From Indolivaga alginatilytica (GTDB lineage Bacteria > Bacteroidota > Bacteroidia > Bacteroidales > Dysgonomonadaceae): DNA of 64,000 bases. Where the stretch lies: contig NZ_QICL01000014.1 in assembly GCF_003201355.1 (NCBI RefSeq), positions 1 to 64,000 of the forward strand, given 5' to 3'. The position numbers were made by a program, and so were the translations under genes. The number at the start of each line of letters is the position of its first letter. Positions within the stretch are counted from its first letter, which is position 1. This document shows positions 1 through 64,000 of this stretch, in pieces. The notes under the pieces were generated by a model. The model did no database searches, was not told the origin of the DNA, and saw only the letters and a list, made by a program, of their open reading frames with translations.

Positions 1-17
1 TTCATATTGCGGTCATT

Positions 18-428
18 TTAAAAGTCAAATAGACTTGGTTGGTTATTCATTTCTACTCGTTTGGCTTTCTTCTTGGGTTGCATCGCTCGGTTATAGGCTT
101 CGTTATGTGCTTTTTGGATAGCTTCTTGCCGTGCCTCTTCCTTTTCCTCTACTGTCAGTTCTACCACATGGTTTACAGTAATTTGAGCATGAATAGGATT
201 GCCTACCTCTATATTATCTGTCGTATAATAATCTTCGGCTATTGAAAATATCTCATTATCGTGGAAGCCATTACAACCACTTTTTTGAACTTGGTTCAAA
301 ATAAAGAGACAACATTGGTCAATGTCCTTATCGGGGTTAGCAAAGGATTGGGCGAATAATGTATTTGTTTCGGCTTTTTGCTCTAAGTGTGTCAATATGG
401 TTCTTGTAAAATAGGCTGTTGATTTCAT
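18..428 (-). CDS. PcfK-like protein of a conjugative element
   Basis: The product resembles the PcfK-like proteins of Bacteroides conjugative transposons. Recognisable blocks are the N-terminal MKSTAYFTRTILTHLEQ, the central QKSGCNGFHDNEIF, then DNIEVGNPI, VVNHVVELT-like text and the C-terminal NNQPSLFDF. The frame is open to 494, but the family starts at the internal Met at 428, so I use that start (136 aa). The charged Glu/Lys/Ala-rich stretch before the C-terminus is probably helical. The function is not established; the family travels with transfer genes. It follows the 86-aa gene by a few bases, so the two are probably cotranscribed leftward. Family assignment is from memory of the conserved blocks. 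Confidence 0.8.
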   Translation of the reverse strand: MKSTAYFTRTILTHLEQKAETNTLFAQSFANPDKDIDQCCLFILNQVQKSGCNGFHDNEIFSIAEDYYTTDNIEVGNPIHAQITVNHVVELTVEEKEEARQEAIQKAHNEAYNRAMQPKKKAKRVEMNNQPSLFDF

Positions 429-433
429 AACTG

Positions 434-694
434 TTATTTGTTTAGGTTTAATACTGTGTTTAGTTCGTCTCTCTTGGTCTTGGAAAATATCCACCCAGCT
501 TGCTTCTCATCATTGTGGCTCAATCGTGGATTGAATTTGCCACCCATAGCTTTGAGTAAATCTTTGATTTCTTTGGTGTCTCCGAAAAGGGCGATTGCTT
601 TCTCTGAATAATCCACTATCTCAAATTGGAGGTTATCGGATTTTAATTCTGTATCGGTGTTTGTTCGTGCGAATAATGAATATAATTTAGTCAT
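434..694 (-). CDS. Small conserved protein of the conjugative-element operon
   Basis: An 86-aa soluble protein with no signal peptide. Its C-terminal half has the pattern IALFGDTKEIKDLLKAMGG then FNPRL and GWIFSK. This resembles a short domain seen in other mobile-element proteins of Bacteroidota, in which a predicted helix is followed by a Gly-Gly turn and a Trp-containing strand. I do not know its function. It sits between the SLOG-type gene and the PcfK-like gene, a common arrangement in these elements. Its ATG lies 9 bp beyond the stop of the upstream reading frame, so tight cotranscription is likely. Confidence 0.65.
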   Translation of the reverse strand: MTKLYSLFARTNTDTELKSDNLQFEIVDYSEKAIALFGDTKEIKDLLKAMGGKFNPRLSHNDEKQAGWIFSKTKRDELNTVLNLNK

Positions 695-702
695 GGTACG
701 TA

Positions 703-1197
703 TTATTTGATGTTATATAAATTAATTACAGGTATTGAACTGGCTTTTGTCCTGCGGACAGTGTAAGCCGTTCCGCTTCTGTATGCTCCATCGTGGTAAG
801 CAATAAGCAATGATGAATTGTTTATCATGTAGTCGTTACGGCGGAGGAAACAACTGTCAAAGTATTTATCTGAAAGAGTGATATTTACTGTGGCTCATTC
901 TGTTATGTCCGCAAAGCGTTGTTTATCTTGTTCATCGAACCCTCTGTGATGCCCTGCATATGGAACGACACAAAAGAGTTGTATGTCGGAATATATCTTT
1001 TGTAATTCCAATACTGCTTCTGCTGCCAACAAATCGAAGCCTTGTGCCATGCCAACAAAGAATGTCTGATACTTTTTACTGTATAGCTCTATGAGAATAG
1101 TTGCTAATTCTTCTTTTAACAATGCTGTATCTTGGTTCATTTTGCGATGCCCTGTAAAGGCTACGGAGGTGTTTTTGTCTATATTTATGATATTCAT
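703..1197 (-). pseudogene. SLOG/DUF1273 family protein interrupted by an in-frame TGA
   Basis: The first 100 codons encode the N-terminal half of a SLOG-fold DUF1273 (YpsA-like) protein: SVAFTGHRKM near the start, then FFVGMAQGFDLLAAEAV and LFCVVPYAGH. The frame stops at TGA (895-897). It then continues in the same frame, without a shift, for 63 more codons that are the expected C-terminal half: ITLSDKYFDSCFLRRNDYM, AYHDGAYRSGT and a VINLYN end, stopping at 703-705. Joined, they give about 164 residues, the usual family length. A single C-to-T change in a CGA codon would explain the stop. It may be a nonsense pseudogene, a sequencing error or a readthrough site. SLOG proteins are thought to bind nucleotide-like ligands. 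Confidence 0.8.
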
Positions 1198-1207
1198 GGT
1201 GTAAGTT

Positions 1208-1471
1208 TTAAAGGATAAATGCTATTATAATGGCTATAACTGCTACAAGGAAAATGATAGAGAGTAATGAAAATATCACTTTGATAGACAAACGGATGAT
1301 TTTAAGCACGCTACGGATAAGTATATATATTCCCACCACGGACACTACTGATACTCCTATTTTGCACACACACCACACGCAAACACCCAACAGAGCTATT
1401 CTACAAACCAATATTATGTTAATTCCGGCAGGAGCGTCATTTTGTTTCATTATTTGTTTTTCGTTTCTCAT
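1208..1471 (-). CDS. Small hydrophobic membrane protein
   Basis: About 87 aa from the chosen Met (sequence MRNEKQIMKQND); the frame is open further upstream to 1516, but that extension is a charged stretch overlapping a repeated motif and looks less natural. After a short polar N-terminus nearly everything is hydrophobic (IILVCRIALLGVCVWCV, VVGIYILIRSV, IIFLVAVIAIIIAFIL), giving two or three membrane segments. Small membrane proteins of this kind occur among Bacteroidota conjugative-element genes. Its position 10 bp upstream of the SLOG-type gene on the same strand fits that context. The function is unknown. Confidence 0.5.
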   Translation of the reverse strand: MRNEKQIMKQNDAPAGINIILVCRIALLGVCVWCVCKIGVSVVSVVGIYILIRSVLKIIRLSIKVIFSLLSIIFLVAVIAIIIAFIL

Positions 1472-1910
1472 AATCATGACTTTTTTTTCTTCTGCGGCAT
1501 CCGACAGGTCGGTCATTTTGTTTCATAGAGCAACAAGAGGTATTGTGATTTTTGACAGGGATATTTTTTAGGGATAAATACGCTCGCCCAAAGGGAAAGA
1601 GGAAGATTTTCACGAAAAATGCGAAGCGGAATATTCCTGACAAAAACACCATCATATCTTTGCTCGATGAACAAATGACCGACTTCAGGATAAAGGAAGA
1701 ATTGAGGAATGATTATTGGAGAAATGAAAAAAAAATGCAAGATTCAATTATTTCAAAAAATATGGTTCTCAAACCATAAAAAGTAACAAAAGTGACAGTT
1801 TTTTACGAGTCCTTTTTTCCTTGTCTACCTGTTCACTGATCCTTACATAAATAGATAAAATAATTCAACAACTGATTCGCATTATTACTTAAAATAACTT
1901 TAGTAACACA
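1472..1910. other. Intergenic stretch, possible edge of the mobile element
   Basis: About 440 bp without a convincing gene. It contains two copies of TCATTTTGTTTCAT (near 1437 and 1514) about 77 bp apart. A short rightward frame (1552-1779) has no recognisable features. Near 1785 there is a GTAACAAAAGTGAC-type motif that recurs near 55808. The conjugative-element gene set lies on one side and ordinary chromosomal genes on the other, so the element's end may be here, but I cannot identify an attachment site. Confidence 0.3.
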
Positions 1911-2771
1911 ATGAAAAAAATAATAGTATTGGTATTGGCATGTGTCTTGGTAATAGCCTGTAAAGAGACCTCAAAAACGGAGAACGGAAATAATATTCAG
2001 ATAACAGGAGATACTCTGGTTGGAAAAGACAATATTGCGAGTCCTGATTCCATACATAATATGGAGTGGATAGATGAGGAGCTTTATCCTAAAAGCAAGG
2101 ATTTACCTTTGTTCGTATTATCGACAGGTATTTTTCATGGAGATGAAACGTCTCCCGAAATGATAAATAAAGGATGGTTTGGTATTTTTCAGGATAGGGG
2201 GCGATATTATATTGCACCTACCACTCTTAGTATTCAAAAAACTTTTGATGTTATATCGGATGAAGAAGGAGATGAGAACAACTCTTCGAAATGGACAGGA
2301 TGGGAGGTGAAGACTTCACATATTGATACTTCTTTGGTCTTGATAAGTAGTTCGCCTCGTTTATCATCTCATGAGATAAATACAATACCATTAGACAAAG
2401 ATTTTATTGATCCGAACGAGAAAATGACATTTGCATATAATGGTTCATCTTATACACTGTATTCAACAGGCGATTTAAAACCTGCTGAGTACAATAAAGA
2501 TGAAATGATTATAAGTAAATATAAACTATATATCAAAGGATATAAAGACGGAAAAGAACTAAATCAATTATTGGCATCTACCTCTACTTTTGAAGATGCT
2601 ATATTTAGGGTACTGTTAATAGGTGATATTGATAATGATGGATTTCCTGATCTAGTACTGAATACAAGTTACCATTATAACCTTTATAGACCAACGGTTT
2701 ATCTGTCGTCATTTGCCGATAAAAATCAATTGGTAAAGGTGGTTGCTTTGCATGAAAGTGTGGGATGCTAA
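1911..2771 (+). CDS. Lipoprotein of unknown function
   Basis: A 286-aa protein with a clear type II signal peptide: KK, a hydrophobic core and the lipobox VIAC with Cys17, so it is probably anchored in the outer or inner membrane facing the periplasm. The mature part is acidic and rich in Asp, Ser and Thr. Near the C-terminus it has GDIDNDGFPDLVLN, an Asp-rich loop like those of FG-GAP/VCBS calcium-binding repeats, but only one such motif is present. I do not recognise a family. It stands alone, with the cobalamin riboswitch starting about 60 bp after its stop. Confidence 0.8.
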   Translation: MKKIIVLVLACVLVIACKETSKTENGNNIQITGDTLVGKDNIASPDSIHNMEWIDEELYPKSKDLPLFVLSTGIFHGDETSPEMINKGWFGIFQDRGRYYIAPTTLSIQKTFDVISDEEGDENNSSKWTGWEVKTSHIDTSLVLISSSPRLSSHEINTIPLDKDFIDPNEKMTFAYNGSSYTLYSTGDLKPAEYNKDEMIISKYKLYIKGYKDGKELNQLLASTSTFEDAIFRVLLIGDIDNDGFPDLVLNTSYHYNLYRPTVYLSSFADKNQLVKVVALHESVGC

Positions 2772-2814
2772 AATAAAAACACACTAAGAAAAGATATAGA
2801 TAAAATAAATCGCT

Positions 2815-2822
2815 TATATTTG
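2815..2822 (+). promoter_or_regulatory. Probable -7 promoter box before the cobalamin riboswitch
   Basis: TATATTTG is a perfect match to the Bacteroidota -7 consensus TANNTTTG. It lies just ahead of the first conserved riboswitch bases, so transcription would start near 2829. No good -33 TTTG is visible about 20 bp upstream. Confidence 0.5.
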
Positions 2823-2828
2823 TTTCAT

Positions 2829-3060
2829 CGTTTTGGTGTTATTCGGTCACTTTGCTGAAAGAATAATGAAAAGGGAATCCTGTGAAAATCGGGAACAGAC
2901 CCGCTGCTGTAAACTTCATAAAGAGTCTCTAAATAACACTCTATACCACTGTTTCTTAATGCGAACGGGAAGGATATTTAGGGATGAAGTAAGTCAGAAG
3001 ACCTGCCAAAATATATAAATTCGGATGCTTTCGGGAAACAAGGCAAAGAATCTTGACCAT
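2829..3060 (+). ncRNA. Cobalamin (B12) riboswitch
   Basis: The conserved blocks of the cobalamin aptamer occur in order: AAAAGGGAATCCTGTGAAAA, then GGGAACAGACCCGCTGCTGT, CCACTG, GGGAAGG, GATGAAGTAAGTCAGAAGAC followed by CTGCC, and finally CTTTCGGGAAACAAGG. The 3' boundary is approximate. In Bacteroidota these riboswitches usually sit in front of B12 transport or B12-related genes and switch them off when B12 is present. Here the first gene downstream on the same strand is the carboxyltransferase at 3330, about 270 bp after the riboswitch, with a dispersed repeat in between. Methylmalonyl-CoA chemistry links that operon to B12, but control is not proven. Confidence 0.9.
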
Positions 3061-3235
3061 AGATGTTTACAATTAGTAAATATTTAGTCGGTTTTTTTAC
3101 ATATTGTTATTTTATTAATAAGAAGAGAATTATGTTTTTTCTTTTTTATAACTTGTGCCGCTAATTTTAGATAAAACAGGGTGAAGCTAAGGTGTGAGAT
3201 GTTTTATTGATAGAAGATTAATGATATTAGTAGAT

Positions 3236-3318
3236 AAAAGAATTTAATGATATATTTAGGATTATAACAATTGATCGTTGTTATACTTGCCAAAGTATTA
3301 AATAGGTCTTAGACCTTT
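3236..3318 (+). repeat. Dispersed hairpin repeat, copy 1 (full length)
   Basis: A near-complete copy: TTTAATGATATATT, then ATTATAACA and TGTTATACTTGCCAAAG, ending in the palindrome AGGTCTTAGACCT. The palindrome ends about 12 bp before the ATG of the carboxyltransferase gene, so the hairpin would lie in its 5' leader. Confidence 0.85.
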
Positions 3319-3329
3319 ATAGTAATAAA

Positions 3330-4871
3330 ATGAGAAAAATTTACGAACAGTTTGTAGCCCGCGAAAACTTGCTAAATAAGCAGTATGATGAGGCGTACTA
3401 TAAGAAACAACATCAAAGAGGGAAGTTAACCGCCCGCGAACGTATTCTATTATTGTTTGACGAAGGAACATTCGAAGAAACGGATGCTTATACACCTCCC
3501 GCAACAGCATCTTTCGGCAAAACCGTAGAAGCTTTCGGTGACGGTGTCGTTACAGGATTTGGTTCTGTAAACGGGCGTTTGGTATACGCTTTCTCTCAGG
3601 ATTTTAGTGTGCTTGGAGGTTCTCTGGGAACGGTACATGCCGCTAAAATTGTGAAAATACAGGATATGGCCCTTAAAACAGGAGCACCTGTAGTCGGTCT
3701 GATTGACTCGGGTGGAGCACGTATTCAGGAAGGCGTAAGCAGTTTGAATGGTTATGCCGATATTTTCAAAAGAAACGTAATGTCGTCGGGAGTAATCCCT
3801 CAGATTTCGGTAATAATGGGACCTGCTGCCGGTGGTGCAGTGTATTCTCCTGCTCTTACCGATTTTATATTTATGACGGCAGATACCAGCTATATGTTTG
3901 TAACAGGTCCTAATGTCGTAAAAGAAGTTCTGAATGAAACAGTATCTACCGAAGATCTAGGTGGAGCATCTGTTCACGGGACTAAATCGGGTGTTGCAGA
4001 CTTTGTTTACAATGACGATGAAAATACAATTTTAGGAGTAAAGAAGCTACTGTCTTATTTACCATCCAATAATATGGAAAATCCTCCGCTGATACAATCG
4101 GAAGATCCTGTCAGTAGGGTAGAGGAGAGCTTGAGGAATATTGTACCCGATGATCCCGATAAACCTTATGATGTAAAAGATATCGTAAGACTGATTGTCG
4201 ACAAAGGTGAATTTCTTGAAGTTGCCGAAAACCATGCAGCCAATATATTTACAGCATTTGCCCGTCTGGATGGTCAGGTGGTAGGTATTGTAGCCAATCA
4301 ACCTAAAGTGATGGCTGGAACATTGGATATTGATTCATCTATAAAAGCGGCTCGTTTTATTAATATTTGCGATTCGTTTAATATACCTATTATAACACTG
4401 GAAGACGTTCCCGGATTTTTACCCGGAACCGATCAGGAGCACGATGGTATTATCCGTCATGGAGCAAAACTATTATATGCTTATACTTATGCAACAGTAC
4501 CTAAGATTACCGTAATCTTACGTAAAGCTTACGGTGGTGCATACATTGTAATGAATAGTAAGGGTATTGGCGGTGATTTTAGTTTTGCTTGGCCTACAGC
4601 CGAAATTGCGGTAATGGGACCCGATGGAGCCATTGCCATCCTTTACAGAAAAGAATTGAAAGAATCTGAAAATCCGACAGTACTTAAAAAAGAACTGACT
4701 CAGAAATACCGTGAAGAAGTTACCAATCCTTACATTGCAGATGAAAAAGGGTTTGTAGATGAGGTTATTGATCCCGCTCTGACTCGTCACAAAATAATCA
4801 GGTCTTTAAAAACTCTGGAAAGAAAAACCGAGTATAAGCCAAAACGCAAACATGGTAATATGCCTCTTTAA
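3330..4871 (+). CDS. Acyl-CoA carboxylase carboxyltransferase subunit (propionyl-CoA type)
   Basis: A 513-aa carboxyltransferase of the PccB/MmdA family, which moves the carboxyl group between carboxybiotin and an acyl-CoA, most likely propionyl-CoA/methylmalonyl-CoA. The crotonase-like fold shows the oxyanion-hole Gly-rich blocks: DSGGARIQEG (residues 126-135), MGPAAGGAVYSPA (163-175) and, in the second half, KAYGGAYIVMNSK. Length matches the family. It is the first gene of a compact operon with the biotin carboxylase (17 bp later) and the biotin carrier. The leader carries a cobalamin riboswitch and a dispersed hairpin repeat. Substrate could also be acetyl-CoA; the sequence alone does not decide it. 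Confidence 0.93.
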   Translation: MRKIYEQFVARENLLNKQYDEAYYKKQHQRGKLTARERILLLFDEGTFEETDAYTPPATASFGKTVEAFGDGVVTGFGSVNGRLVYAFSQDFSVLGGSLGTVHAAKIVKIQDMALKTGAPVVGLIDSGGARIQEGVSSLNGYADIFKRNVMSSGVIPQISVIMGPAAGGAVYSPALTDFIFMTADTSYMFVTGPNVVKEVLNETVSTEDLGGASVHGTKSGVADFVYNDDENTILGVKKLLSYLPSNNMENPPLIQSEDPVSRVEESLRNIVPDDPDKPYDVKDIVRLIVDKGEFLEVAENHAANIFTAFARLDGQVVGIVANQPKVMAGTLDIDSSIKAARFINICDSFNIPIITLEDVPGFLPGTDQEHDGIIRHGAKLLYAYTYATVPKITVILRKAYGGAYIVMNSKGIGGDFSFAWPTAEIAVMGPDGAIAILYRKELKESENPTVLKKELTQKYREEVTNPYIADEKGFVDEVIDPALTRHKIIRSLKTLERKTEYKPKRKHGNMPL

Positions 4872-4888
4872 TTTGGATAAGAATCAAG

Positions 4889-6391
4889 ATGAAACAAAAG
4901 AATAAGATAAAATCAATATTAATAGCCAACCGTGGAGAGATAGCTATTCGTATAGCTAAAACCGCTAAAATAATGGGGGTTACGGCTGTAGGTATTCGTA
5001 CACTTAAAGAACCTAATGCACTTTATTTATCGGCTGTTGACAAAGTGGTCGATTTCCCCGATATAGATAACGGTGGTATTCCTGAATTTCTGGATATAGA
5101 ATCATTGGTGTTATTAGCCAAAAGAAATAATATAGATGCCATTCATCCCGGATATGGTTACCTGTCTGAAAATGCACAATTTGCAACACGCTGTACTGAA
5201 GAAGGTATTATATTCATAGGGCCTTCGCCACGTGTTATTCAGAACATGGGTGATAAGGTAATTGCCAAAGAAATAGCTGCAAAGAATAATGTTCCCATGT
5301 TGGGAGGTAGTAACGGAAGCGTTGATACACTTGAGGACGCTTTGGATGTTGCCGAAAAAATAGGATTCCCACTTATCATAAAGGCTTCTGCCGGAGGTGG
5401 TGGACGTGGTATGCGTGTAGTTTACAAGAAATCGGAAATGAAACGGATGTATTTCTCTGCGTCATCCGAGGCGCAGAATGCATTTAATAATCCATCGGTA
5501 TTTATCGAACGCTTTTTGGAGAACCCTAAACATATTGAATTCCAAATAGTAGGTGATTCACACGGAAATGTAATCCATCTGGGAGAGCGTGAATGTTCTG
5601 TACAACGCAAACACCAGAAGTTATTAGAGGAAGCTCCATCACCGGCCCTTTCCGAAGAACTTCGTGAGAAAATGGCAACTGCTGCTGTTTCTCTAGCAAA
5701 AGGTGCAGGATATGTAAGCTTGGGAACGGTTGAGTTTCTGCTTGATAAACAAGGCAACTTCTTCTTTATGGAGATGAATACCCGAGTACAGGTAGAACAT
5801 CCTGTTACGGAAATGATAACAGGTCTTGATTTGATAGAATTGCAGATACGTATAGCTAATGGTGAAAAATTACCCATTACTCAAAGTGATGTGAAGCTAA
5901 ACGGATGGGCTATAGAGTGTCGTATTAATGCCGAAGATGTACAATCGGGATTTTCACCCTGTACAGGAATCATTAAAGGATTAAGAACTCCCGAAGGCGA
6001 AGGTATAAGAGTGGATAAAGGAGTTGTAACAGGCTCTGAAATTACTCCCTATTTCGATTCGATGGTTGCCAAATTAATTGTACATGCAAAAGACCGTCCG
6101 ACGGTTATCGAAAATACATTGAAGGCGTTGAATGATTTTCATATTAAGGGAATCAAAACAACCATTCCATTCTGTAAAGCTGTTCTTCATAATGAAGTTT
6201 TCAGAGGAGGAAGTTTCGATACTTCATTCATTGAAAAAGATATGGATTCTCTGGTTCATCACGAAAAAGACGAGGCTCTATTTGGTGCTCTATTAGCGAT
6301 AACTAATCATCGTAACGAGAATGAGCCAATCAAAGAAGAAAAGCAGGTATTGGATATGTGGTCTTTGAGAAATAGAATTAATAATATGTAA
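4889..6391 (+). CDS. Biotin carboxylase subunit
   Basis: A 500-aa ATP-grasp enzyme that carboxylates carrier-bound biotin with ATP and bicarbonate. Visible landmarks are ILIANRGEIAIRI (10-22), the glycine-rich ATP loop KASAGGGGRGMR (165-176) and EMNTRVQVEHPVTE (295-308), which holds metal- and bicarbonate-binding residues. The C-terminal biotin-carboxylase domain follows. It ends soon after that domain and contains no fused carrier domain; the carrier is the next gene. The spacing (17 bp after the carboxyltransferase, 6 bp before the carrier) marks one transcript. Confidence 0.95.
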   Translation: MKQKNKIKSILIANRGEIAIRIAKTAKIMGVTAVGIRTLKEPNALYLSAVDKVVDFPDIDNGGIPEFLDIESLVLLAKRNNIDAIHPGYGYLSENAQFATRCTEEGIIFIGPSPRVIQNMGDKVIAKEIAAKNNVPMLGGSNGSVDTLEDALDVAEKIGFPLIIKASAGGGGRGMRVVYKKSEMKRMYFSASSEAQNAFNNPSVFIERFLENPKHIEFQIVGDSHGNVIHLGERECSVQRKHQKLLEEAPSPALSEELREKMATAAVSLAKGAGYVSLGTVEFLLDKQGNFFFMEMNTRVQVEHPVTEMITGLDLIELQIRIANGEKLPITQSDVKLNGWAIECRINAEDVQSGFSPCTGIIKGLRTPEGEGIRVDKGVVTGSEITPYFDSMVAKLIVHAKDRPTVIENTLKALNDFHIKGIKTTIPFCKAVLHNEVFRGGSFDTSFIEKDMDSLVHHEKDEALFGALLAITNHRNENEPIKEEKQVLDMWSLRNRINNM

Positions 6392-6397
6392 TCAGGA

Positions 6398-6940
6398 ATG
6401 ATAATGAACAAGCAAAATACAACTCAAAAACAACTGGTTGCTCTCGATTTAGATAATTCTAAAGAGTATGAGTTTCTTATTGGAGACAATGATACATACA
6501 CAATTGGGGATAAAGAACTAAATGCTCATTTGGAAGAAACTCCCGACGGATTTACTTTTATGAATGTCAACGGAGTGAGTTACCCCGTAGAAATAGTTGC
6601 TCAGAAGCAAAATGAATATGAGATTCTGATCAATGGTATCAGTTATTGCTTTTCTGTCGAAACTCCATTCTCATTGCAAAGAAGAAAAATATTGAGTTCG
6701 CAGGCAAACGAGTCCAGTACTATTTTACTTAAAGCGCCTATGCCCGGTAAAATATTGGATGTGCTGGTGAAAACCGGTGACACTGTAAAAGCCGGAGATA
6801 CATTAGTGATCTTGGAAGCCATGAAGATGCAAAATGCAATCTTAGCAAGCACCAAAGCGATTGTTAAGAAAGTAGTCGTGAAAGTAGGCGATACTACCAG
6901 CAAAAGCGATCTGTTGATAGAATTGGAAAAAGATAATTAA
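6398..6940 (+). CDS. Biotin carboxyl carrier protein
   Basis: A 180-aa protein ending in a biotinyl domain. The motif EAMKM places the biotinylated lysine at residue 143, and APMPGKI upstream is the usual start of the domain. The first 100 residues form a poorly conserved region that probably docks onto the partner subunits. A second ATG two codons later (6404) is an equally possible start. It is the last gene of the three-gene carboxylase operon, and a strong bidirectional terminator follows 22 bp after the stop. Confidence 0.93.
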   Translation: MIMNKQNTTQKQLVALDLDNSKEYEFLIGDNDTYTIGDKELNAHLEETPDGFTFMNVNGVSYPVEIVAQKQNEYEILINGISYCFSVETPFSLQRRKILSSQANESSTILLKAPMPGKILDVLVKTGDTVKAGDTLVILEAMKMQNAILASTKAIVKKVVVKVGDTTSKSDLLIELEKDN

Positions 6941-6962
6941 AAAGCTACCGATCTTATATAAG

Positions 6963-6995
6963 AATAAAGCACGAATCAGAGATTCGTGCTTTATT
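6963..6995. terminator. Bidirectional terminator between convergent genes
   Basis: A perfect 15-bp stem (AATAAAGCACGAATC and its complement) with a 3-nt loop. It lies between the carboxylase operon and the leftward aldo/keto reductase gene, and A/T-rich flanks make it usable from both sides. Confidence 0.85.
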
Positions 6996-7026
6996 GTTTT
7001 AGGATATAAAGACCCAATATGAATAT

Positions 7027-7902
7027 TTACTCCCACTCAGGAAACTGACTGGTGTTCAAGTCTAATTTAGAGATTTGCTGCATATCAGAGGCATCAAGCT
7101 CGAAGTCAAAGATATTTATATTTTCTATCATGTGTTCTTTGCTCGATGTTCTGGGAATGGCTACTATCCCCCTTTGTATAAGCCATCGCAATGTAACTTG
7201 TGCAATACTTTTATTGTATTTTTTTCCAATCGCAGCTAGTGTCTGGTTACTGAAAAATCCGTTACGACCTTCAGCGAAAGGAGACCATGCTTCCACCTGT
7301 ACACCCAATTTTTCATTGGCAGCCTGAGCTTCGTGTTGCTGAAAAAATACATTGGTTTCTATTTGATTGACCATAGGTTTAATCTTAGCATACGCAATCA
7401 AATCGGTAAGTTGGTCAGGCTCAAAATTACTTACTCCAATGGCTTTGATTTTACCTGCTTCGTAAAGTTCTTCCATAGCTTTCCAGGTACCTTTTATATC
7501 ACCTCTTGGGCGGTGAATAAGATAGAGGTCTATATAGTCTAAACCTAATTTATTCATAGATTCCTCAAAAGCCTTTTTAGTATTTTCATATCCCATGTCG
7601 CTAACCCAAACCTTCGTTGTCACAAAAAGTTCTTCTCTTTTAATACCACTCTTTTTGATTCCCTTTCCTACAGCTTCTTCATTTCCATAAATTCTACCTG
7701 TATCTAAAAGACGGTAACCGACAGAAATAGCTTGTGCCACGCATCTTTCACCTATCGAGTCTGTAAGATATAAAGTCCCGAATCCGAGAATTGGCATTGA
7801 AACTCCATTACTAAGAGTTTGCTCTGGTACCGACCGACCAATCTGAGAGTAAATACTAATGGATAAAATACTGAATATACAGAGTATTAAATATTTCTTC
7901 AT
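7027..7902 (-). CDS. Aldo/keto reductase with an export signal
   Basis: A 291-aa aldo/keto reductase, an NADPH-dependent carbonyl reductase family with a TIM-barrel fold. The catalytic tetrad is visible: Asp67 and Tyr72 (LLDTGRIYGNEEAVG), Lys97 (FVTTKVW) and His130 (YLIHRPRG). IPRTSSKEHMIEN near the C-terminus is the NADPH-binding block. The N-terminus is a good type I signal peptide (KK, about 14 hydrophobic residues, then IYSQ), which is unusual because the cofactor is normally cytoplasmic. No internal Met fits a signal-less start before the conserved VSMPILGFG region. The substrate is unknown. Confidence 0.9.
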   Translation of the reverse strand: MKKYLILCIFSILSISIYSQIGRSVPEQTLSNGVSMPILGFGTLYLTDSIGERCVAQAISVGYRLLDTGRIYGNEEAVGKGIKKSGIKREELFVTTKVWVSDMGYENTKKAFEESMNKLGLDYIDLYLIHRPRGDIKGTWKAMEELYEAGKIKAIGVSNFEPDQLTDLIAYAKIKPMVNQIETNVFFQQHEAQAANEKLGVQVEAWSPFAEGRNGFFSNQTLAAIGKKYNKSIAQVTLRWLIQRGIVAIPRTSSKEHMIENINIFDFELDASDMQQISKLDLNTSQFPEWE

Positions 7903-7974
7903 ACACTTTAAATATTAGTTTATGTAACAATTATAGTCTTAATCTGTAAGGTTGCGGGAGAGTTTGTATTTATC

Positions 7975-8565
7975 TTATTGAGAAAACGATTGCAGTAAAA
8001 TGTGCAGATTAGACGTAAATAGTTTTACTGCAATTCCCATAAGGATAATACCGAAGAATTTACGCATAACATATACTCCGCCTACACCAAGAAGTCGCTT
8101 TACAAATTTTAGATTTTTCAGAACCAAGAATACGATTATCATATTAAAAAGAAGTCCGATAATGATATTGCTGACCTGAAATTCGGCTCGCATGGATAAT
8201 AATGCCGTAAATGTACCCGGACCTGCAATCAGAGGAAATACGATGGGTACTAAAGTGGTAGACCCCGGAGGAGCATCATTTCTGAAAACTTCTATCCCAA
8301 AAATCATTTCTACAGATATAATAAAGATAACTAATGCTCCTGCGATAGCAAACGAAGATACATCGACATTAAATAAATGTAATATAAGTTCACCAACAAA
8401 AAGAAAAGCAGTCATTATAACAAACGAATATACGGCTGCCTGTTTAGGGTTTACATCTTCCCCCTTTTGTTGAAAGTTGAGGAAAATAGGAACTGACCCT
8501 AAAACGTCAATCAGTGCAAATAATACAACAAAGACACTTAGTATCTGAGTGAAACTTATACCCAT
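7975..8565 (-). CDS. MarC family integral membrane protein
   Basis: A 196-aa hydrophobic protein of the MarC (UPF0056) family with about six membrane segments. Recognisable motifs are LFALIDVLGSVPIFL near the start and PLIAGPGTFTALL in the middle; the latter contains the family's Pro-Leu-x-x-Gly-Pro-Gly turn. The role of the family is not settled; the name comes from proximity to marRAB in enterics, not from proven drug resistance. It is separated from the leftward gene downstream by about 70 bp with no clear terminator. Confidence 0.88.
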   Translation of the reverse strand: MGISFTQILSVFVVLFALIDVLGSVPIFLNFQQKGEDVNPKQAAVYSFVIMTAFLFVGELILHLFNVDVSSFAIAGALVIFIISVEMIFGIEVFRNDAPPGSTTLVPIVFPLIAGPGTFTALLSMRAEFQVSNIIIGLLFNMIIVFLVLKNLKFVKRLLGVGGVYVMRKFFGIILMGIAVKLFTSNLHILLQSFSQ

Positions 8566-8641
8566 GGTAATTCAATTTAAATACAAAAATATATCATAAT
8601 AATCATCTTATTTTATCTTTTAAGGATAAAGCACTTGGAGT

Positions 8642-9091
8642 TTATTTAGTTTCTATTAGAATTATTCCATTAAGAGCTCTTGTCCCATATATAGCTGCAG
8701 TAGACGGGATATCTCCAGATAGCACTGTGATTTTCGTTGTCTGACCGTATTCTATATTATTTAGATCTTTTAGATAACGTGCTTGATTATCAACTACTAT
8801 CAGAGGAAATTTAGAGTGGGCAGTTTTTTCGTCAATGCTCAATTCTTCTCTCATTCTTTTTTCAATGTAAATATAAAGAGATGATTTGGGAGTATTCTCA
8901 GGCAAGAATTCATCTTCTCTAATAACTGTGCTATTCCTGCGTAGACTCGATTCTGAGTGTTTGTGATATTTGAGTTGGTTGGACTCTATGTTTAATGTCG
9001 AATCCTTGCTATTAGTTGAGGTTTCGATTGTTTCTTTACAGTTTCCAATAAGAGGAATTAAGGCGAAAAACAATATTATAAGATATCTCAT
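8642..9091 (-). CDS. Small exported protein with a TonB-plug-like C-terminus
   Basis: A 149-aa protein with an N-terminal signal peptide (hydrophobic residues 3-16, Cys18 preceded by Asn, so lipidation is uncertain). The C-terminal 60 residues read PLIVVDNQARYLKDLNNIEY, then TTKITVLSGDIPSTAAIYGT and RALNGIILIETK. This closely follows the end of the SusC/RagA plug domain, where a PLIVIDG-type strand is followed by IESIEVLK, AxAIYGSRAANGVI and a final strand. No barrel follows. Whether it is a functional stand-alone plug-like domain or a fragment cannot be told; the frame is intact. It is flanked by MarC and RmlD genes with no obvious partner. Confidence 0.75.
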   Translation of the reverse strand: MRYLIILFFALIPLIGNCKETIETSTNSKDSTLNIESNQLKYHKHSESSLRRNSTVIREDEFLPENTPKSSLYIYIEKRMREELSIDEKTAHSKFPLIVVDNQARYLKDLNNIEYGQTTKITVLSGDIPSTAAIYGTRALNGIILIETK

Positions 9092-9138
9092 ATATGATCT
9101 GGATTAGGGTAAATCAGAGGAGAGTGCAATATAATAAA

Positions 9139-9165
9139 AAAGGTTACACGAATGGTGCAACCTTT
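9139..9165. terminator. Hairpin terminator after the RmlD gene
   Basis: AAAGGTT pairs with AACCTTT, with an inner CAC/GTG pairing after one mismatch and a short loop. It lies just beyond the leftward RmlD gene. Confidence 0.55.
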
Positions 9166-9186
9166 ATATTTATTTATGCTGTAATT

Positions 9187-10140
9187 TTACTTAATTAGTT
9201 CATTTACGCAAATTTTAAGACTGTCTTCCCATTGAGGAGTTTCTACTTCGAAAGTGGTCTTTATTTTAGTTTTATCTAAGACACTGTATTGAGGACGACT
9301 TGCTCTCGTTGGATATTGATCAGTAGTTATAGGGCTTACTTTGCAGCTTGTAATACCTGCATATTTATGAATAGCCACAGTGAAATCGTACCAGGAAGTA
9401 ACCCCTTCGTTTGTATAATGATATATACCTGCTTTGAAGTGATTGTATGACTCGCTATGATCTAATACCTTTACGATGGCTTTTGCTAAATCAGCAGCAT
9501 TAGTAGGGCTACCTGTCTGATCGGCTACTACATTCAGAGTATCTTTTTCTTTACCTAGCTTAATCATTGTCTTAACAAAGTTGTTACCGTAAATAGAGTA
9601 CAACCATGCTGTGCGGATAACTATCGAGTCGGGACACACTTCAAGTAAAGCGGCTTCACCTTCTTGTTTCGATTTTCCGTATACCGATTTTGGATTTACC
9701 GGATCGGTTTCCAGATAAGGGCGATTTCCTGTGCCGTCAAATACATAGTCGGTAGATGTATGAATAACCTTAGCTTCATTGTTAGTTGCTGCGATACCCA
9801 GATTGCGTGCTGCATCTTTATTTATTTTATAACACAACTCAACATCATCTTCCGCCTTGTCTACAGCTGTATAAGCTGCACAATTGACAATGTATTTGAT
9901 ATTGTTGTCTTTTACAAATTGCTCAACAGCTTGTAGGTTTGTAATGTCTAATTCGGCAACATCAGTAAAAATAAAATTAAGATTCGCTTCATGATCTGCG
10001 GTTGCACGTTTAAGCTCGCTCCCTAACTGACCGTTAGCACCTGTAACCAATACGTTTTTGGGAACTAATTGAAATACGAATATATTTTTTGCTGATTTGT
10101 CTTCATCGTCAGCTTGTTTGTTTCCTGAAAAAAATGCCAT
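9187..10140 (-). CDS. rfbD: dTDP-4-dehydrorhamnose reductase
   Basis: A 317-aa extended short-chain dehydrogenase matching RmlD/RfbD, the last step of dTDP-L-rhamnose synthesis for surface polysaccharide. Landmarks are VLVTGANGQLGSEL (the Gly-rich NADPH loop, residues 30-43), STDYVFDG (129-136), YGKSK (154-158, catalytic Tyr/Lys) and DQTGSPTNAADLA. The first 28 residues (charged, ending in IFVFQLVPK) precede the usual family start, and there is no later Met before the cofactor loop. So either the protein has a genuine extension or it uses a non-standard start codon. The other rml genes are not in this window. Confidence 0.9.
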   Translation of the reverse strand: MAFFSGNKQADDEDKSAKNIFVFQLVPKNVLVTGANGQLGSELKRATADHEANLNFIFTDVAELDITNLQAVEQFVKDNNIKYIVNCAAYTAVDKAEDDVELCYKINKDAARNLGIAATNNEAKVIHTSTDYVFDGTGNRPYLETDPVNPKSVYGKSKQEGEAALLEVCPDSIVIRTAWLYSIYGNNFVKTMIKLGKEKDTLNVVADQTGSPTNAADLAKAIVKVLDHSESYNHFKAGIYHYTNEGVTSWYDFTVAIHKYAGITSCKVSPITTDQYPTRASRPQYSVLDKTKIKTTFEVETPQWEDSLKICVNELIK

Positions 10141-10201
10141 TATCGCTAGTTTTTATTGTTGTTTCTATTTTTATAATTGATAGCAGAAAGAATCGGAGAC
10201 C

Positions 10202-10744
10202 TTATAGTTCCAATTTACCTTCTTTATCCAGGTGGTACCTGTTCGATAACATCCTTAGAAAAGAGCTTATCTGGGATATTGCAGCTTGCGTCTCTCCCGA
10301 AATTTCCTTTTGCTGCAAGCGCAACAATAAGAATCCGTATAAAGCAGAGAAACAAGTTTCCAGTTCAGGGATACTTTTATCTTCTGATTTTGCTCTCAAC
10401 TCTACAATGAATGGTAAGGTTTTGTAATAGCTTGAGATATATTCGGGTTCTTTGGGCGATTTAAGTAGTCTTAGATGAAGGTCGGTCAGGTCGATAATTA
10501 CATTCTTATTGATTTGAAGATGCCCTTTTTCGGTAATACCTTCCAATTTCATCATTTCTGTTAAACCTTCGTACCAGTCTGTTATTTCTTTTCTTATTTT
10601 AGCAGGCTGTTCAAACTTATCTATGATATTTTCTTGAATAGAGTTAATATCCAGTTTGTGTGCTCTGATAATATCTTCTACCTGCCACATATATAGCAGA
10701 TACTCAGCAATATTTTCGGTCTTCTTTTTTTTCGCTATGAGCAT
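10202..10744 (-). CDS. DUF4924 family protein
   Basis: A 180-aa soluble, mostly helical protein recognisable as DUF4924, a family confined to Bacteroidota, by its opening ENIAEYLLYMWQVEDIIRA and the SSYYKTLPFIVELRAKS block. No signal peptide or membrane segment. The biochemical role is unknown. It lies 60 bp upstream of the RmlD gene on the same strand and may be cotranscribed with it. Confidence 0.85.
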   Translation of the reverse strand: MLIAKKKKTENIAEYLLYMWQVEDIIRAHKLDINSIQENIIDKFEQPAKIRKEITDWYEGLTEMMKLEGITEKGHLQINKNVIIDLTDLHLRLLKSPKEPEYISSYYKTLPFIVELRAKSEDKSIPELETCFSALYGFLLLRLQQKEISGETQAAISQISSFLRMLSNRYHLDKEGKLEL

Positions 10745-10857
10745 TCTTTTTCGATTAAGTAAGATATTTAAGTAATTTCGACTATCTGTTGCTACATCTT
10801 AGATTGTAGCAGCCTCGGGTTATTACATCAGCCAAAGCAATAAAAAACTCTGAGAGC

Positions 10858-11751
10858 TTATCGTTTTGAATAATTACAAAGATAACCGAGTTTATACAGA
10901 TCGAGAATAAATAAGCTGGGTTTCTTTCCTAAAAGATTCTTAATGAAGCTGTTTTTTAGTAATCTGAATAAAGCTGAAACGGCTCCTGTTAGTTTGAAAT
11001 AATCAATTCTATTCTTCATTTTTAGTAGTTTGAGAGTATTCTCTAAATCAGCTTTACGTCCTCTTTCTTTTTGTAGTAAGTATAAGTTTCTAAGGGCTGA
11101 CTCTGTTCTTTTTAAAAACTCTTCATTTGAAATAAGGCCTGTATGAATAAGCGGATTATTAACCTGAGTGATATGATGTCCTTGTTTTATTATCTCGGTA
11201 TGAAATACAACGTCCTCATATCCGTATTCTTCTATGTTTTCATCAAAGGGGTGGAGTAATACAACCCGCTTATCTATCATGAAATTGAAAGTCGAAAAAT
11301 ATTCATCCGGATTTACCTTTCGTTTTTCTATCGGGATTGCTTCTCTATGAACCCCGAAAAGCCAACGTAATGAATACTGATTGTCTTTACAAGATAAGTA
11401 TTCGCATCCGCCATAACACACTATGCCCGGAGAGCGCATTTTTATGTAAGTCGATATATAATGTGGCGAGCAGACCTGAGCGTCATTATCAACATAAATA
11501 AGATAAGGATGTGCTGCTTTTTGAGGGAAAAGATTACGGATCTTCGCCCTGCTGATATTAACAGGAAGTTCTTTGTAATGTATATTATCCAGTTTCGATA
11601 ATTCTCTGTTGACAGTTTGAAAAGATAAGTCCGAAGCATCATCAATCAGCAGTATCTCATACGGAGCATCCAAAGCCTCGCATTGCAGATGCAGCTCTGT
11701 TACCAGATTTGTAACATCAGTATTATATATCGGGATACATATTGAGATCAT
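10858..11751 (-). CDS. Family 2 glycosyltransferase
   Basis: A 297-aa GT-A fold glycosyltransferase. It opens with ISICIPIYNTDV, followed by YEILLIDDASD and YLIYVDNDAQV, the last occupying the position of the metal-binding DXD motif. Further on, FNFMIDKRVVLL and DENIEEYGYEDVVF match the acceptor/catalytic region of GT2 enzymes, with the paired acidic residues in EEYGYEDV. There is no membrane segment, so it is probably cytoplasmic or peripheral. Its start overlaps the stop of the rsmD gene by 4 bp. The sugar and acceptor are unknown. Confidence 0.88.
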   Translation of the reverse strand: MISICIPIYNTDVTNLVTELHLQCEALDAPYEILLIDDASDLSFQTVNRELSKLDNIHYKELPVNISRAKIRNLFPQKAAHPYLIYVDNDAQVCSPHYISTYIKMRSPGIVCYGGCEYLSCKDNQYSLRWLFGVHREAIPIEKRKVNPDEYFSTFNFMIDKRVVLLHPFDENIEEYGYEDVVFHTEIIKQGHHITQVNNPLIHTGLISNEEFLKRTESALRNLYLLQKERGRKADLENTLKLLKMKNRIDYFKLTGAVSALFRLLKNSFIKNLLGKKPSLFILDLYKLGYLCNYSKR

Positions 11752-12296
11752 TCAACGCCTTCCTCATTTTCGAATATCGAAAAGTTGACACTTCCATACA
11801 CTCTTCTCTCTTTAAATAAAGGAGCTGATGAGAAGTCATCCGATTTTGAATGTTCCATCACGAATACACCTCCCGGTTTGAGGAGATTCTTTTCAAAAAT
11901 AAGCTTAGGTACTTCTTTGAGGAAAGGGAGGTCATAGGGTGGATCGGCAAATATAAAATCGAACTGATCTTTAGAAATGTCCAGGAATTTAAAAACATCC
12001 ATCTTGAATATTCTTAATTCCTTGGCATCAAGTAATTTTTGAGTCTTTTCTATAAATAAATAATTGGGAGCTAGCTTTTCTACGCATGTAACCTGAGGGC
12101 ATCCTCTCGATACAAGTTCGAAGCTAATGCTACCGGTTCCTCCAAATAGATCCAATGCTTTTACATCTTCCCAATCTATCGAGTTGCTTAGTATGTTGAA
12201 TAAATTTTCTTTCGCAAAATCAGTTGTCGGTCTTGCTTTAAAGTTTTTAGGGAGGTCTAATCTACGTCCTTTATATCGTCCGCTAACAATTCTCAT
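11748..12296 (-). CDS. rsmD: 16S rRNA guanine-N2 methyltransferase RsmD
   Basis: A 182-aa SAM-dependent methyltransferase matching RsmD, which methylates G966 of 16S rRNA (E. coli numbering). Visible are MRIVSGRYKGRRL at the start, the SAM-binding loop LDLFGGTGSISFE (48-60) and the catalytic DPPY (118-121). Length is normal. It overlaps the DUF3822 gene upstream and the glycosyltransferase downstream by 4 bp each, so the three genes form a translationally coupled set. Confidence 0.94.
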   Translation of the reverse strand: MRIVSGRYKGRRLDLPKNFKARPTTDFAKENLFNILSNSIDWEDVKALDLFGGTGSISFELVSRGCPQVTCVEKLAPNYLFIEKTQKLLDAKELRIFKMDVFKFLDISKDQFDFIFADPPYDLPFLKEVPKLIFEKNLLKPGGVFVMEHSKSDDFSSAPLFKERRVYGSVNFSIFENEEGVE

Positions 12297-13117
12297 ATAG
12301 TTGCTAATATTAATAAATCAAGGGGGGCCCTTCTGCTGTCAGCACCCATAAATTCTACTTCACTTGGTACTCCGACTGTTTCTATACGTTTAATATAATC
12401 GCGAAGAAGCGGAACAACAAATTGATCCGAGCCTGCAAAATTTTCGAGTATATACAGATAATCCTGATTCTGGTCAAAGTTAGATTTATCCCAGATATTC
12501 AGAATGAAATAGATCAGATTGTGTCCATTCTCATGTTGAAAAGTAATTGCATGAAGTAAATTGGATGCCGAGTCATAACACAGTACATCCAGAAATTCGT
12601 TATGGAAATTAAGGTACATTTTCGAACGCTTTTCAGCTATTCTATTTTTACCGTCAATATATTTCATCAACAAGTTAGAATGGTGAAAGAAAGTAGGATT
12701 ATATAAGCTGCGCATCAGAAATTTATAAATCTCTTTATCGGCATTAAAAATTGTAATGTTTTCCTGAATCGGATCGGGACTAATCAGAACTTGTTCTACC
12801 TGTTCCTGATGTGTAAAGTTATATAATGCTTCCTTTTTGTTCTTTTCAAATAAGTAATGCGGGGCAATATCGTATTCCCTCGAAACAAAGACTACATTTG
12901 TTTGCTTGAAAACCTGTGTCAGAAAATTATAATCGAAGATAATACGTTGAATACTGCTAAGCCTGTCCGATTCGTTCGAAAAAGAAGTTTCCCGATAACA
13001 ATAATTACCTCCCATACGTGGCTCGTGTATAGAGAACGCTAAACCATTGGGTGTTATACGAATTGTCAGAATGTATTTTTCTGATTTTCCGAGATCAATA
13101 TTGTCAGGTAAAAACAT
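12293..13117 (-). CDS. DUF3822 family protein
   Basis: A 274-aa soluble protein recognisable as DUF3822, a Bacteroidota family usually encoded immediately upstream of rsmD, as here (4-bp overlap). The family is thought to have an ASKHA/actin-like fold, but nothing catalytic can be read from this sequence. Landmarks are LTIRITPNGLAFSI near the start, FNADKEIYKFLMRSLYNP and a C-terminal DSRRAPLDLLILATI. Function is unknown. A full dispersed repeat begins 10 bp upstream of its start codon. Confidence 0.87.
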   Translation of the reverse strand: MFLPDNIDLGKSEKYILTIRITPNGLAFSIHEPRMGGNYCYRETSFSNESDRLSSIQRIIFDYNFLTQVFKQTNVVFVSREYDIAPHYLFEKNKKEALYNFTHQEQVEQVLISPDPIQENITIFNADKEIYKFLMRSLYNPTFFHHSNLLMKYIDGKNRIAEKRSKMYLNFHNEFLDVLCYDSASNLLHAITFQHENGHNLIYFILNIWDKSNFDQNQDYLYILENFAGSDQFVVPLLRDYIKRIETVGVPSEVEFMGADSRRAPLDLLILATI

Positions 13118-13126
13118 AAGTAAATC

Positions 13127-13209
13127 AAAGTATTTAATGATATATTTTCGAGTTATAACAGGCTATAGCTGTTAAATTTGCCAAAGCAATAAATAGGTCT
13201 GAGACCTTA
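13127..13209 (+). repeat. Dispersed hairpin repeat, copy 2 (full length)
   Basis: A full copy: AAAGTATTTAATGATATATT, then TTATAACAGGCTATAGCTGT, TTTGCCAAAGCAATAAAT and the terminal palindrome AGGTCTGAGACCTTA. The middle hairpin (AACAG...CTGTT) is intact. It lies between divergent genes; here the end without the palindrome is next to the DUF3822 start. Confidence 0.9.
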
Positions 13210-13427
13210 ATATCTTATTTAATGTTTACAAATTTAGAAAAAGAAACTTTATGTACTATTTTTATACCCTGTTTAAATTTCTGGAAATGATCGTAAAGAA
13301 TCATGAGAGAGAAACGTAGGGTAGTATAATTATACTCCCAATCGAAACAATGGGTGAAACTTTCTCACTCCCACGTATGCTGTCTGCTAATTTTAAATAG
13401 GCTCTTATTTCTAAATAACCTCATACA
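13210..13427. other. Intergenic region upstream of the RecD-like helicase
   Basis: No gene seen. It contains the 14-bp palindrome AGTATAATTATACT (near 13323) and flanking short inverted segments (GAGAAA/TTTCTC and ACGT). It may hold a promoter or operator for the helicase gene, but no good TTTG/TANNTTTG pair is visible. Confidence 0.3.
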
Positions 13428-14843
13428 ATGTCTCTAAATAGTTTTTTTCTCGAACAGATCAAAAAGAATTTCCAATTTGAACCGACCAGTGAGCAGGCAT
13501 CTGCTTTGGATCTGATAACTGATTTCCTGTTTTCGCGAACCTCGGATAGTATTTTTCTGCTCAAAGGATATGCAGGAACCGGTAAATCTTCATTAATCGG
13601 GGCTTTGGTAAAAACGATGACTGATTTTGAGCAAAAAACGGTCTTGCTGGCTCCTACCGGACGTGCCGCGAAAGTTTTTTCGAGCTATTCCAGCCATCCG
13701 GCATTTACTATCCATAAAAAAATATACAGGCAAAAACGCTTCTCAGGCGAAGCTTCGGGTTATGTTCCTATGGATAATCTACACAAAGATACTTTATTTA
13801 TTGTAGATGAGGCGTCGATGATAAGTAATGATGGTATCGATTCTTTTAGTTTTGGTTCGGGGCGGCTTTTGGATGATTTGATTCATTATGTATATGGTGG
13901 TGAAAATTGCCGCTTATTACTTTTGGGCGATGAGGCTCAGTTACCCCCTGTAATGCAGGAAACCAGTCCTGCATTACAGGCGGACCTATTGCAGGGATAT
14001 GGGCTTGAAGTGTCGAGTACTACTATGACTCAGATTGTACGGCAAGCCGAGAATTCGGGTATACTATTTAATGCTACTCATATACGAAATGCTTTATTGG
14101 AAAATACGACTGAATTATTTCCTAAATTGAAACTGGATGGATTTGATGATATCCGTAAGGTTTCAGGGGAAGAACTGATCGATGAAATATCGGCAGCTTA
14201 TGATAGGGATGGTATCGAAGAAACGATGATTGTATCACGTTCTAACAAAAGAGCTAATATATATAATGAGGGGGTTCGAAACAGAATATTGTATAGGGAA
14301 GAAGAATTGTCGTCGGGAGATATGCTCATGGTCACTAAAAATAATTACTTTTGGACTGAGAATATTGAACAGATTGACTTTTTGGCGAATGGCGAATTAC
14401 TCGAAATTCTAAGGGTCAGACGTACACAAGAGATATATGGTTTCCGATTCTGTGATGTCTTGGTTAAGCATCCCGACTATGACATGGAATTGGAAATTAA
14501 GATATTAATAGATACCTTACATTCTGATGCAACCGGATTATCTCAGGAAAAAAATGCAGAGCTATTCTATAATATATTGGAAGATTATGGGGATGTTACA
14601 ACAAAGAATGGCAAAATGCAGAAAATGAAAGTCGATCCTTTTTATAATGCGGTGCAGGTAAAGTATGGATATGCTGTTACTTGTCATAAAGCACAAGGCG
14701 GAGAGTGGGCAAATATCTTTCTTGATATAGGATATATAACCGAAGAACATTTGGGTGTAAATTTTTATCGGTGGTTATATACTGCCTTAACTCGTGCCTC
14801 GAAACGACTTTATTTGGTAAATTTGCCGGATGAATTTTTATAA
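13428..14843 (+). CDS. ATP-dependent RecD-like DNA helicase
   Basis: A 471-aa superfamily 1 helicase of the RecD/Pif1-like type. Motif I (Walker A) is GYAGTGKSS (47-55), motif Ia is LLAPTGRAAKV, and motif II is IVDEASM (125-131), followed by LLLGDEAQLPPV (motif III). Near the C-terminus are YAVTCHKAQGGEW and YTALTRASKRLYLV (motifs V and VI, UvrD_C_2 domain). It is shorter than RecD2 and lacks the long N-terminal region. Such proteins unwind DNA 5' to 3' during repair or replication. It stands alone on this strand. Confidence 0.92.
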   Translation: MSLNSFFLEQIKKNFQFEPTSEQASALDLITDFLFSRTSDSIFLLKGYAGTGKSSLIGALVKTMTDFEQKTVLLAPTGRAAKVFSSYSSHPAFTIHKKIYRQKRFSGEASGYVPMDNLHKDTLFIVDEASMISNDGIDSFSFGSGRLLDDLIHYVYGGENCRLLLLGDEAQLPPVMQETSPALQADLLQGYGLEVSSTTMTQIVRQAENSGILFNATHIRNALLENTTELFPKLKLDGFDDIRKVSGEELIDEISAAYDRDGIEETMIVSRSNKRANIYNEGVRNRILYREEELSSGDMLMVTKNNYFWTENIEQIDFLANGELLEILRVRRTQEIYGFRFCDVLVKHPDYDMELEIKILIDTLHSDATGLSQEKNAELFYNILEDYGDVTTKNGKMQKMKVDPFYNAVQVKYGYAVTCHKAQGGEWANIFLDIGYITEEHLGVNFYRWLYTALTRASKRLYLVNLPDEFL

Positions 14844-14888
14844 GTAGCAAATAGGCATTTACAGAAGCCATTCAATAATGGCTGAAAA

Positions 14889-14928
14889 TTGTATTTGTTC
14901 TTTGCCAAAATAAATAGGTCTCGACTTT
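14889..14928 (+). repeat. Dispersed repeat, degenerate partial copy 3
   Basis: CTTTGCCAAAATAAATAGGT followed by CTCGACTTTA keeps the right-hand part of the repeat, but the palindrome has lost symmetry. It follows the helicase gene and precedes the ECF sigma operon. Confidence 0.6.
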
Positions 14929-15022
14929 AATTCTTAATATTTTGTTAATTAAATTAAAATACAACAGAAGAAAGCAACATTCTGACGTTGTATTCATCTA
15001 ATAATTGAACCTAAAAATCCGG

Positions 15023-15571
15023 ATGGAAGAGTTGCAGCTAATAGAGGGATGCAAGAAACATGATCGTAGGTCACAGCAAATCGTTTACCAACGGTATGCC
15101 CGTGTGATGTATGGTATATGTCTGCGGTATTCGTCGGATGCGGATTCTGCACAGGATTTATTACATGACGGGTTCATAAAAGTTTTCGCACATATTCCTT
15201 CGTATGAAGGGAAAGGCTCCTTTGAAGGGTGGATGAAAAGGGTTTTTATAAATCTGGCATTGGAGACCATTCGTAAGGATAAGATTAAAAAACAATACTC
15301 GGAAGATATTGAAAATCTGTCTGATATTGATGAAATAAGGGATGATTCGGAAGATGACACGGCAAAGATTTCGGAAACGGAATTAATGAAAATGATACAG
15401 GAGTTACCTCAAGGTTATAGATCGGTTTTCAACTTATATGCAATAGAAGAGTATTCTCATAAAGAAATAAGTGAAGCTCTGGGGATAGCCGAAGGAACAT
15501 CCCGTTCCCAATACATCAGAGCCAGATTGTTATTACAAGAAAAGGTTAAAGCATACTTAAAAAGACAATGA
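15023..15571 (+). CDS. ECF-type RNA polymerase sigma factor
   Basis: A 182-aa sigma-70 family factor of the extracytoplasmic-function type. Region 2 is represented by YQRYARVMYGICLRY and DLLHDGFIKVF, with KGSFEGWMKRVFINLA (region 2.4). Region 4 is LPQGYRSVFNLYAIEEYSH then KEISEALGIAEGTSRSQYIR (helix-turn-helix). The frame is open from a TTG at 15005, but the ATG at 15023 is the natural start. Its stop overlaps the start of the next gene (ATGA), whose product looks like its membrane-bound regulator, so the pair is probably a signalling unit responding to an envelope condition. Confidence 0.93.
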   Translation: MEELQLIEGCKKHDRRSQQIVYQRYARVMYGICLRYSSDADSAQDLLHDGFIKVFAHIPSYEGKGSFEGWMKRVFINLALETIRKDKIKKQYSEDIENLSDIDEIRDDSEDDTAKISETELMKMIQELPQGYRSVFNLYAIEEYSHKEISEALGIAEGTSRSQYIRARLLLQEKVKAYLKRQ

Positions 15572-16893
15572 AACCGGATAAAGATCACATAAAGGATATT
15601 TTTTCCTCAAAGCTGAAAGGCTTTGAGCCGGATCTTCCTCCGTCGTTATGGGAGAAGATCGAGGCAGATCTGCCCGTGGCTCCGGTGGTGAGAAAATCAC
15701 CTGCCAGAATATTTCGTCATACCATTTTTACTTGGACGGCAGTAGCAGCCGCTGTGGTTTTGCTCGCATTACTTTTTGTGCCGCAGGAGCATGATTCAGG
15801 CAGCATTGCCGGATTACCGGATACTAATACGACAAAAACGAATGCCCCTGTAGAGCAACCAAAAGTTGCGAATTCCGACAAGTCAGGTGTATCTGATAAT
15901 GTTGTAGAATCTGCTCAAAAGCACTCCTCGTATAGTCTGTTAGCTGAATCGAAAACGACGAAAACTGAAGTCGCTTCCGTAAAAGAAACCTTCCCTGAGA
16001 AAACGATGCCAGAAAAAGAAACAGTTACCATTGCTCCTGTAAATAAAAGCTCGGAGGTAGTAGATAATAATACATATGTTGCAGAAGAAAAGAGCACTGA
16101 AAACTTTGAACCTAAAGATGCTGATTTCGATCGGGACTTAAAAGCCCGCATAGCTGCTTTTGAGGCAGAAGGTGAGAAAACTAGAAATATACTGGCAGAC
16201 AATAATATTCCTGTAAAAACTAAAAAAAGTGAGTCTGAGCCAAAGGGGATAGCCTTAGGCATTGGAGGAGGTAGCGGACTTTCCAGATCAGATGAAATGA
16301 CAAATTCTCTTCGTTATGCCAATGCTTCTTCTGATGGACCTCTATCTCTCAGTATGCAGAAAAAAGAAAAATTGAAGATGGAGCATAACCAACCTATTTC
16401 TTTTGGAATAGCGGTCAATAAAAAAATTACAAATAGAATTTCAATAGAGAGTGGAATTGTCTATACCTATATTTCGGCGAGAATAAAAGAAGACCCTAAT
16501 ATGGAGTTTAAGCAAAACGATTTGCAATATTTCCATTATTTGGGTATTCCTCTATCTGTAAATTATAAATTAGGAGAATGGAAGAAGGTAGAATTCTATG
16601 CTTCAGCGGGAGGGATGATTCAAAAAGATATTTACGGCAGATTGAACAGCGATAGCAGTATCGATGGTTTGATCAATTTCGAAAAGTCTTCTAAACGTAA
16701 AATTTCTCAGGAAAGACCTCAGTTTTCGGTAATGGGTCTGTTAGGTATAAGTTATCCTTTATACAATAAACTGGCTGCTTATACGAGTTTCGGAGGAGCA
16801 TATTATTTTGATGCAGGAAACCAGTATCAAACTATATTTTCAGATAAGAAATGGCTCTTTAATCTCAATTTGGGGTTGAAATTTGGCTTTTAA
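15568..16893 (+). CDS. Putative anti-sigma-like membrane protein with a C-terminal outer-membrane-barrel-like domain
   Basis: A 441-aa protein translationally coupled to the ECF sigma gene. Residues 1-48 are cytoplasmic-like and include LPPSLWEKIEADLP, a segment typical of Bacteroidota proteins encoded next to ECF sigma factors. One membrane helix follows (about 50-70), then a long Lys/Glu/Thr/Val-rich low-complexity stretch (75-210). From about 215 the sequence becomes alternating beta strands (GIALGIGGGSGLS, FGIAVNKKITNRISIESGIV, FEKSSKRKI and so on) ending in LNLGLKFGF, with the terminal Phe common to barrel proteins. An inner-membrane helix joined to a barrel-like domain is topologically puzzling. 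The stop codon is part of dispersed repeat copy 4. Confidence 0.75.
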   Translation: MKPDKDHIKDIFSSKLKGFEPDLPPSLWEKIEADLPVAPVVRKSPARIFRHTIFTWTAVAAAVVLLALLFVPQEHDSGSIAGLPDTNTTKTNAPVEQPKVANSDKSGVSDNVVESAQKHSSYSLLAESKTTKTEVASVKETFPEKTMPEKETVTIAPVNKSSEVVDNNTYVAEEKSTENFEPKDADFDRDLKARIAAFEAEGEKTRNILADNNIPVKTKKSESEPKGIALGIGGGSGLSRSDEMTNSLRYANASSDGPLSLSMQKKEKLKMEHNQPISFGIAVNKKITNRISIESGIVYTYISARIKEDPNMEFKQNDLQYFHYLGIPLSVNYKLGEWKKVEFYASAGGMIQKDIYGRLNSDSSIDGLINFEKSSKRKISQERPQFSVMGLLGISYPLYNKLAAYTSFGGAYYFDAGNQYQTIFSDKKWLFNLNLGLKFGF

Positions 16894-16982
16894 GGTCTCA
16901 GGCCTTTTTATAGCTTTAGTAAGTGTAATAATCAGATATATATGTAATTGTAATATGTGGCAATAAATATTTAGTGCTACTT
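16891..16982 (-). repeat. Dispersed hairpin repeat, copy 4 (full length, variant)
   Basis: Reverse orientation. It begins with TAAGGTCTCAGGCCTTTTTA, whose TAA is the stop codon of the preceding gene, then TAGCTTTAGTAAGTGTAATA and an end reading GCAATAAATATTTAGTG. That end resembles copy 18 (groES-groEL) more than the other copies, which suggests a subfamily. Confidence 0.8.
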
Positions 16983-17020
16983 AATATCTAACTAAATAGA
17001 AACAATAGAAATAATTAATT

Positions 17021-17806
17021 ATGAAAAAGACTTTTTTATATTTGTGTGTAGTGGCTGTATTGGCCGTCGTTTTTTCTTCCTGTCTGGGAGATAATGAATC
17101 TACAACTTCGGCGACAAAAACGTTTACTGTAATAAAGAAAAGCGATAGTGGTGGAGTATTGTATGCAGTTATTTACATTAATGGAAGGGCTTATATAACA
17201 GGAGAGGGGCTAACGGGTGTGAGTGCTGAGGATGCAGCACTGATTTCTTATAAGGTGAACCTGAATTATGTGGGTGGCTCTAATATTGCGCAAGCCGATT
17301 ATATTACGGTAAATGAAGTGTATCCTAAGGGATCGCAGAAGTCTGTTGAAAGACATGCTATGGATACCACAGTGAATAATAGTCCTTTTAAATCTGTAGC
17401 TATAGAGGTGGCGGATCAAAATATGCTTTTCTCAAACAGATGGTTGTTCCAATTTTCGGCAGAGGTGAAAGGTGATCAAAATTTTGATGTGATCTTTTCT
17501 TATAATAAGGATGATCAGAAAGATAAAGACGGAAAAGAGTTACCTGCAAATACAGCTATTGTAGATGTTGTTTTAGTGAAAACAGGTGTTGCCGGAGACG
17601 GTGCGGCTCCAAAAACTGTAGAGAAGCCAGTTGTTGTTAATTTTACTGATTTTAGAGGAGCTATTACTCCTACAATAATTCCTTCAGAGGGAGTGATTGT
17701 GAAATTGTGGTTTAGATATATCTACATAAATCCTTCAACTAAGGTAAAAGATGTAAATTATTGGAACCCGGGAGTTGGCTTGGGCTTTTGGAATGAAACA
17801 AACTAA
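17021..17806 (+). CDS. Lipoprotein of unknown function (NigD-like candidate)
   Basis: A 261-aa protein with a type II signal peptide: KK, a hydrophobic core and FSSC with Cys21. The mature part begins with an acidic linker (LGDNES) and is predicted mostly beta. General layout and length recall NigD-like lipoproteins of Bacteroidota, but I see no diagnostic motif, so this is a weak analogy. It lies downstream of the ECF sigma and barrel-like gene pair, with a dispersed repeat in the spacer. A very strong palindromic terminator follows. Confidence 0.72.
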   Translation: MKKTFLYLCVVAVLAVVFSSCLGDNESTTSATKTFTVIKKSDSGGVLYAVIYINGRAYITGEGLTGVSAEDAALISYKVNLNYVGGSNIAQADYITVNEVYPKGSQKSVERHAMDTTVNNSPFKSVAIEVADQNMLFSNRWLFQFSAEVKGDQNFDVIFSYNKDDQKDKDGKELPANTAIVDVVLVKTGVAGDGAAPKTVEKPVVVNFTDFRGAITPTIIPSEGVIVKLWFRYIYINPSTKVKDVNYWNPGVGLGFWNETN

Positions 17807-17828
17807 TTTGAAGAATAAATAGAGTGTG

Positions 17829-17884
17829 TTCTATAAATAAAAGGAGGATTTCCAAATTTGGAAATCCTCCTTTTATTTATAGAA
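17829..17884. terminator. 56-bp perfect palindrome, probable terminator
   Basis: Two 28-bp arms (TTCTATAAATAAAAGGAGGA then TTTCCAAA, and the exact complement) meet without a spacer base. The GC-rich middle part is flanked by A- and T-runs, as in a rho-independent terminator that works from both sides. In RNA the central AAATTT would open as the loop. Confidence 0.85.
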
Positions 17885-18002
17885 ATAGCTTAGATTAAAA
17901 GAACTTGCCTCAAGAATCACTATCAAAAATAGTGAAAATATAGAGCAAGCTATGAGACACGTTTTTTTATTCTTTCTTTTTTCGGATAATTAATCGTATT
18001 TT

Positions 18003-18033
18003 TTTGATAATTCGCAGGAAATCTGTACCTTTG
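18003..18033 (+). promoter_or_regulatory. Promoter of the rplM-rpsI operon
   Basis: TTTG at 18003-18006 and TACCTTTG at 18026-18033, separated by exactly 19 bp, match the Bacteroidota consensus (TTTG, 19-21 bp, TANNTTTG). Transcription would start near 18040, giving a leader of about 130 nt for ribosomal protein L13. Confidence 0.8.
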
Positions 18034-18168
18034 CGAGCCGATTATTATAAATGTGAATATAAATATTTGATATATAGCTGGTTATTTACTTAAATAAGTG
18101 TCCTTAGTAAATAAGTAAAACCAATGTTGTCAAATAAAAGTCATTAACCAAATTAAAAAATAAAGAAA

Positions 18169-18624
18169 GTGGATACTTTAAGTTATAAGACCATTTCTGC
18201 AAACAAAGCAACTGCTAAAAAAGAATGGGTTGTGATTGATGCATCAGGTCAAACTTTAGGCCGTTTGGCTTCAAAGGTGGCTATGCTTTTGAGAGGAAAG
18301 TACAAGCCAAGCTTTACTCCCCATGTTGATTGTGGAGATAATGTTATCGTTATTAATGCTGATAAAGTAGTTCTTACAGGTAACAAATGGACTGATCGTG
18401 TGTATTTGAGATATACAGGTTATCCGGGCGGACAACGTGCAACAACTCCTCAGGTATTGATGAGCAAAGGAGCTGATCGCTTAATGCATAAGGTTGTAAA
18501 AGGTATGTTACCTAAGAATAAATTAGGTGCGGCTGTATTGAAGAACCTTTATGTGTATGGTGGAACAGAGCACAAGCATGATGCTCAACAGCCAAAAGTA
18601 ATAGATATTAACACTCTTAAATAA
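18169..18624 (+). CDS. rplM: 50S ribosomal protein L13
   Basis: A 151-aa protein matching L13: MDTLSYKTISANKATAKKEW at the N-terminus, DASGQTLGRLASKVA, PSFTPHVDCGDNVIVINA and KMLP-type GMLPKNKLG. The start codon is GTG (18169); the protein sequence that follows is the usual Bacteroidota L13 N-terminus, so this start is trusted over later Mets. It is the first gene of an L13-S9 pair, the universal pairing, 5 bp before rpsI. A good promoter lies about 135 bp upstream. Confidence 0.97.
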   Translation: MDTLSYKTISANKATAKKEWVVIDASGQTLGRLASKVAMLLRGKYKPSFTPHVDCGDNVIVINADKVVLTGNKWTDRVYLRYTGYPGGQRATTPQVLMSKGADRLMHKVVKGMLPKNKLGAAVLKNLYVYGGTEHKHDAQQPKVIDINTLK

Positions 18625-18629
18625 TAACA

Positions 18630-19016
18630 ATGGAAGTAATAAATGCAATTGGAAGACGTAAAGCTGCAGTAGCTCGCGTATACCTAAGCGAAGGAACTGG
18701 GAAAATTGTTATCAACAAAAGAGAACTAGCAAATTATTTTCCATCAACAATTCTTCAATATGTTGTAAACCAACCTCTAAATAAATTAGGTGTTGCTGAA
18801 AAATATGACATCAAGATTAATTTGAATGGTGGCGGATACAAAGGTCAGGCAGAAGCTGCTCGTCTGGGTATTGCTCGTGCTCTAGTGAAGATCAACGCTG
18901 ATGATAAACCTGCTCTAAGAGCTGAAGGGTTTATGACTCGTGATCCACGTGTTGTTGAACGTAAAAAACCGGGACAACCTAAAGCAAGAAAGAAATTTCA
19001 ATTCTCAAAACGTTAA
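18630..19016 (+). CDS. rpsI: 30S ribosomal protein S9
   Basis: A 128-aa protein matching S9: AIGRRKAAVARVYL at the start, GGGYKGQAEAARLGIARAL in the middle and the basic tail KARKKFQFSKR that reaches toward the P-site tRNA. Length is normal. It follows rplM by 5 bp and is followed by rpsB after a 190-bp leader-like gap. Confidence 0.97.
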   Translation: MEVINAIGRRKAAVARVYLSEGTGKIVINKRELANYFPSTILQYVVNQPLNKLGVAEKYDIKINLNGGGYKGQAEAARLGIARALVKINADDKPALRAEGFMTRDPRVVERKKPGQPKARKKFQFSKR

Positions 19017-19209
19017 TTTGGATATGGCTTTCTCCCTCGGGCATTTGCTTTTGGTTGCATAAGTTCATAGGGGAGGATAGAAATATAGGCGTAGATGATA
19101 CGTCGGTCAAAAGTTACGTTTAGTATCTAAATTGGCGGGACTTCTCAACAAAGAGCTACCCGGCAGTTCAATTACAGAAAAAGAAAGTAAACGCATTAAA
19201 AAAACAAAA
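19017..19209 (+). promoter_or_regulatory. Possible structured leader of rpsB
   Basis: A 190-bp gap inside the ribosomal-protein block. It contains CTCCC (near 19032) and GGGGAG (near 19071), which could pair, then a C/G-richer stretch GGCGGGACTTCTC and CTACCCGGCAGTTC near the gene. This could be an autoregulatory leader for S2, but I do not recognise a described motif. The frame of rpsB is open back to a TTG at 19132, which I do not consider a start. Confidence 0.3.
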
Positions 19210-20052
19210 ATGGCAAAATTAGAATTTGACCAATTATTAGAAGCTGGTGTACACTTCGGACACTTAAAAAGAAAGTGGAACCCGGCAATGGCTCCTTATA
19301 TTTTCATGGAGCGTAATGGCATTCACATTATCGACCTTTACAAATCAATAGCAAAAGCGGACGAAGCTGCTGCTGCTTTGAAACAAATAGCAAGATCAGG
19401 TAAAAAAATCTTATTCGTAGCAACTAAAAAGCAGGCGAAAGAAGTTGTAGCTGATTTGGCACTATCTATAAATATGCCTTACGTTATCGAGCGTTGGCCA
19501 GGAGGTATGTTAACCAACTTCCCAACTATTCGTAAAGCAGTAAAAAAAATGTCGACTATCGACAAAATGATTAAAGACGGTACGTTTGATACTCTTTCTA
19601 AGAGAGAAAAACTTCAAGTTGTTCGTCAACGTGCAAAATTGGAGAAAACGTTAGGTTCTATCCAAGATCTTACACGTTTGCCAGCCGCTTTGTTTATCGT
19701 AGACGTATTGAAAGAACATATTGCAGTAAAAGAAGCTCAACGTTTGGGTATTCCTGTATTTGCTATGGTAGATACAAACTCAAATCCTGCTGATATTGAC
19801 TTTGTTATTCCTGCAAATGACGATGCTTCTAAATCTATCGAAGTAATTCTTTCTCACCTTTGCGATTCTATCAAAGAAGGTTTGGAAGAAAGAAAAGTAG
19901 AAAAAGCAGATAGTACTGCTGCTGAAGCACAAGAAGAAGGTGCAAGAAAAGACCGCAAAAGAACTACAGCTAAAAAAGAACGTACATCTAAAGATGATGA
20001 CGAAGCTTTGAAAGCTGCTGTTACAAGCAAATTCGTTAAAGACGAAGAATAA
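19210..20052 (+). CDS. rpsB: 30S ribosomal protein S2
   Basis: A 280-aa S2: MAKLEFDQLLEAGVHFGHLK (canonical N-terminus, deciding the ATG at 19210), then RKWNPAMAPYIF, RWPGGMLTNF, DTNSNPADIDFVIPANDDA. The C-terminal 45 residues are a charged Lys/Glu/Arg/Ala tail, longer than in E. coli and typical of Bacteroidota S2 proteins. It is the third gene of the L13-S9-S2-EF-Ts block. A hairpin terminator and a dispersed repeat separate it from tsf. Confidence 0.96.
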   Translation: MAKLEFDQLLEAGVHFGHLKRKWNPAMAPYIFMERNGIHIIDLYKSIAKADEAAAALKQIARSGKKILFVATKKQAKEVVADLALSINMPYVIERWPGGMLTNFPTIRKAVKKMSTIDKMIKDGTFDTLSKREKLQVVRQRAKLEKTLGSIQDLTRLPAALFIVDVLKEHIAVKEAQRLGIPVFAMVDTNSNPADIDFVIPANDDASKSIEVILSHLCDSIKEGLEERKVEKADSTAAEAQEEGARKDRKRTTAKKERTSKDDDEALKAAVTSKFVKDEE

Positions 20053-20062
20053 TAATTATACT

Positions 20063-20122
20063 AAAGGTTAAGAGTAAGTGCTAAGGGATAAGTCTTTTGG
20101 GCTGACTCTTGACCTTTTGCTT
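20063..20122 (+). terminator. Probable terminator after rpsB
   Basis: AAAGGTTAAGAGT (20063-20075) pairs with ACTCTTGACCTTT (20104-20116) with one G-T pair, around a long partly structured loop, and is followed by GCTTTTTT. The long loop weakens the call; it may only attenuate readthrough into tsf. Confidence 0.5.
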
Positions 20123-20136
20123 TTTTAAGAAAAAGC

Positions 20137-20217
20137 AAGTATTTAATGTCGTATTTGAAAGTTACAACTGTCAGTTGATATTATACTTGCCAAAGTAATA
20201 AAAAGGTCTTAAACCTA
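20137..20217 (+). repeat. Dispersed hairpin repeat, copy 5 (full length)
   Basis: AAGTATTTAATGTCGTATTT, then TTACAACTGTCAGTTGATAT, TATACTTGCCAAAGTAATAA and the palindrome AAGGTCTTAAACCTA. The palindrome ends about 30 bp before the ATG of tsf. Confidence 0.87.
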
Positions 20218-20247
20218 GAATATTAATAATCAAAAAAATATAAAGAT

Positions 20248-21072
20248 ATGGCAGTTACTATGGCTGATATCCAAAACCTTCGTAAGAGAACAGGTGCGGG
20301 TATGATGGATTGTAAAAGTGCATTGACAGAAGCAGAAGGTGATATCGAAAAAGCAATCGAAGTAATCCGTAAAAAAGGACAAGCTTTTGCTGCAAAACGT
20401 GGTGATCGTGAAGCTTCTGAAGGATGTGTACTTGCTGGTACGAATAATGATTTTGCTGCAATTGTTGCAGTAAGATGTGAAACTGATTTTGTTGCAATCA
20501 ACTCTGAGTTTGTTGGTATGACTACTTCTATCTTAGATGTGGCATTAGCAAATAAACCTGCTGATTTGGATGCATTAAATAATCTGGAAATCGGAGGTCG
20601 TAAGATTGCTGATGTGGTTGTAGACCGCATGGGTATAACCGGAGAAAAAATGGAGATTGGCGCATATGAAACTATTATTGCTCCAACTGTAATTGCTTAT
20701 GTTCACCCGGGTAATAAATTGGCAACTATTGTAGGTTTCAATAAAGCAAATGTAGATGCTCAGGTAGGAAAAGATGTTGCTATGCAAATTGCAGCAATGA
20801 ATCCAGTTGCTTTGAAAGCTGAGCATGTATCGGAAGAGATCAGACAAAGAGAATTGAATCTTGCAAAAGAAAAAGCTCTGGAAGCAGGTAAGCCTGAAAA
20901 TCTTATCGAAAAAATAGCTGAAGGTGCATTGACTAAGTTCTACAAAGAATTTACTCTTCTTCAACAAGAATTCATCAAGAATCCAAAACAAAATATTGAA
21001 CAATATCTTCAATCTGTAGATAAAGAATTGACAGTAACTGAATTCAAACGTATTACTTTGAATGCAGAGTAA
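20248..21072 (+). CDS. tsf: Translation elongation factor Ts
   Basis: A 274-aa EF-Ts, the GDP/GTP exchange factor for EF-Tu. The N-terminal UBA-like domain reads MADIQNLRKRTGAGMMDCKS then ALTEAEGDIEKAIEVIRKKG, and the core has ETDFVAINSEF (TDFV motif contacting EF-Tu) and YVHPGNKLATIVGF. Its place after rpsB is the standard order. A dispersed repeat lies in its 5' leader and a hairpin terminator follows 30 bp after the stop. Confidence 0.97.
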   Translation: MAVTMADIQNLRKRTGAGMMDCKSALTEAEGDIEKAIEVIRKKGQAFAAKRGDREASEGCVLAGTNNDFAAIVAVRCETDFVAINSEFVGMTTSILDVALANKPADLDALNNLEIGGRKIADVVVDRMGITGEKMEIGAYETIIAPTVIAYVHPGNKLATIVGFNKANVDAQVGKDVAMQIAAMNPVALKAEHVSEEIRQRELNLAKEKALEAGKPENLIEKIAEGALTKFYKEFTLLQQEFIKNPKQNIEQYLQSVDKELTVTEFKRITLNAE

Positions 21073-21103
21073 TTAATTGATTTCAATATTATATAGTATA
21101 TGA

Positions 21104-21134
21104 AAGCCGTACTCAACTTGAGTATGGCTTTTTT
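21104..21134 (+). terminator. Terminator after tsf
   Basis: AAGCCGTACTCAA and TTGAGTATGGCTT form a 13-bp stem with one G-T pair around a 1-nt centre, followed by TTTT. A standard rho-independent shape. Confidence 0.8.
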
Positions 21135-21165
21135 CTTTATACTCTTTAGCTGAAAAGACAATAAT

Positions 21166-21633
21166 ATGAAAAAACAATATTTTTCAAAGCGAAGACCTAA
21201 AATTTACGCTCTGATCTGTTTCATAAGCGGATTAGTTCTTCTGTTTGCCTTGGTTGCCGTTTCGGTCTCGTTATCGCTATTGTTTTCACTAAAGTTTTTT
21301 CTGGAAATACTGGATGAATTTATTGTTTTCTTTATCATAGCTTTCTTTTTAGTAATAGCTTGCGGGAATAATTCAATTTCATTCTTTCGAAAAAAGCAAA
21401 TGGTGGTGGCAGAAGTTGATGGAAATGGAATGTATTATCGTACCGGATGTAACAGAATAAAGTATATATACTTTGTTGAAATAAAAGATATATATTTGAA
21501 TGTAGATAAGAAGGTTGAAATTTTGTACAAGAATGGGCGAATTTTAACTGTATCGATGGAAATTACGGATGATGAGAAAATGGAATTTATCTCCCTTGTA
21601 AAGAAGAATCTAATAAAGAAAAGTTTTAAATAA
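21166..21633 (+). CDS. Membrane protein of unknown function
   Basis: A 155-aa protein with two strongly hydrophobic segments (about residues 14-38 and 47-66) after a basic N-terminus (KKQYFSKRRPK). A soluble C-terminal part of about 85 residues is predicted to form beta strands (MVVAEVDGNGMYYRTG, YIYFVEIKDIYL, VEILYKNGRILTVSM) ending in a helix. This arrangement resembles small membrane proteins with a PH-like domain, but no family is recognised. It ends 1 bp before pdxH and is probably cotranscribed with it. Confidence 0.65.
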   Translation: MKKQYFSKRRPKIYALICFISGLVLLFALVAVSVSLSLLFSLKFFLEILDEFIVFFIIAFFLVIACGNNSISFFRKKQMVVAEVDGNGMYYRTGCNRIKYIYFVEIKDIYLNVDKKVEILYKNGRILTVSMEITDDEKMEFISLVKKNLIKKSFK

Positions 21634-21634
21634 T

Positions 21635-22273
21635 ATGATTAATATTTTTGATTTACGAAGAGATTTTACTCTAAAGACTTTAGATGAAAAGGATGTTTTG
21701 TTAAATCCGATAGCACAGTTTGAAGTCTGGTTCAAAGAGGCTATAGAAGCGGAAACCTTAGAGCCAAATGCAATGAATCTGGCAACAGTCGGCTTGGATA
21801 TGAAGCCTTCTTCAAGAGTTGTTTTGCTAAAACAGATAAGAAGCGAAGGTTTTGTCTTTTTTACAAATTATGAGAGCCGAAAAGCAAAACAAATGAATGA
21901 AAATCCAAATTGTGCTTTATCTTTTATCTGGAACGAATTGGAGAGGCAGGTGCGTATAGAAGGTCGTGTGGAGAAGATACTGCCGGAAGAGTCTGACCTT
22001 TACTTTGAGAGGCGTCCTGTAGCCAGTAAATTAGGAGCATGGTCTTCTCCTCAGAGTGAAATAATACCTGATAGGGAATATTTAGAGGGCTTGGTTGCTG
22101 ACTTTGAGCATCGGTTTTCAGCTGGAGAAATATCAAGACCGGATAATTGGGGTGGGTATCTTGTTCGTCCCGTATTAGTCGAATTCTGGCAAGGGCGCTC
22201 AAATCGTTTGCATGACAGAATTCAGTATATATATGAAAATAATGATTGGCAAATAAACAGACTGGCTCCCTAA
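21635..22273 (+). CDS. pdxH: Pyridoxamine 5'-phosphate oxidase
   Basis: A 212-aa flavoprotein that oxidises pyridoxamine or pyridoxine 5'-phosphate to PLP with FMN. Landmarks are DPNAMNLATV-like PNAMNLATVGLDMKPSSR, VVLLKQIRSEGFVFFTNYES then RKAKQMNENP, QVRIEGRVEKI, SKLGAWSSPQSE and the C-terminal FWQGRSNRLHDRI with a final LAP. Length is normal. It is directly downstream of the small membrane protein gene. Confidence 0.96.
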   Translation: MINIFDLRRDFTLKTLDEKDVLLNPIAQFEVWFKEAIEAETLEPNAMNLATVGLDMKPSSRVVLLKQIRSEGFVFFTNYESRKAKQMNENPNCALSFIWNELERQVRIEGRVEKILPEESDLYFERRPVASKLGAWSSPQSEIIPDREYLEGLVADFEHRFSAGEISRPDNWGGYLVRPVLVEFWQGRSNRLHDRIQYIYENNDWQINRLAP

Positions 22274-22429
22274 TTAAAAAAGTAACCTGAAAAGTTAAAA
22301 TATCCTTTGTAAAATTGATACTAAAGATTTGCATATGTGAGATAAATATTATTAATTTGTATTAATTATAAACCAAAGACACAAAGCCTATCGAAAAATC
22401 ATTACTCATAGTAACTTAGACATATAGTA

Positions 22430-23023
22430 ATGGATGTATTAAAGAACATGACTGATGAAGAGTTGGTTATTTCTTATTCGATTGGTAATAATCTTGCTTT
22501 TGATGAACTTCTTATTCGTCATCAAAAGAACGTATATAATTATATATACTTCATAATAAGAAATAGAGAAATGGCTGAAGATGTTTTTCAGGAAACATTT
22601 ATCAAGGCCATCACAACCATAAAGCAAGGTCGGTATACAGAAAATGGCAAATTCAGAGCTTGGATAATGCGTATAGCTCATAATCTGGTGATAGATTATT
22701 TCAGACAAGAAAGAAATGAGAATACGGTGTCTAATGATGAAACTGAGATTGATTTGTTGAATAATGCAAATCTGTGCGAAGGAACAATCGAAGATCAGCT
22801 TGTGTATGGACAGATTCTGCAAGATGTGAAAAAGCTGATACATTTTTTACCCGAAAGTCAACGTGAGGTTTTGGAGATGAGGTACTATCAGGGACTTAGC
22901 TTCAAGGAGATTTCGGAGCAGACCGGAATAAGCATTAATACCGCTTTGGGCAGAATGCGTTATGCTATATTGAATATACGTAAAATGGCCGAAGAGAATG
23001 GTATCATTCTTTCGGTGGGTTAA
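22430..23023 (+). CDS. ECF-type RNA polymerase sigma factor
   Basis: A 197-aa ECF sigma factor. Region 2 shows FDELLIRHQKNVYNYI, EDVFQETFIKAI and GKFRAWIMRIAHNLVIDYFR. Region 4 shows LPESQREVLEMRYYQGLSFK and EISEQTGISINTALGRMRYA. No anti-sigma gene is adjacent: the next gene is the convergent dinB, whose 3' end overlaps this one by 20 bp. Its regulon and signal cannot be read from the window. Confidence 0.92.
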   Translation: MDVLKNMTDEELVISYSIGNNLAFDELLIRHQKNVYNYIYFIIRNREMAEDVFQETFIKAITTIKQGRYTENGKFRAWIMRIAHNLVIDYFRQERNENTVSNDETEIDLLNNANLCEGTIEDQLVYGQILQDVKKLIHFLPESQREVLEMRYYQGLSFKEISEQTGISINTALGRMRYAILNIRKMAEENGIILSVG

Positions 23024-24104
23024 GATCTTCCCAGTCCTTAAATTCTAAAGATAATTGTATAGCATTGTTTCCAATGATGCTATCTGGGTTTTTTATACTT
23101 AGACCTAGTAAGCGTACTTTTCCTGATATATCTAAATCCTTCATTAACTCGAATCCGACTCTATATAAGGTGTCGTAGTCTGTGACCATTGAGAGTAAAG
23201 TCCGACTTCTGGTTATTATCCTGAAATCAGCATATTTTGCCTTTAATGTAATAGTACGTCCGAAAAATTCACTTCTTGTTATCCTTTCTATTACATCTTT
23301 AGCGATCTCGTCAAGCTCCAGAGCCAGTTCTTCAAAAGAGTCAATATCTCTTCCGAAGGTGTTTTCTGATCCTACTGATTTTCGCTCCCTGTTGGGTTCT
23401 ACACCTCTTTCATCTATAGCTCTTGCATTAAGATAGTACATGTGTCCGGCTTTTCCGAAAAGAGAGACCAGTTCGCCTTCACTTTTAGCTTTAAGGTCAG
23501 CTCCGTTTTTAATATTTAATTCATGCATCTTTTGTGCTGTAACTTTTCCTACACCGAAGAAGCGCTCTATTGGAAGATTTTCAACAAAGATTTCAGCATC
23601 TTTAGGTCTTATTATAAATAATCCATTTGGCTTTTTGTAATCAGAAGCAATCTTTGCCAAGAATTTATTGTAAGAAATCCCTGCGGAAGCAGTGAGAGAT
23701 GTCTCTTCGTATATTTTCTTTCTTATTTCTTTAGCTATTTGTGTTGCATAAAGTATTCCTTTGTGGTTCTCGGTTACGTCAAGAAAAGCTTCGTCAAGCG
23801 ATAAGGGCTCAACAAGATCAGTGTATTCTAGAAAAATATCCATAATCTGATTGGATACAGATTTATAAACATCAAACCGGGCAGGAACAAATATAAGGTG
23901 GGGACATTTTCGCGATGCTGTTTTGGATGGCATTGCAGATCTTACGCCGTATTTACGTGCCTCATAGCTGGCAGCGGCTACTACACCTCTGTCCCCGGCA
24001 TATCCTACTGCCAGAGGCTTGCCTCTATATGCTTCATTGTCTCTTTGCTCAATTGAAGCATAGAAGGCGTCCATATCTATGTGAATGATTTTCCTCACAT
24101 ACAA
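23004..24104 (-). CDS. dinB: DNA polymerase IV
   Basis: A 366-aa Y-family translesion polymerase. The catalytic acidic residues lie in DMDAFYAS (10-17) and SLDEAFLD (102-109), with VGYAGDRGVVAAASYEARKY for nucleotide contact and the helix-hairpin-helix region FFGVGKVTAQKMHEL. The little-finger domain follows after residue 230. The C-terminus is short, and no clear clamp-binding motif is obvious in it. The gene is convergent with the ECF sigma gene with a 20-bp overlap of coding ends. Confidence 0.95.
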   Translation of the reverse strand: MYVRKIIHIDMDAFYASIEQRDNEAYRGKPLAVGYAGDRGVVAAASYEARKYGVRSAMPSKTASRKCPHLIFVPARFDVYKSVSNQIMDIFLEYTDLVEPLSLDEAFLDVTENHKGILYATQIAKEIRKKIYEETSLTASAGISYNKFLAKIASDYKKPNGLFIIRPKDAEIFVENLPIERFFGVGKVTAQKMHELNIKNGADLKAKSEGELVSLFGKAGHMYYLNARAIDERGVEPNRERKSVGSENTFGRDIDSFEELALELDEIAKDVIERITRSEFFGRTITLKAKYADFRIITRSRTLLSMVTDYDTLYRVGFELMKDLDISGKVRLLGLSIKNPDSIIGNNAIQLSLEFKDWEDLNPPKE

Positions 24105-24222
24105 ATTTAGTGAAATAGAGAGGAAAAACGAGAATAGCGGGTTGTATTAACTGTTGTAAAGTATTGACTGATATTTTTATGGAGGTAATTGGTTGTAATT
24201 GATGTGATTACTTGGGAGAGGA

Positions 24223-24239
24223 AAAGGCCTGAGACCTTA
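24223..24239 (-). repeat. Dispersed repeat, copy 6 (palindrome only)
   Basis: AAAGGCCTGAGACCTTA; its last three bases are, on the minus strand, the TAA stop of the DUF2752 gene. Only the terminal palindrome of the repeat is present. Confidence 0.75.
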
Positions 24240-24650
24240 TATTCCTCTCTGAATATTGATATACCAACTAAATAGGGTTAAAATGAGAAACAGGAGATAG
24301 ACTTTCCATGTTATCAGGCTGTTAATCTTGGATATGAAGACTTCTTTGCCTCTTATTGTATCAGTTAATAAACAGATAAGGCTGATGACGATAAAGATTG
24401 TCAAGGGCATCCCCAATATGTGATAATGGAATGATTGAATGAAGTTTCCGTTAAAAAGGGCTAAGGTTGCGCGACCTAGTCCACATCCGGGACATGGTAT
24501 TCCTGTAAGATTCTTGAAAACGCAAATAGTGCTATTATGCTCGTGATTTTGATAAAGATCCATGAGCAAAAGGGAAGCATAAGCTAGTGCGATTACCAGA
24601 GTATATTTAAAGCTCTGTGGTAGTTGTTTTATGGGCGATGTTATTCGCAT
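24237..24650 (-). CDS. DUF2752 membrane protein
   Basis: A 137-aa protein with the DUF2752 signature CPGCGLGRATLALFNGNF and FHYHILGMPL between hydrophobic segments; three or four membrane helices. The CxxC pair in PCPGCG is characteristic of the family, whose function is unknown. The start overlaps the TM2 gene upstream by 44 bp; a later Met (24563) would avoid the overlap but would drop the first membrane segment. Stop codon lies in dispersed repeat copy 6. Confidence 0.85.
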   Translation of the reverse strand: MRITSPIKQLPQSFKYTLVIALAYASLLLMDLYQNHEHNSTICVFKNLTGIPCPGCGLGRATLALFNGNFIQSFHYHILGMPLTIFIVISLICLLTDTIRGKEVFISKINSLITWKVYLLFLILTLFSWYINIQRGI

Positions 24651-24978
24651 ATTGTATGAATAGATCGTAATTGTACTCTTTAGTCAGGTTTCCTATAATA
24701 AACCAGTCTATAATAGTCCAAATAAAACATCCGCCAAAAGTAACCAGTTTGATAATACCTAGAAAAACATCGTCTATCATCATCCTGTCAATGCCTAGAC
24801 ATCCGACCATAACGGATAGGCAGATAACCATCGACGGATCTTTATAATTCATTGAAGTTGCGATGATAGATTCCTGAGGAGTCATTTCCTCCAGTCTGGT
24901 TTTAATAACGGATAAGCGATGGTTTGGAAACTTACTCTGATTATTAACAACAAAAAGAATTATCTCGTTTTGAGTCAT
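24607..24978 (-). CDS. TM2 domain protein
   Basis: A 123-aa protein: a soluble N-terminal half (about residues 1-48) followed by two membrane helices with the TM2 pattern LGIDRMMIDDVFLGIIKLVT and FIWTIIDWFII. It is a clear paralogue of the next gene upstream (MTQNEI... against MDQNKI..., LGIDR shared). TM2 proteins in Bacteroidota often sit beside DUF2752 genes; the joint role is unknown. Confidence 0.87.
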   Translation of the reverse strand: MTQNEIILFVVNNQSKFPNHRLSVIKTRLEEMTPQESIIATSMNYKDPSMVICLSVMVGCLGIDRMMIDDVFLGIIKLVTFGGCFIWTIIDWFIIGNLTKEYNYDLFIQYANNIAHKTTTTEL

Positions 24979-24992
24979 AGTATACTGAAAAA

Positions 24993-25025
24993 AAAAGCTC
25001 TCATTTTAAATAAAAGAGAGCTTTT
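24993..25025. terminator. Hairpin between the two TM2 genes
   Basis: AAAAGCTCTC and GAGAGCTTTT form a 10-bp stem with a 13-nt A/T loop, with A- and T-runs on the outside. It may separate expression of the two paralogues. Confidence 0.7.
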
Positions 25026-25033
25026 GCATTTGT

Positions 25034-25375
25034 TTAGACTCCAAGAGCTTGCGTGAATAAATTGAAATTGTATTCTCTTGCTTTATCTTGTATTAAGAAC
25101 CAGTCTACAATTGTCCATACACAACATCCACCAGCAGTAAGTAGTTTTAATACACCTAAACCAGTTTCGCCTAGCATAAATCTGTCTATACCTAGAGGAC
25201 CAGCCAAAAGAGATATTATAAGCATGGTTGTTGGGTCTTTATAATCCAAAGATAAAGCTAATTGAAATTTGCTGTCATCTAATTGGCTTAGTTTATTGGA
25301 AATTAAAGAAAGTTGGCTTGTTGAAAATTTCTTTCCATTTGTAGCCAAAAACATATCAATTTTGTTTTGATCCAT
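25034..25375 (-). CDS. TM2 domain protein
   Basis: A 113-aa paralogue of the downstream TM2 protein, with LGIDRFMLGETGLGVLKLLT and VWTIVDWFLI forming two membrane helices separated by a short turn, and a helical N-terminal half ending SLDYKDPTT. The pair shares the phrase DYKDP/NYKDPS before the first helix, so they arose by tandem duplication. Function unknown. It is divergent from valS. Confidence 0.88.
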   Translation of the reverse strand: MDQNKIDMFLATNGKKFSTSQLSLISNKLSQLDDSKFQLALSLDYKDPTTMLIISLLAGPLGIDRFMLGETGLGVLKLLTAGGCCVWTIVDWFLIQDKAREYNFNLFTQALGV

Positions 25376-25598
25376 TGGGTGTTTTTTTGTTAGTTATTTT
25401 ATTAAAATTAAGGCAAAAGTATTCATAATAAACGGACTATGCAATAGGCTAAAAACCATTCTGTTTTTTTGTATAATAATGTTATAATACAGTTTCTTAT
25501 GGTGCTAATGCATGGTAGGGATGATTTAATCTTTTGGTAAGCATTCATATCTGCAAACATTTTCGTATTTTCGCAGTTCGAAAAATATTTTTTTAATT

Positions 25599-28214
25599 AT
25601 GGAAATTGCAAGTAAGTACAATCCTGCGGAAGTAGAGGATAAATGGTATGAGTATTGGATGAAAAATAATCTTTTTCATTCTGAACCAGACAGTCGCGAG
25701 CCGTTTACTGTCGTCATTCCTCCTCCTAATGTCACAGGTGTTCTGCATATGGGACACATGTTGAACAATTCTATACAGGATATACTAGTCCGTCGTGCAC
25801 GCATGATGGGTAAAAATGCTTGCTGGGTTCCGGGAACAGACCATGCTTCTATTGCTACTGAGGCTAAAGTGGTAGGCAGATTAGCTTCGCAGGGAATTAA
25901 TAAAAGAGACCTTACTCGTGATGAGTTTTTGAAACATGCTTGGGAATGGACTGACGAACATGGTGGAATAATCCTCGAACAATTACGTAAACTTGGAGCT
26001 TCGTGCGATTGGGATCGGACTTGTTTTACACTGGATGAGAAACGTTCGGAAAGCGTATTCAAAGTATTTGCAGACCTTTATCGCAAAGGTTTAGTATATC
26101 GCGGAGTTCGCATGGTCAATTGGGATCCTGCTGCAAAAACTGCTCTGTCGGACGAAGAGGTTATACATAAAGAAGAAAACAGTAAATTATATTACTTAAA
26201 ATATGAGGTTGAAGGCGAAGATGGTTTTGCTGTTGTTGCAACTACACGTCCTGAAACTATTTTTGGAGACGTTGCTGTTTGTATCAATCCGAATGATGAG
26301 AAAACAGCGCATCTGAAAGGTAAGAAGGTTATAGTTCCAATTGTAAACCGTGTTGTTCCTATCATCGAGGATGATTATGTAGATATGGAGTTTGGAACGG
26401 GATTTCTGAAAGTTACTCCTGCCCATGATGTAAATGACTATATGTTGGGTGAGAAACATAATTTGGAAGCTCTCGATATTTTCAATGACGATGGTTCACT
26501 CAACGCACATGGACTTCAATACGAAGGTCTGGACAGATTTGATGTCCGCAAGAAGATCGAAAAAGATTTGGAAGAAGCAGGACTTTTGGAAAAAGCGGAA
26601 GCTTATACCAATAAAGTAGGTTTCTCGGAGCGTACCAATGTACCCATCGAACCAAAGCTATCCATGCAGTGGTTTTTAAAGATGGAAGATTTGGCAAAAC
26701 CGGCTCTTGATGCTGTTGAAGACGATACAATAAAATTCTATCCGGCACGCTATAAAAATACATACCGTTATTGGATGGAGAACATCAAAGATTGGTGTAT
26801 AAGCCGTCAACTTTGGTGGGGACATCGTATCCCTGCATACTATTTGCCCGAAGGTGGCTATGTAGTAGCAGAGACTCCCGAACTGGCTTTGATTGAAGCT
26901 CAAAAAAAGAATCCAAGCTTAACGATGGAAGATCTTCGCCAAGATGAAGACTGTCTGGATACTTGGTTCTCTTCATGGTTATGGCCTATATCGGTATTTG
27001 ATGGCATAAATCATCCTGATAATAAGGATATAGAGTATTATTATCCTACGAGCGATTTGGTAACAGGTCCGGATATTATCTTCTTTTGGGTAGCCCGTAT
27101 GATAATGTCGGGTTATGAATATCGCAAGAAACCATGTTTTCAGAATGTATACTTTACAGGAATTGTTCGCGACAAGCAAGGTCGTAAGATGTCTAAACAA
27201 TTAGGAAACTCTCCTGACCCTATTGAGCTGATGGCTAAGTATGGAGCAGATGGGGTACGTATGGGCTTACTGCTTACGGCTCCTGCAGGAAATGATATTC
27301 CTTTTGATGAAGCTCTTTGCGAACAAGGACGTAACTTTAATAGTAAAATATGGAATGCTTTCCGCCTTGTAAAAGGGTGGGAGGTTGATAACTCAATAGA
27401 GCAACCCGAAGCAGCAACTATTGCCGTGAAATGGTTTGATGATGTATTGTCGAAAACAATTGCAGAAGTAGATGAGCTGTTTGCTAAATACCGTTTGTCG
27501 GAAGCTCTAATGCTTGTTTATAAATTGTTCTGGGACGAGTTCTCATCGTGGTATTTGGAAGTAATTAAACCTGCTTACCAAAAACCGATCGATGCGAAAA
27601 CCTATCAGCAGACACTTGGTTTCTTCGATTCGCTATTAAGAATATTGCATCCATTTATGCCTTTCATCACAGAGGAATTATGGCAAGCTCTTTCAGAAAG
27701 AAAAGATGGAGAAAGCATAATGATTGCGTCTATGCCTGCTGCTAAAATAGTAGATAGCGATCTTCTGAATTCATTTGAGAAGGTTAAAGAAATTGTTTCG
27801 GGTATCCGTACCATCAGATTACAGAAAAATATAGCTAATAAAGATCCGTTGGAATTAGAGATTATGGGAGATCATGATGACTCACTTAATTCTGTTATTT
27901 CTAAAATGGGTAATATCTCAGAGATCAGGAAGACATCGGATAAAAATCCATTGGCAATATCTTTCCTTGTAGGAACCACAGAATTTGCTGTACCTATGGG
28001 TAACAATATTGATGTGGAAGCCGAGATTGCAAAACTTGAAGCTGATCTTGTTTATCAACAAGGTTTCTTGAATTCGGTTATGAAGAAACTGAGTAACGAA
28101 AAGTTTGTAGCTAATGCAAAAGCTGATGTCGTAGATGCAGAACGTAAAAAACAAGCGGATGCTGAAAGTAAGATCAAAACCATTGAAGAAACGATTCAAA
28201 GCTTAAAGAAATAA
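25599..28214 (+). CDS. valS: Valine--tRNA ligase
   Basis: An 871-aa class I aminoacyl-tRNA synthetase. The HIGH-type motif is HMGH (50-53) in [20 protein letters not shown], and the KMSKS-type motif is KMSKQ (530-534). CP1 editing-domain signatures include [13 protein letters not shown] and [16 protein letters not shown]. The C-terminal 70 residues form the expected coiled coil ([13 protein letters not shown]). Length is typical for Bacteroidota. The stop codon is the first triplet of dispersed repeat copy 7. Confidence 0.97.
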
Positions 28215-28227
28215 GGTTACGACCTTA
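28212..28227 (+). repeat. Dispersed repeat, copy 7 (palindrome only)
   Basis: TAAGGTTACGACCTTA: a 6-bp stem with a 4-nt loop. Its TAA is the valS stop codon. Confidence 0.7.
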
Positions 28228-28241
28228 TACTATACCTATAG

Positions 28242-28274
28242 AAAAAGAGCTCTACCAACGGTAGAGCTCTTTTT
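28242..28274. terminator. Terminator between valS and the glycosyltransferase gene
   Basis: AAAAAGAGCTCTACC pairs perfectly with GGTAGAGCTCTTTTT around AAC. The A- and T-runs on both sides suit a bidirectional terminator for convergent genes. Confidence 0.88.
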
Positions 28275-28289
28275 TATTTAAGATATGCA

Positions 28290-29225
28290 TTAAGCAGTTG
28301 TTTCTGTTTCTTTAGCTATATATATAGGACGCTTTTTTGTTTCCAAATAAGTTTTCGATAAGTACTGTCCGAGTATTCCCAAGCAAAGCAATTGAATACC
28401 TCCAATAAAGAATATGGCACATATCAAAGACGGATAACCGGGAACGGGATCGCCCCACAGTAAAGTCTTGGTGATAATCATACAAATCCAAACGAGTGAT
28501 ATAAGGAAGAATACAAATCCAAATACAGAGGCTATAGCCAAGGGACGAGTAGAGAAAGCTATAATACCTTCGAGTGAGTAAAAGAATAGCCCCCAGAACG
28601 ACCATTTTGTCTCTCCGGCTACACGTTCTACATTTTCATAAGCAATCCATTTGGTATTGAATCCTACCCATCCAAAAATACCTTTCGAGAATCTGTTGTA
28701 TTCTCCTACCTGCAAGATTGAATTTACCATTGCACGAGACATCAATCTGAAATCTCTGGCTCCGTCTACAATTTCGGTATCCGATATTTTATTGATCAGC
28801 TGATAGAATTGTTTGGCGAAAAATGAACGTATGATAGGTTCGCCCTTACGGTCTTCTCTACGGGTTGCAACACAATCAAAATCTTCAGTTTTAAGAGATT
28901 CATACATCTCAACCAGTAAATGTGGTGGATCTTGAAGGTCGGCATCCAACATGGCAACATAGTCGCCTGTTGCAGCCTCAAGTCCAGCGTATATAGCTGC
29001 TTCTTTGCCGAAGTTTCGAGAGAATGAGACATAACGTACTCTGTCATCTTTTTTTCTAAGTTCTTTGATAACTTGTAGCGTTTTATCTTTAGAGCCATCA
29101 TTCACAAAAATGAACTCGAAATCTTGTCCATTCATTTGTTGAGCTACTTTTACTAGTTCTTCGTATAAATATGGAAGAGCCTGTTCTTCGTTGTAGCAGG
29201 GAACAATTGCTGATATTTTATCCAT
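28290..29225 (-). CDS. Membrane-anchored family 2 glycosyltransferase (DPM1/GtrB-like)
   Basis: A 311-aa enzyme with a GT-A domain (SAIVPCYNEEQALPYLYEEL, FIFVNDGSKDKT, YVAMLDADLQDPPHLL as the DXD region) and two C-terminal membrane helices (about 236-258 and 268-292). This is the layout of polyprenyl-phosphate glycosyltransferases such as GtrB and bacterial DPM1-like enzymes, which load a sugar onto a lipid carrier. It is last in a leftward glycan cluster, overlapping the next glycosyltransferase by 8 bp. Confidence 0.9.
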   Translation of the reverse strand: MDKISAIVPCYNEEQALPYLYEELVKVAQQMNGQDFEFIFVNDGSKDKTLQVIKELRKKDDRVRYVSFSRNFGKEAAIYAGLEAATGDYVAMLDADLQDPPHLLVEMYESLKTEDFDCVATRREDRKGEPIIRSFFAKQFYQLINKISDTEIVDGARDFRLMSRAMVNSILQVGEYNRFSKGIFGWVGFNTKWIAYENVERVAGETKWSFWGLFFYSLEGIIAFSTRPLAIASVFGFVFFLISLVWICMIITKTLLWGDPVPGYPSLICAIFFIGGIQLLCLGILGQYLSKTYLETKKRPIYIAKETETTA

Positions 29226-30258
29226 TTATAACTTTGTTTTTGTATAAAATTAGAGTGTTGAAGAGGTTGAGCAAAAGAATGAGGCGATATTTAATCATTC
29301 CGATTATTAAATCTCCTTTTAATCCTGATTTCTCTCTCTGTATATCTTTTATAGACAATCTGGTGTTCGGATTGTTTATTATTGTTTTAATATTTTTATA
29401 TCGCTTGAAGAAGCTGTTCGTATTATTTGTAAAATACTCATTATTAATAGAGGTAACAGCTCTTAATGTGTAATCGTTTTTAATCCTCTTATTGGCTTCT
29501 GTTATAAACGGATCAGATTTTACGTGAGTATATGCTTTCTTAAGGTCATCAAGAAATATTAATTCTTGTTGCCAACGGATAGGATCGTATCTGTTAGACA
29601 GAGATTCATCGTTTACCTGATAATGATAGAGAACAGAATCTATAAAGAACATTCTGTTTGAATGCAACATCGCTGTGATGGTGAATAGTCGGTCTTCGCA
29701 TCTCCTCAATTCTTTATTGAAGCGGATATGATTTTTCTCGATAACCTTTCTTCTGAATAGATGAATCCAAAGAACTCCGAGGATAAACATACCTCCGAAT
29801 TTCTCTGATCCAACCATTGGTAATACGATTTCTTGCTCAAATCTTTCCCCTGAATATTCTCCTTTAAAAGGCAGTTGATTCAATATCTCACTTTTCCGGT
29901 ATGCATTGAATCTAAGTATATCTATGCTGTTATTATCCAGATAAGGTATAAGAGTTTCGTATGTGTTTAGCTCTATGTAATCATCGGGGTCTACAAAGCT
30001 TATATAATCTCCTGTTGCGATATCTAATCCTGCATTACGGGCAGATGAAACTCCTCCGTTTGCTTGATGTATCACATTTATGCGAGGGTCATTCTGTGCA
30101 TAAGCATTACAAATATCTCCCGAAGAATCCGTTGATCCATCATTTATAAGAATAATGTCTAAAGCGGTGTAGGTCTGATTCACAACGGAATCAAGGCAAC
30201 GCCCCAGAAATTGTTCCATATTATAGATCGGGATTATTATAGAGATAGTAGGAGTCAT
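29218..30258 (-). CDS. Family 2 glycosyltransferase
   Basis: A 346-aa GT-A enzyme with ISIIIPIYNMEQFLGRCLDS then VVNQTY, IILINDGSTDSSGDIC and ISFVDPDDYIE (DXD region), the standard N-terminal block of capsule and O-antigen glycosyltransferases. The middle contains LRRCEDRLFTITAM, where an acidic residue is the usual base (ED motif). The C-terminal 80 residues are Asn/Lys-rich, ending in a hydrophobic stretch that may bind the membrane. Its acceptor is unknown; it overlaps the DPM1-like gene. Confidence 0.9.
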   Translation of the reverse strand: MTPTISIIIPIYNMEQFLGRCLDSVVNQTYTALDIILINDGSTDSSGDICNAYAQNDPRINVIHQANGGVSSARNAGLDIATGDYISFVDPDDYIELNTYETLIPYLDNNSIDILRFNAYRKSEILNQLPFKGEYSGERFEQEIVLPMVGSEKFGGMFILGVLWIHLFRRKVIEKNHIRFNKELRRCEDRLFTITAMLHSNRMFFIDSVLYHYQVNDESLSNRYDPIRWQQELIFLDDLKKAYTHVKSDPFITEANKRIKNDYTLRAVTSINNEYFTNNTNSFFKRYKNIKTIINNPNTRLSIKDIQREKSGLKGDLIIGMIKYRLILLLNLFNTLILYKNKVING

Positions 30259-30340
30259 AAGTTACATTCAATAATATCGTTGTATGTTTACTTGTAGTGG
30301 CAGACTTGTATATCTGTCCGAGTTACTACATAATTACTAA

Positions 30341-30357
30341 AAAGGTCTATGACCTTA
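30341..30357 (-). repeat. Dispersed repeat, copy 8 (palindrome only, coding enters it)
   Basis: AAAGGTCTATGACCTTA. The minus-strand gene ending here reads into the palindrome: its last three residues (Leu-Arg-Ser) and its TAG stop are spelled by the repeat bases. Upstream sequence is too diverged to call a full copy. Confidence 0.7.
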
Positions 30358-31030
30358 GTTTTTTATAAATAGCTTCTGCTATAAAGAAATCTTCTTCCCA
30401 ATCGATGTCGAAAGAATCTATATCATTATTCTCAAATAAGAATGGTTTCTTTCCGATTCTGTCTTCAAGATTTCTGTATATATCTATATCTGCCAGAAAT
30501 ATCCCGCTATTGATTTCGTAAAGCGGCTCAATAGTTTGGGTTCTTGGCCATTTCTCTTTGTTGCGGTTATAATTTACAGCACCTTCTTTATTCCAGATGA
30601 AAGTTCGCAAGGCAGTGACTGACATTAGAGAATCATGATCGCCCTTACTTAGAGCATTTTTATAGGCATCGATTGCTTCTTCATATATTTTACCATCAAT
30701 GAAGGGTGATGTTACATGAGTCCACAAGACAGCTCCTTCTGTGATGATAGTAGGTACATATTTTACCAGATCATCAGTAGATGTGCTTGATGTTGCCAGA
30801 TGCTCAGGTCGTCTGTCTATTCTTATTTTATCGCTTGATACTGTTTCGGCTAGTTGAATTACCTCTTCATCATTAGTAGACAAAACAATAGAGTCAATAG
30901 CATTACAAGCTACCAGTTGTTGTAATTTTATCTTTAATAGTCCACCCTCAATACCTGCAAAAGTGCGAGTGTTCTTATGAGGAACTCTTTCGCTGCCTGC
31001 CCTACATGGAAGAAAAACTGATATTTTCAT
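30347..31030 (-). CDS. CMP-sugar synthetase-like cytidylyltransferase (NeuA family)
   Basis: A 227-aa protein of the acylneuraminate cytidylyltransferase family, which couples a 2-keto sugar acid to CMP. The N-terminal CTP loop reads RAGSERVPHKN (10-20), matching the family's RxGSKRxPxKN motif. IVLSTNDEEVIQLAE and SSTSTDDLVKYV follow. The C-terminus has FLFENNDIDSFDIDWEEDF, like the metal-binding and substrate-recognition end of NeuA enzymes. The substrate need not be sialic acid: no neuB or neuC is here; instead the next gene upstream is a pyruvate-aldolase-like fusion. The last codons lie in a dispersed repeat. Confidence 0.87.
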   Translation of the reverse strand: MKISVFLPCRAGSERVPHKNTRTFAGIEGGLLKIKLQQLVACNAIDSIVLSTNDEEVIQLAETVSSDKIRIDRRPEHLATSSTSTDDLVKYVPTIITEGAVLWTHVTSPFIDGKIYEEAIDAYKNALSKGDHDSLMSVTALRTFIWNKEGAVNYNRNKEKWPRTQTIEPLYEINSGIFLADIDIYRNLEDRIGKKPFLFENNDIDSFDIDWEEDFFIAEAIYKKLRS

Positions 31031-31077
31031 TTAATAAAACATTATTTAGTTATAACTAACTGTCGTATTTATATTTA

Positions 31078-31107
31078 TGAAAGCAATAACACGGTCTGAA
31101 ACCTTTA
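31078..31107 (-). repeat. Dispersed repeat, copy 9 (partial)
   Basis: GAAAGCAATAACACGGTCTG followed by AAACCTTTA keeps the CAATAA segment and the palindrome with mismatches. On the minus strand its end supplies the TAA stop of the aldolase-fusion gene. Confidence 0.65.
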
Positions 31108-32664
31108 ATCTATTAATAATCGGTATACCGATAAATTTTTCACTCCTTGATATTTTGTAGCAGTTATGGTTGCTACCTCTATATCGGGTCTTTTATCTAC
31201 AATCTGTGAAAGCAGATATTCGTTTTCGGAAGTGAGTAGTCTTTCATTTTCATTTATCAAGCCATCATAGCCGTCATATCCTGCAATATATACAGTTGTT
31301 GCAGATAATTCTATTGCTGTTTGCAATGCCAATGCTGTATGCGAATCTTGATAAAGTGGAGAGAATGTTACTTCTTTAAGCTCGAAGCTCTTGTCTATTA
31401 GCTGTTGAGGAATATAAGTTCCCATTTTTCGAGGGTAAGAAGGTAGAACACACGAAATTTTATTCAGATCGAAGTCTGCAAATACTTTCTCTAAACGGTG
31501 TCCTTCGTTTCCTACTAAGCAGAAAAACTGAGGAATATCTATGTCATTATAATAACCTGCATTTTTGCTGCTTGCATGAATGATGCAGATGCTTTTGTCT
31601 TCTTGTTTCTTTATAAACTGTTTTATTGCGGTCGCACAATTGGCTCCACTTGGACCTCCTCCTATAATAAGCACAGTGTCGAAATGTGATTTGTCAGAAT
31701 TGAAGATAGGAAGTTTTAGGTTGTCTCCTTTTTTATCCTTCATATTATGCAATGCCTGCAAGATACTATTGATAGAGTAAAAGCGACGAGTAACCCAATC
31801 CATCACATCCTTTTGTGGTAGTGAATTGAAACCCGAAACCATATAAGGAAGGTTGGTTCCCCAACCATATTCTTCTTTTAAACGTTCAAAATCGGCAACA
31901 GTAGTACTTAGGCTGTTGAAATCTAACGATACACCTTCTTTTGAGGAGAAGTAAGATAGTAGCAGTTCGGTTTTCATATTACCTGCACCTCGTCCCATTC
32001 CCGTAATAGTAGTATCAATAAGTTCGCATCCAGCTTTTATGGCTGCCAGTGTATTGGCAAATGCCAATTCGGTATTGTTATGACCATGAAAACCAATTTT
32101 ACATTGCAGTACCGATCTTAGGTGTCGGGTTATGGTTTCTACTTCTTCCGGGAATATACTTCCATAAGAATCAACCATAGAGAAGCTATCAACTTTACCA
32201 TTTAATGAGGCTACATCTGTCATGAAATCAGGATACTCAGTCATCCATTTGGATACGTACATTACGTTGAATCCCATTTCGAATCCCATTTCTTTGATGC
32301 GAGCAGCAGTTTCTCCTGCACGTTTTATATTGGCAGGGTCAACAGCCATTCTTACAATGTCTATTGTTCCTTTGCAAGAAGATAAGAGCTTTTCAAGATC
32401 ATCTATCTTAACTTCTTTCTCATTCAACATAATGCCTATTTTCTTCGAAGGCATATGCTGACGAGCGTATTTCAATATATAATCGGGGCAGTAATTATAC
32501 TCCCCTTTATATCCATCCTGAACTAAAGATCTGTACCCGATTTCAATATACGAAACAGGCAGTTTCTCCATTGCCTGAAAATAATTAAGAGTCAGGTTTT
32601 CATTAAAATCCCAATTGGTGTAATATCCTCCATCCCTAAGGGTACAGTCTACTATATCTATCAT
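31105..32664 (-). CDS. DRE-TIM aldolase domain fused to a Rossmann-like domain
   Basis: A 519-aa two-domain protein. Residues 1-300 form an HMGL-like/4-hydroxy-2-oxovalerate-aldolase-like domain: DCTLRDGG (6-13) with the conserved Arg10 and Asp11, FHGHNN (192-197) with metal ligands His193 and His195, and GMGRGAGN (222-229). Such enzymes make or break C-C bonds using pyruvate or acyl-CoA. From about 330 a second domain begins with VLIIGGGPSGANCATAI (331-347) and ends in short beta/alpha units (TVYIAGYDGYDG); it resembles MptE/DUF115-like sugar-pathway domains or a dinucleotide-binding fold, and I cannot name it. It sits between a CMP-sugar synthetase-like gene and a GT-B-like gene (4-bp overlap), so a role in making a keto-acid sugar is plausible. 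Confidence 0.78.
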   Translation of the reverse strand: MIDIVDCTLRDGGYYTNWDFNENLTLNYFQAMEKLPVSYIEIGYRSLVQDGYKGEYNYCPDYILKYARQHMPSKKIGIMLNEKEVKIDDLEKLLSSCKGTIDIVRMAVDPANIKRAGETAARIKEMGFEMGFNVMYVSKWMTEYPDFMTDVASLNGKVDSFSMVDSYGSIFPEEVETITRHLRSVLQCKIGFHGHNNTELAFANTLAAIKAGCELIDTTITGMGRGAGNMKTELLLSYFSSKEGVSLDFNSLSTTVADFERLKEEYGWGTNLPYMVSGFNSLPQKDVMDWVTRRFYSINSILQALHNMKDKKGDNLKLPIFNSDKSHFDTVLIIGGGPSGANCATAIKQFIKKQEDKSICIIHASSKNAGYYNDIDIPQFFCLVGNEGHRLEKVFADFDLNKISCVLPSYPRKMGTYIPQQLIDKSFELKEVTFSPLYQDSHTALALQTAIELSATTVYIAGYDGYDGLINENERLLTSENEYLLSQIVDKRPDIEVATITATKYQGVKNLSVYRLLID

Positions 32665-33911
32665 GATAGTTGCGGATTAAATACATACTTAATAATATCT
32701 TTCATTTCCTGTCTGACCTCTTCCTCCGGTTTTTGGCTAAACTCATCTAGTTTAGTTTCGAACTCCGGTAGGTTTACAAATTTGTCGTCCATACCGATAA
32801 ATTCTTCATTTTCTGATTCAGACCATCGTAAGGAAATCTTACCTAAAGCCAACGATTCGTAATAAGCAGTTGTATTAACAGCAATCGTAAAGTTGACCAT
32901 ATCTGATCTTAGCACTTCTTGTACCGAATGTTCCCGTCCAAGGAAAATCATATTGTCGGAAATGCTGGCAAACGATTTATGTTCCACATCCATCAAAAAA
33001 GGGTGCTTCTTTATATAGAACAGTATTTTATTATTATGGTTCTTATTAAATTCTTTGAGTAAAGAAAGTAGCCTGTCATTAGATGGAATGTAAATAGCCC
33101 GTCCCAGTAAAACCAGACATTTGGTAAAGGATTGATCTACGTGCCCAATCGTTACATCCTTGTATTTAGGGTTTCCCATCAATATTAATCTTGATTGGTC
33201 TATCCCCTTTGAAGTCAGATAATCGACCGTCGATTGTCCCCAACACAAAAGCTTGTCGGCTATCATATTGCCGAAATTGATATAGTCGAAAGGAATCATT
33301 AGTTTGAAATCGCAAAAAATTCCATGCTGCATCGATATGGTTTCTATCCCTCTGTTTTTGAAGTAAAGGGTAAGTAAGCTTTCTTCCTTATAAGCTGCAT
33401 TGAAACAAATATATCTTTTGATGTTTTCGGGACATTGTGCCTTTTCCAATGCATTTATCTGGTTAAACAGCTTGGTCAATAAGCCTACTAAAAACAGCTT
33501 AGTCATAAAAGATTCGCCAATTGAGCGACCAAAAATGAGTTTAAATGCTTTAGCCAAGTGCTTGAAATATGAAAAACTGAGGAAGGATATTTTCTTATTG
33601 GGAAGGGCGGACAGTTTAACAATTGAAGAATCGGGATAAATGGACTTTACCGAATTTGCTAAGTCTTGATAATCGTCTCTATCTATAAGAAATGATATAA
33701 CAGAAGATGATTTAGTATCAAGAACTTTGCTTAAGTCTTTAATCTGTGTGCTGATGTAAAACTCTTTAAATACCTCTCTTGCCGAAATAGCATCGTCACT
33801 AAACAGGAATGTGAAATAGCCCGGAACCAGAAGCTTTACATTATACCCTTTGTATGTATAATTTAACTTCTCAAGTAAAGACTTATATCGATTATAATAC
33901 GTTTTATCCAT
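32661..33911 (-). CDS. GT-B-like protein of the glycan cluster
   Basis: A 416-aa soluble protein. The middle contains GIETISMQHGIFCDFK, a His-containing loop like those of TagF-type and capsule-polymer transferases, then KLLCWGQSTVDYL and RLILMGNPKYKD. The C-terminal half has ILFYIKKHPFL and TTAYYESLALGK, matching the donor-binding side of GT-B enzymes (HP motif and E of the Ser/Thr-Glu region). I therefore read it as a glycosyltransferase or phospho-sugar polymer transferase, possibly using the CMP-activated product of the neighbouring genes. It is the first gene of the leftward cluster. Confidence 0.68.
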   Translation of the reverse strand: MDKTYYNRYKSLLEKLNYTYKGYNVKLLVPGYFTFLFSDDAISAREVFKEFYISTQIKDLSKVLDTKSSSVISFLIDRDDYQDLANSVKSIYPDSSIVKLSALPNKKISFLSFSYFKHLAKAFKLIFGRSIGESFMTKLFLVGLLTKLFNQINALEKAQCPENIKRYICFNAAYKEESLLTLYFKNRGIETISMQHGIFCDFKLMIPFDYINFGNMIADKLLCWGQSTVDYLTSKGIDQSRLILMGNPKYKDVTIGHVDQSFTKCLVLLGRAIYIPSNDRLLSLLKEFNKNHNNKILFYIKKHPFLMDVEHKSFASISDNMIFLGREHSVQEVLRSDMVNFTIAVNTTAYYESLALGKISLRWSESENEEFIGMDDKFVNLPEFETKLDEFSQKPEEEVRQEMKDIIKYVFNPQLS

Positions 33912-33982
33912 GTAAGTTTATAATAACAATGAGTGGCGAGACTTTGTTTCTTTATTCGTTTTTAGGTAACTCTTTTTTATTT

Positions 33983-34065
33983 TAAGGTCTCAGACCTGTT
34001 TAATGTTTCGGTAAGTGTAATATCTATAGTTTGTTACAACTTGAAAATACATCATTAAATACTTT
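33983..34065 (-). repeat. Dispersed hairpin repeat, copy 10 (full length)
   Basis: Reverse orientation: TAAGGTCTCAGACCTGTTTA, then TTTCGGTAAGTGTAATATCT, GTTACAACTTGAAAATACAT and CATTAAATACTTT. Together with copy 11 it forms an inverted pair around 330 bp with no convincing gene. Confidence 0.87.
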
Positions 34066-34238
34066 CATTTACTAAAGAATACATGTAAAGTACAAAGTTA
34101 ATCAAATCACATTATATAAGATACATATCTGTAAAAAATAAGAATCAGCAGAAAAGTTATTTTATCTGTTTATGTAACCAGTTATCAGTGAACGCACGAA
34201 CAATTAATAAGGAAAAATAAAACTCGTGAAAAATGTCT

Positions 34239-34246
34239 TACTTTTG
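34239..34246 (+). promoter_or_regulatory. Possible -7 promoter box
   Basis: TACTTTTG matches TANNTTTG perfectly. No clear -33 TTTG is present at the expected distance. Transcription would begin near 34253, almost on the ATG of the 22-aa frame. Confidence 0.4.
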
Positions 34247-34253
34247 TCACCTT

Positions 34254-34322
34254 ATGAGAAATGTGATATGTTTAGTTTATTCGATTTTAGCATTTACTGT
34301 TATTTACATATCTTTACGATGA
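34254..34322 (+). CDS. Possible 22-aa hydrophobic peptide
   Basis: ATG to TGA encodes MRNVICLVYSILAFTVIYIS plus Leu-Arg: a short basic start and one membrane-length hydrophobic stretch. It would be nearly leaderless relative to the -7 box. It could be a small membrane peptide, the leftover signal segment of a lost gene, or chance in AT-rich DNA. Confidence 0.2.
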   Translation: MRNVICLVYSILAFTVIYISLR

Positions 34323-34400
34323 GTTATTTTGACTGAGTAACTGAAAGTCTTTAATTTTACAAGCCTCTGCTCCGTTTACTTGTCAACTACTTTTATTAAA

Positions 34401-34425
34401 ACAATAAAAAGGTCTGAGACCTTTA
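34401..34425 (+). repeat. Dispersed repeat, copy 11 (right-hand end)
   Basis: ACAATAAAAAGGTCTGAGAC followed by CTTTA, a perfect palindrome AAAGGTCTGAGACCTTT. It ends 20 bp before the ATG of the methyltransferase-like gene. Confidence 0.8.
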
Positions 34426-34444
34426 AATAAAACACCGGAAAACT

Positions 34445-35080
34445 ATGGTTTTTTTTAAAGAATTACTGATGCTTATGCCGATATCTGTACAAGATACTTA
34501 TCTCAAAAGTAAATATGATAATCAATTATCAAAATGGGAAAAAGAAGGCAGACCTATACCGGTTCCACATATCGTAAAACAAAATGTAATAAATGCATAT
34601 AAAAAAAGATATAGCATAGAAACATTATTTGAAACAGGAACATATTTAGGAGATATGGTATGGGCACAGAGAAATAATTTTAAAAAGATCTATTCAATTG
34701 AGTTAAGCGAAAAGTTAAGTTTAAAAGCTCAAAAAAGATTTAAAAAATATTCTTATATAAACATATTACAAGGCGATAGTGGTAAGGTGTTACATACCTT
34801 AACCTGCAAAATGAATGAGAAAGCTATATTTTGGCTTGATGGTCATTATTCCGGCGGTATAACTGCAAAAGGCGATTCAGAGTGTCCTATCTATGGAGAG
34901 CTGTCTGCTATATTTAAATCGGAACAAGAGCATGTATTATTGATCGATGATGCACGCTCTTTTACAGGAGAAGGAGACTATCCGACAATAGAAGCGCTGT
35001 CGGGATTTGTCGAAAAATATTATCCGAGCAGTTCAATTGATGTAAAAGAAGATATAATAAGAATCGAATTGAAAAAGTAG
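34445..35080 (+). CDS. SAM-methyltransferase-like protein
   Basis: A 211-aa protein with a Rossmann-type pattern: LFETGTYLGDMVWA (61-74) in place of the SAM loop, IYSIELSEKL as the acidic strand 2 end, INILQGDSGKVL and AIFWLDGHYSGG later, then LLIDDARSF. This fits the methyltransferase-24-like proteins found near glycan genes. The catalytic target is unknown. It is divergent from the glycan cluster and convergent with the phosphoesterase gene, with only 10 bp between the two stop codons. Confidence 0.7.
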   Translation: MVFFKELLMLMPISVQDTYLKSKYDNQLSKWEKEGRPIPVPHIVKQNVINAYKKRYSIETLFETGTYLGDMVWAQRNNFKKIYSIELSEKLSLKAQKRFKKYSYINILQGDSGKVLHTLTCKMNEKAIFWLDGHYSGGITAKGDSECPIYGELSAIFKSEQEHVLLIDDARSFTGEGDYPTIEALSGFVEKYYPSSSIDVKEDIIRIELKK

Positions 35081-35090
35081 AGTCTTAGGA

Positions 35091-36353
35091 CTAGAAGATG
35101 ATTTCTACATTATTATCAGCCGGATAAAAATCTAATTCGATATTATCAGCAGGAACAGGAACTGACGAATCCAGTTCTTTAGACAATTGTTTGATCGTTT
35201 TTCTTAAATCTTCGTCTACTACTTCGTCTCCGGCAAGATGCATCACGAATATTTTCCCGATCATATCAGCCATTAATGATAAAGTAGTATCGGGTAGCTG
35301 CAAGCCTATCGAGCGTATTTTGCCGATAGCAATTGCACGACCACGTTCTTGCATTATGGTCTTATTCTGTTCTGCCAGTTTTGAATTATCGGGGATAGAT
35401 GTAATATTCTTTGTTGATATTTTCATTCCTTTTTTATTCAATTCAATAAAGCGATAAGGGAATGGATAAGCGCAAAGAGAGCCTGTTTCTATATCATAAA
35501 TCTTATTGCCTGCCGGTGATCGGTATTCTGTTATATCGTTGGCGTGAAAATGTCCTGTAAATATTGCTTTCATACCTAAATCTGCAAATAGAGGAGAAAG
35601 GCGTTGCCAATCGTTGATTACATAATCTTTGAAAAAGGTTGCCTGAAACATAATATGTTCTACCAATCCGTGGTGCATCATACTCACCACCTGAATGTTT
35701 TTCTGCTTGGCTTCGTTCATTACCTCTATAATCCACCGTTCAGTTGCAGGCGATATTTGCCCCGATGAGATTGTTGATGTGGTATATTCTTTATATCGGC
35801 ATCCATCGATTGCTAATAGCCAGATATCATTACTTAACTGAGCTACATAGCTGAGTGATGCGGTATCTCGTTTTAATGCTCTGTTGTAACCACAGTCGCT
35901 ATAAATGTGTCTGAACTCCATAGGGGTAACACTTTCGACGGGGTATGTCTTATCACCTTCGTAACGTACCGGATTGGGAACATTTACATCGTGATTTCCG
36001 GGAACGACAAAAACTCTTACGCCTTTATCAATAAGCGGTTGAAGTTTTTTGACAAAATCAATATGGCTTTGCTTTTCCCCGTCTTTAGTCATATCTCCCG
36101 GAATAAGCAATATTTCTATATCACTCTTTAAATAGTCGGCTAACACTTGATCTAAGATCTGAGGTACGTCAAGTATCGCTTTTCCGCCTGAGTTCACTGC
36201 ATTCTTAATTGCAGAACCATTATCCATCAATTGCTCCGATAAGTAGTGAGGATCGCTTATTACCCCTATCTTGAGGCTTTGGGGGTCTTGGGCGCACGAA
36301 GTGAAACTCCATCCGAAGAAAAGTATTATAGAGAATATAATATGGTATCTCAT
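35091..36353 (-). CDS. Lipoprotein metallophosphoesterase
   Basis: A 420-aa calcineurin-like phosphoesterase with a type II signal peptide (SFTSC, Cys20). The dimetal-site motifs are all present: DPHY (Asp34, His36), GDMTKDG (Asp86), GNHD (118-121), MMHHG and GHFHAND. It probably hydrolyses phosphate esters outside the cytoplasm; the substrate is unknown. The C-terminal 120 residues are not part of the catalytic fold and may be a separate domain. Confidence 0.92.
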   Translation of the reverse strand: MRYHIIFSIILFFGWSFTSCAQDPQSLKIGVISDPHYLSEQLMDNGSAIKNAVNSGGKAILDVPQILDQVLADYLKSDIEILLIPGDMTKDGEKQSHIDFVKKLQPLIDKGVRVFVVPGNHDVNVPNPVRYEGDKTYPVESVTPMEFRHIYSDCGYNRALKRDTASLSYVAQLSNDIWLLAIDGCRYKEYTTSTISSGQISPATERWIIEVMNEAKQKNIQVVSMMHHGLVEHIMFQATFFKDYVINDWQRLSPLFADLGMKAIFTGHFHANDITEYRSPAGNKIYDIETGSLCAYPFPYRFIELNKKGMKISTKNITSIPDNSKLAEQNKTIMQERGRAIAIGKIRSIGLQLPDTTLSLMADMIGKIFVMHLAGDEVVDEDLRKTIKQLSKELDSSVPVPADNIELDFYPADNNVEIIF

Positions 36354-36369
36354 TGTTTTCAGAGTTGCT

Positions 36370-36606
36370 TTAATAGGTAATGTAAGTATTCTGAAGCATT
36401 TGGTATGTTCTTTGTTTTGTTTTTTCGTAGATTACGTATCCGCAGACACTTACTACAATGGACAGAATGATCAGGTATGCCCCCCTTCCTATCAATTTCT
36501 TATTACGGTGATATATACCAAAAGCAAGGACAATAACTCCTACTATAGCTAAAGCGATTAAGATATATCTTGCGATAATTATTATTTCAGTAATCTGTTC
36601 CGGCAT
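36370..36606 (-). CDS. Small membrane protein of unknown function
   Basis: About 78 aa from the chosen Met (MPEQITEIII); the frame extends nine codons further. Two hydrophobic helices (about IIIARYILIALAIVGVIVLA and AYLIILSIVVSVCGYVI) are separated by a basic loop NRKKLIGRG-like (HRNKKLIGRG). It lies 16 bp upstream of the phosphoesterase gene and could be cotranscribed. No family recognised. Confidence 0.55.
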   Translation of the reverse strand: MPEQITEIIIIARYILIALAIVGVIVLAFGIYHRNKKLIGRGAYLIILSIVVSVCGYVIYEKTKQRTYQMLQNTYITY

Positions 36607-36787
36607 CATAATTATGGAAATTGTAATGTTCAAGTTTTACAAAAGTAGCAAAACGGATATAATATCAGGCTTGCTTAACTAAAGTTAAATGCTTATTGTC
36701 TTTACATTGTTCATTTATCAGAGAAATAAAAGTTTGTCAGCCTTTAAAAAGCTATAAATAATATGGGTCAATTAAGTTAAGTAAAAG

Positions 36788-36870
36788 AAAGTATTTAATG
36801 ATATACTTTGGGTTTATAACAGGCTTTGGTTGTTTTGCTTACCAAAGTAATAAATAGTTCTGCGAACTTA
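36788..36870 (+). repeat. Dispersed hairpin repeat, copy 12 (full length, paired changes)
   Basis: AAAGTATTTAATGATATACT, then TTTATAACAGGCTTTGGTTG, TTACCAAAGTAATAAAT and the terminal hairpin AGTTCTGCGAACT. Compared with the usual AGGTC-N3-GACCT, both arms changed together (GGTC to GTTC, GACC to GAAC), so pairing is kept. Confidence 0.88.
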
Positions 36871-36905
36871 AGATTTAGATTATCTTTTGTTTACTGCCCA
36901 AAAGC

Positions 36906-36936
36906 TTTAGTCTTCGCATTAATTATTCTATTTTTG
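36906..36936 (+). promoter_or_regulatory. Probable promoter of the DUF187-type glycosidase gene
   Basis: TTTA (36906-36909), 19 bp, then TATTTTTG (36929-36936). The -7 box is a perfect TANNTTTG; the -33 box has one mismatch. The start of transcription would be about 25 bp before the ATG. Confidence 0.55.
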
Positions 36937-36968
36937 CAAAACAAAATTTAAAATATCAAAAACAAGTG

Positions 36969-38519
36969 ATGAAAAGGTATTTCAGATATCAATATTTATT
37001 GACTGTTTTGCTGGTAGGGCTTATCTTATCTTCGTGTGGAAGCAAGAAAACGGTAACCAGCTCGGCAGATCTCCAATATCCCAAAAGAGAATTTAGAGGT
37101 GCGTGGATTCAAACCGCATGGCAGGGTCAATATAAGTCTATGAACAGTACGCAGATGAAGGCTTATTTTACCGATGTGTTGGACAAATTCCAGACAGCGG
37201 GTATCAATGCAGTCATCTTTCAGGTACGCCCTCAGGCAGATGCCTTTTATTATTCGGAGCTGGAACCTTGGAGTAGCTTTCTTACAGGAACCCAAGGTAA
37301 ACCAATGGCTGACGGATTCGATCCGCTTGCTTTCTTAGTCGAAGAATGTCACAAACGTAATATGGAACTGCATGCATGGTTAAATCCTTATCGTGTATCA
37401 CTTTCCGAAAATCAGGTATTGATAAAGAATCATATGTATTATCAGTATCCCGATCGTTTTGTAAAATACGGAACACAAATTTTCTTCGATCCGGGAATTC
37501 CGGCAAACAGAGATTTTATTTGTCAAGTAGTAAAAGATATTGTAAAACGATACAATGTGGATGCTATCCATATGGATGACTATTTTTATCCATATCCTAT
37601 TGCCGGAAAACCATTTCCGGATGACCGTAGTTTTGCAACCTATGGCGCGTCTCAGGGATTCGATCAGGCACATCGTGACGATTGGCGTCGCAACAATGTA
37701 AATTCACTGATTAAAGAAATCAAAGAAACCATCATAGTGACAAAACCTTGGGTACGTTTCGGTATCAGTCCTTTCGGCATATACCGTAACAAAAGAAGTA
37801 CTCCCAATGGAACGGGAAGTAATACAACCGGATTGCAAAACTATGATGACTTATATGCTGATGTGAAACTGTGGGTGAAGAATGGTTGGATTGACTATAA
37901 TATGCCTCAGATTTATTGGGAAATAGGTCATAAAGCTGCCGATTATGCAACACTTGTTGAATGGTGGGCAAATAATAATTTTGAACAGCCCTTATATATC
38001 GGGCAGGATGTAAAACGGACTATGGATGCTGTAATGCCTTCGGGCGATAATCAGTTGGCTGAAAAGATGAGACTGTCGAGAAGCTACAAAGCCGTAAATG
38101 GTAACTGTTTTTGGTATGGTCAAAATATAGTGGAGAATTATAGAGGTGTTACCAGCAGTTTGATAGCTAACTATCATAAATACCCATCGCTTATACCTGC
38201 TTATACACACATGTATAGAGGTACACCCAAGAAGGTGAAGAATGTGAAGGAGAAATACACAGAGGCTGCTCATCTTTTGGTTTGGGACAGAGATGGCGAA
38301 AAGGGAGATCCTCTAGCAGGTACTTACTTTGTGGTTTACAGATTTGCACAAGGACAATCTGAGAATTTAGAGGATGCCCGAAACATTGTAGGTATTACAC
38401 GCGACACAAAATACCCACTACCTTATGAAGGAGGAAAGAAGAAATACAAGTATGTTGTGACCGCAGTTGATGCTTTTCATAACGAGTCGAAAGGTGTTGC
38501 TAAGAAACTATCATTGTAA
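36969..38519 (+). CDS. Lipoprotein family 10-like glycosyl hydrolase (DUF187/GHL10)
   Basis: A 516-aa protein from the ATG at 36969; a GTG one codon earlier is possible. The signal peptide ends at LSSC (Cys23). The core starts with REFRGAWIQTAWQGQY and continues with NAVIFQVRPQADAFYYS, ELHAWLNPYRVS, IHMDDYFYPYP and RFGISPFGIYRN, the conserved text of GHL10 (formerly DUF187) proteins, a TIM-barrel family acting on glycans, possibly peptidoglycan. The C-terminal 100 residues resemble a beta-sandwich (LLVWDRDGEKGDPLAGTYFV). Substrate is not established. Confidence 0.9.
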   Translation: MKRYFRYQYLLTVLLVGLILSSCGSKKTVTSSADLQYPKREFRGAWIQTAWQGQYKSMNSTQMKAYFTDVLDKFQTAGINAVIFQVRPQADAFYYSELEPWSSFLTGTQGKPMADGFDPLAFLVEECHKRNMELHAWLNPYRVSLSENQVLIKNHMYYQYPDRFVKYGTQIFFDPGIPANRDFICQVVKDIVKRYNVDAIHMDDYFYPYPIAGKPFPDDRSFATYGASQGFDQAHRDDWRRNNVNSLIKEIKETIIVTKPWVRFGISPFGIYRNKRSTPNGTGSNTTGLQNYDDLYADVKLWVKNGWIDYNMPQIYWEIGHKAADYATLVEWWANNNFEQPLYIGQDVKRTMDAVMPSGDNQLAEKMRLSRSYKAVNGNCFWYGQNIVENYRGVTSSLIANYHKYPSLIPAYTHMYRGTPKKVKNVKEKYTEAAHLLVWDRDGEKGDPLAGTYFVVYRFAQGQSENLEDARNIVGITRDTKYPLPYEGGKKKYKYVVTAVDAFHNESKGVAKKLSL

Positions 38520-38591
38520 CGGGAAGCTTTTTTGAGCCATTGTTATTTTGATACGTAAATTGAAGTTATTTAAAAATAGAAATAGAATTAG

Positions 38592-39767
38592 ATGAGTAGG
38601 AATACTTTTGAAATGGTTGCTAAAACAATGTCGGGACTCGAAGAAGTCTTGGCAGAGGAATTAACCGCCTTAGGTGCTGATAATCTTCAGATCGGGCGGA
38701 GAATGGTCTCGTTTACAGGCGATCAGATGTTGATGTACAAAGCAAATATACATTGTCGTACAGCTTTGAGGATATTGAAGCCACTGTTCAAGTTCAAAGC
38801 AAAAAATGCCGATGAGGTATACGAAGAGATCAAGAAATTCAAATGGGATGATTTCCTTTCAGAGAAAAATACCTTTGTGATAGACGAAGTGGTCTATTCA
38901 TCGTTGTTTACCCATTCTAAATTTGTGGCTTACCGTGTAAAAGATGGTATTGCAGACTATTTTATACAGAAAACGGGCAAACGTCCATCGGTGAGTATTA
39001 CCAACCCTGATATCTTTATCAATGTACATATTTCGGAAAATCAATGTACAGTATCACTGGATAGTTCAGGGGAATCTCTTCACAAAAGAGGATACAGGGT
39101 AGCTCAAACCGAAGCTCCATTGAACGAAGTATTGGCTGCAGGAATGATTCTTAAAACCGGATGGAGAGGCGAATGTGATTTTGTTGATCCTATGTGTGGA
39201 TCGGGAACATTGCTTATCGAAGCTGCCATGATTGCGATGAATATACCTCCGGGTATTTATCGTCCAGGTTTTGCATTCGAGAAATGGCCTGATTTTAATC
39301 AAGATCTATTCGATACCATTTATCAGGATGATAGTAACGAGAGAGAATTCAAGCACAAGATTTACGGTTCAGACATCTTGAAGAGTGCTATTGCTATTTC
39401 GACCGAGAATATTAAAAGTGCAGGAGTTGCCAAATATATAGAGCTTAAAGCAATGCCTTTTCAGCAATACAAAGAAGCTCCCTCCGAAAAAGGTATTCTG
39501 GTAACGAATCCTCCTTATGGAGAGCGTATCAAATCGGATGACTTATATGGTATGTACGAAATGATAGGTGAAAGATTGAAGCACGTATTCGTAGGATATA
39601 CTGCTTGGATACTTAGTTATAGAAAAGACTGCTTTGATAAGATAGGCTTGAAGCCATCAAAGAAAGTACCTCTTATAAATGGTTCTTTGGAATGTGAATT
39701 TAGAAGATACGATCTGTTTGCAGGTAAAAAATATGATAAGAAAAATAAGGAAGAAGAACAAGGGTAA
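38592..39767 (+). CDS. THUMP-domain 23S rRNA methyltransferase (RlmL/COG0116 type)
   Basis: A 391-aa protein with an N-terminal THUMP RNA-binding region (about 45-155, ending NVHISENQCTVSLDSSG) and a SAM-methyltransferase domain: DFVDPMCGSGTLLIEAAMIA (motif I, DPMCGSGT at 199-206) and TNPPYGERI (catalytic NPPY, about 306). It corresponds to the N-terminal half of E. coli RlmL, which makes m2G2445 in 23S rRNA; the RlmK half is absent, as in most Bacteroidota. The AbiH-like frame runs antisense over its last 150 bp. Confidence 0.92.
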   Translation: MSRNTFEMVAKTMSGLEEVLAEELTALGADNLQIGRRMVSFTGDQMLMYKANIHCRTALRILKPLFKFKAKNADEVYEEIKKFKWDDFLSEKNTFVIDEVVYSSLFTHSKFVAYRVKDGIADYFIQKTGKRPSVSITNPDIFINVHISENQCTVSLDSSGESLHKRGYRVAQTEAPLNEVLAAGMILKTGWRGECDFVDPMCGSGTLLIEAAMIAMNIPPGIYRPGFAFEKWPDFNQDLFDTIYQDDSNEREFKHKIYGSDILKSAIAISTENIKSAGVAKYIELKAMPFQQYKEAPSEKGILVTNPPYGERIKSDDLYGMYEMIGERLKHVFVGYTAWILSYRKDCFDKIGLKPSKKVPLINGSLECEFRRYDLFAGKKYDKKNKEEEQG

Positions 39768-40950
39768 AGTAAAAAAGAGAGGTGAAAACCTCTCTTTTTG
39801 TTAATTAATCGAATTCGGGGCAGAAACATTTGGTTTTCTTTTTCTTTTTCTGACACGTCTCGTAGCATTTTTGAGAAGTTCGTTAAATCTGAAATCTCAT
39901 CAAATTGAGGAGTACTATCGCTGCTTGTAAAATCGACAAGTAGTGTTCTAAAACGTTCGTCATCATTCATAATCCTATCGATATTTACTTGCGTTTCAAA
40001 ATAAGACTCGTATTCTTTGTAGTAAAATATACGAATAGAACGATCTCCTTGATCCATGTCTTTATTTATATTCTTATGATTTAGAATCTGCTTCAAAATT
40101 AATTTGTCAGAGAAACCACATGAATGTCCTAGTATTGAGAGGTAAATATTTTCATGGATATTTAGATATTTAGAAAGTTGATGTTCATTATCAGTTCGTT
40201 TATACAATTGCTTTTTTATATTCCGAAGATATTCCTTGTCGTTTTTTCCTAATAAATCGCGAGACTCTTCGTGACTGGCAGCATAGCCGAAAATAATAGG
40301 GTTATTCTCATTTTCTAATTCACCGTGTATGTGAATGATTTTGCTATTGCTAGTTTCTTTTTGATACAATTTTTCGATTGTATGTGTGTAATTGAAGTTT
40401 AATATGAGCGTGCTTGGAGCATCTATATTAGAGAAAAATTCTTGATAGCTTTCAATTGGTTTAGCTTCTTTTTCTTGTTCAATTAAATATTCTTCAAGGT
40501 ATTTTTTTAGAAACTCAAAATGGTAATTTAATTGTTTTGGATTTTGAAAATAAGAATGTTTACTATTTTCTATATTTAGTAGCTCGAAATACTTAACTTC
40601 AATATCACACCAATTATTTAGAGATGAGTGACAAACTAATGAAGAGATCAACTGATTTTTGAACGTGAGGTTCTCGTGTTTTTGACCACTCAGGCTGGTA
40701 TTGTAATCAGAATCGTAGTTATTCCAATAATTTTGGTCATCAAGTAAGTATCTAAAGAACTGAATGGTGCTAAAATTTCATCTTTTAGAATAGAATAATT
40801 ACTGATATAATTCGGTAGTTTAAATAAGTCTTTATAGCATTCTCTGTCTTTACAGTGACTATTTACCATATGTTCAATAAAGTGATTGTAGCTAGTTCTC
40901 AATCCGTGTGCCAGATCAAATCCGTTTCCTATAATAATAAGGTTATTCAT
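39617..40950 (-). pseudogene. AbiH-like phage-defence gene, frameshifted
   Basis: The N-terminal piece (from 40950) opens with NLIIIGNGFDLAHGLRTSYN, the AbiH-family signature. That frame stops at 40690. The continuation is in another frame from about 40755 (RYLLDDQNYWNNYDSDYNTS onward) and includes LILNFNYTHTIEKLY, KIIHIHGELENENNPIIFGY and ILGHSCGFSDK, all AbiH hallmarks. One T missing from the TTT run at 40754-40756 (minus strand) would rejoin them. The 3' end also looks abnormal: the frame runs about 150 bp antisense into the RlmL gene with a basic, Phe/Leu-rich tail. AbiH proteins cause abortive infection. It could be a decayed gene, a phase-variable run or a sequence error. Confidence 0.82.
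39772..39799. terminator. Terminator after the RlmL gene
   Basis: AAAAAGAGAGGT and ACCTCTCTTTTT form a 12-bp perfect stem with a GAAA loop and a T-run. It lies just past the RlmL stop and before the place where the AbiH-like gene would be expected to end. Confidence 0.88.
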
Positions 40951-41006
40951 CGTAGTTATTGATACTTAAATTTGTGCGTCAAATATACAAATATTTGTAA
41001 ATAAAA

Positions 41007-41030
41007 ACAGAGAAGCAAAAGCCTCTCTGT
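41007..41030 (-). terminator. Hairpin after the nucleotidyltransferase gene
   Basis: ACAGAGA (41007-41013) pairs with TCTCTGT (41024-41030), with an inner GC/GC after one mismatch. It is followed, on the minus strand, by a T-rich run. Confidence 0.6.
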
Positions 41031-41056
41031 TCTATTATTTAATGTATTCTGCAATC

Positions 41057-41962
41057 TTATTTCCAAAGAGGAGTAGGGTACTCGCCGCTATCGGCAAGAC
41101 CTTGAAGCTTGTCAACTACCGATTGACGATCTTCAGCGTAAGTTACACCAAACCATTTAGAAGTAGTATCTAATATTTTTACATCGGCAGTTTTATTTTT
41201 GATCAAATGATCTACCATAAGAGGAATAAAATATTCAGACTTCAGGTTATCTTGATTTTTCTTTAAGAAATCTACGAAGAAATCTTCCGAATATTGGAAA
41301 TACTCAGGAGTGAATCCCCACATATTCATAGATACGGGAGTGTTTTCTTCCAATTCATGCCATTCGTTTTCACCCTCTTTATACTGAATCTTACCATCTT
41401 TACGTTCGATGTGAGTACGTTCGGTAACAGTAGTCAAGAAACCTTTATCGTCACTCGCACAAACACCACGAGCAACCGATCCACTTTCAGAAAGTGTATT
41501 ACACAAACGGTATCCTACCATGCAATAATGGTTTCTGCTTCCTTCCAGATCGGTAAGGAATTTAGCCAAAGTTGCAAATCCGTCGCGACCATAGAAGTCA
41601 TCGGCATTGATTACTGCGAAAGGTTCGTTGATAACGTCTTTACCCATCAATACGGCATGATTAGTTCCCCATGGTTTAACACGGTCGGGACTTACAGTAA
41701 AACCTTCGGGAAGATTATCCAGTTCTTGGAAAACGATTTCTACCGGAATATGTTTGTTGTATTTAGATGCAACTTTATCTACGAATTCTTTTTCGAAAGA
41801 TTTACGAATCACAAATACCAGTTTACCGAATCCACTTTTTACGGCATCATAGATAGAATAATCCATGATTGTTTCGCCACTAGGACCCAATCCATCTAAT
41901 TGTTTAAGACCTCCGTAACGGCTACCCATACCGGCAGCAAGCACAAATAATGTAGGTTTCAT
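41057..41962 (-). CDS. Sugar-phosphate nucleotidyltransferase
   Basis: A 301-aa NTP_transferase fold enzyme. The N-terminal LFVLAAGMGSRYGGLKQLDG is the nucleotide-binding loop; VINADDFYGRDGF holds the metal-binding Asp pair, and MNMWGFTPEYFQY is the conserved sugar-binding region. This type is common in Bacteroidota, usually annotated only as nucleotidyltransferase and related to UTP-glucose-1-phosphate uridylyltransferases. The exact sugar is not readable. It stands alone between hairpins. Confidence 0.88.
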   Translation of the reverse strand: MKPTLFVLAAGMGSRYGGLKQLDGLGPSGETIMDYSIYDAVKSGFGKLVFVIRKSFEKEFVDKVASKYNKHIPVEIVFQELDNLPEGFTVSPDRVKPWGTNHAVLMGKDVINEPFAVINADDFYGRDGFATLAKFLTDLEGSRNHYCMVGYRLCNTLSESGSVARGVCASDDKGFLTTVTERTHIERKDGKIQYKEGENEWHELEENTPVSMNMWGFTPEYFQYSEDFFVDFLKKNQDNLKSEYFIPLMVDHLIKNKTADVKILDTTSKWFGVTYAEDRQSVVDKLQGLADSGEYPTPLWK

Positions 41963-42036
41963 TCTAATGTATTTTATGTTATAATATTATAAGGTTTATA
42001 ACGTCAAAGTTAAGTTTTTATTTGTTTAGGCAAAAG

Positions 42037-42119
42037 AAAGTATCGAATGATATATTTAGAAATATAGCAGGCTATAGATATTCTGTTTGCCAAAGCTATA
42101 AAAAGAATAAGAGATCTTA
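42037..42119 (+). repeat. Dispersed hairpin repeat, copy 13 (full length, diverged end)
   Basis: AAAGTATCGAATGATATATT, then AATATAGCAGGCTATAGATA, TGTTTGCCAAAGCTATAAAA and AGAATAAGAGATCTTA. The terminal palindrome is diverged, but its last three bases still supply the TAA stop of the leftward tex gene. Confidence 0.85.
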
Positions 42120-44240
42120 ATCGAGTCCTTTCATCGATAAAGCTACTCGTTTTCTATCAGCGTCAACCGATAATACTTTCACTTGAACGTACTGATGTAG
42201 GGATACAATCTCGGTAGGGTCAGATACAAACCTGTCTGCTAATTCTGAAATGTGTACCAAGCCATTTTCTTTAATGCCTACATCAACAAAACATCCGAAA
42301 TTGGTAACGTTAGTAACTATACCAGGTAGAACCATGCCTTCTCTTAAATCTGCAATGGTCTTGATTGTAGGATCAAATTCAAAAGCCTGAATTCCTTTTC
42401 GTGGGTCACGTCCCGGTTTATCTAATTCTTCAATAATATCGTTGAGAGTAGGTAAACCTACTTTATCATTCACGTATTTATTTAGATTTAGATTCTTTTT
42501 CAGTTCCTTGTTTTCGATCAACTCTTTTACGTTGCAACCTAAATCTTTAGCCATAGTTTCTACTACGACATAACTTTCTGGGTGTACAGCCGAATTATCA
42601 AGAGGGTTCTCTCCATCGGCAATTCGTAAGAATCCAGCACATTGTTCAAAAGCTTTCTCACCCATTCGAGGAACCTTAAGCAATTGTTTGCGGGTTTTGA
42701 ATGCTCCGTTTTCGGCTCTGTAATTTACAATGTTTTGGGCTAGGGTAGGACCTAATCCCGATATATAAGTGAGTAAATGTTTACTTGCAGTATTTACATT
42801 TACACCAACCATGTTTACGCAACTTTCGACCGTTAAGTCAAGCGATCGTTTCAACTTCGTTTGATCTACATCGTGTTGATATTGACCTACACCTATTGAT
42901 TTAGGGTCTATCTTGACCAACTCTGCTAAAGGATCCATCAAACGGCGACCAATAGATATGGCTCCACGAACTGTTACATCGTATTCCGGAAATTCTTCCC
43001 TTGCAATTTTAGATGCAGAATAAATAGATGCACCGTTCTCGCTAACTACGAATACTTGTACTTCCTTCTCGTAGCGAATCTTTGTAATGAAATGTTCTGT
43101 CTCACGGCTGGCAGTTCCGTTACCTATGGCAATAGCATCAATTTTGTAAGTCGATACCATTTGCGAAATCTTTCCTGCTGCTTTAGACGATTCGTTTTGA
43201 GGTGGATGTGGATATATTGTTTCATTATGCAAGAGGTTGCCCTGTGCATCAAGACAAACTACCTTACAACCTGTTCTATATCCGGGGTCTATACCAAGTA
43301 CTCTTTTTTGTCCGAGGGGAGCAGCTAAAAGCAGTTGACGTAAGTTTTCAACAAATACACGTATGGCTTCTTCGTCTGCAACATCTTTCGACATGGTAGC
43401 GAATTCTGTTTCTATGGATGGCTTAAGTAATCGTTTATAAGCATCTTTGACAGCAACTTCTACATATTCGGATGCTTCTGTAACTCCTTTTACGAATTTA
43501 CGGTTGAGGCGTTCCAAAGCGTCTTCTTCTAGAGGTGCAATATTTATTCTGAGGAATCCTTCTGCTTCACCACGTCGCATAGCAAGTATGCGGTGAGATG
43601 AACAGCGGCTCAATCGTTCTTCCAGATCAAAATAGTCTCTGTATTTGTCGCCTTCTGTTTCTTTGCCTTTAACTACTTTAGATGTCACGAAGGCATCGCG
43701 TTGAAAAAGATTACGTATTGTATTACGCGCAGCTTCGTCTTCGCTTACCCATTCAGCAATAATATCGCAAGCACCATTTATCGCTTCTTTTGTATCTTGC
43801 ACATCTCCTTTTACAAAAGCGAGAGCTTTAGATTCTACATCAAATTTCTGTTGCAACATCAAAGCTTGAGCCAATCCTTCCAGCCCTTTTTTACGAGCTA
43901 TTTCTGCACGTGTTTGGCGTTTAGGTTTGTAGGGTAGATAAATATCTTCTAGCTCGGTTGAATTCCAGCAATTTTCTATTCTCGATTTCAGTTCGGGAGT
44001 TAGTTTCTCCTGCTCTTCTATCGTTTTTAAAATGGTTTCTTTTCGCTTTGTAAGGTCTATCAGTTTATCGTATTGCTCTTTAATATCGGCAATCTGAATT
44101 TCGTCTAATCCTCCAGTTACTTCTTTCCGGTAACGACTGATAAATGGGATGGTAGCTCCATCGTTAAGTAAGGCTATTGTCTTTTCTATTTGGCTCTCTC
44201 TAATATTCAGAGCCGATGATATTAGCTTATTAATGGTCAT
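42117..44240 (-). CDS. tex: Tex family RNA-binding transcription accessory protein
   Basis: A 707-aa Tex protein. Order of domains: N-terminal helical region with TIPFISRYRKEVTGGLDE (about 29-47), a YqgF-like RNase H fold starting RVLGIDPGYRTG (313-324), helix-hairpin-helix motifs around YISGLGPTLAQNIVNYRAEN and KVPRMGEKAFEQCAGFLRI, and a C-terminal S1 domain (about 635-705: GIVTNVTNFGCFVDVGI, GLVHISEL). The family binds RNA and affects transcription and stress survival. Length is slightly shorter than E. coli YhgF, as usual for this phylum. Confidence 0.94.
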   Translation of the reverse strand: MTINKLISSALNIRESQIEKTIALLNDGATIPFISRYRKEVTGGLDEIQIADIKEQYDKLIDLTKRKETILKTIEEQEKLTPELKSRIENCWNSTELEDIYLPYKPKRQTRAEIARKKGLEGLAQALMLQQKFDVESKALAFVKGDVQDTKEAINGACDIIAEWVSEDEAARNTIRNLFQRDAFVTSKVVKGKETEGDKYRDYFDLEERLSRCSSHRILAMRRGEAEGFLRINIAPLEEDALERLNRKFVKGVTEASEYVEVAVKDAYKRLLKPSIETEFATMSKDVADEEAIRVFVENLRQLLLAAPLGQKRVLGIDPGYRTGCKVVCLDAQGNLLHNETIYPHPPQNESSKAAGKISQMVSTYKIDAIAIGNGTASRETEHFITKIRYEKEVQVFVVSENGASIYSASKIAREEFPEYDVTVRGAISIGRRLMDPLAELVKIDPKSIGVGQYQHDVDQTKLKRSLDLTVESCVNMVGVNVNTASKHLLTYISGLGPTLAQNIVNYRAENGAFKTRKQLLKVPRMGEKAFEQCAGFLRIADGENPLDNSAVHPESYVVVETMAKDLGCNVKELIENKELKKNLNLNKYVNDKVGLPTLNDIIEELDKPGRDPRKGIQAFEFDPTIKTIADLREGMVLPGIVTNVTNFGCFVDVGIKENGLVHISELADRFVSDPTEIVSLHQYVQVKVLSVDADRKRVALSMKGLD

Positions 44241-44487
44241 ATAGTCAGTATAAATATTTTATTGCAAATCTACTTCCTGCCTCATCTAAGGCTATCTATT
44301 TACTAGTTAAAATAGATTAACAGGATTCGTTTGTATATCAATTGCTTATTAGCGTCCGGTACTTATTAATAATGAGTATTTTATAAAAATATCCCTATTT
44401 TATGGTATTGTGTATACTCTAAAAGCCTGCTTTCTTTGTATTATTCAAAATCAATAAAATTAATTCTAAATACAAAAGAATAAAGAC

Positions 44488-44988
44488 ATGGCAAAGATAG
44501 GTATATACTATGGTTCTACAACCGGTAACACTCAAGATTTAGCAGAGCGTTTAGCAAAAGCTTTAGACGTAGCATCAGCAGATGTGCATGATGTAGCATC
44601 AGCTTCGGCAGACTTTAGAGCTTATGATGTGGTTCTGTTCGGAGGATCAACAATGGGTATGGGTGATTTTCAAGATGATTGGGAATCTTATATCGACGAT
44701 GTCAAGAATGCAGACCTTAATGGTAAAAAAGTAGCTTTATTCGGCTGTGGAGACTCTTCTTCTTATAGCGACACTTTTGGTGATGCTCTAGGTAAAATTT
44801 ATGAAGTGATAAAAAATAAAGGATGCGAAGTAATAGGTCGCGTATCTATCGAAGGTTATACTTTTGATAGCTCTGAGGCTATTGTTGACGGACAGTTTGT
44901 TGGATTACTTATCGATGAGGATAATGAATCTAATCTTACCGATCAGCGTGTTGCTTTATGGTTAGAAGATTTAAGAAAAGTAATTTGA
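44488..44988 (+). CDS. fldA: Flavodoxin
   Basis: A 166-aa long-chain flavodoxin, an FMN electron carrier. The phosphate loop is GIYYGSTTGNTQDLAERLA (4-22), the first FMN-stacking loop is GGSTMGMGDFQDDW, and CGDSSSYSDTFGDALG is the second, with Tyr at the stacking position. Bacteroidota encode a DUF2023 gene just downstream, as here. The stop codon TGA is part of a dispersed repeat. Confidence 0.96.
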   Translation: MAKIGIYYGSTTGNTQDLAERLAKALDVASADVHDVASASADFRAYDVVLFGGSTMGMGDFQDDWESYIDDVKNADLNGKKVALFGCGDSSSYSDTFGDALGKIYEVIKNKGCEVIGRVSIEGYTFDSSEAIVDGQFVGLLIDEDNESNLTDQRVALWLEDLRKVI

Positions 44989-45024
44989 GGTCGTTGACCT
45001 TAAGTCTTTGAAAGTGTAATTTTA
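44986..45024 (-). repeat. Dispersed repeat, copy 14 (left half)
   Basis: TGAGGTCGTTGACCTTAAGT then CTTTGAAAGTGTAATTTTA. The TGA is the flavodoxin stop. The arms pair with one G-T pair around a GTT-type loop. It faces away from copy 15. Confidence 0.75.
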
Positions 45025-45031
45025 ATGGCAT

Positions 45032-45093
45032 GTTTCTAAACCTGCTATAGTTGTTATACTTGCCAAAGCAATAGAAAGGTCTGAGACCTCAAT
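45032..45093 (+). repeat. Dispersed repeat, copy 15 (right two thirds)
   Basis: TAAACCTGCTATAGTTGTTA, then TACTTGCCAAAGCAATAGAA and the palindrome AGGTCTGAGACCT, ending about 30 bp before the ATG of the DUF2023 gene. Copies 14 and 15 lie head to head, with palindromes at the outer ends. Confidence 0.85.
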
Positions 45094-45122
45094 ATATGTT
45101 CCTTACCTCATAATTCTCAATT

Positions 45123-45464
45123 ATGTTAGTATTTAATCATCATATTTACGAATTCAAAAAAGGAGTCAGAGACATGGTACTCTGTACACTTTCCGGGAAA
45201 CTGGAGGAGAAAGTAAAGGCTAAACTCGAAAGAAATGAGATTAGTTATATGATACAGAAATTGAAGAATGGTAATATAAATGTCTTTTTTGGAAAGAAAG
45301 AGTGTCTCGTAGTAGTGGACAAGCTATGTAAAGATAAGTCTTTAGACCAATTATCGGCAGAAGAAGATTTTATGATCGGTACTCTGCTTGGATATAGTGT
45401 AAGTGAACAATGCAGACGTTATTGCAAAAGAAAAAAAGAAATAAACGTCATATTCAGTTTATAG
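45123..45464 (+). CDS. DUF2023 family protein, flavodoxin-associated
   Basis: A 113-aa soluble protein recognised as DUF2023 by VFNHHIYEFKKGVRDMVLCT, NVFFGKKECL and the C-terminal DFMIGTLLGYSVSEQCRRYC. The family is confined mainly to Bacteroidota and other anaerobes and is usually encoded next to a flavodoxin gene, so a role in handling flavodoxin or its electrons is inferred. The last Cys residues (EQCRRYCKRK) could bind metal. A pair of dispersed repeats fills the 134-bp gap between the two genes. Confidence 0.86.
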   Translation: MLVFNHHIYEFKKGVRDMVLCTLSGKLEEKVKAKLERNEISYMIQKLKNGNINVFFGKKECLVVVDKLCKDKSLDQLSAEEDFMIGTLLGYSVSEQCRRYCKRKKEINVIFSL

Positions 45465-45502
45465 TGAATCATTTCTATTGATAGTTTTTTAGTTGATCAT
45501 TA

Positions 45503-45537
45503 AATGCCCTAAGCTGTGATAGCTTGGGGCATTATAT
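45503..45537 (+). terminator. Terminator after the DUF2023 gene
   Basis: AATGCCCTAAGCT and AGCTTGGGGCATT form a 13-bp stem with one T-G pair and a GTGAT loop, followed by an A/T-rich tail. Confidence 0.75.
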
Positions 45538-45564
45538 TTTGGATTGTCAGTTCAAAAGGAAATA

Positions 45565-46065
45565 TTATTCATTCATACTGTATGTGAAATATGCAACTGC
45601 TAAGGATATTAAAAAGGATAGGCCTCCCAGAACTAATGCCAATTTAGGTAAGCAAGTGTTCGTTTTTAGGTATCTTATGTTTGCAGCTAGCTCTTCTTGT
45701 TTCGCAGGTGATAAATTTATATTTTCCTGTAGAGATTTTATCTCTAAATCTAATCTTTGAATTTCTTTTTGCTCCTTATCTGCTTCCTGCTGTTGCAAAC
45801 CTAATATTACCTTATAGTAATTATCATCAATGAACTTCCTTGTTTGGTCATTCGCAACTATAGCTTCATGTATAAAATCATGGATTGTTACAGCATTATA
45901 ATTAATTAAAGCAAATAAAATTCTGGTCCACTGATTTGGGTCTTCATTAGGTTTTTTATGCCGTCTACACTCATTAATAATTTCGAATATTGGTAATTGT
46001 TTATTTTGCTGTAATCTTTTGAGAATTGTGTCAATAATAGTAAGATCTTTTTGTTCTAGTTTCAT
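45565..46065 (-). CDS. Hypothetical tail-anchored protein
   Basis: A 166-aa protein that I do not recognise. The N-terminal 65 residues look like a small helical domain (MKLEQKDLTIIDTILKRLQQ). Residues 90-130 are a strongly charged Gln/Glu/Lys/Leu stretch likely to form a coiled coil, and the C-terminus has a single membrane helix (ALVLGGLSFLISLAVAYFTY), giving a tail-anchored topology. It lies 90 bp downstream of another unknown gene on the same strand. Confidence 0.6.
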   Translation of the reverse strand: MKLEQKDLTIIDTILKRLQQNKQLPIFEIINECRRHKKPNEDPNQWTRILFALINYNAVTIHDFIHEAIVANDQTRKFIDDNYYKVILGLQQQEADKEQKEIQRLDLEIKSLQENINLSPAKQEELAANIRYLKTNTCLPKLALVLGGLSFLISLAVAYFTYSMNE

Positions 46066-46157
46066 TGTTAGTGTTATATATAATTAAATGTTTGCAATAG
46101 TGAGTGTATTGAAAAATACCAAAATACATCGTGGTTAAGGATATTCTTCTAGTCAAT

Positions 46158-46868
46158 TTATACAAGAATAAAGTTCTCACCTAGAGAAGATTCTTCCATC
46201 GAAGCATACGAATAGTGCTTAGGTAAGAACCAGGATACGTATGCCATAACAGTATTAAAATGTTCTCTATCTTTAAATTTGTCAGGAGTCAGATTAAATA
46301 CAAGCTGCTGAGAAAATTCTTCACCCTTAGGACGGTTTAGTAATGCTATTTTAGCATCAGTTATTTGTAGACTCTCGAAAAACATACGAAGAATAGCTCT
46401 TGTTTGAACAGGTATTATATATTCGGATGGTTGTCCTACTAACACTTTCTCTTCTTTGGCTATAACCTCATCAGATTTTTGCATATCCCAATTGTCGGAT
46501 TTTGTATAGAACTCATTTTTTAGATGATAGTTTACAATATCTCCGTATGAGAATACCCAATCAGGATTTCCTTTCTCAGGGTTTATTACAACTCCAAAAC
46601 CTTGCTCTAAAAGAAAGTCAGGAATCATATTCTTTATCACATAGCATTGAAATTGTTTATTCGGTTCTGGAGTATTTAACACAAAATAAGGAAAACCATC
46701 AGGACCACTTATAATTTGTGGGTCGCTGCATGCAAAACTTGCATCAGCAACATTTTCGAAGAACTTTTCTCTCCAATTTTCGTCACGCAATTCTCCTTCA
46801 ACCTTAAATAATTCGTTTAAAATTGTAGTCTTCTCCAAATCTCCGTAATATGGCTCTTTCTCGGTCAT
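46158..46868 (-). CDS. Hypothetical protein
   Basis: A 236-aa soluble, acidic protein with no signal peptide. Notable stretches are GPDGFPYFVLNTPEPNKQFQ, GNPDWVFSYGDIVNYHLKN and ILRMFFESLQITDAKIALLN. The mix of strands and helices suggests a compact domain, but no catalytic motif is apparent, and I cannot assign a family. The repeat-flanked glycan operon lies upstream and the tail-anchored unknown downstream. Confidence 0.6.
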   Translation of the reverse strand: MTEKEPYYGDLEKTTILNELFKVEGELRDENWREKFFENVADASFACSDPQIISGPDGFPYFVLNTPEPNKQFQCYVIKNMIPDFLLEQGFGVVINPEKGNPDWVFSYGDIVNYHLKNEFYTKSDNWDMQKSDEVIAKEEKVLVGQPSEYIIPVQTRAILRMFFESLQITDAKIALLNRPKGEEFSQQLVFNLTPDKFKDREHFNTVMAYVSWFLPKHYSYASMEESSLGENFILV

Positions 46869-46937
46869 ATGTGATAGTGTATTATATATTATTGGTATTT
46901 CTAGATTTATTTAGAATAGACTTCGAACTAATTACTT

Positions 46938-46967
46938 AGCTTAGCAATAGAAAAGTCTAGAATCTTA
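46938..46967 (-). repeat. Dispersed repeat, copy 16 (partial, diverged)
   Basis: AGCTTAGCAATAGAAAAGTC followed by TAGAATCTTA. The GCAATAGAAA segment matches copy 15; the palindrome is partly lost (centre TCTAGA). Its end supplies the TAA stop of the TagF-like gene. Confidence 0.6.
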
Positions 46968-48017
46968 TTTTCGCTTGATTTTGCCAAACTTTTTAATAGA
47001 TTGGTATTTTCTCCAAAGATTGAGCTTTCGTTCTTTAGGAACACCATGTTGAGTAATATAATCTTCAACAGCAGCAAACATTCGTTCAGCTACTTTTCCG
47101 TCCAGATAAGGATCGTAGTTGTTTATAATCCATTGGCGTTTCTCTTTATACTCATCGCTGGTTTGTACAGTTTCAAAAGCTTCGCTTAGGAGATCAATAT
47201 TATCCAGATCGAGCCAGTATTTATCCTTAGCCACATTCTTATATGTAATCACCGGCTTATCTAACAGTAGAAATTCGTATACTGCTGATGAGGTATCACT
47301 AATCATAATATCGGAAGCCAAAATGTATTTGGTGATATTATGGTCGTCTATCCAGATGATGTTTTCAACTTCGTTAGCTAATTGCTTATATTCTTCAACC
47401 CATTCTTGTTTTGTTAGAGGATGGAACTTGAGAAGTATAACAACATCTTTTTCTTTAGCTAATGTTTTGAGGCTTTCTTTTATAAAAGGAAGTGAGGTAA
47501 GCGATGGCGAAAAAGTAGGTGCATATAAAACGACCTTGCTTTTTTTATTGTCAGCTAATAACTGTTGTTTATAATCGTCAAAAGTATGTAGGTTGTTGAA
47601 AATCCAGTCCTGACGAGTCCAGCCGGTTTCGACTACTTCAAAATCTTTATATTTAGCAGCTAATTTCTTAAAGGGTTCGGTGAAAAAAGGTCCTTGTGTG
47701 AGGTACATATCCAAGTAGCGGCGAATAACCCAATGATCTTTTTTCTCGGCAGCATACCCATGAAATATTTCGGCTTTTACTCCCGATAAATAGTATGGTA
47801 CGATATTTCCGGGAACGAAAACTGCTTCGGGGAAAAATTCGTAAGTTTCTTGTATCGAATTTGTCCATCTAACCTCATCTTTAAGAGAGAAGTCAGGGAT
47901 GTTTCGAGCATCCACAAACCAAAGAACTTCGTGTTGCTGGCTTTTGTTTGCCTCATCCTGCAAGGGAGCAAGAATACTTACTGCGTATTTATGCTCACAA
48001 AAAAGAACGATTTTCAT
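46965..48017 (-). CDS. CDP-alcohol phosphotransferase, TagF/glycerophosphotransferase-like
   Basis: A 350-aa protein from the Met at 48017 (MKIVLFCEHKYAVSIL); the frame is open 23 codons further, but that part overlaps the upstream gene and is not conserved-looking. It matches the TagF-type CDP-glycerol:glycerophosphate transferase fold: EIFHGYAAEKKDHW (His-containing loop), VVLYAPTFSPS, VILLKFHPL and ISDTSSAVYEFLLLDKPVIT (the Ser-Ser-x-x-x-Glu donor site). Such enzymes transfer a phospho-alcohol from a CDP carrier to an acceptor. Together with the two upstream genes it may decorate a surface glycan. Confidence 0.87.
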   Translation of the reverse strand: MKIVLFCEHKYAVSILAPLQDEANKSQQHEVLWFVDARNIPDFSLKDEVRWTNSIQETYEFFPEAVFVPGNIVPYYLSGVKAEIFHGYAAEKKDHWVIRRYLDMYLTQGPFFTEPFKKLAAKYKDFEVVETGWTRQDWIFNNLHTFDDYKQQLLADNKKSKVVLYAPTFSPSLTSLPFIKESLKTLAKEKDVVILLKFHPLTKQEWVEEYKQLANEVENIIWIDDHNITKYILASDIMISDTSSAVYEFLLLDKPVITYKNVAKDKYWLDLDNIDLLSEAFETVQTSDEYKEKRQWIINNYDPYLDGKVAERMFAAVEDYITQHGVPKERKLNLWRKYQSIKKFGKIKRK

Positions 48018-48027
48018 ACCTGTCTTC

Positions 48028-48759
48028 TTATAATAAGTGTGAGGGAAGCTTCTTACATGCAGTCTCGAAATCCTCCACGGTATCAAGTTCCATCGAAAAT
48101 ATATTAGTAGTGTCTACAATATACATATCGGCTCCTTTTTCTATAATATTTTCGAAAGCTGCTTCGTAGAATATGCCTGACTGATTTTTGTTAAGAATCA
48201 TATCATCCATTTCATCAAAAAGAAGTTTGACTAATGGTGCTGAGAATTTCTCAATTCCTACCGATTCACCAACTGCATCTTTAATGGAACAGACTTTACT
48301 TATTTCTTTTATTCTATTGGTGTCATCTACAATTACCTTTATCTCTTCATCGCCCAATTCGTGAGAATTAAGAGCTAAACAGTTTTTGTGTGGAGATTCT
48401 AATAAGGCGGTAATGATTGGTGAATCAAATAGAATGTCACTATCAAGCAGCATAATATCCTGACCCTTCACTGCCTCTTTAGTCATCCAAAGAGAATATA
48501 TATTGTTTGTAGAAGCATATTTTTCATTGAATATATACTCTACTTGTAGTTTTGGATAGTTGACAGAGATGTAATCTTCGATCATTTCTTTTAAATATCC
48601 GGTTACAACTACAAACTCTTTAAATCCGTTCGAAATTAGAGAATCTATGGTGCGTCCTAATAAGCATTTACTACCTACTTCGAGCAAGCATTTAGGAGTA
48701 TTATTAGTAAGAGGTCGCAGGCGTGAGGCTATGCCGGCTGCCAGAATAACTGCTTTCAT
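48028..48759 (-). CDS. LicC-like cytidylyltransferase / NTP transferase
   Basis: A 243-aa nucleotidyltransferase. The start, KAVILAAGIASRLRPLTNNT then PKCLLEVG, is the NTP-binding loop. ASTNNIYSLWM and MLLDSDILFD (metal-binding Asp) match the LicC/phosphocholine-cytidylyltransferase branch, in which YxxTNNIYSL is characteristic. The product would be a CDP-activated small phospho-alcohol. It overlaps the aminotransferase-like gene by 4 bp and precedes the TagF-like transferase by 10 bp, so the three form one operon. Confidence 0.88.
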   Translation of the reverse strand: MKAVILAAGIASRLRPLTNNTPKCLLEVGSKCLLGRTIDSLISNGFKEFVVVTGYLKEMIEDYISVNYPKLQVEYIFNEKYASTNNIYSLWMTKEAVKGQDIMLLDSDILFDSPIITALLESPHKNCLALNSHELGDEEIKVIVDDTNRIKEISKVCSIKDAVGESVGIEKFSAPLVKLLFDEMDDMILNKNQSGIFYEAAFENIIEKGADMYIVDTTNIFSMELDTVEDFETACKKLPSHLL

Positions 48760-49829
48760 TTAAGATTTGTATTAAGAGCAACTCTTCGTATTATTTCTAC
48801 AACTTGTTTATTGATGGGTGTTGTTCCCAAGGTTATACGCATATGAGTGCGCAAGCCTTCTTCGTTCATGAATTTTACAACGATGTTGTCTTTCTTGAAT
48901 TCGTCTTGAAGCTTCTCTTTTAGTTCAGTAGGATATTTTACTAATACAAAATTGGCATCCGAATTGTATACCTTAAAGCCTTCAATCGGATTTAAGCCTG
49001 TTTTATATAATTCTTTATCCTGCTGCATTTTCTCAGCATTGGCATTGTAGTATTCAGTAGATTGAAGTGCTGCAATACCCAGTTTCTCGGTTAGTTTGTT
49101 ATATCCCAGATACATTGTGCTGAAATTAGTGAATTTTTTAAGACCATCGCCCATAAATCCATATCCCAAACGCAAACCGGGAAGTCCGTAAAACTTAGAG
49201 AATGTACGGATAATAAGCAAATTAGGAAACTCTTTTATCAGTTTCGAAATATATGTAATATCTTTATTTGCAAAAGATGTATATGCTTCATCAATAACTA
49301 CAATCGTATCTTTGCCTAGGCTCGAAATTATATCCTTCATTTCATCTACTGAAAGAGAATTTCCAGTAGGGTTATTGGGGCTAGCCAATAAGACGATATC
49401 GGGGTTTTCGGCTTCCGCTATTTTCTTTATTTCCGGAATATTATATTTAAAATCATATCCATCTTCGTAAAGAGGATACATTATTGTTTTGCCGTTTACT
49501 TCATCTGCAATAGATTTATAGTACCACCACGAAAATGTTGGTATAAGTATCTTACGTTGCTGATGTCCTTGACTAAGAAAGCAATGAATAATACCTTTCA
49601 GAATATCTTCTCCACCATATCCTAATACTACATTTTGCTCGGCAACATTATACATGTCTCCGATGTATTGAGATAGCTCGCTTTTTATTCCATGTTGAAA
49701 ACAGCGGGTGTAGGTACATAAATCCTGAGGATTGAATTCTTTCAGAACTTTTGCTACAAGTGGAGATACTTCGTAGCTGTACTCGTTTCGGTCAAGGTAT
49801 ATTAAACCTTTTGTTTCTGAATTACTCAT
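48756..49829 (-). CDS. HisC/CobD-like PLP-dependent enzyme
   Basis: A 357-aa fold-type I PLP enzyme. It has ASPNNPTG (149-156), IDEAYTSF (PLP-binding Asp179 and Tyr183 region) and the Schiff-base lysine K212 in TFSKFYGLPGLRLGY; a C-terminal Arg in HMRITLG binds the carboxylate or phosphate. It resembles histidinol-phosphate aminotransferase, but no his genes are nearby. CobD-type amino-acid-phosphate decarboxylases share this fold. Because it heads an operon with a LicC-like and a TagF-like gene, it may provide a phospho-amino-alcohol for CDP activation (inference). Confidence 0.86.
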   Translation of the reverse strand: MSNSETKGLIYLDRNEYSYEVSPLVAKVLKEFNPQDLCTYTRCFQHGIKSELSQYIGDMYNVAEQNVVLGYGGEDILKGIIHCFLSQGHQQRKILIPTFSWWYYKSIADEVNGKTIMYPLYEDGYDFKYNIPEIKKIAEAENPDIVLLASPNNPTGNSLSVDEMKDIISSLGKDTIVVIDEAYTSFANKDITYISKLIKEFPNLLIIRTFSKFYGLPGLRLGYGFMGDGLKKFTNFSTMYLGYNKLTEKLGIAALQSTEYYNANAEKMQQDKELYKTGLNPIEGFKVYNSDANFVLVKYPTELKEKLQDEFKKDNIVVKFMNEEGLRTHMRITLGTTPINKQVVEIIRRVALNTNLK

Positions 49830-50098
49830 AAGTCATAATTAATGAAACACTGTAAGTCCTAGTACTAGACTGACCTCAAGGCATACAAACCTTAATTCTG
49901 TTGAAGGAATACAGGGGCTAGCCAAAGTGTTTTTAAATTTGCTTGCAAAGGTATTAAAATAACATGACAAAAATTGAGTGTTTAGTGTTACTAATATAAA
50001 AATACTTTTCCGGCTAATGATTTGCGATATATAGATGAACCGTATTTATCAGTAGATTTTCCCTTTGGTGTTTGGGTGTTTCTTCTAACCGAAAGATA
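49830..50098. other. Upstream region of the HisC-LicC-TagF operon
   Basis: No gene seen. On the minus strand a perfect -7 box lies at 49953-49946. The rest is AT-rich sequence of unknown role up to the terminator of the GH3 gene. Confidence 0.4.
49946..49953 (-). promoter_or_regulatory. Probable -7 promoter box of the HisC-LicC-TagF operon
   Basis: TACCTTTG on the minus strand matches TANNTTTG perfectly and is about 115 bp upstream of the aminotransferase-like start. A TTTG lies 14 bp upstream, nearer than the usual 19-21 bp, so the -33 element is uncertain. Confidence 0.45.
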
Positions 50099-50141
50099 AA
50101 AAGAGGAGAACTTATTTCTAAAAAATAAGCTCTCCTCTTTT
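50099..50141. terminator. Terminator after the GH3 gene
   Basis: AAAAGAGGAGA pairs with TCTCCTCTTTT, with further inner pairing of CTTATTT with AAATAAG around a short loop. It is placed just beyond the leftward GH3 stop codon. Confidence 0.82.
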
Positions 50142-50160
50142 AAGTTATAGAGCTGTTATG

Positions 50161-52527
50161 TTATAATGCTGCTATTTCGAAACGTTCTTTTAATTTGATA
50201 TCCTGAGACGATGCTCCTATTCTTACCTCAAAGAATCCGGGTTCCACAACAAATTCGTTATGCCTGTTCCATAATCCTAAATCCTGAGGAGTAAGAGTGA
50301 ACTTAACCTCTTTCGCTTCTCCCGGTTTTAGACTGATACGCTCAAATCCCCGAAGCATTTGAGTGTAAGTCGTAACGCTGCTTACCTCGTCATTCAGATA
50401 AAGCTGTACCACTTCGTCTCCCTCAACTTTGCCTGTATTAGTAATTTTTACAGAGACTTCTACATCCGAAAGAAGTCCTGTTTTAGTAGGAGATACTTTC
50501 AGATCTGAATATTCAAAAGTTGTATAACTTAACCCATACCCAAATGGGTACAATGCGCCCGATACACGTACCGGTCCGTTGGTGTCAGAACCCGGTTTGA
50601 ATGGAAATGCAAAAGGAATCTGCCCTACGGATTTAGGATAAGTAACCGCTAATTTTCCTCCCGGATTATAATCACCGAAAAGAACCTCAGCTAATGCAGT
50701 ACCCGTAAATTCACCGGGGAATGAAGCTTGTATAATACCCGGGATATATTTGTTAGCCCAGTTAATAGAAACTGCACGCCCATCTATCAACAATAGTATA
50801 ACAGGCTTTCCGGTTGCATAAACAGCTTTCAGTAAAGCTTCCTGATATCCGGCCAAATCGAGATTGGAACGAGAGTAGTATTCTCTGACAGTTTTCTCAG
50901 AACCTCCCAGAACTACAATGGCAACATCCGATTCCTGTGCTGCTTTTACAGCCTTGTCTATCATTTGTTGGTCTTCTATAGATATAGGTTCTTTAATAAT
51001 CTCGCTTTCAGGGAAATTCTTATCGATTATATCACACCCTTTCTCATAAGCTATCCGGGTATTTGGCAGTAGAGCCTGTAATCCTTCCCTTACTGTTATA
51101 ATAGCAGGATTAGCAGGTCCATAGCGGCAGATAAAATCCTTACGCTCGTCAGCATTCGGACCAATCAATGCTATTTTCTTGATATCCTTACTAAGGGGTA
51201 ATATGTTATTCTCATTTTTAAGAAGAACTACCGATTGTCGGGCAGCTTCAAGAGATATTTGCCTATGCTCGGGTGAGGCAACAATTTTGTCTGCCACTTT
51301 CTTGTCTCCCGTATATGGGTTATCGAATAATCCCAATATAAACTTTACACGAAGTATATCTCTTACTCTCGAATCTATAGTTTGTTGAGATACTTTACCT
51401 TGTTTAATAGCTTCCCTTAATGGAAGTGTAAAATCAGACGGAGGCGTAAAATTAGTCCGTATATTCAATCCCGCATTCACAACCTCAGCTGCGGCATCCA
51501 CTGCATCTTTCGCGACTTTGTGTTTGCTGTAAAGGTATTCAACAGCTTCGCTATCCGAAACTACATATCCCTTGAAGCCCCATTCCTGACGAAGTATTTC
51601 AGTTAAGAAATGATAGTTGCCTGTGATAGGTATTCCATCATAATCGTTGTAAGAACTCATCACTCCTAATGCTCCTGCTTCCTGAAACGCCACTCTGAAG
51701 GGCTCAAGAAATAAGGTTCTCATTTCTCGTGGAGCCACATGCGGATCGGTACGGGTTTCCTCATCACGTCCACCAACCGGTATGCTATATACCGCAAAAT
51801 GTTTTGGTGTTGCAACAAGCCCGTGACTTTGTAATCCGGTAATCATTCTTTTGCCTAATTGACTTACTAAGTATGGATCTTCACCATAACATTCTACCAC
51901 TCTGCCCCAACGTGGGTCTTGAGCAATATCCAGAATAGGCGAGTATATATTTGTATAACCCAAAGCCTTAGCTTCCACAGCTGTCACTTCGGCTATTTTG
52001 CTGATGAGGTCTTTGTTCCATGTCGCCCCTTGTCCGCTTTGTGCAGGAAAGAGCGTTGCCTGATAATGACAAAGCCCTCGAATACCTTCATTTGTAAAGT
52101 CAACGGGAATACCTAAACGAGTGTCTTCCACAAACCAGCGTTGAACGGTATTTATAGCATCCACATGCTTGGAGAATGGAAAAGCATATTCAGCTTTAAA
52201 ACTTCCTAAACCATTGTGTTGTTCATCAATATTGCCTATTCCGTCTTTCCATATTTCCGATTTCCATTGAGGTGTTGGTAAAGCATCTTTTAAAACTCTG
52301 CCCGACCCATAAAGAGTAGCCATCTGAGCCGTTTTCTCGTCAATTGACATTTGCTTTAAGAGATCATCGGTTCTCTCGTTAATCGAAGCATTGGGATTCT
52401 CGTATACATCCATTTTGCCATTTTTATTGAAATCGATCCATCCTTTTTGATAAATTGATTTCTGAGCAAAAGCCGAGGATGTAATACCAAGAAAGGCAAT
52501 TGTTGCTAAGATTTTCGTCTTATTCAT
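50161..52527 (-). CDS. Glycoside hydrolase family 3 beta-glucosidase, exported
   Basis: A 788-aa protein from the Met at 52527, which begins a clear type I signal peptide ending AFAQ; the frame extends 13 codons further. The GH3 N-terminal barrel includes GTPVDFTNEGIRG-like IPVDFTNEGIRG, DPRWGRVVECYGEDPYL and PKHFAVY. The catalytic nucleophile is Asp325 in GYVVSDSEA. The C-terminal sandwich has VVLLKNENNILPL and AIVVLGG, followed by PFGYGLSYTTFEY and a fibronectin-III-like domain (about 690-780). It hydrolyses beta-glucosides or xylosides outside the cytoplasm; exact specificity is not readable. Confidence 0.94.
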   Translation of the reverse strand: MNKTKILATIAFLGITSSAFAQKSIYQKGWIDFNKNGKMDVYENPNASINERTDDLLKQMSIDEKTAQMATLYGSGRVLKDALPTPQWKSEIWKDGIGNIDEQHNGLGSFKAEYAFPFSKHVDAINTVQRWFVEDTRLGIPVDFTNEGIRGLCHYQATLFPAQSGQGATWNKDLISKIAEVTAVEAKALGYTNIYSPILDIAQDPRWGRVVECYGEDPYLVSQLGKRMITGLQSHGLVATPKHFAVYSIPVGGRDEETRTDPHVAPREMRTLFLEPFRVAFQEAGALGVMSSYNDYDGIPITGNYHFLTEILRQEWGFKGYVVSDSEAVEYLYSKHKVAKDAVDAAAEVVNAGLNIRTNFTPPSDFTLPLREAIKQGKVSQQTIDSRVRDILRVKFILGLFDNPYTGDKKVADKIVASPEHRQISLEAARQSVVLLKNENNILPLSKDIKKIALIGPNADERKDFICRYGPANPAIITVREGLQALLPNTRIAYEKGCDIIDKNFPESEIIKEPISIEDQQMIDKAVKAAQESDVAIVVLGGSEKTVREYYSRSNLDLAGYQEALLKAVYATGKPVILLLIDGRAVSINWANKYIPGIIQASFPGEFTGTALAEVLFGDYNPGGKLAVTYPKSVGQIPFAFPFKPGSDTNGPVRVSGALYPFGYGLSYTTFEYSDLKVSPTKTGLLSDVEVSVKITNTGKVEGDEVVQLYLNDEVSSVTTYTQMLRGFERISLKPGEAKEVKFTLTPQDLGLWNRHNEFVVEPGFFEVRIGASSQDIKLKERFEIAAL

Positions 52528-52709
52528 AATTTCCATGATAGAGGAGGTGTTTTTTATAATTCCCAAAAAGGTTATCTAATTAAACAAAGATAGAAAAAGT
52601 AGACCGGAAATCTTACCTTTGCTGCTTACATATTAACAAAGAAAAACTTCCTGGGAGGTTTGGATGTTCTATAATACAATAAATGTTTTACTATACTTAA
52701 TCAGCAACA

Positions 52710-53255
52710 ATGAAGAAAAAGAATATTATATTTCCGGCGTTCTGTGTATTGGTTGTTTGTCTTTTGTTTTCCTGTAAAAGCGATAATATATATGACGAGA
52801 TGCCTGCAGGTAAAGAACTGACCGTGGCTTACGAGAAATTGCTAAAGCAAAATAAACTAGCGAAAGATTCTACAGAGTGTTTTCTGGAAATAGGATCTAA
52901 CTTTGTTATATATCCGGATAATAAGGTAGAACAGAATCAGGCTGCTGTTTATATTATTGTCGAACGGAGAGGGAAAGGTCTGTATAAATATATCTATAAT
53001 ATGACCAGCGACAAATTTGACTCCTATAACATAAGTCCGGCTGACTCTGTAGGAGGGCTCTTTTCTCACCGCATATTCCCATCGTTTGAAGACTTAGATG
53101 CGGTTAGAGACAGCTTGTTGAAAAAGTCGGAGATCGCTAATCCTAAAATTGCAAACCTTCGTTTTTATATAAGTGAATCTTCTCGGAAACCTGAGGTTGA
53201 AGCTATAGTCGAAGATATTGATAACCCGGGTAATTCCAAAACCATTACTAATTGA
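52710..53255 (+). CDS. Lipoprotein of unknown function
   Basis: A 181-aa protein with a type II signal peptide ending LLFSC (Cys22). The mature part includes KELTVAYEKLLKQNKLAKDS, VEQNQAAVYIIVERRGKGLY and a C-terminal PEVEAIVEDIDNP. A Bacteroidota DUF4827-type lipoprotein is a possible analogy, but I cannot confirm it. It is monocistronic: promoter region upstream is shared with the divergent GH3 gene, and a strong palindrome follows. Confidence 0.72.
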   Translation: MKKKNIIFPAFCVLVVCLLFSCKSDNIYDEMPAGKELTVAYEKLLKQNKLAKDSTECFLEIGSNFVIYPDNKVEQNQAAVYIIVERRGKGLYKYIYNMTSDKFDSYNISPADSVGGLFSHRIFPSFEDLDAVRDSLLKKSEIANPKIANLRFYISESSRKPEVEAIVEDIDNPGNSKTITN

Positions 53256-53273
53256 GGTGTGAAAACAGTTTAC

Positions 53274-53328
53274 CCCCAATAAAAAAGAACCTGAATCGAA
53301 TTCCGATTCAGGTTCTTTTTTATTGGGG
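53274..53328. terminator. Long bidirectional terminator hairpin
   Basis: A perfect 25-bp stem (CCCCAATAAAAAAGAACCTG then AATCG, and its complement) around AATTC. It is shared by the convergent lipoprotein and redoxin genes; A- and T-runs lie inside the stem on each side of the GC-rich core. Confidence 0.88.
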
Positions 53329-53341
53329 AAGCCTAATCCTT

Positions 53342-54463
53342 TTATTTCATTAGCTCAGCTAATTTCGATAATAATTCACTAGCATGTATGTCTTTTGCAA
53401 TAATCTTGCCTTCCTTATCCAGTAGTACTGTATGAGGAATCCTGTTTACAGCATAAGCAGCACCCAGTTCGGTTTCCCAACCCTTAAGGTCGGATACCTG
53501 AGGCCATGTGATGTTTAAATCTTTAATCGCTTTTTGCCATGCCGTTTTATCATGATCCAATGATACACCTACAACTTCGAAGCCTTTGTTTTTGTATTGC
53601 TTGTAAGCTTTTACAACTGTGGGCATGTCTTGAATACATGGTCCGCACCACGATGCCCAGAAGTCAATAAGTACATACTTTCCTTTTCCTGCATAATCAG
53701 ACAATGAAAGTTCTTTACCGTCGGGAGTAGTACCTTTTATATCAATAAATTGTTTTCCTACTTCTGTTCCTTCGAGAGCTTGGAGTCGTTTTTCCAATTT
53801 CTGCATTCTAGCGCTTGCTTTAACTTTAGCGTCAAGAGAAGGTAATAATTCTTTTAATTGAGCAGCATCAAACGCGACACCTCTATCTATAAGTATATAT
53901 ACTCCAAGAGGATTTGTGATGTTGGCTTTGGTAAAGGCAAACACTTCTTTTTCCCAACCATTGTATAAAGAATCAAACTTGTTACTTAACTCTTTATCGT
54001 ATTCAGGAGTTAAAGTTCCAGCCTCTTCAGCTTCTTTACTTAGCTTCGATAATTCGCGATGTTGATCATTAAGGGCATTTCTCTTATTAGAGAATTCTTG
54101 ATACTTATCATTTAAAGCAGTTCCTTTTACAGTAACCACAAATGCTGTATCGATAGAAACATCAATATTACCAACTTCAATTACCACCGGCGCTGGTCTG
54201 TATAAGCCTTCTGTTGCAATAAAACGAAGGACAGGATTTTGTTCGGCTATGCCTCTAAATAAAAAAGTTCCGTTTTTTACAGTTGCTGTATCCACAGATA
54301 CAAACTCACCTGTATTCTCATCAATTTCCTGTAAGTAGACTTGGATGCTGTCCGATCCACCCGATAGATTGCCGGTAATAATATACTCGGGGACAGGTTT
54401 TCCTGTACATGCAGCCATCAGTATAACGATGGATGCAAAGAGCAGAGATGAAATCTTTTTCAT
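53342..54463 (-). CDS. TlpA-like thiol-disulfide redoxin, lipoprotein (DUF4369 type)
   Basis: A 373-aa lipoprotein (MAAC, Cys19). Residues 28-110 form the beta-rich DUF4369 domain (YIITGNLSGGSDSIQVYLQE, DTATVKNGTFLFRG). A helical linker follows, then a thioredoxin domain with the active site WCGPC (272-276), DFWASWCGPC and cis-Pro region NRIPHTVLLDKEG. It reduces or exchanges disulfides in the periplasm. It is the last of three related redoxin genes; 31 bp separates it from the next one upstream. Confidence 0.92.
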   Translation of the reverse strand: MKKISSLLFASIVILMAACTGKPVPEYIITGNLSGGSDSIQVYLQEIDENTGEFVSVDTATVKNGTFLFRGIAEQNPVLRFIATEGLYRPAPVVIEVGNIDVSIDTAFVVTVKGTALNDKYQEFSNKRNALNDQHRELSKLSKEAEEAGTLTPEYDKELSNKFDSLYNGWEKEVFAFTKANITNPLGVYILIDRGVAFDAAQLKELLPSLDAKVKASARMQKLEKRLQALEGTEVGKQFIDIKGTTPDGKELSLSDYAGKGKYVLIDFWASWCGPCIQDMPTVVKAYKQYKNKGFEVVGVSLDHDKTAWQKAIKDLNITWPQVSDLKGWETELGAAYAVNRIPHTVLLDKEGKIIAKDIHASELLSKLAELMK

Positions 54464-54494
54464 AAATATTCAGTAATTTAAAATTAGTATAGGC

Positions 54495-55607
54495 TTATTT
54501 TAATAACTCATTAATCTTGTTGTCAAGTTCTTGCCCTCTCAGGTTCTCAGCTACAATTGTACCGTCTTTGTCTATTAATAGAGTAAAAGGAATACTTCTC
54601 ACATTATATGGAGCGCTCAATTCACTTTCCCAACCTTTAAGGTCTGACATGTTAGGCCAAGCCATATTCAGGTTTTTGATTGCTGCTGTCCATTTGCTTT
54701 TGTCATCATCTAATGATATGCCGACAATCTCGAATCCTTTGCCTTTGTACTTTTGATAAGCTGCCACTACATGAGGCATTTCTTTAATACATGGTCCACA
54801 CCAAGAAGCCCAGAAATCAACTAAAACCACTTTGCCTTTTCCTGCATAATCCGATATAGCTATAGTTTTTCCTTCGGGAGTTGCACCTTTGATGTCAATA
54901 AATTTCTGTCCCACGAAACTACCTTGCTGACCCATGCTTTGTTGAGGTTGGTCCTCCAGACCTAACAGGTTGTTGATAAGCTTTTGATATTCGGGGCTTG
55001 CTAATTTCAATAAGTCTTGAACTTGGTCATCATCAAAAAGGTCGATAAACGAAACCAGATAAAATTCACCTATTCTATTCTTTATATTTTCTTTAATGAA
55101 ATCGTATCCTATCGTGCTCATTTCTTTTTGTAGCACCTGCATTTGGTCGATATATGTTTGACGTTCGTTAGGATCTGCTACCTGAGCAGCCTTAGCGTCT
55201 ACACTTTCCATTTTTTTAGCAACAACTGCCAGTTTATCGAAGAATACCTGACTCTTTTCATTTAGAGGAGTACCTTTAACTTTAGGAACACTGTCGATAT
55301 ACATATCGATATTCCCTTTTTCGTAAACGAAAGGAATACCATTAGGGGTACCCGGTGCAGCTTCTTTAACTACAATATAGGCAACACCAACTTCGGTTGA
55401 ATCGTTAAGGATAAATTTGAATGCACCATCTTTTACAACAGTAGAGTCTACCGGCTGAAAAGGAGCATTAAAGTCTTTCATCGTTAATAGATAGACTTGT
55501 TTCCCGTCATTGTCGGCATTTGCAAATTTGCCATTCAGTTCACTTTTCTGAGAACATGCTGATAATAGCAATGCTATGGCTGGCAATAAATATAGGAATC
55601 TTTTCAT
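54495..55607 (-). CDS. TlpA-like thiol-disulfide redoxin, lipoprotein (DUF4369 type)
   Basis: A 370-aa lipoprotein (LSAC, Cys18), paralogous to the neighbours. The N-terminal DUF4369-like domain contains DSTVVKDGAFKFIL; the Gln/Met-rich linker (around 220-232) is longer than in the sister protein. The redox site is WCGPC (269-273), with VRSIPFTLLIDKDG as the cis-Pro region. Distinct from its neighbours, it carries a Gly-Thr-Pro-rich segment near residue 86. It probably forms one transcript with the downstream copy. Confidence 0.92.
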   Translation of the reverse strand: MKRFLYLLPAIALLLSACSQKSELNGKFANADNDGKQVYLLTMKDFNAPFQPVDSTVVKDGAFKFILNDSTEVGVAYIVVKEAAPGTPNGIPFVYEKGNIDMYIDSVPKVKGTPLNEKSQVFFDKLAVVAKKMESVDAKAAQVADPNERQTYIDQMQVLQKEMSTIGYDFIKENIKNRIGEFYLVSFIDLFDDDQVQDLLKLASPEYQKLINNLLGLEDQPQQSMGQQGSFVGQKFIDIKGATPEGKTIAISDYAGKGKVVLVDFWASWCGPCIKEMPHVVAAYQKYKGKGFEIVGISLDDDKSKWTAAIKNLNMAWPNMSDLKGWESELSAPYNVRSIPFTLLIDKDGTIVAENLRGQELDNKINELLK

Positions 55608-55865
55608 GTTAATTGTTTTTATATTTAATATTATGAAATTTTATTTTTGATGGAAATATACCTTAAATAAGTAAAATAGTTAAAGTTGATAAGTAAACAA
55701 ATTAAGTAACAAAGGTGACCTCTAAACGGCTAAAAAGTGTCACTTCTGTTGTTTCTGTAAATGTCTGTAATCCAGCTGTGAATAATCTAAAAGGTTACAA
55801 AGGTAACAAAAGTAACACTTTTTCACGAGCTTTATTTTCTCCTATTCATTCTTGTTAAGTAAATG
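55608..55865. other. Region between redoxin genes with GTAAC-type motifs
   Basis: No gene seen. It contains AAAGGTGAC, AAAAGTGTCACTT and GGTAACAAAAGTAACAC-type motifs between 55708 and 55820, then CACGAG. A similar motif lies near 1785. It is followed by dispersed repeat copy 17. It probably carries the promoter of the two downstream redoxin genes. Confidence 0.35.
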
Positions 55866-55948
55866 AAAGTATTTAATGATATACTTCCGGATTATAACAG
55901 GCTATTGCTGTTATGCTTACTAAAGCAATAAAAAGGTTTAAGACCTTA
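55866..55948 (+). repeat. Dispersed hairpin repeat, copy 17 (full length)
   Basis: AAAGTATTTAATGATATACT, then ATTATAACAGGCTATTGCTG, TTATGCTTACTAAAGCAATA and the palindrome AAGGTTTAAGACCTTA. The first hairpin (AAGTAT...ATACTT) is perfect here. It is about 95 bp beyond the stop of the third redoxin gene. Confidence 0.9.
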
Positions 55949-56043
55949 CTTTACATCTATTTATAGATAAATAGCTCAATTGAATTTCACTGTCGATTCG
56001 CATTCATTATTGTTACGTTCCTACCTAAAAAGCTCTGCACTCC

Positions 56044-57147
56044 TTAGTCTAATAATTCGTGCAGTTTTTCTATCAGTTGATTACCTCTGAGGTTGCTGTC
56101 GATTATTTTACCGTCTTTGTCTATCAGTAAAGTGTATGGAATACTGTCAATGCCATATAATTTGGCAGCAGCACTTTTCCAGCCTTTGAGATCCGACATC
56201 TGCGGCCAGGTCATATTCAGGCGGTCAATTGCACCCAACCATCTGACTTGCTCCTCATCCATAGATACACCTACAATCTCGAACCCTTTGTCCTTATATT
56301 GATTATAGGCCTCTATTACGTGTGGCATTTCTTTGATACATGGTCCGCACCACGATGCCCAGAAGTCTATCAATACAACTTTGTGTTTACCCACATAATC
56401 AGACAAAGAAATATTGTTACCCATTGGATCTTTTAATGTAATGTCTTTATATGGAGCACCTGCAACTTTTAGGTTTTTAGCTTCGTAATAGGAAATAACT
56501 TGTTGACCTAAATCGCTGTTCCTGAATTCGGGTCTCATCAAAGAGGTCAGCTCCAATACCTGATCGGGTGTTAGAACCTCAAATGAGGATAGAGCTATAA
56601 ATTCACCCAAGTCATTATTTATATTTTCTTTGGCAAAACTATATCTGCTTTCTTGTAGTTCTTTCATTATTGCCTGACCTTCCTTCATCATTTTTTCCTG
56701 ATTTCCGGAGGTTTGTAGTAATTGAGAGTACTTCTGAACAACGGTCTCTATCTCATTGTTCAAAGAATCTTGCAAATTAGAAAAATCCTGAAAGCTATTG
56801 TTTCGTGGTGTTCCTCCAATTTTGTTTCGTCGAGCTATTGTAAGAGTTATTTCTCCCGGTTCGGTCAGAAAAAAAGCAGGAGCATAACTGATAGGTGCTT
56901 CTGTTGATATAAATCTTAATGCGGGTTCTTTGTCTTGAGCTGTTTTGGTAAAGCTAAAACGATTGTCTTTGACGGTTGTACTATCGATATCGATGAATCC
57001 GTCACGAGTATAATTCAATTGTTGCAAATAGACTTTTTTACCGTTGTATTGATCGTCTTCGATACTGCCTTTGAGCGTATATGTTGTGTTCTGAGCGCAG
57101 ATTGCTGTTGATACTAATAAAAATAAACCTAATACTTTTCCGTACAT
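56044..57147 (-). CDS. TlpA-like thiol-disulfide redoxin (DUF4369 type)
   Basis: A 367-aa protein from the Met at 57147 (MYGKVLGLFLLV), which starts a signal peptide ending AICAQ. The longer frame to 57246 adds 33 residues that would bury the signal peptide, so I reject it. It has the DUF4369 domain (YTLKGSIEDDQYNGKKVYLQ, DSTTVKDNRFSF), a helical linker and WCGPC (266-270). Unlike its two relatives it lacks a clear lipobox, so it may be soluble in the periplasm. A -7-like TACTTTTG lies upstream at 57272-57265 (minus strand). Confidence 0.9.
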   Translation of the reverse strand: MYGKVLGLFLLVSTAICAQNTTYTLKGSIEDDQYNGKKVYLQQLNYTRDGFIDIDSTTVKDNRFSFTKTAQDKEPALRFISTEAPISYAPAFFLTEPGEITLTIARRNKIGGTPRNNSFQDFSNLQDSLNNEIETVVQKYSQLLQTSGNQEKMMKEGQAIMKELQESRYSFAKENINNDLGEFIALSSFEVLTPDQVLELTSLMRPEFRNSDLGQQVISYYEAKNLKVAGAPYKDITLKDPMGNNISLSDYVGKHKVVLIDFWASWCGPCIKEMPHVIEAYNQYKDKGFEIVGVSMDEEQVRWLGAIDRLNMTWPQMSDLKGWKSAAAKLYGIDSIPYTLLIDKDGKIIDSNLRGNQLIEKLHELLD

Positions 57148-57357
57148 AAATAATTTTATATTAAAGGCTTTAGCTTTTTTGTTATTTGGAATTAAGTGTA
57201 AGTGTAATGGATTGTTATAATTAATCGATGTTATAAAAAATCTCACTTTTACTTAATTTATAAACAAAAGTAGACAAAGTATTTGATTCATAAGTAGAAC
57301 GGTATATATTTTAAGTAATCTTAGATTTCTCAATTCGTTATGGTTTATATAGGGCGT

Positions 57358-58671
57358 TTACTTTTTCAAAGCATTACTGTATGTTTCGAGTGCTCTCTTT
57401 CGTGCAGATTCATGGTTGACAATCGGTGGTATATAATTTAAGGGATCAAAATCAGGGATCCACTTTTTGATATATTCCAAGTGTTTATCAAATTTCTCGG
57501 TCTGTAGCTGGGGATTGAATATCCTGAAATAAGGCACGGCATCGCAACCGCTACTCGATGCCCATTGCCATCCCCCGTTATTAGCCGCAAAATCGAAATC
57601 GAGAAGCTTATTTGCAAAGTAGGCTTCGCCCCATCTCCAATCGATTAATAAATGTTTGATGAGAAATGAAGCTGTGATCATTCGCACACGATTGTGCATA
57701 AATCCCGTATCGTTGAGTTGTCTCATTCCTGCGTCTACAATCGGGTAGCCTGTTTTGCCTTCACTCCAAGCTTTAAACTCGGTTTCATCGTTTCTCCATA
57801 CAATTTCGTCATACTGAGGTTTGAATGCCTGACCTTTACAGATGTGAGGAAAGTGCCAGGTAATAGCATGATAAAACTCTCTCCAGATTAATTCATTGAG
57901 GAAGGTCTCATTTACGGCTTGTGCCTTTGCCACTAATTGTCGTATGCTGATAGTTCCGAATCGTAAATGAATACCTAATCGGGAAGTTCCTTCTATTGAA
58001 GGATAATCGCGTTGTTGAGTATAGTTCCTGATTAAATCACCGTTAAATTCCATTGGAGGAAAGCTGATTCCTCTTTTTTTTGAAAATCCTAAATCAGATA
58101 GACTCGGGATAATATCACTTTTATACTGGTAGAAATTACAAAACAAATCTCTATTATCAAATGATTCTAAATATCCTGGTTGAAGATGTTGTTTCCATCG
58201 TTTACTATATGGTGTGAAAACAGTATAAGGTGTTCTGTCGTCTTTTACGATATCGTCTTTACTGAAAATAACCTGATCTTTGAAACTTAGGAAATCAATG
58301 TCTTTTTCTTTTAAGAGACTTTCGATATCAGCATCTCGCTCCCGAGCCGAAAGTTCGTAATCTTCATTTGCATATACTGCTTTTATTGTATGCTCTTTAC
58401 AAAGATTCTCGAAAAATACTGCAGGTGTAGAATGACCTGTTTTTAGAGAGCTTCCACAATGACCCAATTCTTTTTGTAAGATTTGTAATTGCTGATGAAT
58501 AAACTCTACTTGTGCATTTTCAGGTGTCTCAAACTGTTTCAGTATATCAGTATCGAAAATGAAAACAGGCATAACACGATATCCGCTTTTCAATGCGTGA
58601 TAAAGTGCGGCATTATCATCGAGTCTTAAATCTCGGCGAAACCAGAAAATAACAATAGGGTTAGATTTCAT
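57358..58671 (-). CDS. phrB: Deoxyribodipyrimidine photolyase
   Basis: A 437-aa cryptochrome/photolyase-family protein: IVIFWFRRDLRLDDNAALYH at the N-terminus (photolyase alpha/beta domain), TSRLGIHLRFGTISIRQL and LIWREFYHAI, then DAGMRQLNDTGFMHNRVRMI and DFDFAANNGGWQWASSSGCD, which hold FAD-binding residues and the electron-transfer Trp. These match class I photolyases, which repair cyclobutane dimers in light, rather than the (6-4) or DASH types. It is monocistronic or coupled to the barrel-like gene upstream (20-bp gap). Confidence 0.93.
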   Translation of the reverse strand: MKSNPIVIFWFRRDLRLDDNAALYHALKSGYRVMPVFIFDTDILKQFETPENAQVEFIHQQLQILQKELGHCGSSLKTGHSTPAVFFENLCKEHTIKAVYANEDYELSARERDADIESLLKEKDIDFLSFKDQVIFSKDDIVKDDRTPYTVFTPYSKRWKQHLQPGYLESFDNRDLFCNFYQYKSDIIPSLSDLGFSKKRGISFPPMEFNGDLIRNYTQQRDYPSIEGTSRLGIHLRFGTISIRQLVAKAQAVNETFLNELIWREFYHAITWHFPHICKGQAFKPQYDEIVWRNDETEFKAWSEGKTGYPIVDAGMRQLNDTGFMHNRVRMITASFLIKHLLIDWRWGEAYFANKLLDFDFAANNGGWQWASSSGCDAVPYFRIFNPQLQTEKFDKHLEYIKKWIPDFDPLNYIPPIVNHESARKRALETYSNALKK

Positions 58672-58691
58672 TCTTTTTTGTTTAATTGCTA

Positions 58692-59762
58692 TTAAAATAA
58701 ATAACTGATTGATAAGGAAATTGTTCGGCTTTTAAAATCAGATCCATCCCGACTCATATCTGCTAATCCCCAATCGGGAATAAGAGCAAACTCGTATCTA
58801 CCTTTTTCAAAAGCAAATAGTGCAGATAAACCACCATTGATATCTTTTAGAAAATTAGATGTTGGCGATCCGTTTTTTTCTTTCTTATATTTGTTCTCAT
58901 TAGACAGCATATTAACTATAAGAAAACCACCTAGTCCGATTGAAAATGAAGTTGTAGGAGATAAATTCTTGTGATAGCCATACATCATGCGAGTGCCTAT
59001 ATAAAATTGATCTATATTGCTGTTGGTGTTATAATAAAAATCATATAGTGAATGATGAATATAACCTATTGAAAGTTCCATCAACCCAAAAAATCTTTGC
59101 TTTTTATTTGGCATTTTGACCCACCCTCTTATCTCTGTAATTGTACCCGGGTTTGCATTTGTGCCCCAGTCGCTGAGGTTTGAAATAGTAGATAAGCCAA
59201 GTCCTAGTCCAAGCCCGGATTCATAAAATTTTCTGTCTTTTGTAGAGATTGAGCTGTTTTTGTTTTTTGAGTATATTCTCTCTTTACCATAAATTTCATC
59301 TTTATAAATGTCATTATTCTCGGTTACTGCTGTTTTTTGATTATCTGGGACAAAAATATCAGCAGAAGTTTTAATGTTCTTCGTTTTATCATATTGATCT
59401 TTCACCTTGTACCAATTGCACCTCAATAAAGGATATGGATTTTCTATTCGTAGATCATCCAAAATGGTCTTGTTATATTCTTCTTCACCATCCAAACTTC
59501 CAAATAATAAAGCATTTGTCATAGCAATAGGATCTATTTTAGCCTGAGATTCTGCAATTTGAATAAAAGATGTGGCTTGTCCTTCTATTATAGCTTTCAA
59601 TATTTTTTGATCTTTTACCCATTGCTTGTCCGCTTCATTCTTTATGCTTGTATAAATTTGCGGATAATATTTTTTTACGATGTTGATATTATCTGATTGT
59701 GAGTATACCGATAATACAAACAGTATAAAAATAGTAGTTAGTGATAGTTGCTTTGTTCCCAT
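58692..59762 (-). CDS. Exported protein with beta-barrel-like C-terminus
   Basis: A 356-aa protein from the Met at 59762 (MGTKQLSLTTIFILFVLSVY then SQ), which begins a signal peptide; upstream Mets would put charged residues before it. The first third is helical (NEADKQWVKDQKILKAIIEG). The second half alternates hydrophobic and polar residues with Gly and Tyr (GLGLGLSTISNLSDWG, MELSIGYIHHSLYDFYYN, TTSFSIGLGGFLIV) and ends LSISYLF with the C-terminal Phe expected of outer-membrane barrels. No family is recognised. Confidence 0.68.
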   Translation of the reverse strand: MGTKQLSLTTIFILFVLSVYSQSDNINIVKKYYPQIYTSIKNEADKQWVKDQKILKAIIEGQATSFIQIAESQAKIDPIAMTNALLFGSLDGEEEYNKTILDDLRIENPYPLLRCNWYKVKDQYDKTKNIKTSADIFVPDNQKTAVTENNDIYKDEIYGKERIYSKNKNSSISTKDRKFYESGLGLGLGLSTISNLSDWGTNANPGTITEIRGWVKMPNKKQRFFGLMELSIGYIHHSLYDFYYNTNSNIDQFYIGTRMMYGYHKNLSPTTSFSIGLGGFLIVNMLSNENKYKKEKNGSPTSNFLKDINGGLSALFAFEKGRYEFALIPDWGLADMSRDGSDFKSRTISLSISYLF

Positions 59763-59957
59763 ATTCATTAAGGTGTGTTGGTTATTCAAGGTCTTTTTAT
59801 ATTAAGACTAAAGAAGTGTCAAAAAGTTTAAAAGATAGATGATGGTTTTACGAAATTGTAATAACAAATAAACTAGGTAGACTTTAATTCTGTCAACTTG
59901 TCTTTTCTTATTTTCCTGATGATTCTTCCTTTCAGGACTTTTTGGCAGTTTATCGTT

Positions 59958-59974
59958 TTGGCATAGATTTCGCT
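59958..59974 (+). promoter_or_regulatory. Candidate sigma-54 promoter upstream of groES
   Basis: TTGGCATAGATTTCGCT has GG and GC exactly 10 bp apart, the spacing of -24/-12 sigma-54 promoters, with TTGGCA intact but three mismatches to YTGGCACGRNNNTTGCW. No CIRCE operator (TTAGCACTC inverted repeat) and no good TTTG/TANNTTTG pair is visible in the 245-bp upstream gap. Confidence 0.35.
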
Positions 59975-60034
59975 ATAGTTTGACTGAGAATATCAATATA
60001 AAATAGATCAAACAAATAATAAAAAATTAGAATT

Positions 60035-60304
60035 ATGAGTATTAAACCTTTAGCAGATAGAGTGCTTGTTAAGCCAGCTGCGGCAGAAGAAAAAACTGTA
60101 GGAGGAATCATTATTCCTGATACCGCAAAAGAAAAACCATTGAAAGGCGAAGTTGTTGCCGTAGGTAACGGAACAAAAGACGAAGAAATGGTATTGAAAG
60201 CCGGGGATCAGGTACTTTATGGTAAATATGCCGGTACTGAAATAGAATTGGAAGGCGAAAACTTTCTGATTATGCGTCAGTCTGATGTACTTGCTATAAT
60301 TTAA
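60035..60304 (+). CDS. groES: Co-chaperonin GroES
   Basis: An 89-aa Gro[22 protein letters not shown] then [13 protein letters not shown] (mobile loop that contacts GroEL), [20 protein letters not shown] and [13 protein letters not shown]. It caps the GroEL chamber for protein folding. The TAA stop codon is the first triplet of a full dispersed repeat that fills the spacer to groEL. Confidence 0.97.
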
Positions 60305-60391
60305 GGTCGCAGACCTTTTTATAGCTTTGGTTAGCATAAAAACCAGAGGTAGTTATATTTAAAATATAGCAATAAATATTTAACGGTATTT
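60302..60391 (-). repeat. Dispersed hairpin repeat, copy 18 (full length, inside groESL)
   Basis: TAAGGTCGCAGACCTTTTTA (TAA is the groES stop), TAGCTTTGGTTAGCATAAAA, then AGTTATATTTAAAATATAGC and AATAAATATTTAACGGTATT. It lies within the groES-groEL transcript and shares the AATAAATATTTA end with copy 4. Confidence 0.85.
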
Positions 60392-60403
60392 TTAAAGAAT
60401 TAA

Positions 60404-62044
<1,641 letters not shown>

Positions 62045-62078
62045 TTCGTCATTCGCTGTAATAAAGAATTAATGATAG

Positions 62079-62112
62079 AAAACGCTTTCGGATATTTCCG
62101 GAAGCGTTTTTA
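62079..62112 (+). terminator. Terminator of groESL
   Basis: AAAACGCTTTCGGA and TCCGGAAGCGTTTT form a 14-bp stem with one T-G pair and a 4-nt loop, followed by TATTTTAT. Confidence 0.85.
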
Positions 62113-62200
62113 TTTTATGGATAGAAATAAGGTAGTAGTCGTGATGCTGTTTTAGGTAAATTGGTTTTTATTCAGTATGTTTGAGTCTTGCTATGACCAA

Positions 62201-62226
62201 TTGAAATAAACAGGTCTGTGACCTCT
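62201..62226 (+). repeat. Dispersed repeat, copy 19 (palindrome end)
   Basis: TTGAAATAAACAGGTCTGTG then ACCTCT; the palindrome is AGGTCTGTGACCT. It ends about 15 bp before the ATG of the dehydrogenase-like gene. Confidence 0.7.
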
Positions 62227-62240
62227 AAAATAATCTTTCT

Positions 62241-63149
62241 ATGAAATTTCAGAAAATAACGATGATCGATGCTTGTCGTTTAACGGAGAATGCAATTCCC
62301 GAAATTCAAAAACTATCAATCGAACCTCTTAAATTATATTGGAGCTATCCTTCGTCAGAAGAAGAGGTGATCGAACGAATTGGTGATAGTGATTGTATAT
62401 TAGTGAGTTTTCAGACACAACTTACTCCTAAGATTATAGCAGCTGCTCCCAATCTGAAGTATATTGGTATGTGTTGTAGTCTTTTCAGTGAAGAGTCATC
62501 AAGCGTTAATATTCCAGCTTCCAGAGAACGGGGAATCGTTGTAAAAGGTGTAAAGGATTATGGAGATGAAGGCGTTGTAGAATTTATCTTTAGTCAATTA
62601 ATCAATTTAGGTAAAGGGTACGGCAAATATCAATGGAAAGAAGAGCCTTGCGAACTTGGAGGGAAAAGTATAGGTATAATCGGAATGGGTACTCTAGGTA
62701 AGATGGTTGCCGCTGCTGCCCGTTCATTTGGGATGAAGGTTTACTATTATAGTAAAACACGGAAGGCAGATGAGGAGGCTAGAGGATCGGAGTTTTTACC
62801 TCTTAAAGATCTGATGGCTGCAAGTGATGTTGTAACTCTACACTTGCCTCGTTATACAGTTCTCGTGAATGAAGAGGAATTTGCATGCAAGAAGAAAAGC
62901 TCAGTATTCATTAATACTTCTTTTGGACCTTTATTTGATAAAGATGCTTTTGTTAAGTTTATGAATGCAGACAAAACTTCTTTTGCTTTTTTTGATGCAG
63001 ATGGGGTGGGAGTATATTATAAGGAGTTTGCAGAAATGGAAAATATTGTACTCTATGATAAGTCAGCAGGATTTACACGGGAATCCAAAGAAAGGCTATC
63101 ACAAAAAGCAATAGAGAATATGATTGCTTTTTTGAAGGAAGGAAAATAA
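62241..63149 (+). CDS. D-2-hydroxyacid-dehydrogenase-like protein lacking the catalytic triad
   Basis: A 302-aa protein with the D-isomer-specific 2-hydroxyacid dehydrogenase fold: LKYIGMCCSLFSEESSSVNI, YGDEGVVEFIFSQLINLGKG, and the NAD-binding KSIGIIGMGTLGKMVAAAAR. At the positions of the catalytic Arg, Glu and His the sequence reads INTSFGP (Phe for Arg), FFDADGVG (Gly for Glu) and YDKSAGF (Lys for His). I recall close relatives in other Bacteroidota with the same changes, so this is probably a conserved NAD(P)-binding family with another role, not a broken gene. The actual reaction is unknown. Confidence 0.8.
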   Translation: MKFQKITMIDACRLTENAIPEIQKLSIEPLKLYWSYPSSEEEVIERIGDSDCILVSFQTQLTPKIIAAAPNLKYIGMCCSLFSEESSSVNIPASRERGIVVKGVKDYGDEGVVEFIFSQLINLGKGYGKYQWKEEPCELGGKSIGIIGMGTLGKMVAAAARSFGMKVYYYSKTRKADEEARGSEFLPLKDLMAASDVVTLHLPRYTVLVNEEEFACKKKSSVFINTSFGPLFDKDAFVKFMNADKTSFAFFDADGVGVYYKEFAEMENIVLYDKSAGFTRESKERLSQKAIENMIAFLKEGK

Positions 63150-63177
63150 GTTTTTTAGATTATGGTCTCTGAAAATA

Positions 63178-63209
63178 AAATAGGCTATTCCATTCGGAAT
63201 AGCCTATTT
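63178..63209. terminator. Terminator between convergent genes
   Basis: AAATAGGCTATTCC and GGAATAGCCTATTT pair perfectly around ATTC. It is shared by the dehydrogenase-like gene and leftward pnp. Confidence 0.88.
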
Positions 63210-63235
63210 CTATATAAATAGAATCTTTGATTCTT

Positions 63236-64000
63236 TTATTCAGCAGCAGGAGCTTCAGCTTGAGGAGCATCACCTTCTTTTCTTACTACAGGTCTGTCAG
63301 GACGAGGAGGGCGAGGAAGAAGAGCTTTGCGTGATAGTTTTATTTTGCCTGTTTTAGCATCAACATCTACCAATTTCACTTCTATCATATCACCTTCTTT
63401 AAGACCTGATTCTTCAATCGTTTCAACACGATCCCAAGATAGTTCCGAGATGTGAAGTAAACCGTCTTTTCCGGGTAAGAATTCGCAAAAAGCACCGTAT
63501 GGCATTATCGAGCGAACTTTAGCAGTGTATATTTCTCCAATTTCAGGAACTGTAACAATACCTTTAACTCTAGCCATTGCAGCATCAATAGAAGCTTTGT
63601 TGGTTGCAGATATTTCTACACGACCTTGGTTGTCTACCTCTTCGATAGTAACAGTTGCACCAGTTTCTTCTTGAATACCTTGTATGATTTTTCCACCAGG
63701 TCCGATAACTGCTCCGATAAATTCTTTGGCAATCATTATGATCTCGATACGTGGAGCATTTGGTTTAAGATCTTCTCTTGGTCCCGATAGAGTTTCCAAT
63801 ACCTTGCCTAAGATGTGTAAACGACCCTCACGAGCTTGGTTTAATGCTTTTTCTAAGATTTCGAAAGACAACCCGTCTACCTTTATATCCATTTGAGTAG
63901 CAGTGATACCGTCTCTTGTTCCACAAACTTTAAAGTCCATGTCGCCTAAGTGGTCTTCGTCTCCTAAAATGTCAGAAAGTACAGCGAAATTTGTTCCTTT
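63236..64000 (-). CDS. pnp: Polyribonucleotide nucleotidyltransferase, C-terminal part
   Basis: The last 254 residues of PNPase; the 5' part is beyond the window. The visible text starts in the second RNase PH domain ([20 protein letters not shown] with the catalytic Asp residues), followed by a KH domain ([20 protein letters not shown]) and an S1 domain ([32 protein letters not shown]). A Pro/Arg/Ala-rich tail ends the protein. PNPase degrades RNA 3' to 5' with phosphate. The frame is open through base 64000. Confidence 0.96.

Follow-up and report, generated by a model that had tools for sequence, protein, structure and literature searches.

Hairpin end of a short mobile repeat in a Bacteroidales genus is found in excess at native stop codons

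The stretch of DNA analysed, in the following called the window, comprises the first 64,000 nucleotides of a contig of Indolivaga alginatilytica (G000:C14:1-64000) with a G+C content of 36%, in a genome of 5.12 Mb. Copies of a short repeat, one end of which is a palindrome, are scattered between its genes (Table 1). A preliminary description of the window had placed the stop codons of nine genes inside this palindrome, and all nine are indeed located there. As it had also noted, the palindrome begins at the TAA in several of them, with an exact or close match to TAAGGTC at 16893, 24237, 28214, and 60304. The stops at 28214 and 44988 lie in the contexts TAAGGTTACGACC and TGAGGTCGTTGACC, the TAA at 31105 is followed by AGGTTTCAGACC, and the stops at 42117 and 46965 are contained in the degenerate palindromes TAAGATCTC and TAAGATTCTAGAC. 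A tenth case, which had been overlooked, is the minus strand gene 10858-11751 with the stop context TAAGCTCTCAGAGTT. Full or near-full copies occupy the stops at 16893, 60304, 42117, 31105, and 10858, and hairpin-only or truncated copies those at 24237, 28214, 30347, 44988, and 46965. In groES the C-terminus LAII is kept ahead of the repeat. Gene calling relied on a simple hexamer procedure which was checked in the window against open reading frames and Pfam, and which overlooked at least one real gene (the DUF2752 gene 24237-24650); the right ends of the copies were located by motif. A search of the 64-kb window with Rfam at gathering score yielded a cobalamin riboswitch only, the repeat remaining unmatched; riboswitch and a repeat copy both precede the gene 3330-4871. 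Within neighbouring genes at 53550-56421 the window also has three diverged direct repeats of 170 nt, spaced by about 1.2-1.5 kb.

Table 1. Copies of the repeat located in the window, in order of position
Feature	Position	Strand	Surroundings
Full-length copy	3222..3320	-	between cobalamin riboswitch (2817-3024) and gene 3330-4871
Full-length copy TAAGCTCTCAGAG	10763..10862	-	hairpin in stop of gene 10858-11751
Full-length copy	13117..13210	-	93% identity to consensus query
Full-length copy	16890..16985	+	hairpin within TAA of gene 15568-16893
Full-length copy	20126..20220	-	
Hairpin-only copy	24222..24240	-	stop of DUF2752 gene 24237-24650
Hairpin-only copy	28212..28227	+	stop of valyl-tRNA synthetase 25599-28214
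Hairpin-only copy	30341..30357	-	gene 30347-31030 ends at internal TAG, after Leu-Arg-Ser
Copy	31030..31107	-	hairpin directly after TAA of gene 31105-32664
Full-length copy	33980..34087	+	
Diverged copy	34332..34427	-	
Full-length copy	36777..36871	-	
Copy, degenerate hairpin	42019..42119	-	at stop of tex (42117-44240)
Hairpin	44986..45001	+	TGA of flavodoxin-like gene 44488-44988; abuts right end of copy 44998-45094
Full-length copy	44998..45094	-	
Degenerate truncated copy	46935..46967	-	stop of gene 46965-48017
Full-length copy	55855..55948	-	
Full-length copy	60300..60398	+	between groES 60035-60304 (stop in hairpin) and 544-aa ORF 60410-62044 (groEL position)
Hairpin-only copy	62203..62227	-	14 bp before gene 62241-63149

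The repeat is about 90 bp long, reads AGGTCTCAGACCTTTTTATTGCTTTGG...TTTACT and is flanked by TA on both sides; written 5' to 3' the ends of the element are AGGTCTCAGACCTTTTTATTGC...TTTACT, and an iterated profile gave the consensus TTAAGGTCTCAGACCTTTTTATTGCTTTGGTAAGTATAACAACCATAGATAGTTATAATTATAAAATATAGCATTAAATATTTTCTATTACTTAA. Its ends are fixed, as the 94-nt consensus query aligned from 1 to 94 in the best dispersed copies. One end forms a perfect hairpin with a stem of 5-6 bp, the other end does not. The hairpin, predicted at -5.5 kcal/mol in RNA and followed by UUUUUAUU, is a weak one (z -1.38 in RNA folding). About a quarter of the genome of the window was covered, together with 1.0 Mb of a first relative (G001) and 0.6 Mb of a second (G004). 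In 1.24 Mb of the genome of the window the iterated profile recovered 232 copies, about 190 per Mb, which extrapolates to roughly 950 in the whole genome, and some 170 well-scoring hairpin-only or truncated copies were counted in the 2.8 Mb examined. Of five further genomes in the genus four have the repeat in abundance, and the remaining one is 62% complete; elsewhere in the family the repeat is rare. At least two further repeat families with other middles, GTGTAGGGGTGAACC... and CAATTGGATTAGTCGTTTATC..., share the same hairpin end (G000:C1:521245 and 199681; G000:C1:164445 and 540808; G004:C1:527860). A literature search brought up no publication describing this repeat.

How the copies arrived became visible by comparison with the two relatives, to which the median protein identity is 91% (G001) and 80% (G004). 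In 42 pairs of a filled and an empty site the insertion had occurred precisely at a TA, which is single in the empty site and stands on both sides of the element in the filled one. The net insertion was mostly 90-94 bp, and deletion of AGGTC...TTTACT plus one TA restored the sequence of the relative; these pairs fit a duplication of TA as well as a TTA target with an element that itself ends in TTA. In one locus (C12:132627) a copy is nested in an older one, which G001 retains uninterrupted with the empty site GACTGTTA|TAA. The local target preference is a T before the TA and A/T after it. Insertions at stop codons have this same general signature, with T at position -1 in a fraction of 0.40 compared to 0.23 at other stops and A/T at +3 and +4, and are thus ordinary transposition events. 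For hairpin-only copies the relatives offered too few clean empty sites.

The repeat is a mobile, short, non-coding, MITE-like, non-autonomous element with hundreds of copies across a Bacteroidales genus. It shares with MITEs the short non-coding sequence, the many dispersed copies with fixed ends and the precise insertion. The inverted match between the consensus ends is limited to TAAG...CTTA, 4-5 bp including the TA, which falls short of terminal inverted repeats, and five genomes of the genus lack the IS630-type transposase (PF13358) that would mark a Tc1/mariner-IS630 derived MITE, which is compatible with its loss or with a different enzyme. For these two reasons the repeat was not filed as a standard MITE. 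The IS200/IS605 type (HUH), defined by hairpin ends, a linked Y1 transposase, and no duplication, was considered as well, and a hairpin end is present. A Y1 transposase (Y1_Tnp) occurs as a single gene in three genomes and is absent from two repeat-rich ones (G004 and G005), and repeats are present in all well-assembled genomes of the genus. In the genome of the window the single, RAYT-like Y1 gene (G000:C1:535.9-536.5 kb) is flanked by palindromes of its own of the GGGATTTGCAATCCC type, and no copy of the repeat lies beside it. Membership in the REP/REPIN class was rejected, the palindromes around this gene being of the GGATTTGCAATCC type and not the hairpin of the repeat, and neither IS630 nor Y1 transposases showed a link to the repeat that would qualify them as mobilisers. 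An autonomous parent was sought in 2.4 Mb as a pair of matching ends separated by 0.3-5 kb, and none was convincing. An open reading frame of 214 amino acids without Pfam match (G000:C1:540876-541520, minus strand) lies between left and right ends of the repeat 950 bp apart; that this locus is a larger element is possible but unproven.

Closest in kind are the TA-inserting bacterial MITEs and the BOX elements of pneumococcus. ERIC, Correia/NEMIS, and RUP are likewise non-coding elements of about 100-150 bp, have TA ends with TA duplication, lie mostly between genes and fold as RNA, but they carry terminal inverted repeats whereas the ends of the present repeat have only TAAG/CTTA in common (PMC2229807). 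BOX elements of Streptococcus pneumoniae are also small interspersed repeats for which native stops inside the repeat have been reported, with 36 copies supplying the stop codon of a gene and ortholog alignments giving no strong evidence of truncation; they differ in being modular (A/B/C) and linked to the insertion sequence ISSpn2, the likeness being one of kind, and the passages on BOX report the overlap with stops but neither a test of orientation nor a depletion immediately past the stop (PMC3049150). SPRITE, a terminator-like repeat of the same species, resembles the repeat in having a hairpin followed by a T-rich tract near the 3' ends of genes, but its stem has 18 bp as compared to 5-6 bp and it is enriched between convergent genes, whereas the excess of the repeat is confined to 0-8 bp from the stop (PMC3049150). 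REP/REPIN sequences with their RAYT (Y1) transposases have a hairpin end, intergenic location, and high copy number in common with the repeat, which is longer and has TA on both sides (PMC2817692).

Where the copies lie relative to genes was then a matter of counting. In 48 of 240 copies from 1.24 Mb the stop codon occupies a single exact register, tTAAggtc, the neighbouring registers being nearly empty; G001 and G004 have their spike at this register as well. Random placement was modelled for 261 full copies from the three genomes by rebuilding the gap as it was before insertion and allowing any TA in either orientation, and in a weighted form the TA sites were weighted by the learned target preference in 20,000 simulations. 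The hairpin was at a stop in 48 copies compared to 16.0 expected without weights and 15.7 with weights, a count reached in none of the 20,000 simulations; for the other end the observed number was 10, against 16.0 and 20.0. The preliminary description had suspected an excess at stop codons beyond the general effect of short intergenic regions, and this was borne out, as it is threefold overall and about ninefold in gaps from 150 bp upwards (11 observed, 1.26 expected). Its observation that the palindrome end is the one proximal to the gene holds at the stop codon itself; elsewhere orientation is near random (hairpin toward the start codon in 133, other end in 169). Beyond the stop the hairpin end was found 17 times at 1-8 bp (9.5 expected), 14 times at 9-50 bp (33.2), 21 times at 51-100 bp (21.7), and 28 times farther away (27.7). 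The other end gave 7 (9.8), 29 (33.4), 23 (21.0), and 23 (27.9) for the same bins, and the difference between the two ends in the partition between 0-8 and 9-50 bp is significant (Fisher p=5e-7). Hairpins 1-8 bp before a start codon are depleted (4, 14.5 expected). The bins were set post hoc after the first test and applied unchanged to G001 and G004 as a replicate, which yielded 17 at the stop (5.5 expected) and 5 at 9-50 bp (13.9), with 31 (10.2) and 9 (19.3) in the genome of the window alone. In statistical terms the survival of a copy depends on the position of its hairpin, copies being enriched at the stop and up to 8 bp after it and depleted 9-50 bp after it.

If insertion into coding sequence or downstream of it had created the stops by truncating or extending the protein, as the preliminary description had considered, ortholog pairs with and without the hairpin should differ at their ends. 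In 61 of 71 such pairs both proteins stop at the same residue, and in 68 their ends differ by no more than two residues, compared to 77% and 92% of control pairs; the stop is therefore native, and creation by the element is ruled out for most cases and is the least credible of the explanations. A few genes do fit it: the one at C1:309888 lost 3 residues and the one at 30347 gained 3 codons from the hairpin, its reading running into the repeat up to the TAG just as first described. Copies of opposite orientation do fall within the last about 25 bp of genes (for example G000:C1:63335, 159573, and 168506), and there the right end gives a stop in all three frames within about 11 bp. In many independent loci the empty ortholog junction lies one base before the gene end, nearly all elements being oriented with the gene, and as both ends read inward start with A, an element entering the TA of a TAA or TAG stop restores a TAA and leaves the protein unchanged. 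A fusion by deletion, in which the element inserted downstream and the spacer between TAA and TAAGGTC was lost later, would account for the excess at 0 together with the depletion at 9-50 bp; it is very improbable, since in five clean stop pairs (C12:33255, C1:59211, C12:72483, C12:101001, and C12:126084) no spacer is missing and the post-stop sequence resumes right after the element. Just as little can be said for a passive origin, with the TA of the stop codon being one of the few harmless TA sites in a compact genome. It explains about 16 of the 48 cases, and gaps below 30 bp contribute many; as the sole explanation, however, short gaps are ruled out by the excess in long gaps and by the weighted null, and a bias in orientation cannot come from the availability of sites.

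Targeting at the time of insertion, in which the transposition machinery prefers stops, or a state of the coding strand there, in one orientation and selection is minor, is unlikely on balance but still has to be taken seriously as a rival, since older copies do not show a clearly stronger bias. When copies were split in thirds by divergence, 13, 15, and 20 of 87 were at stops from the youngest to the oldest third, a trend which is not significant, and the 13 in the least diverged third already exceed the 5.5 expected. Full and hairpin-only copies also have a similar share at stops (60 of 283 and 42 of 174), and hairpins at stops are not better conserved, with a stem pairing of 0.908 versus 0.925 elsewhere and a stem divergence which is no better in a comparison of shared copies that includes loose alignments. 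Against targeting stands that the signature of insertions at stops is the general one and would even favour the opposite orientation (20.0 expected for the other end, 15.7 for the hairpin), and that orientation is near random away from stops. To our knowledge, no machinery acting at the DNA level recognises stop codons, and this too counts against it. The stronger claim that the insertion machinery and not later selection distinguishes stops, or the exact state of DNA or RNA there, together with the orientation, so that a transposon would target sites of translation termination, must be considered quite improbable; if targeting were true, the way in which the target is chosen would be of a new kind. 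Positive selection for the fusion of a hairpin to the end of a gene, for instance as terminator or as stabiliser of the 3' end, is more doubtful than targeting in general. It agrees with the orientation-specific excess at the stop and with the resemblance of hairpin and U-run to an intrinsic terminator: the -5.5 kcal/mol hairpin is followed by TTTTTATT and some copies were flagged by a terminator scan. Orientation and position of the copies are mostly unlike those of terminators, two thirds of the hairpin-only copies do not follow a stop that faces them, and at 9-50 bp past stops, where hairpins should be equally good terminators, they are depleted. Nor are hairpin-only remnants much richer at stops than full copies. 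That hairpins at stops are not better conserved argues against long-term selection for the fused form, and in its simple version this second proposal of the preliminary description was not supported, so that its interpretation as a whole is partly supported.

The explanation we prefer, to which we give something close to an even chance, is a filter on placement, the hairpin with its U-run being tolerated under a terminating ribosome and harmful when exposed just beyond. In RNA, hairpin and U-run would form a weak structure which resembles an intrinsic terminator or is prone to cleavage. When the hairpin overlaps the stop, the terminating ribosome may cover its 5' arm and block folding behind RNA polymerase, which would make such an insertion nearly neutral; a hairpin 9-50 nt past the stop would be exposed, cost the gene or operon, and be purged. 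A precedent is the E. coli terminator tR2, which is almost fully repressed near a stop codon as ribosomes block the hairpin, and reaches its maximum beyond about 30 bp (PMC4824070). The placement profile of the repeat parallels this distance relation, repression at a few bp and full effect beyond about 30 bp, and the filter is favoured for this reason, although tR2 was studied in an E. coli reporter experiment which concerned neither a genome pattern nor this repeat. Polarity on a downstream gene is insufficient as the cost, because convergent gene gaps show the same tendency (hairpin at 0-8 bp 12 observed, 5.5 expected; at 9-50 bp 1 and 6.8) and so do tandem gaps of at least 100 bp, in both of which an early end of transcription should do no harm to a downstream gene. 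The cost would have to come from an effect on the upstream mRNA, which is possible by analogy with ERIC, for which an orientation-dependent effect on upstream mRNA is described in two reports (PMC3049150, PMC10969869). The counts at the stop itself would be equally expected from an insertion preference, and the weakness of the hairpin, its undiminished strength in copies 1-100 bp past stops as compared to those at stops, and the lack of a clear rise with age count against the filter.

For annotation the finding means that stops within these repeats are genuine native stops. The repeat reveals which positions around stop and start codons are open to an RNA hairpin, and at a density of about 190 copies per Mb in several related genomes it amounts to a natural position-scanning experiment at single-base resolution. 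If shielding by the ribosome is true, the pattern would show, across the genome, the footprint that a terminating ribosome leaves on nascent RNA in Bacteroidales.
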